Shown here: positions 1 to 64,000 of the stretch, piece after piece
Numbering within the stretch: position 1 is the first letter of the stretch
How the letters are laid out: the number at the start of each line of letters is the position of its first letter
The notes under the pieces: model-generated
Told to the model about the DNA's origin: nothing
The model's database searches: none
What the model saw: only the letters and a program-made list of their open reading frames with translations
Assembly (NCBI GenBank): GCA_963576735.1
Contig: OY755197.1
Span: forward strand, 8,444,501 to 8,508,500
Reading direction: 5' to 3'
From: Bedellia somnulentella
Taxonomy: Eukaryota > Arthropoda > Insecta > Lepidoptera > Bedelliidae
Length of the DNA stretch: 64,000 nucleotides
Position numbers and translations under genes: made by a program

Positions 1-162
1 CAAAAATAATTTTTCAATTTGATTGGGTAGTTCCTGAGATCCTAGCGTTCAAACAAACAAACTCTTCAGCTTTATAATATTAGTATAGATTTGTGCTCTC
101 TGTGGTTGTTCACTTCCTGACATCCAATTAGCTCTATTCATGATATCTATATTATTTGCCGT

Positions 163-397
163 GTAGTGCCGGCTTAGAATGTCACTGCACCATTCCACCC
201 ACGGGTGTCGTAAGAGGTGACTAAGGGTTTGGGCCTTTTTAAATGGTTTTTGGGCGATGCGGTTGGAAACACATCATCAACGATACTTTATCTTTACCAT
301 CTTCCCCCCTATCAACTACCAAATGTGGCTGAGGAGTTTCTAGCTCTAAAGCTCTGGCTACTCCTTTTTGGGATTTATGGCCGTGAGCATATGTATA
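163..397 (+). mobile_element. family A retroposon
   Basis: Family A is about 245 bp. It starts GC(C/T)GTGTAGTGTCGGCTTAG, passes GGCGATGCGGTTGGAGACCC and AAAGTGGCTGAGGAATT, and ends TTTATAGCCGTGAGTATATG followed by (TATG)n. The 3' simple tail indicates retrotransposition. Its end resembles that of the RTE-like LINE at 45713. This is a diverged copy; strand is set by the tail. Confidence 0.8.
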
Positions 398-485
398 TGG
401 CTATCTCTTTATTCGATAAGACGTGAAAGTGAGGTATCTAATGTTAATTTGTGAAAGATTCCAAGATTCAACAATCCCATTACAA

Positions 486-756
486 TCCTATTAATATTAT
501 AAAGGCGAAAGTTTGTAAGTATGGATGTATGGATGTATGGATGTTTGTTACTCTTTCACGTAAAAACTACTGAATGGATTTGAATGAAACTTTACCACAA
601 TATAGCTTATACATCAGAATAACACATAAGCTATAGCTTATACATCAGAATAACACATAGGCAACAATTTTTGAGGTTTTATTAAATTAATTAAAAAACC
701 GCCTTAAGCTTTGTCATAAGCAAATTTGACAGTACGAAGTCTGTCGGGTCAGCTAG
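486..756 (+). mobile_element. non-autonomous Helitron
   Basis: Begins TCCTATTAATATTATAAA and ends GGGTCAGCTAG after a short hairpin (GACAG...CTGTC). It sits between A and T with no target duplication. These are Helitron hallmarks. It ends 61 bases before the exon 1 acceptor. Confidence 0.75.
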
Positions 757-817
757 TTTACTATAAAAACCTTATACTACCCAAGACAATATCCTTATTA
801 TTTTTTTATATTTTCAG

Positions 818-989
818 CGACTGGCCAATGGTAATACGCCAACTACGTTCCCACCGCGACTTCTCCCTCTACTTCCGAAGTGATCGCAGCGAAATGGATT
901 CCGGATCCGAAGATCGCTCGGATATGGACAACATGGATTTGGGAGCAGATAGCACTTTGCCTATGGGCGAGCGGGGGAAAAGATATCAG
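818..989 (+). CDS. RhoGAPp190: p190 exon 1 of window (incoming phase 1 base)
   Basis: Acceptor ttttcag, donor CAG/gtaagc. The first base completes a split codon, then 57 codons run from DWPMVIRQL to GKRYQ. It contains an acidic stretch (SEMDSGSEDRSDMDNMD) typical of a linker between FF repeats. The real upstream exon is outside the window. Residue numbers in the other entries count from the first whole codon here. Confidence 0.8.
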
Positions 990-3900
990 GTAAGCATTGG
1001 GGGAAAAGTTTAGGGTTATAAAGCTTTTTTAAACCAAATTGCAAGATGAAAGTACTTTGATTTATCTAATATATAAAATTCTCGTGTCCCAATGTTTGCC
1101 TCCGTACTCGTATCGGAGGCTTTACCGATTTTAACCAAAATTTGCATGCATATTCAGTAGGTCTGAGAATCGGCTAACATCTATTTTTCATACCCCTAAG
1201 TGTTAAGGGTGGACAACCCTTATTTTTTTTTATAAAAACTCCTAAAGTTCGGCATAAGCAAATTTACACTACGAAATCTGTCATCATCAACAGCAACCCA
1301 TACTATATGGTAAGTAAAAACAGTATAGTAAATAAGGCCTATTGGCTTATGCTCACAATTTAAATTAAAACACATACACAGTTAATACAAAAAATATATT
1401 AAACTAAACTAACTAAAAAGGATTTTTTTGAAACACTTTGCTTTTTTATTTAGGTGTTGGAGATACTGGTCCTTCTGATCATCATATTTGTTTTCGGTAA
1501 AGAATTTTTTGCACACATGATATAAGGCGGGCGTAAATCATATGAATATAGTCATGCGCGGAGTTATGAAGATAATTTTCAATTGAGAATTATGTTTATT
1601 AAATTGACCATACTTTGTAAGTATTCAAAATTTTCAATGGTTATAAAAACATCAAGATTATTTACTGATAATTGTCCCAACAGACCCTCGGCGAATCACA
1701 GAAGATCCCATACGAAATTCTGGAGTCAAATGAAGCGGCCTCCATTTTCAAGACATACTTACAGGAGGCTCAGGAAGAACAGAGGAATTATGAGTAAGAT
1801 ATAGTTTTTTTTTATTTTACTTACTAACTGTACCAGTCTCCAATGGTGATGTATCTGAGGGGTTCTCTAGCAAATTTAATGGGTCGAAATATTCACTTCT
1901 TTCTACCCACGGGTGTCGTAAGAGGCGACTAAGGGTATTGTGGCTTTTTATTGGATTTTTGGGTGATGCGGTTGGAGACCCATTACCAAAAACCTTTATT
2001 TTACTATCTTTTCCCCACTCAACTTCTAAAAGTGGCTGAGGAATTTATAATTCCTTAGCTCTGGCTTAGTACAAATTGTAAGTTGGGATACGGCAGGGTG
2101 TACTAGCCAGTATAACTTTGCTGTTCCCACAAACTCATTAACAAAGTAATTCAATGAAATAATAACCCAAGATCCTCTCGATTGCAATCCAAATGCTCTG
2201 CAACTAGAAGTGTAGGAACTAACAGATGAATCATACAATAAATAATAATGAATAAATAAAGGAAAAAAAAATTTCGACACCGGCGGGAATCGAACCCGCG
2301 ACCTCGGGCGTTCCAAGGTCTCGGGTTCGATTCCCACCTGTGTCGAAATTTTGCTTTCCTTTATTTATTAGTAATAATCCCCACATGAGGTTTTCATGAA
2401 CAAAAACATTCAAAATAACTAAAGCCTTTCTTCTCCCAGATGGTGCGCTCAATTCAAGCGTCTTCTAGAAGAGACGGGCTACGTGACTCCAGGAAAGCAG
2501 TTATCAGAAGTTCGCGTTTTGCTGATGGGAAGAGAATGCTTCGAAGCCTTAACTGAACAGCAACAGCAAAAGGTTTATGATCAGCATCAGAGGCAATTGC
2601 AGAGGAGGGCCAAGGCCAATTTTCAGGTAAAATTTGGGTTCCTGAAGCAAGTATCTTATGAAAAACAAATATGTTTGAAAGTTACTATAGAACTACCGTA
2701 TTTCTTCTCTAGGATGTTTGTGGAAGGTAACTTAGGGTATTGAAGCTTTTTAAGACATTTTAGGGCGATGTTCCTGGAGATACATCACCGATAGATTTTA
2801 TTTTATAATCATTTTCAAACTCATGGGAATGCTTCGAAGCCTTAACTGAACAGCAATAGCAAAAGCTCTATGATCAGCATCAGAGGAAAATGCAGAGGAG
2901 GCTAAGGCTAATTTTCAGGTGGGTAATTGGGGCTTGAAGAGTATTTTTGAAGAGCTTGAAGATTATTTTTTTAAGATGGATTCAAGAAGAGATGTTGATG
3001 CGATTTAAACAAATAGTTAATAAAAAAATTGGCACCCAGAATTTAGTGCCGACTTGAATAGATTTAAAGTAATATTTATCAAATTTTTAGCGGGCACAAT
3101 GTCATATGACACAACTCACTCATGTAGGTTTCCTTATAATGTGCTCTCAATAAGGTGATCTTTAGGACCTTTCAGGTAGTAGAAACATAACATTTAACTT
3201 ATACGTAAGTTTGTGACGTTCAAAAAATAGAAAACAATTCTTTTTATTTTGAAATAAGTATTTTTTATCTTTTTATCTTTATCTGAGTGTAATAACTAAT
3301 AAAACTATATTTACAGGAGCTACTACTGGAGCACGCAGACCTATTCTACCATTTCAAGAGCATATCGCCGACTGGGACAATCACGCAAGAGGATATTAAG
3401 GAAATCACCGACGTTTTGCAGGATGATTTCAGGTATTTATCATCATAATTATTTACAGCCAAAAAACGTCAACTGCTGGATATAGGCCTTCCTCAAAGAT
3501 TTTGATCACACGGTGGCTGGCGAGCGCGCCCCTCTTCGTAGGATTTGTGAATCACACAATAAAAACTACAGCTCTATAGACATATTTAATTCGTCTAAAC
3601 TCCAGCTCAAGCGAAGCATACTGATAAATGATACCATTAAATGATCAATTTTAGTATATGACACACACACACATACATACATACACACACACCCACACAC
3701 ATGCAAACACACACACACACACAAACACACACACATGCATAAACTTGTATAAACACAATCCCATTTAATAGATGTATTAGTTATAAGCTTTATAATGTTT
3801 AAATGCTGATTATATATTTTATACAAAGTTCAGTTTCATATAAGTTTTTAAAATATGTTTATTATGATAAGATAAATAGAATAATAATAGAAATGTAAAT

Positions 3901-6900
3901 ATTCTGTGATGAACAGTTCTGGATACAGACTGATTTCACCATGTAATTTAATTAGAAATAATGTATTTAGTCTGTGTCTGTTGTTTGTCCAAAATAAATA
4001 AATAAATTTTAAGAACGACCAGTCCTATTCATATGATCTCTAGGTGTTTGTTCTGAGCAGGGCTGGCAGAAGTACTATTACTTCTGAACAATTTATGACC
4101 TATTTGGTCACCTTGTGTTTTGAATACCCACGTTTTGTTTGTCTTGTACATAAGGCTACCACAATACATGTGAAGGAAATTGTGTCCATTTGTCAGAACT
4201 CAGGTCCTTCATACATACATATACTCACGGCTATAAATCCCAGGAAGGGGTAGCCAGAGCTAAAGAATTAGAAATTCCTCACCCACTTTTGGAAATTTGA
4301 GTGGGGAAAAGATGGTAAAAATTAAGGTTGTTGGTGATGGGTCTCCAATCGCATCGCCCAAAAATCCCTTAATAGCCCCATACCGTTAGTAGCCTCTTAC
4401 GTACACCCACCGGAAGGAATGGGGTAGTGCTATTCTAAACCGACACTACACGGCCAACTCAGGTCCTATTTTAACAAATATCATCGATAGGCATTAATTT
4501 ATGTTGAAGTGAGGAAAAACCTAGTGAGCAATTCTATATGGCTCAGTTGTACTTAGTTATGGCTCATGTACACTTTATTTGCATAAAAATAGTGATAGGC
4601 CTGCCTCTATCACGTGAATACACTGCTATCATTTATTGCCAATCTTTGCACCTAATATAAAGCTATGGTCTTATAGGTATCCTATTAATATTATAAATGT
4701 GAAAGTTTAGATGTTTAGATGTTTGTGCGAAAAGGCTCCTCAAGTACATAATGTATATGAATGAAATTTGGAAGAATGGTAAAATAAAATAAAATAAAAA
4801 GCGTTTATTTACGAGAAACAAGAGTTAAATAAGGTGGTAGGTTTTTTTTTAAATAGTTCATCTTGTTCTACCTTGCGGCACGTAAATACTTATTACATTG
4901 GTTTAAAATTGGTTACATTTAGTAAAATAGTAAAGCTTTAATTTTTCATCAAATATTACATTTTGCTAAAAAGTCTTTCACAGAGTATATATGTCGTAGG
5001 ATGATTTGATGTTTAGGTTTTTTGCAAAAATCCTAGGGATTTTGCAAAAATCCGGATAATTAGACAACGGTTATAATATTTTCTAATCTTACTAGGTTTT
5101 TTGCAAAAAAACTAGTTGGTTTAGTATGACTCCGAAACGAAATGTCAGTTTTTATTAATACTGTACACTGATTGGTTGATTGCAGTGCCCCGTAATCACG
5201 TCATCTCTGATTGGATGTTAATTAAGACGTACTTATTTCATTGTTCTTACCTAATTTGATTTTTATTTTTATTTTAGTTACAAAAAGTTCGTAAGTATAA
5301 AAATAGTATTGTCATTTCCCTTTATAACTCTACTATATAATACCTCAATACCACAATTTAAAACGTACCTACTTTGTTGTTCCTACCTATATTGAAGACG
5401 TCCGTGGCCGAGTGGATAGGTGACTAGCTTTTCGGTCTGGAGGTTGCGGGTTTGATCCCCGCTGAGAGCAACATTTATGTGATGAGCATATGTGTATTAA
5501 ATATATCTCTGAGTTATAATCCCATAATACAAGTGTTAATTAGTTTGGGGTAACTTGATCTGTGTATAATATGTCCGAACGTGATTGTAATTTTTCTCCA
5601 AGAAATGAGTAAATAAATTATTTAATTCCTAGTATCAAATAAGTATTGTCATTTCTTACCTTTTATAACTGAAGCTATAATATCTCAATGGGAGGTTTTC
5701 TTTTTGAGAAATAAAAAAACAACATAGTTTCCTAGAGCTCTGTAGATGGCGTTGATGTAACTACGTTACTTAGTTAAATTTTTTCTTCGTGGCCTTAATC
5801 GTGTTGCCACAATAATTTCTCCAATGTCAACTTTAAAAACATGTGTCACATCACCATAGAGTAATTTTTTGGCGAGTAAAAACAACAAAAAGAATGTTAA
5901 ATATAAATACCTTCTTTGTTTATTTACTTTTAAGCTATCTTGGCTTAAACTGATATTTATTTAGACTTTCAAATCAGAACGTTTTTATGTACGTTCCATT
6001 ATACGATATCATTACATCCAAGTGTGAAAAACGGTGTGACGTTCCGTTCCTACCAGTAACATAGCAAGTCTGGCGCCATCTATCCTGAGAACAGGGAAGA
6101 AGAAAAAAAGAAAAAAAGGAAAACCTCTCATACCACAATGACGAACCAATTAGAATAAGTGTTGGTGAGCAATCAGAAATCAGCCAATCAGCATTAAGGA
6201 AGTACAATCTTACTAAACTTACTAGTTTTTTTGCAAAAAACCTAGTAAGATTAGAAAATATTTTAACCGTTGTCTAATTATCCGGAATTTTGCAAAATCC
6301 CTAGGTTTTTTGCAAAAAACCTAAACATCAAATCATCCTACGACATATACAATTGTCAATCAAATAATTAAATAATATAGTTTTAAATTTATTAAATGTC
6401 AATTTTTTCGTGTCGTCACTAATAGTATTATATAATAAATAAAAGATGTTATTAAAGGAAAGAAAAATTTCGACACTTGCGGGGTTCGAACCCGCGACCT
6501 TCGGGTATACGCCCCCGCCAGTGTCGAAATTTTTCTTTCCTTTAATAACATCTTTTATTTATGAGTAATAATCCTCACATGAGGAATTCATGTCAAAAAA
6601 CATTAAATTATGTGATAGTTAGGCGTTTCCAACATTTGCATTCTATCTGAAAAGGTAGACAAGTGGCCGTCCGAATTAGTTAAAATTCGGAGGTAGGAAA
6701 CGCAAACACTACTTGAACGTGTAAAAAAGAAACAAAGGATAGAGAAATTTCGCGCTGGATGCCAACTGACACTGTAGCTCAGTTGGCAGAGCAAAGGGGG
6801 CGTATACCCGAAGGTCGCGGGTTCGAACCCCGCCAGTGTCGAAATTTTTCTTTCCTTTAATAACATCTTTTATTTATGAGTAATAATCCCCACATGAGGA

Positions 6901-9900
6901 ATTCATGTCAAAAAACATTAAATTAGTATTATATAATGTAATGGACATTTCGTAACAATTTCGCTGGCAAATAGCCATTGAAACTAAAATATCAAATAGG
7001 ATGCTTTTTATCGCGGAAAATTTTTACCATTGAAATATTCGCGCCTGATTATATTTACTATTACCGAAAAAAACGCCTAAAGTTTTGTCATAAGCAAATT
7101 TGACAGTACGAAGTTTGTCGGGTCAGCTAGTGTAATATACTTTTTCTACCCCCAGATACAAAATGCTGGACCGTCTAGAGCAAGATCGCAAGCTGATGCT
7201 GTTTCAACATCTCGGCTTCGTTCACTGTCCTATGAGAGAGCATTGTCCGGCAGGGCCTTCTTGTATGGATCTGGCCACGCCGCTTATATTGAACACGAGA
7301 GTTGGGTAAGAATAACATTATATTACAGTGAAAAAAAATCTAAAACTTCAAAACGAAACAATACCAAATATTACATAAAAATGTAGCTAAAGCTTCATAA
7401 TTGGGCATTCTGAAGCCACCTTAGGAAGTGGTTACTTAAAAACCCCAATAGCCTTAGTCACCTCTGACATTACCCGACATACCCGCATATGTATGTATAA
7501 TCTAATAAGTTAAAAGATTATTAGAAATAATATTATATCTTGTTTATTTCAGTTCCCTAACAAGTAGCAGTGAATCTCAATGCCATGGAGGTCCCCCGGC
7601 CGCGCCTTGGGCTCTCACTGCCGACGCCACTAATATAAACGTCTTTATATTGGGGGTAAGGACATATCTATATATACACAAATCAAGCGTTCAAGCCGCA
7701 TATCTCTGAAGGTTTTGGCAGAGGTACTAATACTTCTGAACATCCCGTGACAGTGTCACCTGGTGTTCGGAGAACCCACGTTTTCTTGGACAGTGTGCTC
7801 ACGTAAAAAGGAGCAGGCCTATCGAATATACTGTCTCACGAATTAATACAACTCCGCCATGTGGGTTTCCTCACGATGTTTTCCCTCACTGTTAACAACC
7901 ATGATAAATTAACCACACATATGACTTAGAAAAGACATATTGTGTTAGGCCCGGCCCAGGATTTGAACTCACGCCTGTCTGTATTGACGGGCGGGTGTTC
8001 TGCCCATTGGACTATTAAGTTATTATAAAAGTATTGTGCTTTAAGCTATTTAAAAGTTATGTCTTGAATCAACTAAAAACTTAATCTCAATGCCATGGGG
8101 AACCGCCGGCTGCTCCCTGGGCCCTCACTGCCAATGCCACTAATATTAACGTCTTTATATTGGGGGTTAGGATTATTGGTTTTACTAGAACAAATATTTG
8201 AAATAAATTAAAGTTTGATATTAATAAGTTAAGATAAAATCTTAGGCATCATTTTAGAAGGTTTATTGTAACTTTCCCATTCAAAAACATCCTACACAGA
8301 GCTGGCGATACCAGATAGCAAATAACGGCGCCACATAATTTAGCAAATAATAATGTCTCAGACTTAATATCGCAAAAAAATAAAATAAAAGATATAATAA
8401 AATGGGCCCAATATAGAACCAGTTTTTTATTGAGTTCGAGGTAATTTGCTATTTTTGTACCCGTATTTAAAAAAAAAATTCATTCGTCACTTTCAGATCC
8501 ATAATTTTTTTATTTGTCCAAAAATTAAACCCCCAATCCCTTTATTTCACTATGTTTCCCCTTATGGCCTAAAGTGCCCGAAAAAATTTATGATTCCGAT
8601 TCATTTTTTGTAATTTTAACTTACGAGTACAACTAATATAATAATTAGGCTAGATGCTCGTCTATGAGCAATAAATAACCCAATATAATTTCCCCATATA
8701 GATGGAAGGCGTAGCTAACGAATTCAGCAAACGCCTCCTCGCAGGCTGCGACGGAGACCAACGAGTGAACGCGGGAGGCTCTCTATGGACATTGGCCAGT
8801 AGGCTGCCCGGGGAACATTCGCCGGTGGAATTTGCCGCTAATGGTGATTATTATAATATTTTATTCCCATACTAGCTGACCCGACAGACTTCGTACTGTA
8901 AATTTGCTTATGATAAAATTTAGGCGTTTATTCCGGTACGCTTACACTAAAAAAATCGGGTCAATAGTTCTTGAGATAATCGCGTTCTAGAAAACAAACT
9001 CTATTACCTTATAAGAACACTTGCCACTTGCGAAATTGGTAATCGGCTAATGGTAATTATATATACATATATTGAAGCTATAAATCCCAAGAAGGGGTAT
9101 TCAGAGATACAGACTAAGAAATTCCTCAGCTACTTTTAGAAGTTTTGAGGGTAAAAGGTGGTAAAGTAAAGGCTGCAACGGAGATCAAAGAGTTAGCGCG
9201 AGCGGAACATTCGCCGGTGGAGTTTGCCGCTAATGGTAGTTATCATCATCATCATCATCATCATTACAGTTAGTATATGCCTTCAACAAGTCGTCAGCCC
9301 AAGGTGTCTCAGATTGATATTGTGACATTTGGTAGGAGACCGCTACTCATACTTCTAAAAGTCCTACTTTGTACCAAATACGCTGGTCTCATATTATTGT
9401 GTTTTTTTACATACATACATACATACATATACTCACGGCTATAAATCCCTAAAAGGGGTAGCCAGAGCTGAGAAATAACAAATTCCTCAGCCACTTTTGG
9501 AAGTTGAGTGGGGAAAAGATGGTAGTACAAAGGTTGTTGGTGATGGGGCTCCAACCGCATCGCCCAAAAATCCCTTAAAAAGCCCCAAGTCCGTTAGTCG
9601 CCTCTTACGTACACCCACCGGAAGAAATGGGGTAGTGCTATTCTAAGCCGACACTACACAGCTTGTGTTTTTTTAGATTTTGTATGTGGGGCTTCTATGT
9701 TGTTTTTTTTCTATTTTTCTTAACACTAGCCTTATTATTTTGAGTCTGAGATTCTTTTCAATATTTTCATAATGTTATCAAATATTTCCAAAATAAGTTA
9801 CAAAGTTATATTAACTTCTTAGGCTAATAGAATGTTATCAAATAATATTTTGGAAGAGATGGAAATTGAATAAATTGAAGGTAACAAGTGAATAAGTGTA

Positions 9901-12900
9901 AAATCAAGTGCAAAAAGTTAACGATCGATAAAGCGGCCAAAAGAAACTACAAATTTACGAGTAGGTCCTATTGTCTTTAATTGAAAGATTTATATTCCTG
10001 ATGTATATAATATTTGCAGGATATTTCTGCGTGTTCCAAGATCAAGAGTCATTCGAGTACATACGTAACTGCGCTGAAAAAACTTTGCTGTCTAGCTTAG
10101 AGCAAGAAGATAAATTGCCTTTCCAAGTAAGTATTATACTATTTTCAATTAAATTAATTAGTAATGATAAATTTAATTTCAATTTATTACAATGGTATCT
10201 TCTTTATAAATAATATATTCTCACGCCGTTAGTTTACATTAGGGTAGGCAGAGACTATCGATCGCCACTTTGTCCGATCCCGGCATCCCTCTCTAGCTTA
10301 ATTCGCATTTTTTATAAATAAATTGAATAATTTATATATTGCTTATCACATCTTACATACAAACAACTTATGTTATGTTTAGATTGTCTGTTTTGGTATG
10401 AATATAACATTACGACAAGTTTCATATTGATCAAAACACGTCTTAATGTTAAGATCTTTTTTATATAACATAACATAACATAAACGTTCACGCCGTTTAT
10501 CCCCGAAGGGGTTGGCAGAGGTACCAATACTCCTGAACTCACATGGCAAGCGCCATCTAGTTTCCAGAGAAGGTACCCACGTTTTGCTTAGACAGTGTAC
10601 TCACGTGATAGGGGGCAGGCCTATCGCCGTTTTGTACGAATACACTGTCACATGACTAAGTACAACTCAGCCATGTGGGTTTCCTCACGATGTTTTCCCT
10701 CACCGTTAGCAACCATGATAAATTAACCACACATATGACTTTAGAAAAGACAAATTGGTGTAGGCCCGTCCCAGGATTGGAACTCACGCCCTTCTGTTTT
10801 TCGGGTGGGTGTTCTACCCACTGGACTATCATGTCGCTTTTTTTTATGTATAATTTAAATGTTGGTTCTACAGAATCAGCTTTCTCAAGCAATGACTTAG
10901 TACTTTAATCTTCAGATAAAACATTGGTATATAATGTTTGCATTATTCTCAGGGTCTTCCTTTGGTTGTGATATTTATACAAGACGATAACATGGACAAG
11001 AAGGAACTCATGAGATTGCAAGAAGAGGGACAGAATCTTGCTGACAAGTAAGTATTATTGCATGCTTGTATTGTTTATACATACATACATACATACATAT
11101 ACTCACGGCTATAAATACCTAGAAGGGGTAGCCAGAGCTAAGGAATCAGAAATTCCTCAGCCACTTTTGGAAGTTGTGTGGGGAAAAGATGGTGAAATAA
11201 AGGTTGTTGTTGATGGGTCTCCAACCGTATCGCCCAAAAATCCCTTAAAATCCCCAAAACCGTTAGTCGCCTCTTACGTACACCCACCGGAAGAAATGGG
11301 GTAGTTCCATTCTAAGCCGACACTTCACAGCTAATCTTTCAAATATATCATGACAATGTGTTTTTCATTTAATTCCAAACAATTCAATCTCATACATGAA
11401 CATTATTAATATTCCCAAACCTATTACGAAGTCATTATTGTAAATGAAGTCTGCAATGTATAAACAAAAACTTTTATTTTATTATGAATAAAAATACTTA
11501 GAGATTATTTCTAGACACACTATCATTAATTAATTTATCATGGTTGTTAACGTTGAGGGAAAACATCGTGAGGAAACCTACATGGCTGAGTTGTACTTAG
11601 TCATGTGACAGTGTATTCGTACAAAACGGCGATAGGCCTGCCCCCTATCACGTGAGTACACTGTCCATGCAAAACGTGGGTACTCTGAACACCAGGTGAC
11701 AAAGTCACGTGATTTTCAGAAGTATTAGTACCTCTGCCAACTCGGGGATATGCGGCGTGAACGTTTATGTTATGTTTATGTTTACTATCATTAATCCAAT
11801 TCACACAATATAAACTCACTTTAATATGCATGTCAGTATTTTTAACCTTAACTTTTTTTTTCAATTTGCCTATAATTAACATATTTTTTATTCCTCAGTC
11901 TCCACGGATCCTACATGGAATGTTCAGTAAATGAACTGGGAACTGAAGCTTTGACTTCTGACGCAGTTCAAGAGATGATCAGAGCCAATCGAGACAAAGC
12001 GAGTTATGCGCATCTTTATAGGGACCTCATTGTGTGTTTTGATTCTGATATCAGGTCTGTATTAGTATAATATATTTGAAAGACTTTAGTTTTAAGTGCA
12101 CTCATAAGATCTGAGAAACACAGGTAGGAAGAAATCTTTTTCAATGATTTAGGACAACTTGCAAAATTTTGGACCGAATTGGGTAGATTGAGAAAAACGG
12201 ATAGGGCCTATGTACAACAGCTTTAATTAAAAACTACGTGCGGAAACTTATAAACAATCTAGTCGTATCTAAGGCTAGTATAATAGATAGTCTAATATAA
12301 TAGTATGATTTTACTAAGATATAATTACACAGCTCCTGTAAATATATATTAGTTGCTAAGTAATGTCTGATGCAGTTCAAGAGATGATCAGAGCTAATCG
12401 CGACAAAGCGAGTTATGCGCATCTTTATAGGGACCTCATTGTGTGTTTTGATTCTGATATCAGGTCTGTTTTAGCATAAGATAATTGAAACATACGTCCT
12501 TATTATATACGCATGGCTATAAATCACAAAAAGGGGTAGCCAGCTTCACTATAAAAGCTTCTATAATATTATTTGGGTGATGGAGATAGCGTTCCTGAGG
12601 TTGTGTAAAATTATTCTATGCAGTTGAAGTCATAGCAAAAGCTAGTATATTTATAGATAAGTACACTGCTCTTGTAAATATAAGTAAGCCGTTAAGTAAC
12701 TTCCGATGCAGTTCAAGAGATGATCAGAGCCAATCGGGACAAAGCGAGTTATGCGCATCTTTATAGGGACCTCATCGTGTGTTTTGATTCTGATATCAGG
12801 TCAGTTTTAGTATAATATATTTGAAAGACTGTTGTTCTTGAGTTATAGGTTATCTTAATATACACACGAACGCAATAAATTCACAGATACATACCTTCTC

Positions 12901-15900
12901 ACTGCTGTGAATCCCAAAAACGCGTTCGAGCTTCATAATTAGAAATATTGCAGCCCATTTTGGAAGTTGAGAGATTTTCGCATAGGGAAAAGATGTATAA
13001 AATGAAGAATCAATATGATAAATTTATATCAATAAAAAGTATTTGTTAATTGCTATGTCAAATCGATTGAGGCTTAGTCTACGGTTGTTTGAATAGGTGT
13101 AAAGCAGATAAATGGCATGCCAAATTTTTGCCAATGAAGCAAATAATTATTTAAAATAGACAATTTGAATTATTTCTTAAATATTTTTATTCAAATTATT
13201 TATTGATCAGTCTTAATATTGACTCCTTAGAATCATGGTGTGTATGTTCTGTGACGATCCTTACTCCCCCGAGCGAGTGCTGAGTCCGTTGTTAACGCAT
13301 CGCGCCTGCTTCCTCACTGGAGACCGCTCTATTGTCATTGAAACTTTCCTGGGAGACTCTAAGAGGAGTCTCATTAATTTATATATGAATACAATATGTG
13401 TCTTTTACTCATGTTGTTAAAATTGATTTTAGTCGATTAAAAAAAAATGGTGGAATCAAACAAAAAACAAATGGAGACATTTACTACAGACTTCTAACCA
13501 CAACCTTAAGTTACTTTGAAAAGTAGCATAACAACTCGTTTAGTTACATTAATTCGTTCAATCGTTCACTCAATTATAATTATTACAAAATTTGCTTAAG
13601 ATTGTTTTAAAAAGTAGCATAGCTATACAAACTATATCACTAAGTTACTCACTCTCCCCACAGAATCATGGTGTGTATGTTCTGTGACGATCCTTACTCC
13701 CCCGAGCGAGTGCTGAGTCCGTTGTTAACGCATCGCGCCTGCTTCCTCACTGGAGACCGCTCTATTGTCATTGAAACCTTCCTTGGAGACTCTAAGAGAA
13801 AAGTTGAGGTAAGTTGTTACCACGTATTATTATTATTCGGAATACTTTTAGTTCCTCGCCTCTCCCATGGCCGAAACAGAAAATTAAATTTTAAATGGGA
13901 GAGGCGGTACTCCCCGACAAGAGCACAGTCGGTCGGGGTCAGGGAGTCAGGTTCAAGAACCGACGGACGATCCGAGCCGTATCGAGCAGCACCGCTTTCT
14001 GCATTTGTGCTGGAACCGACACGCCACAGAAATCCAACCGCCTCAAGTTGGTCGCGAGGCTGGTTGGAATTAACCCGTTCGCGGACAAAACAATTGGGAT
14101 TATTTCTGTCGAAGTCACACCCCACATGTCGGTGATCTCGTGAGCCAGATCGAGATATTTCCGACGCTTCTCGGTGTCGGCTTTCACGAGACCCTCGTCA
14201 TGAGGGATAGTGACATCCACTAGAAATACCCTCGACTGCGACCGATCCCATACCACGATATCAGGCTTATTCGCTAGAATAGTCCTGTCCGTGATAACGG
14301 ATCGGTCCCAATAGATTTTGGCACGGTCGTTTTCTAGGATTGGCTCCGGCAGATACTTGTAATACGGCAGCCTCTGTTGCAAGAGTCCGTATTTCAGAGC
14401 GAGCTCCTGATGCAGGATTTTGGCTGCTTGGTTGTGTCTGTGCAAGTACTCAGTGTTAGCAAGAGCCGAACAACCGGAAATAACATGCCTAAGTGACTCT
14501 CCGGGACGGCCACATGCTCGACAAACGTCTGTGGTACCGTCCTTTAGGATGTATTTCCGATAGTTCCGCGTCTTGATAACCTGGTCTTGTATTGCACAGA
14601 CAAAACCTTCGGTTTCCCCAAAGAGGTCCCCGAAACGCAGCCAATGCAGGGAGGCTTTACGGTCCACGAAAGGTTCGTGAAGTACCTTGTAAAACCTCCC
14701 GTGCAGCTCCTTCTCTTTCCATACGGACTCCCGATCAGAGGTGCTAAGTACCTCCGGGGTTCGCCAATCCTGTGAGGCCAACGATAAGGGAGTCAGTCCT
14801 TTATCACTAGCGACCACCTCTCCCCGAATACTATCATCCGTCATCGGCAAAAAATAGTTTCTGAGGTTGCATACCTCGCGGTTGTGCATGGTTTTGGCAC
14901 TCAAGAGGCCTCGACCACCACACTTCCGCGGGATATACAATCTCATAACTGACGACCTCGGATGATGCATTCGATGAGAGGTCATCATCTTGCGGACTCG
15001 TCTGTCCAGAGCGTCGAGTTCGGTCTGAGTCCATCTAAGCACGCCAAATGTGTACATCAGTACAGGCATGACCCAGGAGTTAATGGCTCGGATCTTATTA
15101 ACGCCCGACAAGTAGCTATTAAGCACACTTTTCAGGCGTCCATAAAACTCCTCGCAAACACCCTGTTTCATGCCTGCCACCTTCACACCGATGGTTTGTG
15201 ACATGCCCAGATACCGGTATGTTTCAGCCTCGGAGAGTGCCCTCAAATGATTGGTGCCGACATCGACACCATCAGAGTGCACGGCATGCCCCTTCTCAAC
15301 ATGAATGACCGCACACTTATCGACCCCGAGCTCCATCTTGACGGAACCACTGAAATCGTTAGTGATCGTCAGTAGCTCCGCCAATCTGTCAGCCGTGGGG
15401 GCGTAAAGCTTCAGGTCATCCATGTAAAGGAGATGAGGCAAGCGTGGTCCGCCTCTCCGAAACTGAAAGCCTGTCCCCGAATTCTCCAAGAGTGTACTTA
15501 GAGGACTCAGGGCCAAGCAAAACCAAACTGGACTCAGGCAATCGCCCTGGAAAATCCCTCGCCTTATATCAATTTGGTCATCCGCGTCCTTCATCCGCTG
15601 ACCGTCTAAACTCAGGATCGTTCTCCAGCACCCCAATTGCCCGAGGAAGTGTCGAACTGCACTATCAATTTTGTACAGCTCGAGGACCCTCATGAGCCAT
15701 GAATGAGGTACCGAATCGAACGCCTTCCTGTAGTCTATCCAGCCAGCGGAGAAGTTCCGACGGTTGCGTTTGACCAGTTGGCCTACGACCGCATCAATGA
15801 GGAGCAGCTCCTTGCTACCGCGACTACCACCCCTACATCCGTTCTGAGCTCCAGAGATCACATTGTTATCAACAATGTGTTGAGTAATCTTGGAGCTCAG

Positions 15901-18900
15901 AACGGATGTCAAGGTCTTGTAAATTGTACAAAGACAAGTAATGTGATGGATCCGCGGTAGCATCGCTCTTTGGAGCTAAATGAGTGACCCCAGTAGTTAA
16001 GAAGTTCGGGAGCGTCCCACTCTTGAGGGCACTTTGGAACTGACGGGCGAGAGTAGCGTGACAGCGCGTGAACCCCTTCAACCAGTAATGGTGCAGTCCG
16101 TCCGGCCCCGGACTTTTCCAGTTCGGAGCCTTACGGATCGCAGCCACCACATCCTCCTCGGATATGTTGACGGGGTTCATGGGCGCTATGGGCTCGCACG
16201 CTCCCTCGACCGCCTCGAACCATCGGCCCTCTTCGTGATCAACAGGCAGCGACCAAAGCCCACGCCAAAAGGCAACTACATCAGCTTTTTCCGGTCGCTG
16301 ACCTGTCGAAACCACATCGGGACGCTCCAAAGTTCTGTAGAACTTCTTCTGGTCACTCATGAAGAGACGATTCTGTTGGTACCTCTTTACCCTTTCAGAA
16401 TATCGCCTAATTCGCTTACCCCAAGCAGCGATCTTCTGCTTCAGATCATCGATGCGCTCCATCAGTTTACAGGCAAACTCCGGTGAGTTGTCAAAGACAT
16501 TCTCACCAGGGAATGCCTCCCTGACGAAGCGCACCACCCTCGGCCTATTGTTGCCTGACCTGAAGCTGGTCAGTTTGCCGATGAGGACCCTGGCCCTTGT
16601 GATACGGCTTTCAATCCGCCTCATCCAGGCTGGCCTAGTTCTAGTCCTGGGACTAGTACTGCCAGCCTGGCGGGAGCCACCAGCTCTTATTGGCGGCATC
16701 CTGACGCCGACAAATTGACAAACTGTCATTGCGGCGCCAAAGAGAATTGAATCCGTATCCCAAAGGTCCATGCTGCTCTCTAAAAATGAGGGCAGCATGT
16801 TATTGACGGCCTCAACGACATCCCGAACTTTGACGCTGAGAGGAACTCGGGGCAGCCTTGGCCTCCTTTCGAGAGGCACTTGGCGATATTCCAGGATCGT
16901 CTCTTCGAGTGCGCTCCTCACCAAATCCAAATCCAGGGAGACTGTTCCCCAATCGCTTTCCGCACCACCCACATCCGGCAGGTTAGCAATTGGCTCCCTC
17001 CGTACTTCCCGTTCAGGGACTGGAGGGAGAACCTGCAAAGGTGGCTCTTCGTCTAGCGGGGGAACAGCCTCGCGTCGCAATTGTTCGAGTTCGGTAGTGC
17101 TAAAAAGTTCTGAGCGCTGTATGTACCGAACTCGATCCGCCAGGTTTTGTTCTGTGACGGTCAAATTGGGCTCCAGCCGCAGAAATTCGCGGTACATTGC
17201 TGCCCGATAACCCGTCCGTCCAGTTCTTGAACCCGAGGCCCTAATATAGGCCCGCATGGCATTCCTATTCATTTCGACCGTCCATGCCATGCGGCGCCTT
17301 GTTCCACCAGCGGCGGGCACCGATTGCTGGGACTGAGTTGCCCCAGTCCCAACCGTTGCCAAGCCATCTGGTGGCTGAGGTGGTCGCGCAGACCGACCAG
17401 GTGGTCGGGCCGGTCTGCTGCGGCTGGGGGACCGCATGCTGCCACGTCCAGCCCCAGCTCCAGACGCGCCCCAGCGATAACCCCTGGGGAGCGGCCCTAT
17501 ACGCTCATCATTATTTCTTAAGTCCATTATTTAAGTCCCGGGTTTTCGCTCACTTGCCCCGGGGAGACCGTTATTGCTCTGTTTTGCGCTGAGACCAGTT
17601 TGTAGACACGGTCAACACCTACAAACTCAAGCGCTGACTATTTGCATTGCTGGAATGGCAAGCTGGTAAACATGTCATCCTGCCATTCCAACAATGGGCG
17701 GTGGGGTCGTCACATCCCTACGCCATTTATTATTATTATTATTATAGCCTCATTCACTTCCCACTGCTGGGCAAAGGCCTCACAATTTTGAGCCCACACA
17801 TCTCTGTTTGAGGCTGTACACCACCACCCTGGATCAAACCTGTCCAGGTCGTCCCTCCATCTCCTCCTAGGCCTTCCCCTACGCCGCACAGTGTTTCGTC
17901 TAGTACTAATTAGCGGGACAATATTATCGAAATTTTCATTATATCTTTTTTTCGTTATTTCCTGTATAATTTAGTATTTTAAGTGTATTGTACTCAAGAA
18001 TATGAAAAATTAAACACAATTTTAATCTTACCAATATATTTATTGAGTAAGTCATTAACAATCACCATCATTTGACGATCCATAGTCATCACTATCTAAT
18101 TCGGTAGAGTCTGACTCAAAATAATCCTCTGCATCTGTCCTATTATGTTGATTAATTGATTGCCGTTGGATTAGTTTTGGAGGAACTATTAGGAATTCTA
18201 AGACTTGTGGTGGCAATGAAGTTGAATTTTTGCGAGGTACTTCCCTAAATGAGTTAATTAGAGGATCAGATGTAATTAAAAGCATTCTCAAAAGATCTGT
18301 ATTTGTGGCAACCCGTGACCGTTTCCGTGTATGGCGTTCGCGAAATCTGCGACAATCTTTATTTCTTGACTCCTGGGCTTCTTCCGAAAGCTGCCCAATT
18401 AGCAGAAGGCAAGAATCGGAAAATGATTTAGACTTACATAAACTGTAGAATGATGGAAACAAATTATGACTAGTCTTTATTGACCATTTTCTCGTCTGTT
18501 TACAGGAATGGCTAGTCAATTTAGAATCCACATAATAGGCCAATGCTTCATCTGGTGTTAATTGCCGACTTTGCTCACTACACTTATTATAGCTATCCTT
18601 TTTAACTATATCTACACTTACTACACTTTTAATTTTATTAGCAATAAGTCTATGGCCTTCTTTTCGAGAAGACAACTCAGCAGCAGTTGCTAGCTCTGCT
18701 GCAGACCGAGTTTCCAACAAATCAGCGACTCTTCTTCTTTTTGTTTTTAAAGACGAATCCTCAAAACTCTTCTTAGGGCGTCCAACATTCGCATCTGATG
18801 ATGTGGATGGCAGCAACTCCTTATTGACAAGCACTTTAACCACCATATCGGGCCCATTTAAAAAATCTTGGTGCTTGTTGATGAAAACATCTTTGGTCAT

Positions 18901-21900
18901 TTTAGATTTGTACCAATTTTCTTGCAATCTCGTTCAAATACTCCAAATTTTCATCTTTAATTCCCTGTCTGATTCCATGGTTAAATGGGTCAAGCTATGT
19001 TTATTACAAATAAACTCAAAAATCCCTTTGATCCGGTCACTTTTGGTGTGTTTATACCATTCTTCGAAAATCTCCATTTTCGTTACAGTGAGGACTTGCT
19101 CTGAAAAACAATAAAAAAAATACTTCCAGTCCATTTCGGGGTCTAATTATTTTTAAAATATATACTGCAGTGTTTTAGATACACGATGAAAAAAGATTCA
19201 GCGTGAATACAAGTGAATACATTAAAGTTATGTTCCTGAAAAGTTCTTGTTTCAAAAATTTTAGCATTAATTTAATGCTATTCATTGGAACCCTTACAAT
19301 ATATTTTTTACAACAGTAAAATACTAATATATGATTATAAATAATTGTACATACCTTCAGTAAAATATTCCATTATAAATATCACTTTGAACTTTGATAA
19401 TAATTTCAAGAGAGGTTAGTATAAGTATAGAAAAAATGCCAATGATTTAACAATTGCAATTACACTTGATTTTATACTTACTTTCGACTATGTTCACAAG
19501 CTGAAATGAGGGTATACCTAAATTATTTTTTGGAATAACCGACCCACAGGTTTCTGACGTCACATTTTTGAAGGTATTTCTTAGAAATCATAACATGAAT
19601 ATTGTCTCGCCAATTAGTACTAGACAAGACACCGTGCGCCGGTGCCCATCTGTTGGCACCCATTCAGTGGCTGTTTTAGCCCATTTTTCCGGATGCATTA
19701 ATTTGTATTATTTAATTCATTCCTCACAGTTCATATATATATCCCCACCAAGGGGCTCGAACCTACCCTATAAAGGGCGATTTGGCCATAGTCCACCACG
19801 CTGGCCAATTGCGGGTTGGCAAGCTTACGATTACTACCGTAATAGTAGCCGGGACCGACGGCTTTACGTGCCCTCTGAAGCACGGAATCATCTTCATTTT
19901 CGGAAAATCAGGTGATTCAAGCCTGCAATATTCTTCCAGACTGGGTAAAATCTTACAAATTAAATTTGTAAGGTTACCCCCACGGAGATCGAACCCGAAA
20001 CCTCCGTACTTCAAAACCAAGGGCTTAACCGCGAGACCATGGCGGCAATCATTCATACATAACTTTACAATTTAAAAAACTCGCTTTCTGTATTCAACGC
20101 CGTTGTTGTTGTTATGACAGGCACCGCCACGAGTGTTAAGAATCGGAACTAAAAACTGCCAAAGTGGCGGCTAATCTCTCGCTCTCTCGTGTTGAATAAC
20201 ATATGGCGCCGAATACAAACTGCAATTATATGTAGCCGCATTTAATCCGGCTAATGCTGTAACCGCCGCATTACAAAACGGCCCTATTTTATATAACAGC
20301 TAGCCGTAATGTGATACGGCGGATTATACAATCCGACTGCGACATCTATTCTATACAATATATATTGGTCTCATATAAGATAGACCGTATCCGTTAAGGT
20401 TGCGGAAGCCAATGGACGAGGGCAGCATAAAACTTGGATCTGTCTTGGCAATTTTTGGGGAAGGCCTTTGTCGAGCAGTGGACGTCTATTGGCTGATGAT
20501 GATGACACTGTCTATGAAATTAGTAAAATTTTAGTGTCTGTAATATTAAAAAAAAATTTTTTTAGTACATGTGTATGTTTCGAAAGGAAGATTATAAGAC
20601 TGGAAAAAGCCAAATTTATGCAAAATCCATTAAAAACCTGTATACAGTTTTGAATGCATATTATGTTAAAAGAAAGATGAAAGAACCTTTACAATTATTT
20701 ACTTTCAGTTTGCAATCAAACCATGTAATTTATGTAAGTTGAAATAATTTTAATGCAATATAGTGAACCCAGAAATGTTAAAGTTATGTTTGTTTTTCTC
20801 CAGGTGATAATATCTAGTTTCCACGGGGCCAGTCAGTTCAGAGAAGAGTTGATTCATGGTTTCATCCTCATATATTCTGCGAAGAGGAAAGCAAGTTTGG
20901 CTACATTGAAGTAAGTATTACTTTTAGTATGTAAAGATATGCCGTGTAGTGTCGGCTTAGAAATGCCGTGTAGTGTCGGCTTGGAAATAGCACTACCCCA
21001 ATTCTTCCGGCGGGTGTACGTAAGAGGCTTTAAAGAGATTTTTGGGCGATGCGGTTGGAGACCCATCACCAACAACCTTTATTTTACCATCTTTTTCTCA
21101 CAAACTTTTCCAAAAGTGGCTGAGGAATTTCTAATTCCTTAGCTCTGGCTACTCCTGCTAGGTATTTATATGAGTTTATTGTCACCTGATATTCGTAGTT
21201 TATATGCGGAATGCGGATCTCATTAGTAGTTTTTTTTAGTTTATCATGGACAAGCTTCTTGCCCGCGACTACGTCCGCGTGGACAACATTTTGTTACATC
21301 CGGTTTACATCCAAAATACCAAAAAACTATCTTAACTTCTGTTTTTTTATAAGTTGTAATAGACATAAAAAACATTGAGGCTTTTTTAGTGATTATTGGG
21401 CGATGCAGTTGGAGACCCGTTTGACTACCTTTTCCCCATTCAATTTCCAAAAATGGATAAAAAATGACTATCTCTGAAGCTGTGGCTACCCTTTTTTGGG
21501 ATTTATAGCCTTTAGTATATAATATACCTACTCATGAATGGTCGATAGATGAATTTCATATATTCCTTTTTGTAGTGGCTATAACAGTCAATCGCATCAA
21601 ATTTCAAATTTCTAGATACAGAGATGTCAAAAATCTCTTTATTAATATACATGTACTTGATATTTCATAAGAATCATGAATCAACCTATTTTGTACCGAG
21701 TTTCTAAGTCACATCCAATGTCTTATTCCTTGGCTCTGGCTACCCTTTATAAAGGGATTTATAGCCGTGAGTTTATGAATGTATGTATGTTTCTAATTTC
21801 AAAAATGAGAATATCTTTACTAAGTATATATAGCAGTATCGCGCTGCGGTGGCGACCCGATGGTGATTGTGTGAGAGTTTGTAGCCGATCAGTCATAGAT

Positions 21901-24220
21901 GGCAGGTCTAAAACAAATTGTAATTTTATAATATTTACAAACTAATTGACCCGACAGCCCTCGAACTGTCACAAAAGTTTAGTCTGAACTGAAGTATTTA
22001 TAACAAAGAAAAAAAGAAATCATACCGCGATGTAGAAAGCAACTACTCGCGCCATCTAGTAATACAATACACACATTAGTAAGAATTTGGTTTGGAATGT
22101 TTCTATTCACCCCGCATCACTAAACTTAGCGTGTCTATTCACCCCGTCGCGCTATAAGGTTATGGTTTTTTGATGCTCCTGTGGGAACCCTTGCGAAATC
22201 CGGAATAAATGATATCCTATATGTTGGCCAGGTGTATAAGCTACATTCATGCCAAATTTGATCAAGATCCGTCCGGTACAATTAACGTGATGACCGGACA
22301 TACAGACAGACAGACAGACATTTTTTTCATAAAGCACAAATTTGGCTTCAGTATCGAAAATAAAACATATTCCACCGGTTTTTATTTTTTTTTCTTCAAT
22401 GTACAGTTTTGACCTCGGTACAGTCTTATTATACTATATATAGTATAGATTAAATATACCTTAAATCAAAGCTAAACAATCATGATCGCCTATTGTGCAG
22501 AGAGGCTTCGGTTCAAATCTTGAGTCAGACCTACGCCAAATTGTTTTTTATAAAGATATTATGTGTGATTAATTTATCATGATTGTTTACTGCAAGAGAA
22601 AACATCGTAAGGAAAGGCACGTGCCTAAGTTGTACTTAATCTTGTGATTTCGTTTTAAAACGGCGACAGCGCTTTCGCGTTTGGTGCACCAGCCTACTAT
22701 TGTGTACCTTACATCCTTATAAAAAACATAAACGTAACATAACATAAACGTTCACGCCGTTTATCCCCGAAGGGGTTGGCAGAGGTACCAATACTCCTGA
22801 ACTCACATGGCAAGCGCCATCTAGTTTCCAGAGAAGGTACCCACGTTTTGCTTAGACAGTGTACTCAAGTGATAGGGGGCAGGCCTATCGCCGTTTTTGT
22901 ACGAAAACACTGTCACATGACTAAGTACAACTCAGCCATGTGGGTTTCCTCACGATGTTTTCCCTCACCGTTAGCAACCATGATAAATTAACCACACATA
23001 TGACTTTAGAAAAGACAAATTGGTGTAGGCCCGTCCCAGGATTGGAACTCACGCCCTTCTGTTTTTCGGGTGGGTGTTCTACCCACTGGACTATCATGTC
23101 GCTTCTATTTTATGCTATTTTATAAAAAACCTATATATTATTCAAGCGCATTCTCGCTAAACCCGTCCAACTTTATAGCATTTTGATAGTCTGTCTTAGA
23201 TCCCTCTAAAAATCTAAAATTCCTTCTAAAACTTCTAAAATTTCTTATATTTTGTTACAGCGCCTGCTCTAAAAACGTCCCAACCTATTAATTCAGTTAG
23301 CATTTGTTAGTTAGTGGTCAAATTGACATTACATTACTAGTGTTTATAATGAATATTATTGTCTTCTTCGAATTTCGACTGAACTGGAACCTTAGTAATA
23401 ATATATTGTTTCAGCGCATTCTTGCTCAATCCACCAACCTTATAGTCTCTCTTAGAACCGTGTCAAAAAAAAAACATCAGTGTTGTTACAGCGCTTTCTC
23501 GCTAAGCGAGCCCAACCAACTTCATGTGAATTGTTGCAGCGCTTTCTCGCTGAATGCTTCTAACTAAATATCTTATCTTTTTGATCCTCTTAAACCATTT
23601 TATGTATTAATAATAAATAAAGGAAAGAAAAAATTCGACACTAGCGGGGAATGAAACCCCGACCTCTGGGTATGCACCCCCTTTCTTTCCTTTTTTTTCC
23701 CTTTATTTATTAGTAATAATCCACACATAAGGCTTTCATGAACAAAAACATTCTAATTATCATTTTATGTATTGCTCCAGCGCCTTCTCGCTTAACGTCC
23801 CCAACATACCAATCTAAGTGGTAGCGGTGAACGGCTCCCATTGTAACACTATGCCTTACTAGCATATATTTATATATCATCCCAACATACTGTTTCTCTT
23901 TAAATTGGTGTGTACTGTTACAGCGCATTTTCGCTAAAAGTGCCTAACCTTCTATAGTCTCTCCTAGATCCTTCTAGTACACTATTTTGTGTCTTCTGAA
24001 ACACCATCTTACAGCTCTTTCTAGCTTGGCACATCAACCTACCACTATAATGTACATGTATATGTATATGTGAATTGTTACAGCGTATTATCCTTAAGTT
24101 TATCAATTCACTGATATAGTATGTGTATATTGTTCCAGCGCCTTCTCGCTAAACGTCCCGAACCTACCAATTCAAGTGGTAGCAGTAAATGGCTCCCATT
24201 GTCACGGCCACGCCTTACTA

Positions 24221-24270
<50 letters not shown>

Positions 24271-27200
24271 TGTTTATGTCTGTGGTTTATTTCTCTTCAA
24301 TAATATTGTCTAAAAATGGTTGAATTTTGGTTACTGAACTGGAGCCTTAGTAATAATATATTGTTGCAGCGCATTCTTGCTCAATCCACAAACCTTCTAG
24401 TCTCTCTTCGAACCGTTTCAAAAATCATCATGTGTGTTATTACAGCGCTTTCTCGTTAAGCGAGCCCAACCTTCCAACCAACTTCATGTGAATTTTTGCA
24501 GCGCTTTCTTGCTAACCATATCCAACTTACTATCATATCTCATAGAACCATATAAAACATGTTCTAATATATTGTTCCAGTGCCCTCTCGCTTAACGTCC
24601 CCAACTTACCAAGTCAAGTGGTAGCGGAGGATGTGTTTCATTGTGACGGCCACGCCTTAATTTCTACTACTTTACAGCGCATTCTTGCTCAATCCATCAA
24701 CCGTCTAGCCTCTCTTAGAACCGTGTCAAACATTTTCATGTGTGTTGTTACAGCGCTTTCTCGCTGAATGCATCCAACCTAATATCATATCTCTTTGATC
24801 CTTTTAAACCATTTTATGTATTAATAATAAATAAAGGAAAGAAAAATTTCGACACTAGTGGGGAACGAACCCCCGACCTTTGGGTATGCGCCCCCTTTGT
24901 TTCCTTTTTTTTCCTTTATTTATTAGTAATGAGGTTTCATGAACAAAAACATTCTAATTATTATTTTATGTATTGTTCCAGCGCCTTCTCGCTAAACGTC
25001 CCCAACCTGCCAATACAAGTGGTCGCGGTGGATGGGTCCCATTGCGACGGCCACGCTTTACTAGCGGATGGAAACGCAGCAGCCGATAGATTGAGAGCGC
25101 ATTTCGCGATATATCCTGCTCATGATGCGCAATGTAAGTGTCATACATACATACATACATACATACACATACATAAAGTAGGTTATAATAATATATGCAG
25201 TTTTACAAGAACTCAAACTCGAATCGCACACTAGCGGCGTTTCATTTTCCTACATCGGAGTATATAAAAACTTCTCGAACTAAGTTTGAATACAAATTAT
25301 AAGTTGGTACACAGTATGGTGTACATACATACATACATACATATACTCACGGCTATAAATCCTTAGATGGGGTAGCCAGAGCTAAGAAATGGAAATTCCT
25401 CAGCCACCTTTGGAAACTTGAGTGGGGAAAAGATGGTAAAATAAAGGTTGTTGGTGATGGGTCTCCAACCGCATCGCCCAATAATCCCTTTAAAGCCCCA
25501 ATACCGTTAGTCGCCTCTTACGTACACCCACCGGAAATGGGGTAGTGCTATTCTAAGCCGACACTTTACAGTATGGTGTATTGGTCGGTATATCTGCTAT
25601 TTTCATATAACTAGCATGTCATTAATATAGTTTTCAGAAAATTTAAATTTAAAAACATATTTGAATGGCAATATAAAGCACAATATTAATTATCAATAAT
25701 TATTATCAAATTCCACAGCGGCATTCTACACCCCCTTCTTCAAGGAGGTATGGGAGAAGAAGGGTGAGATAGAACGGGCGTTTAGAATGGAGCAACCTAG
25801 CAATTTACCAGATGTGGCTACGGCAAGGCCAGATCCACCTCCAAGGAACCATTCTTATCATCTTAATAACAAGTATGTATTAGTCAATACTTAGTTTTAG
25901 TTTTAGGGATGAAATCGTAGAGGACTTAAGTAAATAGAGCGGAAACCAAACGAAGTTCAGTATAAAATTACTAGATAATAACATAACATAGACGTTCACG
26001 CCGTTTATCCCCGAAGGGGTTGGCAGAGGTACCAATACCTCTGAACTCACATGGCAGCGCCATCTAGTGTCCAGAGAAGGTACCCACGTTTTGCTTAGAC
26101 AGTGTACTCACGTGATCGAGGGCAGGCCTATCGCCGTTTTGTACGAATACACTGTCACATGACTAAGTATAACTCAGCCATGTGGGTTTCCTCACGATGT
26201 TTTCCCTCACCATTAACAACCATGATAAATTAACCACACATATGACTTTAGAAAAGACAAATTGGTGTAGGCCCGACCCAGGATTGGAACTCACACCCTT
26301 CGGTTTTCGGGCGGTTGTTCTACCCACTGGACTATCATGTCGCTAAATAGATAAATTCCGCTAAAAACAAATTGTCAAAATTAGTGGTCTCTACACCCTG
26401 ATTAGTGGATTCAATGTTCTGACATTGGCTGCTCATACATTTACTCCGCTAAGTCATTGCCAATAAACAGACCCAATACCCCTTACGGAAAATAACATTC
26501 TTTGTTTCTTCTATTTTTAGCTAAGTCCTCTGGGTGAAAATAGCATTTGCTACCTATCATTCAATTACGAAAAGAAACGGTTTGGGGTATTGAAAGAGTC
26601 GGGGGGGGGGGATGAATTTTCAATAATAAGTAACTTGTACTTTTGGGAAGACAATAGATTGTTTAAATAAGCTGTCAAGTCTACATATTATATAATCAAA
26701 AAAATAATTATTAAATAGCGAATGTGCAATTAAACTAATTATAAGCATATATGTATTATTTTTATTTAAAAATAACGTCATTCTTTTTTGACTGAGACTT
26801 TTATTTATCACCTTATGTTGGATAAATATTAGATTTAAGCTTTGGTTAAGTGACAAGTTTAATAAATCATTAATTGAAAAAAAAATGAATGTTTTGAAAG
26901 TATATGTAAAATATTCAAACTATTTCAGAATGGATCACAAATTAACAAACTCATTGGATCTACTGATTGGTCCCGACTCGAGAGCTGACATTGACTCCGA
27001 ATACAGCGATTCTATCAACAACTCCAAAAATAGAGGATTCTTGAAAGGTAAATTTCTACATTATTTTGATAGAGCTTAAGATCTTTACGGATCAAATTAT
27101 AATTTTGCAACATGTACTGATTTGCATGTTTTGCCTTGGATACTTAGGACAGGCCATTGAAAAATCTGTCTACAAAAGCACATATATTTTATCGACTTCC

Positions 27201-30200
27201 AAAATGCAGTTTATCAGCATTAGGTATATTGGACTACCTCTTGGTTACCTTTCTCATTTGCCAGCCAACAAATATACCCACATTTAATATATGTCTACGT
27301 CCTACAAGTTCTCTAGTAAGCACGTTATCAACTTATGTTATGAAGCGATGTTCAATAAAAGAGTGGACTGTATAAAATATAGGTTTATTGCGATATAAAT
27401 GTTACAAAAGTTAGACAAGGTAAAAATTAGACCGTGCGTATGCGATCCGATCGTAAAAGTAGATGTAGGCGAAGTCCCGCGGCCCGTCATCCCCGCTCGC
27501 CGCCACGGCTGCCCCACCAATTTGCGTGATTCATGCGCGATCAACTTATTCTTTGTTATAGGTGCAGATTTTTAATTGGCATTGCATTGTTTACTTCATT
27601 TTTTAGTAAATTTATACGCTGTTAATCTTCCGAATAAAATAAAATCTTATTGCAATACAGCAATAAGATATCCCACGTATTTGATGTTTTCGGCGCAATA
27701 GTTCTCTCTTTCTTGGCTTACGCAAAAAATATCGATGCTGACTATGCATGATTCTCGCTACTCTCTCTGGCTTCTTTCACAAACATCATTCTCCTAATGC
27801 ATTCTCTTTTATTCTTCTCACTTGGGCGGGAGGCTTTGTAAGAATGTTTTTCACATGGTCTTTGAAGAGCCGTCCTTTCAGCGTGGTCGTCCAATATTAT
27901 CTCTATTAAATTTTATCGCCTCAGCAGTGTTAAGACGCTCCTTTAGCTACGAATCCCGTTATTTAAAACAGCTATCTCTTTCTTACATTTCCAAAGTATC
28001 GTATATTTTATCTCTTTTAATCTTCAAACTCGCGATACAATCACACGCGTGCTACACCCCAATACTCGGTTCATTACGTGTTTACTATAGTCTATTCCAA
28101 TTTCAAAACTCTTTCGCACTATCAAATTATTTCTTCAGCATATTAACGTTGTTGTAAACGATATAATACTTACTTATACTCACGCCCGTTGTTCCCATTA
28201 GGGTAGGCAGAGACTACAGTTAGCCACATTGTACGATCCCGGCAAAACTCTCTTGCTTCTGTAACATTCATTACGTTCATTACGGAATTTGGCCTTCGTT
28301 TTCAATATGGTATTCAAAAGTCTTACGCGGCTGACCTCTTCTAACAGCACCATCCTCATTGGCCCTAGTTTATGTTCATTCGATATAATGTCGAACAAAC
28401 GATCAAACGATATAATGTCTAATTAATTATGTTTTCTAAATAGGTTTTAGTGTCTACCCTCCACCAAGTACACCCCCGGAACCCGCCCCGCCCGATCATA
28501 GACTACATCAGGATCTTTCACGTAAGTTTTAAAAAAAGTTTTAATGATCATTAATTAAGTTTTTGATCGATGAATGAATGAAGTTTTTACATTGAATGAA
28601 CTGATCTACATTAAATTTTGGTACAATATCTAGATATTCTCTATGTGTTGTACGACTGAACGAATGAGTGAGTGAGCGAGTTAAAGCATTAATGATTCAT
28701 AAATAAAAGATGTTATTAAAGGAAAGAAAAATTTGGACACTGGCGGGGTTCGAACCCGCGACCTTCGGGTATACGCCCCCGTCGCTCTGCCAACTGAGCT
28801 ACAGTGTCAGTTGGCATCCAGCGCGAAATTTCTCTATCCTTTGTTTCTTTTTTACACGTTCAAGTAGTGTTTGCGTTTCCTACCTCCGAATTTTTAACTA
28901 ATTCGGACGGCCACTTGTCTACCTTTTCAGATAGAATGCAAATGTTGGAAACGCCTAACTATCACATAATTTAATGTTTTTTGACATGAATTCCTCATGT
29001 GGTCAGTGTCGAAATTTTTCTTTCCTTTAATAACATCTTTTATTTATGAGTAATAATCCCCACATGAGGAATTCATGTCAAAAAACATTAAAGCATTAAT
29101 GATATTTGGTTGGTTGTTCGTTACTAAATTATACTGGGATTGGTATCTATGAAAACTTTGCAGAAAATCAATATTATGGTATATTAATACCTATCTAGAC
29201 TCGATGAAAACGGGTTCGAATCCCGCTATTATCATACATATAGAATGTATAAATGGATATATCATTGAGTTAATGTCCTATACTTGAAAATCTTATTGTA
29301 TTTCAGGACCTACTTGTTTTGTGTGCTTTTTACATATGTTGGTCATATGAATTTGTTAGTAGATTCAAATATTTTATGAATTTTTGACTTAAAATTTTAA
29401 CTCTTTATGTATAATATAATATTGTTATTATAAAACGAATAATTCGATCATAAAATTTACAATGCAGCCGATCTCAACTGTTCGGAAGAATCGCTCAGCA
29501 CACACGAATCAGGTGAAATGCATGACGTAGACGAATTTCAATCTTATTTTTTATGTGGTGAGGTTCAGTTTTATTTGTAGATTGTTTTTTGTTTGTGTGC
29601 TCTAATTTGCAATGATTTTAAAAAAGCATGAATGTTTTAATTGGTATGCTTGCAGAATATTTGTTTTATTTTTATGCTATGAGAATATTAGGTTAGCTAT
29701 CTATTTTATACTATTCAAGTCTAGCTTCTTTGGCACATAAATGTAACTAATTATTTTAATGTACTTTTATAAACTCACGGCTGAACATTTCAAAACTGGG
29801 TTAGTCTGAGTTTTGTAGAATGAAAGTTCTCAGCACCTTTTGGAATTTGAGTAGGGAAAAGATTGTAAAATGAAGGATGGCTGGTGATGTTTCCAAACAC
29901 ATTAGCCAAAAATTACTTAAAGTTACAGATTCCCTTAGTTGTCTCTTACGACCCCCACAAGGAGAAATTGGTTAGTGCAAATTTTAAACCGAAATAACAT
30001 AGCTTATTCAGTTTCATAACAAATTTACCTGAAGCAAATTCTTAAACAACTAAACTGCACGTAAATGTTCTCATGTATGTTTTTTGTACAATTTAATTTT
30101 GTTAACGCACGTCTACTATTTTTTTAAGTATTTTTTTTAAATACATACATACATATACTCACGGCTATATTTCCCTAGAGGGGGTAGCCAGAGCTAAGGA

Positions 30201-33200
30201 ATTATTAATTCCTCAGCCACTTTTGGAAGTTGAGGGGAAAAGATGGTAAAATAAAGGTTTTCGGTGATGGGTCTCCAACCGCATCGCCCAAAAATCCAAT
30301 AAAAAGCCTCAATACCCTTAGTCGCCTCTTACGACACCCGTGGGTAGAAAGGGGTAGCGACATTCTAAGCCGGCACTACACAGCCATTTTTTTTTTTAAT
30401 ATTTGATTATAAATTATGCAACTATTGTTAATCAATCATAACAATTATGCTTTGCTTTTTGATAAAGGCTGTGGTCCAGTGGTTTCAAGTACCATATTGA
30501 ACTTGGAACGTGTCCGGGTTCGATCCCCGCAATAGGATTAATTTCACAGTCGATTTAAAATCCCATACTTAATTTGTGAATTAAATGGAGTAATTCTAAA
30601 AAGAGGTAGCCATAGCCTGAATTTTTTTTACCCACTGTTAGAAGTTGGGTAAAAGTTTGTAAAATGCAAAATGGCTGTTGATGTATTTCTAGCCGAAGAT
30701 GACGACGTCCGACTTCTCGGTCCGGAGGTCGCGGGTTCGATCCCCGCTGTGAGCAACATTTATGTGATGAGCATAAATGATTGTTTCTTAGTCTTGGATG
30801 TTATTTATATGTGTATTATATGATATTAAATATATCGTTGAGTTAGTAACACAAAACAAATAAGAAAAAATACATAATTCGATTTCTTTTGCGCCACTCT
30901 GTTACAGCGAATAGAAATGACACTCCCAATCAGTAATATAACATACATACATACATATACTTAGGGCTATAAATCCCTTAAAAGGGAAGCCAGAGCTTCA
31001 GAATAAAAACTTAAGCCATTTTTGGAAGTTAACTGGGGAAAAGATTGTAAAATAAATGTTTTGGTTATGGTTTTCCAACCGCATCACCCGAAAATCACTT
31101 AAAAAGCCCCAATACCCATAGTCGCCTCTTACGATCACCAATGGGAAGAAATTGTTTAGTGGTATTTTAAGCCGACATACATACATACATATACTCACGC
31201 CATTAGTTCCCATTGGGGTAGGCAGAGACTATTGATCGCCACTTCGTTCGATCCTGACAAACCTCTCTAGCTTCGTTTACATCCATCAATCTTTTCATAC
31301 ATGCTCTTTTATTCTTCATACTTCGGACGCCAGCCTTAAGCCGACAATACAATATAATAGTAATACAACAACGCTTTATACAGATGGGGGTGGACTGTGG
31401 CACCCAACGAGCTACGGACATCGTGCGTTTACAACAGGAAGGCCGAGACCGCATCCTAGTACGCAGAGAGTTAGACATTCACAGACTTTGAAGGTTTGTA
31501 CTTTTTATTTCTATTATTTTCCGCTATGTTTAATAGCAATCTTTAAAAATAGACGTAAAACAATCAGAAAATTATGCAGGAAGAACTACATAAATAGTTT
31601 TTTTAAGGTTGTGTTTTTTCGTATTGCTATTTCTTGATAGTTCAGTTAATGGATAATGTAAAAAATATTTTGTAATTTAATGTTACGTTGTATGTGTAAT
31701 TGGCGCTTGCAATAAAAAAGTAATGCCTTTTTTTTAACTAGCGAACTACCTTTTCTCAGGGCTAAAAAACCCCGACTAATAGGGATTAAAATATTTACAA
31801 TAACTTCAGCCACTTGTGGAAGTTGAGTAGGAATAGGCATGATGACAACAAGTAAATTTCATTAAAATAATTTGTGTGTATATTAATTATTATTATTATA
31901 TTCTAAAACTCTTGATTCTTTTCATAATTAAAAGCAAGATGAATATTATAATCGATAAAATAAAATCGCTAAATACGGCAATCCGCCATGAGATGTTGAA
32001 CGCCAATCAGAGCGCATGACGTCACGTTTGAGCCAGTGTGACCATTTGTGGCAGATTTCCGCCATTTTGGCAGATTTGGACCCAAAATTTAAGCTGTGGC
32101 ATATTATGCTAACGATTTCAAAATGTGGCAGATTTTGGCAGATATCAAAGGTTTTAATAAAATCATGCTAATTTTAAATAAAATTGCATGAAAATGAACA
32201 ATAAATAATTTAAGTAAGGTAATTAGAAAATATTTACTAGAAAATTTATTCCAAATCTGGCAACCTTTGTTCCTACGTCTTTGTTGATACCCAGATTACA
32301 CGGGGATTTCCCGCTTGATCTGCTGATACATAGATATTGTCATTTTATTATGGGCTTAAATTTTGGGTCCAAATCTGCCAAAATGGCAGAAATCTGCCAC
32401 AAATGGTCACACTGTTCCTTGTAATCTTTAGTGACGTAAGCAAGCGACGCCATGACACTTTGACGCGTTTTGGTGCAAATTTTAAATTTATGAATCAAAA
32501 ACTATTTTTTAAGTACTAAACCTAAATTTTTCGCAGAAATATTATGTTTATTATAATTAATATATATTTCCAAATATTATAGAATAGTTTCTCAAAATTT
32601 GTCATCATGCCTATTATGAAAACACAAGTAATTTCTGTTTTTTATATCGTAATTAATACCTACAATCACAGTAAATTTATATCCCAATTAAAAGAATCGA
32701 GCCTCAATAAGGTTATTTGGTGGTACTCCATTTCTACTGAGACTGGCAGCTTAACATGCCTTCCAAAGCATAACCATACTTGACTCGATATAAATCCGTT
32801 AAAACGACAAAAGTATTAGATAAAGATAAAAAAGATAAAAATATTTATTAATTGTCAAAAATGTTTTGAACAATAATTGACCTTGTCCTTTGCACTAGGC
32901 TCAGCCTGTATCGCAAACGGACGGACGGATTACATATTTATTTTCACATATCATTCTTACACAATACTAAGAAAATTTAAATAATAATTCCTTATTTAGA
33001 ACACAGCGAAAAAATAAATTAGAATGTTTTTTGTACATGAAAACCTCATGTGGAGATTATTTCTAATAAATAAAGGATAAATAAACACTACTTAAAAAGT
33101 GTAAAAGAAACAAAGGAAAGAACAATTTTGCACTAGAAGCCATTGTCACTATAGCTTGATTGGCAGAGCGACGGGGGCATATACCCGGAGGTCGTGGGTT

Positions 33201-36200
33201 CGATCACCGCTAGTGTCGAAATTTTTCTTTCCTTTATTTATTAGACATTAGTATATTGATTTAAAATTATTATATATTTTTTAATCAACGTACGATTTTC
33301 AGCAACCGGGCAAACTAGACATGAATAACTACACGTTAGTCAGTGACGCTTTACAACACATCACGATTGGACCGCCACAAACTAGGGAGAAAAAGGTAAA
33401 TAAAATTTAGAATTATGTAAAAAGCTGGTACCCGCAACTTCGTCTGCGTGCTTTTAATTGTAATATTAACCTCAAAGACTCAAAAGTGTACGCCGGTTAT
33501 TCCCGAAGGAGTTGGCAGAGTTACTAATACTTCTGAACATCACGTGACATTGTCAGTTGTTCAGAGTACCCACGTTTTGCTTGGACAGTGTACTCACGTG
33601 ATAGGGGGCAAGCAGGAATATTAAGTATGCAAAAAGTTTGGCTTCGTAGTTCTAGTTCCGAATCCATTCCAATCTGATCGAATTTAGGTAGTTCTACCGT
33701 CCAAGTTACATGATTTTATCTTTAAAAATTACGAACACCTATACAAATTTACAACCCCACACTGGTTTAAACTTCAAAATACTAGAACAAACGATTTTTC
33801 GGTTCTTATTTAGTGCCAAAATACAAAAAAACGACGAACTTCACACACACTTTAAACCCTTATTTCATTCCTTTACAAGGCGAAATTCCAACAATTAGAA
33901 ATTCCTCAGCCACTTTTGGAAGTTGCGCGGGGAAAAGATGGTAAAATAAAGGTTGTTGGTGATGGGTCTCCAGCCGCATTGCCCAAAAATCCCTTAAAAG
34001 CCCCGTTAAAAATACCGTTAGTCGCCTCTTACGTACACCCACCCGAAGAAATGGGGTAGTGCTATTCTAAGCCGACACTACACAGCTTAGTTTATCAGGT
34101 TATTAAATATAAAAATTCATGGTTATATCTTTTAAAATTAAAAAAATCTCGTACAAACTTTCAACCCCTATTTTAACCTCTTCATCCCTTATTTTCGCAC
34201 TAAAATATAGCCTATGTTCTTTCTGGGGGTCTAAAGATTGACTGTGCCAAATTTCATCAAAATCGTTTGAGAGGTTTAAGCAGGAAGACGTAACAGACAG
34301 ACAGACAGACAGAGTTACTTTCGCATTTATAATATAAGTATGGATTGTGTAAGCAGGGTTACATACATGCATAATCTCACGCCATTTGTTCTCATTTTGG
34401 GGGATGGGACTATTGATAACCATTTAGTACGATCCTAGCGAATCTCTCTAGCTTCGTTTACATCCGTCAATCTTTTCATTCAAGCCCTTTTATTCTTCAT
34501 ACTTCGGACACCTGCTTTTAAGAGCACACTCTATTTGGTCCAAGTTTCCCAAGAAACACGTCGAAGCCGCATATCAGCCAAATCAAGGCATTACTGTATC
34601 CTTTAAGCATTTTGAACTGGTTGTGTAAAAGGCATATATACGGCTATACGGCTACTATACGGCTTATTTGGGCACAAATTTTACGGCTTTAGAACGTACA
34701 TTGGCATTTGCGTGAGTTAATTACGGCTAACAGCCGTAAAAAAACATTATATTGGACAATGAAAGGGCGAATGGCCGTAAAAGAGCATTTTTTGCTTCAA
34801 ACAACATGCCAAAGGCCGCAAAAAAGCACTGCTGTTGTCAAAATACGGGCCAACGGCATTAGAAAAGACTCATAATGGTCATTAAAAGGGCCAATAGCAT
34901 TGTATCTGTCAAATATACGGCCAACGGCATGAAACTATTTTTACAGTGTCATTGCAAAATTATCTCTAACACCACGGCAAAGGTGATATTAACAATTAAA
35001 CGTGATTCATTTATGTCAATAAATGAACGACGATGGCAGTGAGAGTGAAGTGACTTGACAACCATATTTATTTTATAAAAGTATAAATTATAAAGAGTTA
35101 GTGTTAGTTTATCTGTAATTCTGTGCTTAAATTACTGCGCTTTGATTTTTACTGTGAATGTCTGTATAGTTTCCATTGAAAATTTTCACGCGCCTTCGAT
35201 TTATTGTAGTTTTTGAGGAAAAAATGTGTGAAATGATAAAATAATTATACATTCCGAGCATAATTTGAGTTTTGTTTGCTTATTATTAGTAGTTATAGTT
35301 GTTTGAGGAGTTTAAATTTAAGTGCCAGCATAACGCAAAGGATTATTTCTCTTAGAGGAAATAGATTAGAATGTTGATCTTTATGCATAATAAAATATTA
35401 ACGAAATGGTGCCACCATTATTATAATTTGAAGATCCTTGAAGTTGAAAAAAACCTCGCTTTCCAAATAATATGTGATATGTGAATATTATAAAGGTATT
35501 AAAAATATATATGATTTATATGTTGTTTAATTCCTTTTCTTAATACTATTTATTTAGTTTTTTTAGAAATAATAAGATAACCTCAAATATTTTCCTTCTC
35601 ATGGCTGCCTAATGGTTGACAAATGCATCAAAATGGATGCAAATACGGCTTGAGGCCTTAAAATAAGCCAAGTATATCTGGTTGATTTGCTGTTAGCCGT
35701 TCAAGCAACACACAGTTGACCATTGAAATGCTAGCCGTAAATTGGCATCCTGTTGTGCTAATGTACGGCTTTAGGCATTTATTACGTATAACTTCATGAG
35801 TTTACGCGGCTTTTGGCATGATTGTACGACAGATTAATGCCACTATACGGCCAATGGCACTTGAATCCACTAAGAGCCGCAAAACTGGATTGAATTATTC
35901 CAATATCTGACTGCTATGCGACTTTAGAGCGTTAGAATGATTTTGGAGTGCCAATATAAAGCCTTAAGACGTGTGGCAAACTTATATACGATATTTTACG
36001 AGCTTTAAGCTCTGCATCGGTATAGAAAAAGATAGTTAGAGGGCTTTTCGTGTTACTTGGGTTGTCCTCCGCGGTCGTCCACTAACATTATCATTTATCA
36101 TCCACATAGGCTCTGATCTCTTTAACCAAAAACATTTTTAATTATTTCAATTTATGAGAGGAAAGCCAACAATATGTGTACTAGAAAGTACTTACAATTT

Positions 36201-39200
36201 AATTTATTGAATATTATGTGATATGTAGGCCTTAACTGAAAACCAGTGTTTTACATCTTAACAGTAACAAACGCTGAGTTAGAAACTAGTTTATGTTACC
36301 ATAGCATGAATACGATACTTTAAAAATTGTTGTTACTCCTATCATATACTATTGCTGTGTAGTGTCGGCTCAGAATAGCACTACCCCATTTCTTCCGGTG
36401 GGTGTACGTAAGAGGCGACTAACGGTTTTGGGGTTTTTGAGGGACTTTTGGGCGATGCGGTTGGAGACCCATCACCAACAACCTTTATTTCACCATCTTT
36501 TCCCCACACAACTTCCAAAAGTGGCTGAGGAATTTCTGATTCCTTAGCTCTGGCTACCCCTTCTAGGGATTTATAGCCGTGAGTATATGTATGTATACTA
36601 TAAATATTATTGTATTGCGTTATTTTAACATGTACAAATGAGTTATGTATTTGACTTAGGTTGCGATAACAATATGCGAGCTTGTCTAAACAGATGTATG
36701 GATCTCAATGAAGCAAAAAAAAATATCAGGATCAAACAAAATGACTACTCAGTCTCATGATACTTAACTCTTTTGTTCATATTCATAGCGAAGAAGTCAT
36801 CATTGATATATTAATAATATTTCAGTCACACCGCTCAGGCTGGTCCCATTCGAGCAACCAACAACATCACCATCCTTCGGGGGTTAGCTCCGAAACGGAA
36901 TTAGATGTACAATATGCGCAGGTTCATATACCTATTAGATTCCGTTGTTTTTATTAATATAGATTTTCACAGTGATATGCTTTGTAGTTTTTTTGATGTT
37001 TTTTTATTGCATTCTTACATTTGGTCTTATTCAAGCAACCTAAAACATCACCATCCTTCGGGGTTTAGCTCCAAAACCGAACTATATATACGATACGCAC
37101 AGGTTCGTATACCGATTAGATTTCGTTGTTTTTTATGTAGATTTTCACAATAATATGCTTTGTTTGTTTATTTGATGATTTTTTTATTACATTTTCACAT
37201 TTGGTCTTATTCGAGCAACTAACAACATTACCATCCTTCGGGGGTTAGCTCCAAAACCGAATTATATGTACGATACGGATATATGTTCATATACTGATTA
37301 TATTCCGTTGTGTTTTGTATATTTAGATAAATATATCGATTTATTGACGGTACTGTGCTTTGTTAGTTTTGCATTTTAGTTTGATTTGATTTGGTTTTCC
37401 TATTTGCTCATTCAATTGAGTAGGAATTAGATGTAAAATATGCACACGTTCATTTATCGTTTAGATTCAATTACCAGATCCATACCATTGAGTTTTATGT
37501 AGTTTTTTGTTTGGATCGATTTCGTGGGAATTAGATTTTTCACCTTTATTTTTGCGCTACACTCTTGTTGAATAGTTTTATCGATTTTATTAAGTGAGAA
37601 ATTTGCTTTGTCTGTTGATGTTTTATTTCGCTGCATTTTTTATTACGTTTTTTTAGCATTTTTCTGAAGAATGACTTGTGCATAGTTTTAGATGTAAATT
37701 ACAAATAGATATAAGTGGCGATGCTTAGATTTTAATACGTTGCTTGTAGGTTCTTTTGAAATTTGAATTTAGAGTGGATGTTTAATTCAATTTTGTTAGT
37801 TTTTTATTCTTAGGACAAATATTCAGTAGATTGGCGTTATGCACGAGTTAATGGGACAGCATTAAATTTTAGATATGCTAAAAGTTTCCATATTTATTTA
37901 TTTTTATCGGATTGTCGAACTGAAAAAGAAAATGCTTTTCTAGTTTATATTAAATATTGCTTTGGTTTTGTATTCGATTCTTTATTGGATAACTGTTACA
38001 TTTTGTTCGTTCTATATCTTAAACTGCGTTTACGTAATAGTTGTAAAAACTTTTGGTCCAAGTCCAAGTTTCATTAGAACACCCCTATCCAATTAGCACA
38101 AATAATATAGTCTGTACTATCAAAAAATACAGTTATGGCTTGTTCCAGATATTAATTATTTTCTATATGTTTCCGTTTACCCGTCCGCTTTTCTAAAATA
38201 ACTGACTCTTTCACACTTCCAAATAGCGTAAACTTAACTGTTACTTTACCCATACGTGGTCAAAATATAATTACCAGCGTGCCACGCCCCCTCATTCTTA
38301 TTTTTAGTTGTATTTTATATATATATATAGCTTAATGAAGTTTTTTAGATTATTTTTATTGAGAGCATACTAGCAATTCGTTTTTATGTTGTTTTGACAT
38401 GTTTATGCAATATCATACTTCTTTTAAAAAGTTTTGATCGTAGTTACAAAAATTAGTGTTCATTTTATCAATGATTTTTGAAAACTACAATTTTCTATAA
38501 AACCTTACTTTTAAGCATGCTTTTGTTTGCAACATACAATCTTATATTAAATACACATTTGTAATGTTTGCTATTGTACTTTTATGTACTAGTCGAGTTT
38601 TTTAAATTTTTTGTGTGGCCAATATATTTGACAAACAGAAGTCTTTATTTTTTTCCTATCTTGATAAAAATGTTCCCTTTTATTCCTCAGATAAAAGAAA
38701 CTAACGAGTATATGGATGCTCCATCTATGATGAGGCCGCGAAGACATCGGCGACACGAGAAAACACCCGTACATCAACCTTGTGAGTTTATTTGAAGTTT
38801 ATGTATTTTTAAACCTTTGTAACTCAAGGATTTCAATTTCATTGCGAGTCTGAACATCTGAGTATTGAATAATGTACTGAATTGTAGGTTTGTCAAAACG
38901 CATGTGGTGGTTTGGCTTATCGAAGGTGGGTTCACACAAAGTAGATCTTTATCATATCTGCTATTCTAGATTCTAACCTACAACTCTAGCATAAGAGAAT
39001 CGATTGATACCTAGAATGATACGCGAAATAAAGAAACATCCAAACTTCAATAGAGATGATGGTTGGCAATTACCACCTGCTTGGAACCTGATCATGAGCC
39101 CTACTAAGCAAGGGAAGAACACTAGCAAGACTCCAGATAACATTAGCTCTTTAGTACATAGCAAATATTAAACGCAAATGTAACTCAAACTTTGTGAAGG

Positions 39201-42200
39201 TACTTAGTATTAATAATTTTATAGTACTGAATTATTATTATATATTTATTTAGTATTACAATCTTTTCCCTAATCAACTTCCAAAAGTGGCTGAGGAATT
39301 TCGCATTCCAAAGCTCTGGCTACCCCGTTAAGGGATTTATAGCCGTGAGTATATGTATGTATGTATGTACTGTATAATGATAAATAACACCTCAGTCTTC
39401 CCGCGACCATGATAACTGAAAAGTTTTCGAAACGTCGGGCTTTAAAAACAATGTAATAACACGCGATTAAAATATCGGAAAATCAATAGTTGTTTTAAAT
39501 AACAGCAAATAATACAGAGCGAAAGATTTGCTTTACTTTTTTAAAAAGATTTACTAAACCTGTACTAGTAGGGAGTGGATTGAAATTTATTGAATACCCT
39601 GTTCGTGATTAAATGTTTGTTATATTTGTACAAGTTCACTTAAATGAGTGCATATTTGGTCTTTTAAGAGGTAAAACATTAACTAATATCTAGCATTCAA
39701 TTTTTATTGCATAAAAATGGTTTATTTTTTCCTATTTAAAAGGGAACGCTTTTTTTAGTTGCAATACTTCTGAACTGTCAGAATTGTACGGAATTAAAAA
39801 TCTGAGCATAGGTATATTTTTATAAAATCGGTTTTTGATTGAAGCTCGGTAAATTGCGGTTATAGTAGTAACGATTTTGCTAATGAAAGTAAAATGCTGT
39901 TAATTTAAAATAACATAATTGGATAACGTACCATAAAGCAACTTAAATAAAGTTGACAAGAGAGATCAGAAAGTATGTTGTTGTTTTCTAGTAACCGTTA
40001 TCGTTGATCGATCAACAAATAAAAATTTATAAGTAATACATTCATACATATACTCACGGCTATGTCTCCCTTGAAGGGGTGACCAGAGCTAGGGAATCAG
40101 AAATTCCTCAGCCACTTTTGGAATTTGCGTGGGGAAAGATGGTAGAATAAAGGTTGTTGGTGATGGGTCGCCCAAAAATCCCTTAAAAGCCGTCCCTTAA
40201 AAGTTAGTCGCCTCTTACGTACACCCACCGGAAGAAAAGGGGTAGTGTTATTCTGAGCCGACACTACACGGCAAGTATAAGTAATATATACGCTTTATAG
40301 TTAAAACATCTTATAATCCTATGCACACCGTCTACACTCACGAAAATGTGTCACGATCCAAGCGCGACACTGAATATCAAACACTTCCTTTTTCAATTCT
40401 CTTAATGCGTCGCTACCACCGCCATTTTTTTAATCCCTGATATTTTTTCCAGCATTCTCCGAAACAGACAGCTCTGGTTCAAGCGAGGCTTCTGGTGGAG
40501 TTGCTAAATTGCAACCAAGGAGGAGACATAACACACACGCGCCACGACACTATAAGAAAAGGTAGGCAGAGTTGATATTCTTTCTTTTATTAATATATAT
40601 GATTGATGCTGTGTAGTGTCGGCTTAGAATAGCACTACTACGGCGGGCTAATAAGCTAAATTTAATATACAAGCAGTAACAAAAGAGGGGTAACAAGTCA
40701 AAAAGTGCTTGTTAAGCAGATCTTTCTATACAACTTTTACTGTATGACCGACTTGATTTGATTTAACTTTATTTTTCTCTTTTCCAAACAAATTAGCTGA
40801 CCTCTTGTCTCAAAATGTGTATAATCGCTTCCTTTTAAGATATCAGTTTACTCATCCAATTAAAATATTACTGTATGAACAGATAGCTGGGTGACTTGGT
40901 GGCAGTACAAATTCCCCAAGTGCCCAAACTGGGGATGTTTGTGGAACTACCTTCCTAATTTGTATCCGTAATTTAGTATATAAATAAATATCATAACATA
41001 AACGTTCACGCCGAATATCCCCGAAGGGGTTGGCTGAGGTACTAATACTTCTGAACATCACGTGACTTTATCTCCTGGTGTTCAGAATACCCTCATTTTA
41101 ATAATTGAAATTAATGTGTATAATAACTTTAACGTTCTATGACATGCTATCAATCAATTTGCTCATCCAATTTAAATATTACTGTATTATCAGATCGCTG
41201 GGAAACTTAGTGGCAGTACAAAGTCCAAGAGTGCCAAAACTGGGAATGTTTGTGGGACCGCCTGAACTACCTTCCGGATATAGGCCTAGGACTCAGGAGG
41301 AGAAAGGTGAGGATAATACATTGTTATTTTAATATATACATCTTATCCTTAAATTCAACTATAACAGAAAATTAGGAAGAACGGCCTAAAAAAGTTAAAA
41401 AAGGTTTCTTTAACCTTACACGTCCCGCCGGCTCCCAGAGTAGCCAGAAGAAAAAGGACCGTCAAACCCCGATGGCTCCCCGTGGAGCCGCCGATGGCCA
41501 GCTTACCGTGTTCGAATTAACCCCTTATTTCTTTTATTTTAAGAGTTAAATTACGTAATAAATAATAAATAATTCTAATGTTCCCGGGTTTTGACGGTAC
41601 TTGTCCTTCGCTAGTGCTCGGGAAGTCACAGGTTAATTATTTTTCCCAGAGTTGGTACTTCTAAGCTGACTTCCTAGTTCGAGGTTATCGTGGAATAGTG
41701 CGAGACCTTGTATAATAATATATCAATCATAAAATACGACCATTTATATTTCATGAAACAAAGCCATAAAGTATATGAGATACTTTGTGGCTTGTGGCTA
41801 GTGGTAATACAATTCCTGAAGTATTTTTTTACTTTCAACTATCTTCACATAAAGCTTTTAATTAATTTTAGAATTGATTATCTACTCCACTTATAACTGC
41901 ACCTACAGTTATAAGTGGAGTTATTATATTAACGTTTAACGACAGTAAAAAACACAATTCTAAAATATTCGATCAATTTTGCGTATCAACATTTTCTCGT
42001 CTTATTCTATTTGTTAGTTAATACAAATTATAAGTGTATTACAAAATTTATTGATAAAGATAATCGTATTTATAGCAGCAAGTGAATCCAGCGAGGGTAG
42101 TTCTGATGGTGAAACAAGAAGACCAAGACCGTTACCTCCGCCGCCGCATCATGATTCTCATAAGGTAATTGAGTAAATACAAACATACATATGTCGTGGC

Positions 42201-45200
42201 CATATCGTAGATTTGAACATATCGTGAAATGATCGATCATTTCATGAAATGGTCACATTTCGTGATGTGGTCAACTTTATTTGACCAGATCATAAAATCG
42301 TCAACGTTTCACGATTTTGTCATCCACGCTTGGCCAGATCGTAGAAATAGGGTAACCAATGAAATGCGATCCAAACTCTACCGTTTTTTAACATATTGCT
42401 CAGGTTTTTAGTAATTTGCAAAGTAGCCGAAAACCTTTTCGTCGAAAACTCTTTTGTTATTACTTTCTTCCTCGCTTAAATAAAGAATTATTAACTTTTT
42501 TACTGCGAGAAATAACACTTTTGACAGCGGCCGCCATCTTCACTCATAAACAAAGCGTTTTCAGCGCCTCTACCGGTAATTAATGTATCTACTTTACGAT
42601 ATGACCAAATAATCTTAACCATTTCATGAAGAGGCCGCGCGTTTAGTTGGCTATATCGAGAAACGATTTCTTATCATTGATCTGCCCAAACCACATCACG
42701 ATGTGGCTAATAGACAGTTGAACATTTCATGAAATACGACTATTTCATGAAATGATCGATCATTTCATGATGTGTTCAAATTTACGATATGGCCACGACA
42801 CATACATATACTCACGGCTATAAATCCCTTAACCGGGTTGCCAGAGTTTTGGAATGATAAATTCCTCAGCCACTTTTGGAAGTTACATAAACATAAACGT
42901 TCACGCCAAATATCCCCGAAGGGGTAGGCAGAGGTACTATACATTTGAACATCACGTGACTTTGTCACCCGGTGTTCAGAGTACCTACGTTTTGCATGGA
43001 CAGTGTACTCACGTGATAGGGGGCAGGCCTATCGCCGTTTTGTACGAATACACTGTTTTGGAAGTTGATTGGGGAAAAGCTAATAATGAATAAACGACTT
43101 TGGTGACTTTGTTAATCGTGAGGAAACCCTCATGGCTGAGTCGTACTTAGTCATGAGACAGTGTATTCGTACGAAACGGCGATAGGCCTGCTCCCTATCA
43201 CGTGAGTACACTGTCCATGCAAAACGTGGGTACTCTGAACACCGGGTGACAAAGTCACGTGATGTTCAGAAGTATTAGTACCTCTGCCAACCCCTTCGGG
43301 GATATTCGGCGTGAACGTTTATGTTATGTATGTTATGTTATGACTTTGGTGACAGGTCTCCAACCACATCGCCCAAAACTCACTTAAAAAGCCCCTATAC
43401 CCTTAGTCGCCTCTTACGATCACTCACGGGTAGAAATGGGGTAGTGTTATTCTAATAAATAGAAAGGAAAGAAATAAATTTATTCATACACAGTTAAAAA
43501 ATATATAATATAGATATACTAACCAATAAAATTTTACTTACTGTATTATTAAAACAAAAAACTTTAGTAATAAAAAAAATTATATTATGTTAACTTCAAT
43601 GTGATATTTTAAAGTTAAATTTATTTCTTCGATATTTAATTTTATAGCCTACCAATTTTAAAAATATTAAACATAATTTAATGCCCGAAAGGGTAAATTT
43701 GCATGGGGAGATTACAAGTCTTTTTTTTTCTTACAAAACCATAGTGTGACTTACAGCCGGTTTTACAATTGAGCATTCTAGCTCTAATCAGTTGAGTTGT
43801 TATCAAACTCTAAGTAAGTACTTAAGTATAAGGTGTTTCACAAAACAAACAATACTCGTTGCTAGTATGTGATCAACAAAGCATTTACAGATCCACAATC
43901 TTTTCTTGGCCGGCGGCGACTAGGTAGGTAGGTAGTCGCCGCCGGCCAAGAAAAGATCGTGGATCTGTATGTCAGTTTGTAGTCAAGATTTATGCACGTT
44001 TCAATTAACGCACAAAAACTTACCGATAAAGTTATATTTCTGTAATTATACTTTAATATAAATAGCAGTTGAATCTAAGAACTCGATTCAATAATATTTC
44101 ATTAGAAGTTACATTTATAAGAAGGTTTTGAGACCATTTGAATAAAAAATAAAAATAAACAAACAAAAACTTAGGGAAACGGAACGTATATACGTCAATA
44201 CCTCTATTCGTTAAGCCAATCATACATATCCATCGACAAAATTGTATCAAGTTCTGTTCTGTATGTTTGCTTTGTTTTCATTTATTTATGTGTTTGTGTT
44301 TAGATTTTTATCATGTATGTTCATAAATGAGAAAATATATTCACGGATATACGCGGAATCTTTGGTAGTGCAAAACACCATGGAGGTGGAATAAAAATGG
44401 AAAAATAATCCAAAAACTTCGGCGTATTTTGCCTCCGAGGTATCTGCTGCGGCTCCTCTAGTGATGATAATGATGTATCTGAAGATATCTCCAGAAAATT
44501 GTCTAAAGCAATGTGTTTACTTCACAAATTTGAAATTGAACACGGTTTAAGACGCCGAATTCGACAACTTAACTGACTTATTAACCTTTCGTAGGCTGAC
44601 AGTACAGTAGTTTGTTTATTTTCGTCCTAACTCATTTTTGTTACATTTTTGAATAACAAAACAAAGAAGTTATGCTAAAATAAGGATAATTTATAACACG
44701 TAATTTATAACATAAAGTAAAAACACTCCGTTAGCTCACGACCGTTTGAATGATGCAAGATTTGAATCAAGTTTAGTCCGAAAATTTGTATAGGTGAATG
44801 TAGGTGCGAATGTTGTTAATGGTCAATGGACTCAGTCTTTATCACTTTAAAGTAATTTCAACTATCCTGTCATGTAAATAAGATTTAAAATTAACTAAAA
44901 CTAAAATGATTCCTCCTTGGACGGATACGTCCTTAGGCAAAGGATTGGGGTATGGACGGATCCGTCCTTGGGTGTTCTAAAGGTTAAACTAACTTATTGT
45001 CAAACGAGTTCAGAAACACAAATTTGAACATTTATGTCGAATTATATACAATCAAAATTTGATTAAATTACAATATTTGGTCTATTCAGAAACGTAATTT
45101 TGGTAAGTACGTACTTAAATACGGCTTGAGTTACTTTTATCGTTAAATTCTCAATTGTGAAATTGGCTGTTACATTCACAATTAATAGATCATAATTGTA

Positions 45201-48200
45201 TGCCCAAAGTAGGTAAAATATGTATGGGACAAATAACTCAATCTTATTTACAAAACCATAATGTAACTCACATCTACAATTAATTTATGATATTGATTTG
45301 GCGTGAGTGTATGAGTCAGTGAGGAGAAGCCTATATCTATATCATATTTTGGGACTGGAAGACTAAATTTTAAATAACAAGGAATGGATAAGAAGTTACG
45401 CGTTTATTTTAATTCACTTTAGGTACAAGAATTTAAGTAGTAAATAGTTCTGATGGAAAGACGAGATGACCAATGAATCCTTAAGGCGTTTCTTTTATCC
45501 ACAAGGTGCGTTTTATGGCGTTCGAAATAGTTTTTAGGGCGAAAAGATCTTGAATATAATGACTTAATTGTAGGAATTAATTAAATAGTACAAGTTTCAC
45601 TTTGCCAATTTAATAATTATTTAACTTAAAGTAAAGAATTAATAAACGAGAAAAAAAACACTTGCTTTGCTACATCTCTCTCCGATAAGTTTCGAATAGT
45701 GATGTTTCACATACATACATATACTCACGCCATTAGTTTCCATTGGGATAGGCAGAGACAATTGATCGCCACTTCGTACGATCCTGACAAACCTCTCTAG
45801 CTTTGTTTACATCCATCAATCTTTTCATACATGCTCTTTTATTCTTCATACTTCGGACGCCAGCCTTTTTGAGCACACTCTCAATTTGGTCCAAGTGTGT
45901 TCTCCGTGGTCGTCCTCTACTAACATTACCATCCACACTAGCTCTATAGATCCCTTTTACCAATTTTCTATCATCCATCCTCTCTATGTGCCCAGAGCAT
46001 CTCAACATTCCTTTTTCTATCTTTCTTACAATATCATCTTTAACACCACACTTTTCACGAAAACACTACACGAATATAACACTATTTCTCACTCGGTCAC
46101 ATAATCTTTTCGCATATAATATAATAGTAAACCAAAGTTATCTATCCAAAGCTTTTGTTCTCCAGATTCGACATCGACATCCTGAAGCATACCCTAAGAA
46201 ATTATTTTTAATGTTATTGATATTAAAGCTTTTGGTCAACATTTAGATAATTTTCACCACGAAATGATATTTATATTTAAGCGCCTCTTTATTTTCAAAG
46301 CAAATAAGAAAAAGGAATGCGTGAGTAAATGAATGAATGAGTAGAGAATATAACATTGTTTGTGAATTACAATTGTTTGCCTTACTATAAGAAATTAAGA
46401 ATTTAAATTACAACTAATAAATAAAGGAAACGAAAATTCAGAGGTAGGAAACGCAAACATTACTTAGTTTGTAAAAGAAACAAAGGATAGAAGAATTTCG
46501 CGCTGGCAGAGCGACGGGGGCGTATACCCGAGGTCGCGGGTTCGATTCCCGCCTGTGTCGAAATTTTTCTTTTATTCATTTATTCTTTATTTATTATTAA
46601 TTATCCCCACATGAGGATTTCATAAACAAAAACATTCAAATTAAATTACAACTACAGGTATCAGCTGATTTCCCGCCCGTCCCGCCAGATTCTTCCCCGA
46701 GCGCGCCTGAAAACAGAAGGAGACAGCCTTTCGGAAAACATGATAAGAGACATAAGGTAATGTGTCTTTTGTAACATAACATAAACGTTCACGCCGAATA
46801 TTCTCGAAGGGATTGGTAGAGGTACTAACACTTCTGAACATCCCGTGACTTTGTCACCTGGTGTTTAGAGTACCCACGTTTTGCATGGACAGTGTACTCA
46901 CGTGATAGGGGCAGGCCTATCGCCGTTTTGTACGAATGTAAGTAGTGCTAAGTATAACTCAGCCGTGTGGGTTTCCTCACGATGTTTTCCCTCACCGTTA
47001 AAAACCATGATAAATTAACCACACATATATCTTTAGAAAAGACAAATTGGTGTAGGCTTGACCCGGGATTTGAACACTAGTCGCTTCACGTTAACCGGCG
47101 TTCAACCTGTTGAAATATCACGTCTTTTGTACGAATTAAAAAATAATAATTCGGAGACATTAATTAGGAAAAAGTTAATACAAAAATTAAAAACGTATAC
47201 AAACAAACTCACGGCTATAAATCCCTAGAACGGGTGCCAGAGCTAAGGATTTAGAAATTCCTCAGCCACTTTTGGAAGTTACGAGGGGAAAATATGGTGA
47301 AATAAAGGTTTCTGATGATGGGTCCCCAACCGCATCGCCGGAAAACCCCTTCAAAGCCCCAATACCGTTAGTCGCCTTTTACTACAACCATAGGTAGAAA
47401 TGGGTTAGTGACATTGTAAGCCGGCACCACACGGCATTAACGGCAACAAATTATTAGAATAAGTAGAGATCACCTATATAACATTTATAGCGAAAAGTCC
47501 TATAACTTCAACCAAGATTTTATTAATTATGTCAGAAAATATTCGAAAATTTTCAAAAAAGTTTGTGGTGAAGCTAAATCTAGATGTATAAAACATAAAA
47601 TTAAGAATTCTTCCAACAAGAGTAAGACCGTCTGGAAATTAATCAACAGCGAAACTGGAAAACTAAAATACCCACATGATCTCAATTTATTATTAGATAA
47701 TGAACTGATACAGTCAAGATCACAAATTGCTAATAATTTTGAAAATCATTCAATCAGACAACAGAGAAATTAAATTCATGTCCCGCCAAAAAAGCTCTTG
47801 AGTTGTTGGAACAAAATGTAACCAAAACAACAGCACAGTTTTCTTTAAGTACGTTGACAGTAATAATATAATTAAAAAAATTAAAACCATTAACCTTAAA
47901 AAAACCTAAGACATAACAGGACAACCGTGATAGCCCAGTGGGTAGAACACTCGGTTATCGTGCAAACGACTAGTGTTCAAATCCTGGGTCGGGCATACAC
48001 CAATTTGTCTTTTCTAAAGACATATGTGTGGTTAATTTATCACGGTTGTTAACGGTGAGGGAAAACATTGTGAGGAAACCCACATGGCTGAGTTGTACTT
48101 AGTCATGTGACAGTGTATTCGTACAAAACGGCGATAGGCCTGCCCCCTATCACGTGAGTACACTGTCCATGCAAAACGTGGGTACTCTGAACACCAGGTG

Positions 48201-51200
48201 ACAAAGTCACGTGATGTTCAGAAGTATTAGTACCTCTGCCAACCCCTTCGGGGATATTCGCCGTGAACGTTTATGTTATGTTATGTTATGTTACATAACA
48301 GGAATGTCAGTTTTCGTTAAAACAGAATAACAAATATAATCGCTCCCCATTTAACGATACTCTTTAATAAATGTATAGATATAGGAGAATTTCCAGACTG
48401 TATGAAGTTAAGTAGGCTCATCCCACTACATAAAACAGGAGAAAGTCAGGACTTTACCAACTATAGGCCGGTTTCTATTTTACCAGTTCAGTAAAGTTTT
48501 TGGGAAAATCATGTCCAACCAAATGCTTTCATATTTTAATAAAAATAATATATTTCATGACGAGCAGTATAGTTTTACTAAAGGTAGGTCTACTGTAGAT
48601 GCAGGAGTGTCACTAATGAAACATATTTTTAATTCATGGGAAAACTCCCGGGATGCTTTAGGTATATTTTGTGACCTCTCAAAAGCTTTTGATTGTGTAA
48701 AAAAGGAAATAGCATTGACTAAACTCAAATATGACGGTTTTGACGAGCAGGCACTGAAATTAATGGCATCATATCTTAATAAAAGAACTATAAAGGTAGA
48801 TATTAATGAAACCACGTCGGAAGGATCGGAAATAGGGATGGGCGTTCCTCAAGGTTCTATACTTGGCCCATTACTGTTTCTGATTTATATTAATGATTTA
48901 CCATTTATGTTACAAAAGTATTCTGAGATAGTTATGTTTGCAGATGATACATCTTTAATATTTAATGTAGCGAGATCCTCTACTGACTACTTGACGACGT
49001 AAATATAGCTATCTCACTGGTATTGCATTGGTTTACTGTAAATAACCTGGTCCTGAATGCCAAAAAAACTAAATGTATTAAATTTACTTTACCGAACGTT
49101 AGGCAAGTTGACGCCAATATTGTTATTGATAGTGAAAACGTAGAATTAGTGAAAGAGACAAAATTCCTAGGGATGATAATCGATTCTAAGTTGCAATGGG
49201 GACCCCATATACTAACACTTTCTAAAAGGCTGAGCTCAGCAGCGTATGCCGTGCGTAAGATTAGAGAAATAGCAGACATAGAAACAGCTCGCATTGTTTA
49301 TTTCAGTTATTTCCATAGTATTATGTCGAACGGTATTTTATTTGGGGTAAAGCGGCTGATGTTCATAAATTTTTTGTCTTACAATAGCGAGCTATCCGAT
49401 CTATTTACATGTTAAGGTCGAGGTATTCGTTGCGCGAAAAATTTAAAGATATTGACATTTTCCCTTGCCAATACATATTTGAGAATTTAATGTATGCCAA
49501 AAAGAATATAGGACGATTTAGTAAAGTTAGTGATAGGCATACTGTTAACACTCGAAATAAGGAGAAACTTAACGTACCGAAGTGGAGGCTTAATAAAGTA
49601 AGTAACTCCTTTATGGGACTATCCCTGGAAATGTTCAGTTTAAAAAGGCAATTAAAACCATGCTTTTAAAGAAATCTTACTACAGTGTTCAAGACTTTTT
49701 AAACTACTTGGACACAACGCGCACATGACCGTGTCCGTAAAGCTATAAATCTTCCCTCGTTATTCCTAGGAATAATTGTCTGGTGAGGATTTTTCTTCTC
49801 ACGTTATGTGATTAGTTTTTTGTGATGGACAATTTATATGTCAAACTAGCGTTTGGTTTTGTCGCGTAGTTACTTCCGAAGCAACGGATTAACGATTAAT
49901 TTAATACTTTGACGTTCAAAAAATGTTAGTATTTTAACTTTATTTTGAAAAAGAAACTTTTTGACTTTTTTTGACTTTTGACAAATTTATAACTATTCTA
50001 TCACGTTCTTTAAATAAATATTATATATTTGTTTTCTTTTAGGAATCGTCTAAGAAGGAATCAAAGAAAAATTCATCGCAAGCTGCCAACACCAACTCGA
50101 TACAGAACTATGGACCGCAGGTACAGTTATATTTTTTCATAACATTACATAAACGTTCACGCCGAATATCCCCGCAGGGGTTGGCAGCGGTACTAATACT
50201 TCTTAACATCACGTGACTTTGTCACCTGGAGGGCAATTCTCACACGGTAGATTTTATATCACTTTCGATATTTATCACTTTTGTGATATTTTGCGACCGA
50301 TATTTGACTTGAGCTATTCTCACTCCATCCGATCGATATTTTTCTATTGAAAACCAGCCGACATGATGATATATATCAAAGGATGATATCGTGTGGTCAC
50401 GATCAGACGATATGATGATATTTGAAGATGTCGTGCGAACGGTAGCCATTTTGTTTTTAAATTTTGTTTGAATACTTATAGATAGAAAACTAAAATGTAG
50501 GTATATATATTAAATGGATCATAGATCAAATAGTCTTAGAAGTTGTAAATAATAACTACTTGGATCAACGTTAATTATATTATTAAAATATAAAAAATAT
50601 ATTATTTTTCCATAATAAAATTTCAAAAACTAAATTCGGTTGTCGGATGGTCCATTTGGGAATTCAGACTTTGCTAGTTTCCGGCAAAGTACACTTAAAG
50701 GAAAATTTAAACAAACCCAAACATATGTAAATATTGACAAAATCAATATTAAATTTTTTAAGGTGGCTTCAATCGTGTTTGCCATAATTATTTCGCCAAT
50801 GTCGAATAAAAATATTGACAGATATGAAGACCTTTTCATATCTAAGATGACAGTTAAACTGACCTTTCGTTCAATTCATTCGCTTGGATCATTGATTTCG
50901 GTCTTCGTTCTTTAATGTCTAAGGAAAAATTACTACCGTGTGCGAGAATACAGTTTCAATCTATCAATAGAAATATATTTCACTTTGTGATATTTTTCAC
51001 ATGACATTGAACACTTGATATAATTTCTATGATAGTAATGATATCGAACTTGCGAGAATTGCCCTCCTGGTGTTCAGATTACCCATGTTTTGCATGGACA
51101 GAGTACTCACGTACTTATATTTTTATTGTAACTGAAAACTATTTAATATTGAAGACATCTTCTTTAAGTGATATCAATAATATTGGGAAAATAGCTGCTC

Positions 51201-54200
51201 AAGTCAAGTAGACTGACCTCAGCAAATTTCTTTAAATGCAGTAAAACAAATTTCATCAATCTTCACTGCCCATATTCGCTTGATATGTTCCTTGAAGGGG
51301 TTGATTGGTCAATGGTGTGTTTTTCAAAAGTTCATTACGCTAGACTAGTGTGGGTTGGCAGACTAACAACTACTACCGTATTAGTTGTTTGTGCTCTCAA
51401 AATAATCATGATATTTTTGGATAATTACGTGATTTAGCCTGCAATATCCTACTAAACTTAGCTAAAACTTTTTTTACACTTTACAAAAAAACAATTGAAA
51501 TTTTCCCACCTCTGTATCTTTAATTAATTAAAATCAAATATGTGTCTTATATTTTGTGCTAACTCCAAATAAATATTGTTTTCCTAAATTTTCATTGAAT
51601 ATGTCAATTTTGTAGGGTCACTTATATATTAATTGCTGTGTAGTGTCGGCTTAGTATTCTAAGCCGACACTACACAGCACTACCCCATTTCTTCCGGTGG
51701 GTGTACATAAGAGGCAACTAACGGTATTGGGGCTTTTAAGGGATTTTTGGGCGATGCGGTTGGAGACCCATCACCAACAACTTTTATTTTATCATCTTTT
51801 CCCCTCTTAACTTTCCAAAAGTGGCTGAAGAATTTATAATTCCCTGGCTACCCCTTCTAGGGATTTATAGCCGTGAGTATATGTATGTATGTATATTTAC
51901 ATTACAGGGTGTCCACGGAGTACCACTATTCATAGAGAAATGCATAGACTTCATAGAAAAAGAGGGTCTATCTTCGGAAGGATTGTATCGAGTTCCCGGG
52001 AACAGGGCCCATGTTGATATGCTGTTTAAGAAGTTTTATGATGGTGAGTTGCTTTTCATTTATATCATGTTATAAACCTTGATAGTTTGGTGAGAACTAC
52101 CACTGCCTTTCAGGCCTTTATTAGTAATATTGTTACTAGGATAATATTGTCTGTTGTTTTGAAAATGTTTAATAAGAAATATAATTTCAATAGAATCATT
52201 TTCAATATATATAAAATACAGATTATGAATTAGAGGCTCGTTTTATACATAACATAACCTAGCTAAATGTGAGCAAGCATTTCTAAACACTCATTTCTAT
52301 GTACAACTCAGTCACGTGGTTTTCCTCACGACACGTTTTCTCTCACCGTTTACAACCATGATTAATTAACCACAAATATTCTTTAGAAGAGGCTAATTGG
52401 TATAGGCCCGACCCGGGATTAGAACACTAGTCGTCTGCACGATAACCGGTGTTCAACCCACTGAGCTATCACGTCGTTTATATATCTTTATTAATTATTT
52501 TTTCTTTATTGCAGATCCCAACATAGACCTGGATTCACTGGACATCCCGGTAAATGCGGTGGCTACTGCTCTCAAAGATTTCTTCTCCAAGAAGATGCCC
52601 CCACTTCTAGATGAAGCTAGCATGACTGAGCTTGAAGATATTGCAGGTATGGTTTATTATTTTGTCTATATACATTACTGTTTGTCAGGATCGTACAAAG
52701 TGGCAATCGATAGTATCTGCCTCCCCCATGGTGTGTGTATATGTTATGTTTTGTAGTACCGACAATTCGGTATGCAAAGTTTTACTAAAGTGATGCTGAT
52801 TACAAAACCATTTCGAGATATTATGGTCATAAACAATATTTTCTTGAAATTGTATCAATTGAAGCTAAGATGACTGTTATTTTATTAAAAAACTGTGACA
52901 GTGTTTGACCTTCAATGTTGTTTCAAAGACATGCGGTTTTGCAGTTTATTAATAAAATATCAAAAATCATAGGTTTGTTAAGTATAATATCGTAATAATT
53001 TCACATCACAAATTCGTATATGTTTTGCAATCAGCAACATTTTTATAAAACATTTCGCTTCATTTGCATGTCGCTACGTGATTTTATCAATCGATGACGT
53101 CATAAAGTACAAAAGTTGAACAATCTTTAAAAAATCATAACTTTACAATTACTCCTTTTAAATGGAAAATATTCAAATTGGTCTTTTATTTTCGTGTTTA
53201 CTATCGAATAAAAATATTTAATAAATACCAAAAAAAAACTTTGCATACCGAATTATAGAACCCCGTTAGTTGGTGAATTTTAGTAGTATAGATCTTTCTG
53301 CTGATGATGAGATGCTGGAGACTAGTTACAAGTTACATATATAATTAAACATACATACATATACTCACGGCTATAAATCACTAGAAGGGGTAGCCAGAGC
53401 TCAGGAATTAGAAATCCCTCAGCCACTTTTGGAAGTTGCGTGGAGAAAAGATGGTAAAAATAAAGGTTTTTGGTGATGGGTCTCCAACCGCATCGCCCAA
53501 AATTCCCTTAAAAGTCCCCAAAACCGTTAGTCGCCTCTTATGTAAACCCACCGCAAGAAATGGGGTAGTGCTATTCCAAGCCGACACTACACAGCATTAA
53601 TAAAACAATGACAATAAAGGTTACATATATAAGCAACCGTGAAAGCTCAATGGGTAGAATACTCTTATCGTGCAGACTATGATAAAATCCCAGGTCGGGC
53701 CTCAATTTGTCTTTTCTAAAGACATATGTGTGGTTAATTTATCATGGTTGTTAACGGTGAGGGAAAACATCGTGAGGAAACCCACATGGCTGAGTTGTAC
53801 TTAGTCGTGTGACAGTGTTTTCGTATAAAATGGCCTGCCTCATATCACCTTAGTCACTGTCCAAGCAAAACCTGGAACACCGGGTGACAATGTCACGTGA
53901 TATTCAGAAGTATTAGTACCTCTGCCCTGCGGGGATATTCGGCGTGAACGTTTGAGTCTTGAGTACTTGTGAGAGTACTGAGGTAGTAACATCGCAGTGT
54001 CAAAGAATCACTTTGCTGTTTCCATATATTATTCCTCACAGCCCAATGTCCCAACCAAGGGGCTTATGCCTACCCAAATTCCATAATTCTGGTTAAGTGC
54101 CGGTTGGTAAATGCCGAAGCAAGGAATCATTTTAATTTTCCGATAATCAGGTGATTTTCTGAAAATTATGTGATCTGCAATATCGTACCAAAGTGGGTTA

Positions 54201-56254: not shown

Positions 56255-56879
56255 GGGCAGATTGTGAGTATTTTTGGCTACTTGAAACTTCGATCATATA
56301 TAACAACCAAATTCAACGCACAAAAGTAGATAGTAGTAGGTAGTAGATAGTTTGATAATGAACTATTTATTTTTCTGCAATTATCGACCTTACCGCATTC
56401 ACTTAAGACCTATTATTGATTGCTGTACTAACACGCGACTTTCAGTAAAACAGCGCTTTTCATAGAAATAAGCGCTGTTTGACCGGGCTGTTCGTTCGTT
56501 CTTTGATGGTGTATCTATGGTATATATGATCGAAGACTTGATATGATGAGTTAGGAGCATACAGAACTAAGATAAATAGAGAAGAAAAGAAGAATGTCAA
56601 TATCCGTAAGTGGTTAAATGAATTTCCACCGACTTAAGCGAAGAAAATGTATGAAATTAAATCAACCAATCAAAGTGTAGGGACAAAGTATTTTAACAGT
56701 TAGTTTTTAGCGAAATTTATTCAGCAGTTTTCGTACTGAACTACGTTTGGTTTCCGATCTATTTACTTAAGTCATCTATGGTTAGGAGAACAATAATGAC
56801 TAGTTAGTCGGCGTTCGAAGCCTGTGCTTGTTTTTGTTCCCTATATATATGTTTGCTTATGTACGGCAGCAAATGTTTG

Positions 56880-57250
56880 ATATGATAGAAGAAGCACGAG
56901 AGCAGACTGAATGCATTGGAAATGAGGTCCGTCAGAGCAAAATTACCTTTGGCTACCTACCGAGTGAGAAATTGTGTGATTCGTGAAAGGTGCGGTGTGA
57001 AAGATGATATTGCAAAGAAATTATAATAAGGAATGTTAAGATGGTTTGGGCACAGAGGATGGATGAAAATAAATTAGTGAAAGCTATCTATAGGGACAAC
57101 GTGGATGTTATGTTAGTAATGAACGATTACGGAGGATACATTTAGATCAAATAGAAAATATACTCAAAATGGCAGGCATTCGAAGTAAGAAGAAAAAAGG
57201 TCATGTGTGATTAATGAATGTAAATGAGCTTTGAGAGTTTGGAATTGATG
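56880..57250 (+). mobile_element. RTE-like LINE C-terminal end, decayed
   Basis: ATGTTAAGATGGTTTGGGCA, AGAGGATGGATGAAAATAAA and a later ATGAATGTAAATGAGCTTTG match the same coding end with many stops and indels. It starts about 630 bases after the p190 stop. Confidence 0.65.
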
Positions 57251-57353
57251 TACCAGTCAGTATATATGTACATCTAGAATTACCTGCATAGATATTTATA
57301 TCCGATATTTATTTATTTATTGATATATTAATAACAACGGGGTATATAATAAC

Positions 57354-57602
57354 AAGGCCTACACCAATTTGTCATTTCTGAAGTCATATGTGTGGTTAAC
57401 TTATCATGGTTGCTAACGGTGAGGGAAAACATCGTGAGGAAACGCACACGGTTTAGTTGTACTTTATCATGTGACAGTGTATTCGTACAATGTCCAATCA
57501 AAACTGAATACGAGGTGAAACTGTCACGTGGTGTAAAGAAGTATTAGTACCTCTGCCAACCCCTTCGGGGATATTCGGCGTCAACGTTTGAGATTGAGTG
57601 AT
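57354..57602 (+). mobile_element. family B SINE, 5'-truncated
   Basis: Begins after the B box; ends GTCAACGTTTGAG just before the alternative last exon. Confidence 0.75.
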
Positions 57603-57628
57603 ATATTAACTAAAATTTCCATCCACAG

Positions 57629-57670
57629 GAACCCACAATGCAGGTTGCATTTGTGATGGATGACGTGTGA
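57629..57670 (+). CDS. possible alternative last exon of p190
   Basis: Acceptor tttccatccacag, then 13 codons EPTMQVAFVMDDV and TGA. It is in phase if exon 30 is spliced after ATG at 56248 (weak donor gtgtga). The ending AFVMDDV echoes AFVMV of exon 30. This is inference only; the simpler reading ends at 56254. Confidence 0.3.
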   Translation, partial: EPTMQVAFVMDDV

Positions 57671-60639
57671 AGCACTCAACGTGCCAGCCACGTACGTTTA
57701 TACGCTTTTGTATTTGTTTATATATTAGACAACGCCATTAAAACATGATATTATTGCTAAATCATACATACATGATTAGCAACCGCTGCTTTTATTATTA
57801 CCGAAGAAAATATATACTTACTGGGAGAGGAATACTAAAAGTACACCTTTTTTCATTCTGTGAACAATTTATACTATTACACTTTGGCAGATAGTAAGTC
57901 TTATCTTACTTATTTGTATATTCGGCGCCCAAAACTCTTCCATTCTATATTTTCTTAGGTGATTAAGCCAAGAAATAATTTCCAATTGATTCAGATACAT
58001 ATCTTTAGTTCTGCCGTTCCAAACGATGATATTTTGTGCTTACCGACACCGAATTTCATATCAAAATTAATGTAAGTCTAAATCGCAGTTTTTCTTCAGT
58101 TCTCGCATCTAAATCTTAATGAATCAGTATTGTAAGTGTTACTCGAAAAGTATCCCAATTTGTACTAGAATTAGGTGGATATTCGTGCACAAAAGTATTT
58201 AATGGAAAGGTTTTTATATGTAATAAAATAATCGATGTTGCCATTACATATGTGTATGTATTGTTTATAATAAAACGATGTATTGGATTAAGATTCAATT
58301 AAAATAGCACATTCCGTTCATTTTGAAGTTATTGTTAAAGTAATGCTTAGGGTTAATGGAATTTTAATGAAATATTAGCTTTTTGTGTAGTAGATTTTAT
58401 AATGAAATAATTCGATAAATGTATTCCAATAAAATAATAAATATTTATACCTTATATAAAAGAACGGCTGGATATAAGTTTTATATTCTATATTGGCTTT
58501 TATTACCTGTTTATGATTGTAAGTTAGGAGTCATTTAAACCAAAAATGTATAATTTGATGTCGAGCATTTTTAATTAAGCTGTTCTTATATTTCTTTTAG
58601 ACCAATTGGCTATTTTTTACACTCAGCAGGCAAGATATTATTTAAGCTTACTGAGAAAAAACCCGAACTGTTTTTAAATAATTTTCAATCATATTTAGTT
58701 CGGGTCAGCTTTTTAATCAAACTTATACATAAATTATGTATTTAGAATAATGGATGTGGTAAATATAAGCAGTCATAAACACGCTAGATAGTTATTTTAC
58801 GTGCACATTCGAATAATCGAGATAAAAAATATTAAAGGTTATTATTAATTGTGATTTTTTTAGACTGAATTCGATTGCTTCCTCGCCACATATGTTTTTT
58901 CTATATGTCAATCTAGTTTTCAGCAAACAAATCGTAAACATAAATAAATTTATGAATTTTTATAATTGTCAAACTTAACATTATCATATCATACACGATA
59001 TAGATATTATGCACGAAGTTTTATTTTAAATACCAAAATGAAAATTTTACCATTTCATTCACTCATTCTCATTCGGTCAATAGACGATTTGTTTGTTGAA
59101 AACCAATTTAGATTTTACAATGGCCTAAATGTTGTTTGTAGATAGTCACTTATTTAATAATATAACTTCCAATGTAAGCAGCTAGTGGATTTTATTTATA
59201 TATCCAAAATTTTGCATTTTAAAATTTCTATTCATTTGTGTGATACTCATTATTTCAAAAAAGGTTTTAAAATCTCAAGTCATACGGAAGGATTTGTACT
59301 AGATTTTGCAAAATAAAATGTTATGTATAAGTAATTGTCTAATTAACTAGATGTCACTTAAATCTAGGGCACATTTTTAAGTTACGATAAGACTCGATGT
59401 AAGTTTTTATTGGAAAGTGCAAGTAATGTTTCATCTAAATTTACAAAACGGGAAATGTTGAATTTTGAATTTGTGTCAACTTTTGAAGTTGTCCCATTGT
59501 ATAAGATATTGAAAACTTTTGTCCATTAGGGATTTAAACGAAATAAAAACGTTTATATTTTACTATGATTATGAACATTAATATTATTAAGAAAAAATGT
59601 TTTAATTTAATTCGACTTATGAATTGTATTTTCCTTTTCGTGGTAGATCTCGAAATTTTAATTCTGTGCCCATTTTATTTATAAATATTCCATTTGTAAA
59701 TATTGTAAATTTTTATTTTATTTAAAAACGGAATTAATTATTTATTCACTAAATATGTTATACATGGTGTGTTGTTTTGAAAAATTTTATTTTGTTAATG
59801 CAATGTGTATTTTTTTTATTGTGCCATTGGATTGATGTATTCCTATAATTGTTTGGATATTTTATATTTTTTGAATTCAGTGTAGAGTCTCGAATATATC
59901 TAAGTAGTGTTGGTGTACGCTTGCCGCAGGAAGCCACGAGGTCGTTACGCAATACTCGAACTTATTGTGTTTAATATTGGTACTCTGTAAGGGCTATTGT
60001 CGCTTGATATTTGTGTCTATATCAGTCATTATAAGCTGTTTTCTTAATACGATACTTTCATTCAATTCACAATTAGCATTTTGATACATTTTGTTGTTAA
60101 ATTTTAATTTTAACGTGAAATTGGTGAAGATTGGAATTAAAGTGGCTTTAATCATCTTTGTCACAATATGTCAGCCATCTTAGTAAAGTTACTTTCGAAG
60201 TAATAATTTAATTTGATTCTCATTGTGAATTGGCTTAACTAATAAAATATATCTTTCAAAATTCTTATTCCTAGTATACTTATCGATGTTTCTAAAATAT
60301 GAGGATCAATATATGTAATTAGGATAGCGTTAGGTCGTGATTGATGTTGTGATAAAGACGTAAAGGGGTGGGCAGCGTGACGACTGTGGCTTGCATGGCG
60401 TTAGCTATGTGCGTTTCAATTACTGTACACACAGTGCAAAGGGATGTGTCATATTTTATAATAAATAACCATCTATGTATGTCTTGTTTTATTATTTAGT
60501 ACTTCAAAATCGTAATACTTGAACGTACAATAAAATTAGGTGAATACTTCTCCTTAGTCTTCTTATAATAAAAAAAACTAATGTTTATTAAGCCAAGTAT
60601 GTTAAACATGAGTCAGGTCCCCTCTTAAATTAAACATGT
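57671..60639. other. AT-rich downstream region, no gene seen
   Basis: No coding frame with family resemblance and no recognised repeat. It could hold a long p190 3' UTR: many AATAAA-type motifs (for example near 58430), none decisive. The only GC-richer spot is 59920-59945. Confidence 0.5.
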
Positions 60640-60795
60640 TGTAAAAAATTTATAATACATATACAAATAACATCCAAGACTAAGAAACAATCATTTATGC
60701 TCATCACATAAATGGTGCTCTCAGCGGGATCGAACCCGCAACCTCCGGACCGAGAAGCTAGTCACCTATCTCACTCGGCCATTGACGTGTTCCAA
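60640..60795 (-). mobile_element. family D SINE
   Basis: Reverse copy: GATCGAACCCGCAACCTCCG and CTCGGCCATTGACGT on the + strand, with both promoter boxes intact on the minus strand. Confidence 0.65.
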
Positions 60796-60829
60796 TACCA
60801 CAAACTATATTGAGATTATACATCAATAC

Positions 60830-61430
60830 CAGGGATGTTTCGGATGCCGATTTTTTCACATTCGCGGATGCGGATGCGGATGCGGAGTTTTTCAGGCTCG
60901 CATCCGCGGATGCGGATCTTTAAGATATTATGTAAACAAAGTCTATTGGTGAAGAATTAAAGCAATGATAACGTAATTATTAACATTTTATTGTAATCAA
61001 ACACAAACTACTTAGTTTAATGAAAAAAAATAAGTACTACTTATTTTTAAGTTAAATAAAAAATGTTGAATAAAAAATGAAGGAGGTAATATATTTTTTA
61101 AATGGTTTGAAAATTTTATATTAATAATTAAAATTAAAAATGAGCGCATTATATTTTATAAAAAGTAGTACTGCCGCCTTTTCTGAATCGAGTCTATTAC
61201 GCAGAGGTTCGTAAATTAAACCCGCGCTACTAAAAAGTTGTTTGCTAGGAACACTGCCCGGTGGAGCAGATAAAAATCTTCGTACTATCGGCAATAATAC
61301 TTTAAACGCCTCTCGATGTACTCTCCACCAGTTTAAAAGGATTTTCATCCACATTTATTCTCTTTTGATTCAATACATATTTTTGTATTAGCATTACTTA
61401 ATAGCTTTCTTAAGGACACAAGGGGGGCCT
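60830..61430 (-). mobile_element. hAT transposon, 3' remnant
   Basis: The end CAGGGATGTTTCGGATGCCG at 60830 is a typical hAT terminus, followed by GCGGAT repeats (60870-60925) and then coding sequence read on the minus strand. The other end is not seen. Confidence 0.68.
61121..61354 (-). pseudogene. hAT transposase C-terminal dimerisation domain
   Basis: WWRVHREAFKVLLPIVRRF then LSAPPGSVPSKQLFSSAGL and IYEPLRNRLDSEKAAVLLF: the conserved hAT C-terminal dimerisation domain. A frameshift just upstream (DENPF in another frame) breaks it. Confidence 0.85.
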
Positions 61431-61834
61431 TAAGATTTTTATAATAAGTTTGCCTTCTTAATATGTATAAATAAATTTATCGTTGCTTCGCAAATGGATA
61501 ACCATGTTGAGAGAAAAATTGGTGAGTCATTTTGCAAACTACAAAAACTTAAAGGGGCCTCGTTTTCTTCCGTAAGGGAGCCATTAGGAGATGCAACGCC
61601 TCCTATCCATTGCAAATATATAAAGGTTTTTGCCAATAAGTCCCATGGATTAATTATACCCCAGGAAATCGAATTTGCCATAATACTATTAATGATACAG
61701 CCTTATGGTATGGTAATGGACCGATGAAGCTGTACATTGACAGCCTTCATGTCCTTATTTCCAAGTAATAAGAACTATTTTTGCTGTAAAATGTCAAGCT
61801 TGACATGTGTGCACCGCGGTAAATAAGAGAGTGA

Positions 61835-61950
61835 CAACTATGATAGCTCAGTGAGTAGAACACCGCCTATCATGCAGAAAGACGTGGGTTCAAATTCGGT
61901 ACTAATCTACCAATTTGTTTTTTCTAAAGTCATATGTAATATAATAAAAT
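61835..61950 (+). mobile_element. family B SINE, head only
   Basis: A box TAGCTCAGTGAG and B box GGTTCAAATTC, then the body to GTCATATGTAAT. Confidence 0.7.
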
Positions 61951-62355
61951 GAGGAAGACTTACATATTTCTTAACTCATTCTGTAGTGTGTTTTTATCTT
62001 TGGGAAATTGCAATGTTTTAGGTTTTCAAATGTGTGTTGAATGTATGAAATATATGTTTGTATATATTTATTTACCAAAACAATTACATAAGCATAACAA
62101 ACCTACTCCCTAAAAAAGGGGCAGAGCCCTGTGAGCATAGGATAAGTAGTAACAATAACTTATAACTTATAATAACTTTAATTGTTAGTAGCAAATTTAG
62201 TACAAATCTAAACAATTAGAATGTCGTTGTATTGAGTGTAAGTAAATATATACACATATAATTTATAATATATATAATATAATATAATTATTTATATATA
62301 TATATATATATAAATAAATAATTCATACAATGATATACTATCTATGTGCAAAATT

Positions 62356-62577
62356 CTAAGAACATACATTCAACAATACTTCACTTTCCTCATAAGTCAA
62401 TTTGAGAAGGTATTCACGTACTCTTAAAACAAATTCATGGTTATTAAGACCATAAAAATTTAATATCCTATTTAGCCGGTTGTATAAATGAGGACCGAGG
62501 AATTGCGCGAACCTGTGACTAAAGGATGTATTGAACCTATTTACAGAACAAACTAAGTCGTATCTTCTCCTCATCAC
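62356..62577 (-). pseudogene. C-terminal fragment of a jockey-type reverse transcriptase
   Basis: RRRYDLVCSVNRFNTSFSH and RFAQFLGPHLYNRLNRILN resemble the end of insect jockey/CR1 LINE proteins (hydrophobic YN(R/K)(L/I)N and closing LL). No other domains are nearby. Confidence 0.5.
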
Positions 62578-62614
62578 ATTTACTTCTGAAAATGGAGTAT
62601 TAATATCGGCTATT

Positions 62615-62725
62615 CCCAGTAGTCCTACTCGATAGTCTTACCAGTAGGACTATTGGGATTTTTTGTCCCAATAGACTTACTAGTAAGACTATTGGGAAAA
62701 TAATTCCCAGTAGTCTTACCAACCT
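62615..62725. repeat. overlapping inverted repeats
   Basis: ATTCCCAGTAGTCCTACTCG, TACCAGTAGGACTATTGGGA, CCCAATAGACTTACTAGTAA and GACTATTGGGAAAATAATTC are alternating inverse copies of one about 20-base unit. Confidence 0.65.
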
Positions 62726-63579
62726 ATCAAAACTTTTTGGTGCATCTAAAGTTTCCAACTTTTATGTAGCCCAAAAAAGATGAATAGACATACCTCGTTA
62801 GTGAAATTGGATGTATGATATGAAATCGAATATATTTTTTGGCTGATTTCCTGTCACATAATATTTTATCGAGGTGTATTTGCCATTAAACTAAATAATT
62901 TGCAATATACATGGGGATGGGTTTGTGGTTGTAATATATTTTTTCCCAAAATACAGTCGTCAAACGGTAAAATAACTATGTATTTATAGTATATTTATTG
63001 TAATTTTTTGTATTGAAAGTACCAGGGTAGCATAAACATAAAAGCAGCGTGAATAAAAAAGCTTATTGGTTTTATACAAAATTATCAATTGGAGTGTATC
63101 AAAATCAGAATTATAGAATAATCGGACAGAAGAATCAACCAAAAGACCACAGGTGGAGAAAGGCTTTTCTGAAAGATCTCCATAATAAAAACCGGTTCTG
63201 TGCTGCCCAAAAATTTTGACCAAGTCGTCGGTCAACCTTATGGGAGACCAACAAACAAACCAACAACAACAACCCTATTCATAACCAGATTCATGAAAAA
63301 TATCACGTCGACCTCCGGACATAGAGACAGCAGACACAAAAATCGGAAAAATATTTGTACAGATTTTCAAGTTTATTAGTCATAACAACTTGTAGTTTAT
63401 GCGTTCCTGGTACTTCATTTGAAAGTTAAATTTACGTACATTTAATAGCTGCTTAAGTTATAATTTCCAAAAAACTTTATAATCGTTATAGCTTCTCATA
63501 TATCAAAATAATAGAAAAAAAACATGTCTAAAATGTACTATTCGTATTAATAAATCAGTAAAACTGAAATTAATCTTTG

Positions 63580-63882
63580 CAATTTGTCTTTTATAAAGTC
63601 ATATGTGTGGTTAATTTATCATGGTTGTTAACGGTGAGGGAAAACATCGTGAGGAAACCCACATAACTAAGTCGTACTTAGTCATGTGACAGTGTGTTCG
63701 TACAAAAACGGCGATAGGCCTGCCCCCTATCACGTGAGTACACTGTCCAAGCAAAACGTGGGTACCTTCTCTGGACACTAGATGGCGCTGCCATGTGAGT
63801 TCAGAAGTATTGGTACCTGTGCCAACCCCTTCGGGGATAAACGGCGTGAACGTTTATGTTATGAACGTTTATGTTATGTTAA
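63580..63882 (+). mobile_element. family B SINE, 5'-truncated
   Basis: Belongs to the subfamily of 10466; the tail repeats GAACGTTTATGTTAT twice. Confidence 0.82.
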
Positions 63883-64000
63883 AACTGAAAATTAAAAACA
63901 AGTGTTGTATGCGTTGTATGTATTAAATATTAAAAGCAATAGCAAATTTATTAATAAGGTATTGTCTATGTCTAATAGTTACGAGGCCTATGTTTTTAAA

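What the first reader, a model, noticed from the sequence alone, without database searches (positions are those of the whole stretch)
23146..25133. Array of 16 decoy splice acceptors ahead of one exon
Seen: 17 occurrences of a pyrimidine-CAG acceptor fused to the first bases of exon 13 (CGC..TTCTCGCT), AG ending near 23146, 23260, 23414, 23491, 23539, 23780, 23923, 24014, 24083, 24138, 24369, 24445, 24501, 24580, 24677, 24753 and, functional, 24981. Only the last continues to a donor. The acceptor plus about 10 exon bases is kept in nearly all copies while the rest drifts, which is odd for neutral decay. A shared family C fragment in two units shows higher-order duplication. Inference: either repeated slippage at this border, or retained acceptors that tune or delay exon 13 splicing, or recursive splice points.
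Basis: partly seen in the sequence, partly recalled or inferred. Interest (0 to 1): 0.88.

Follow-up and report, generated by a model that had tools for sequence, protein, structure and literature searches.

The report
Sixteen orphaned copies of one splice border
Just ahead of one exon of an insect p190RhoGAP gene lie 16 broken copies of that exon's start with its splice signal; they are most likely leftovers of repeated DNA duplication rather than a splicing device, but several other exons of the same gene also have broken copies of one border in the next intron, which is unusual.

Summary
All 17 AG positions are exact; a whole-unit profile finds all 17 units and none without an AG. The last fits a true acceptor: exons 12, 13 and 14 join into one p190RhoGAP pG1/pG2 match (78.7 bits). 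The other 16 are border copies in a nested array: short units A, B, C, of which four uninterrupted ones are 76-79 nt, long units D carrying up to 84 exon bases, and block duplications including a shared insert.

The claim that acceptor plus exon core is kept survives a stricter test among like units: 4 of 60 core columns changed against 68 of 225 others (P 0.0025 without the functional copy under a cluster-aware control). Variation between unit types is third-codon-position biased, as if units were copied from a coding exon at different times. Recursive splice points are excluded (0 of 17 AG|GT). Most decoys lack a good branch point; 15 of 16 would give an early stop. I favour an inert relic of iterated border duplication. 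No RNA or related species was examined.

Unexpectedly, 5 of 8 low-copy local repeat clusters in the window overlap family-supported exons (random mean 0.7).

The parts
20804..20910 (+). exon upstream of the array ('exon 12'), encodes VIISSFHGASQFREELIHGFILIYSAKRKASLATL; donor AA|GTAAGT
   Evidence: Pfam PF19518 continuous across the junction
23132..23173 (+). unit U1 (AAG acceptor at 23146)
23246..23287 (+). unit D0 (AG 23260), degenerate, D-type by its alignment to D2
23400..23441 (+). unit A1 (AG 23414)
23477..23518 (+). unit B1 (AG 23491)
23525..23566 (+). unit C1 (AG 23539)
23602..23733 (.). insert with inverted ends (MITE-like; limits approximate) inside the C1-D1 spacer; related sequence elsewhere in the window
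23766..23864 (+). unit D1 (AG 23780): acceptor plus 84 exon bases, stop codon and frameshift
23909..23950 (+). unit E (AG 23923)
24000..24041 (+). unit F (AG 24014), degenerate core
24069..24110 (+). unit G (AG 24083), degenerate core
24124..24222 (+). unit D2 (AG 24138): acceptor plus 84 exon bases, frame open, then a TA repeat
24355..24396 (+). unit A2 (AG 24369)
24431..24472 (+). unit B2 (AG 24445)
24487..24528 (+). unit C2 (AG 24501), no insert behind it
24566..24659 (+). unit D3 (AG 24580): decayed D-type
24663..24704 (+). unit A3 (AG 24677)
24739..24780 (+). unit C3 (AG 24753); the only decoy of 16 whose use would keep the frame open (76 extra residues)
24816..24934 (.). second copy of the insert (limits approximate), in the C3-D4 spacer
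24982..25133 (+). exon that fits the gene model ('exon 13', unit D4), acceptor AG at 24981, donor AAT|GTAAGT
25719..25872 (+). next exon ('exon 14')

Best explanation
The array is a mostly inert relic of iterated tandem duplication across the intron/exon-13 acceptor of a p190RhoGAP gene. A segment of about 76-79 nt (about 27 exon bases plus about 50 intron bases ending in the acceptor) was duplicated again and again, and larger blocks were then duplicated too. Each event leaves the downstream copy joined to the rest of the exon, so the gene still works, and orphans the upstream copy. The orphans are normally ignored because they have no donor downstream, mostly no good branch point, and a complete 152-nt exon lies behind them. 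Shown: array, unit types, block duplication, one copy that fits the gene model, third-position bias between types, slower decay of CAG plus 12 exon bases. Inferred: neutrality, silence in splicing, order of events.
For: Spacers as well as cores align between units and blocks (23513-23863 with 24727-25065 at 85%; 23352-23601 with 24299-24563 at 79%). Only D4 has exon, donor and next exon in one Pfam match. In the first 21 codons D4-specific changes are 3 synonymous and 0 not, D3-specific 1 and 5, D1-specific 1 and 1 (a stop), with five ambiguous columns set aside. Within types A, B, C the exon-derived columns change equally at codon positions 1, 2, 3 (5, 5 and 5 of 27 each), as expected without coding constraint. 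Variation between types is third-position biased (P 0.003-0.015), as expected if each type was copied from a coding exon. 15 of 16 decoys lead to a stop within 3-62 residues. Only D1, D2 and D4 of 17 have a strong branch-point motif in -15..-60, and D2's has an AG behind it (recalled motif). No second gene copy was found: 7 of 7 protein matches in the genome are here.
Against: CAG plus 12 exon bases decays more slowly than the rest among like units (4 of 60 against 68 of 225 columns; P 0.0025-0.008), and all 16 orphans keep an AG although F and G are otherwise strongly diverged. Pure neutrality does not predict this. Two of 16 orphans (D0 3.4, A3 2.75) score above the live acceptor (1.85) in the recalled acceptor matrix. 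D2-specific changes in the first 21 codons are 3 synonymous, 0 not. Six units have irregular spacing to the next (114, 48, 91, 69, 55, 56 nt), so the regular unit is an idealisation. No RNA was examined.
Confidence: 0.7

Rival explanations
1. The orphans act as decoy acceptors: they bind U2AF or U2 snRNP and delay or divert splicing of intron 12. Use of one yields a truncated, probably degraded mRNA, so the array lowers or times p190RhoGAP output.
For: AG kept in 16 of 16 orphans and slower decay of the core; 15 of 16 would give a premature stop; two orphans outscore the live acceptor in a recalled matrix; decoy exons that are recognised by the spliceosome but rarely spliced in are described for human OGT (passages of PMC12017769 seen).
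Against: The tract upstream of the CAG is not conserved (13 of 39 columns changed); most units lack a branch-point motif; most acceptor scores are weak (16 orphans -0.95 to 3.4, nine other acceptors of the gene 1.45 to 4.65, matrix typed from recall, a tenth left out by a coordinate slip); no good donor, whereas blocking the decoy's 5' splice sites abolishes the human effect.
Confidence: 0.17
2. Some units are used as alternative coding ends: C3 as a longer exon 13 (76 extra residues) or D2 as an alternative last exon.
For: C3 to D4 is 228 nt, in frame and open; at least one such extension among the same 16 distances arises in 87 of 3000 random placements. D2 is open and its own changes in the first 21 codons are 3 synonymous, 0 not.
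Against: The C3 extension runs through the insert and splits the pG domain match (62.5 instead of 78.7 bits); the sister unit C1 meets a stop after 9 residues; beyond the first 21 codons D2 differs from D3 and D4 by one amino-acid change; counts are small.
Confidence: 0.07
3. Recursive splice points or mutually exclusive exons selected by RNA pairing.
For: A 4071-nt intron with many acceptors.
Against: 0 of 17 AGs are followed by GT and no orphan has a good donor; no reverse-complement site for the core with up to 4 mismatches in the window.
Confidence: 0.01
4. The core is a dispersed mobile repeat that happens to sit here, or the array is an assembly artefact.
For: Two copies of a mobile-like insert lie in the array. 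63 of the 76 core hits with at most 1 mismatch lie elsewhere, four of them within 28 kb on C22; those places were not examined.
Against: 6 of 7 exact core hits genome-wide are here, and elsewhere no comparable cluster shows in the list; alignments between units are 67-90% identical, which assembly errors do not produce; the units are homologous to the exon itself.
Confidence: 0.05

Closest known systems
Tandem exon duplication and its intronic relics (passages of PMC9013439 seen)
   Same: Copies of an exon within the same gene, formed by local duplication, many not annotated as exons.
   Different: Here only the acceptor border is copied, 16 times, and no copy has a good donor.
Minisatellite in an intron (passages of PMC12783039 on earthworm metallothionein introns seen)
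   Same: Array of clustered monomer types inside an intron.
   Different: Here the unit spans a splice border and carries coding sequence.
Decoy exons controlling intron retention, e.g. human OGT (passages of PMC12017769 seen)
   Same: Non-productive splice sites inside an intron of a working gene.
   Different: Those have both splice sites and binding data; here acceptors alone and no binding data.
Recursive splicing ratchet points (start of abstract of PMC8605326 seen in listing)
   Same: Acceptor-like sites inside an intron.
   Different: Ratchet points join an acceptor to a donor; none does here.

Membership tests
Tandem (partial) exon duplication | Homology of intronic copies to the exon itself | tested here: met
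   D1, D2 and D3 align to D4 over 79-84 exon bases (84-88% identity over the aligned stretches); others over about 27 bases
Tandem (partial) exon duplication | Spacer sequence also homologous, so the copying was of DNA | tested here: met
   C1/C3 spacer of 35 nt z 10.9 against shuffles; block alignments
Mutually exclusive or cassette exons | Each copy has acceptor and donor | tested here: not met
   No strong donor in the array by a recalled matrix
Recursive splicing ratchet point | Acceptor AG directly followed by donor GT | tested here: not met
   0 of 17
Decoy exon | Both a 3' and a 5' splice site within the intron | tested here: not met
   AGs present, good donors absent by a recalled matrix
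Decoy exon | Spliceosome binding; intron retention depends on it | not testable with these tools
   needs RNA and binding data
Intronic minisatellite | Head-to-tail units of regular length | tested here: inconclusive
   Units A1, A2, A3, C2 are 77, 76, 76 and 79 nt, but the 16 spacings run from 48 to 241 nt; Tandem Repeats Finder calls no array of this unit here
Intronic minisatellite | Copy number variable between individuals | not testable with these tools
   one assembly only

The most novel reading that the evidence does not exclude
The array is the extreme of a gene-wide class of 'exon-border echoes'. Truncated copies of an exon end, each containing one splice border, lie in the adjoining intron (acceptor side upstream, donor side downstream), and some still evolve as coding sequence, so they would be used as alternative last or first exons or be refreshed by exon-confined gene conversion. 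The exon-13 units would then be a time series of one coding splice border kept by splicing-level selection.
Probability: 0.12. Interest if true: 0.75.

Novelty: new variant of a known kind. Interest (0 to 1): 0.48.

Why it matters
An intron that carries 16 dead or dormant acceptors with the same exon start as the live one is a natural test of how the spliceosome ignores near-perfect competitors, and of whether such orphans are purged, tolerated or kept. If the unit types are successive copies of one coding border, the array also records past states of that exon in one genome. The gene-wide echoes raise the question whether exon borders are hot spots of local copying.

Tried and rejected
Mobile-element origin of the core: made unlikely by the genome pattern count. 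A second gene copy or haplotype copy as donor or comparison: none by protein search; the matching DNA search did not complete. RNA pairing with a docking site: no complementary core in the window. A 4-base-pair hairpin around the acceptor (AGCG with CGCT): 94% of cells paired and one compensatory change, but 26 of 500 shuffles do as well; I do not rely on it. Age gradient along the array: none (Spearman 0.02). My first core test counted overlapping and partly non-homologous columns and gave an inflated P (6.6e-7); it was replaced. Simple tandem duplication as the cause of the other exons' copies: not supported, as intron flanks beyond the border show no homology (seven flank tests, z from -1.6 to 1.2). 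Literature: eight answered searches (one search found 0 papers); nothing in their listings describes a like array, but three papers were looked into by passages and none read whole, and most subscription-journal papers are not held. Not used: the search for related loci and the search for homologous proteins (the genome collection of the first is bacterial and archaeal; the second leaves out full-length relatives of a piece); the genome tool states that it has no relatives of this genome.

Splice and branch-point scores use matrices and motifs typed from recall, not trained on this species. The identification of the organism as probably lepidopteran is recalled and inferred and rests on no call.

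Full report
WHAT IS THERE. The window lies at C29:8444501-8508500 of a 549 Mb genome. A p190RhoGAP (ARHGAP35-like) gene runs on the + strand. The open frame around the FF exon 2440-2626 matches PF23083 (80.8 bits). Six joined exons (10953, 11899, 13664, 20804, 24982, 25719) match PF19518 at 151.6 bits, and four later exons (51908, 52515, 54489, 56056) match RhoGAP PF00620 at 114.7 bits. Exons I list at 818, 7156, 7553, 26930 and 41194 have no family match of their own. Exon '12' is 20804-20910, exon '13' 24982-25133, exon '14' starts at 25719; joined they match PF19518 continuously (281-401, 78.7 bits). The junctions keep the frame (AA|C gives Asn, T|CG gives Ser). Intron 12 is thus 4071 nt and the array fills its last 1.8 kb.

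THE ARRAY. A profile built from the 17 units finds each of them (worst E 1.9e-6), finds no unit that lost its AG, and adds one marginal copy at 22666-22725 (E 0.0011). Since the profile was built from the units themselves this is not an independent discovery test; it shows that no acceptor-less unit was detectable between them. In the whole genome the core CAGCGCNTTCTCGCT has 76 hits with at most one mismatch (21 for the reversed pattern): 13 in this array, including 6 of the 7 exact ones; the other 63 are spread over many contigs, with four within 28 kb on C22 that I did not examine.

UNIT TYPES. From self-alignments: short types A (23414, 24369, 24677), B (23491, 24445), C (23539, 24501, 24753), and long type D (23260, 23780, 24138, 24580, live 24981), which carries up to 84 exon bases; U1, E, F, G are single. 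The order D-A-B-C-D recurs, so blocks were duplicated. An insert with inverted ends lies in the spacer after C1 and after C3 but not after C2, so it probably entered before the C-insert-D block was copied (85% over 352 nt). Four units (A1, A2, A3, C2) are 76-79 nt long; all 16 spacings are 114, 154, 77, 48, 241, 143, 91, 69, 55, 231, 76, 56, 79, 97, 76, 228, so many units are shortened, lengthened or interrupted. Tandem Repeats Finder reports only two small repeats inside the array.

IS THE CORE REALLY KEPT? Similarity across all 17 copies cannot answer this, because units are recognised by their core. I therefore compared like units (A with A, B with B, and so on; the single units U1, D0, E, F, G were left out) over non-overlapping homologous columns. 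Core columns (-2 to +12) changed in 4 of 60 against 68 of 225 elsewhere (P 8.7e-5); without type D, 2 of 45 against 43 of 150 (P 4.4e-4). By type the contrast is 0 of 15 against 16 of 55 (A), 1 of 15 against 3 of 33 (B, no contrast), 1 of 15 against 24 of 62 (C), 2 of 15 against 25 of 75 (D, P 0.22). Against randomly placed contiguous 15-column windows, which respects clustering, P is 0.008 for A-C and 0.0025 for A-C plus the three D orphans; the minimum of the scan falls at -2. The core is richer in G+C, and G+C columns elsewhere are not slower (15 of 53 against 28 of 97 for A+T, types A-C). The upstream tract -14 to -3 is not kept (13 of 39). So the remark holds, modestly, for CAG plus the exon bases, not for a whole acceptor. 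The region was named after looking at the same sequence, so these P values flatter it.

CODON PATTERN. Between units the first nine exon codons vary mostly at third positions (mean entropy 0.65, 0.77, 1.25 for positions 1, 2, 3 over 17 units; permutation P 0.0095; one unit per type P 0.003), giving variants of AFSLNVPNL. Within types A-C the changes are even (5, 5, 5 of 27 columns each). I read this as units copied at different times from an exon under coding constraint, then released. Against that: D2-specific changes in the first 21 codons are 3 synonymous to 0, which could mean that D2 is or was coding.

COULD THE ORPHANS SPLICE? None is followed by GT, so none is a ratchet point. Used as an acceptor and read to the exon-13 donor, 15 of 16 give a stop after 3-62 residues; C3 alone is in frame and open, adding 76 residues. 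At least one such open extension among the same 16 distances occurs in 87 of 3000 random placements. That insert splits the domain match. With matrices typed from recall, orphans score -0.95 to 3.4 against 1.85 for D4 and 1.45 to 4.65 for nine other acceptors; D0 and A3 score above D4 (the exon at 26930 was left out by a coordinate slip). A CTAAT branch motif with a clean interval is found at D1 and D4, none as good elsewhere between -15 and -60; D3 has one a little too close (with the sequence).

GENE-WIDE ECHOES. Other exons also have truncated copies in the adjoining intron: FF exon 3' part at 2827-2920 (91.6%), exon 7553-7655 3' part at 8083-8172 (86.7%), exon 11899-12054 3' part plus donor at 12366-12490 and 12699-12836 (94%), exon 13664-13808 5' part at 13229-13365 (98.5%), an exon near 41194 at 40842-40947 (84.9%), exon 56056-56248 5' part at 55494-55573 (86.5%). 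At the settings (60 nt, 80%, offset under 1500) 17 of 22 local hits were low copy (5 dropped as multi-copy) and form 8 clusters, the array counted as one. Of the 8, 5 overlap one of the 11 family-supported exons (random placement: mean 0.70, 5 or more in 2 of 20,000 trials). 6 overlap one of 15 exons that I had listed or printed as candidates before seeing the repeats (mean 0.94, 0 of 20,000). 7 overlap if the exon near 41194 is added, which I recognised only through its repeat; that last count is circular. The eighth is the 180-bp repeat at 36841. A more sensitive scan added two weak local pairs not overlapping exons (691/1230 and 5014/6223). In all 7 cases acceptor-side copies lie upstream and donor-side copies downstream; for 7553 and 41194 the choice of which copy is the exon is mine. 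A further case lies in the upstream neighbour (L009 1819-1881 and 2406-2467), again without a family match. Among 18 control stretches of 10 kb, 6 had low-copy local repeats; I looked at three of these in detail and one (L014) looked to me like an exon-border copy. For the six exons other than 13 the intron beyond the border shows no homology to that of the copy (z -1.6 to 1.2), even at 98.5% exon identity, so plain tandem duplication does not explain them. Synonymous to other changes: the two copies of exon 11899 differ from it and from each other by 3, 4 and 4 synonymous and no other changes in the matched 32-33 codons, where 0.23 of random changes would be synonymous; the 13229 copy 2 to 0; the 8083 copy 7 to 4; the 55494 copy 1 to 2 plus a 9-nt gap; the FF copy 0 to 5 with a stop; the 40842 copy 5 to 5 with a stop in the frame that I favour. 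Detection bias (an exon pair decays on one side only) can explain part of the enrichment. I have no settled explanation: exon-confined gene conversion of old copies, or use as alternative first or last exons, are candidates.

CONCLUSION. For the array itself, border duplication with orphaned copies is well supported; inertness is the likeliest reading, not a demonstrated one. Related species, individuals and RNA were not examined.

Noticed in passing
2827-2920, 8083-8172, 12366-12490, 12699-12836, 13229-13365, 40842-40947, 55494-55573: Truncated copies of six other exons of the same gene (two of these exons inferred), each with one splice border, acceptor side upstream and donor side downstream, intron flanks unrelated.
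   Followed up: partly
12366-12490 and 12699-12836: The two copies of the 3' part of exon 11899-12054 differ from it and from each other only at synonymous sites in the matched codons; the first begins with an in-frame ATG just before the homologous part (sequence).
   Followed up: partly
L009 1819-1881 and 2406-2467: What looks like an exon 3' end with donor (..DDACFQPFKG) and a diverged copy of it 587 nt downstream, in the stretch just upstream of the window; no family match.
   Followed up: partly
24753-25133: The only orphan whose use keeps the frame: 228 nt, open, through the insert.
   Followed up: partly
22666-22725: Possible 18th unit, separated from the array by a repeat element (E 0.0011).
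   Followed up: no
13939-17530 (minus strand): Two long overlapping open frames (678 and 553 residues); the first has a YMDD motif and looks like a non-LTR retrotransposon by recall.
   Followed up: no
36841-37316: 180-bp tandem repeat, 2.6 copies, the one cluster of eight that overlaps none of the exons I listed.
   Followed up: no
13340-13375: The copy at 13229-13365 ends in a short inverted repeat (GAGACTC..GAGTCTC) at its junction with unrelated DNA (sequence).
   Followed up: no
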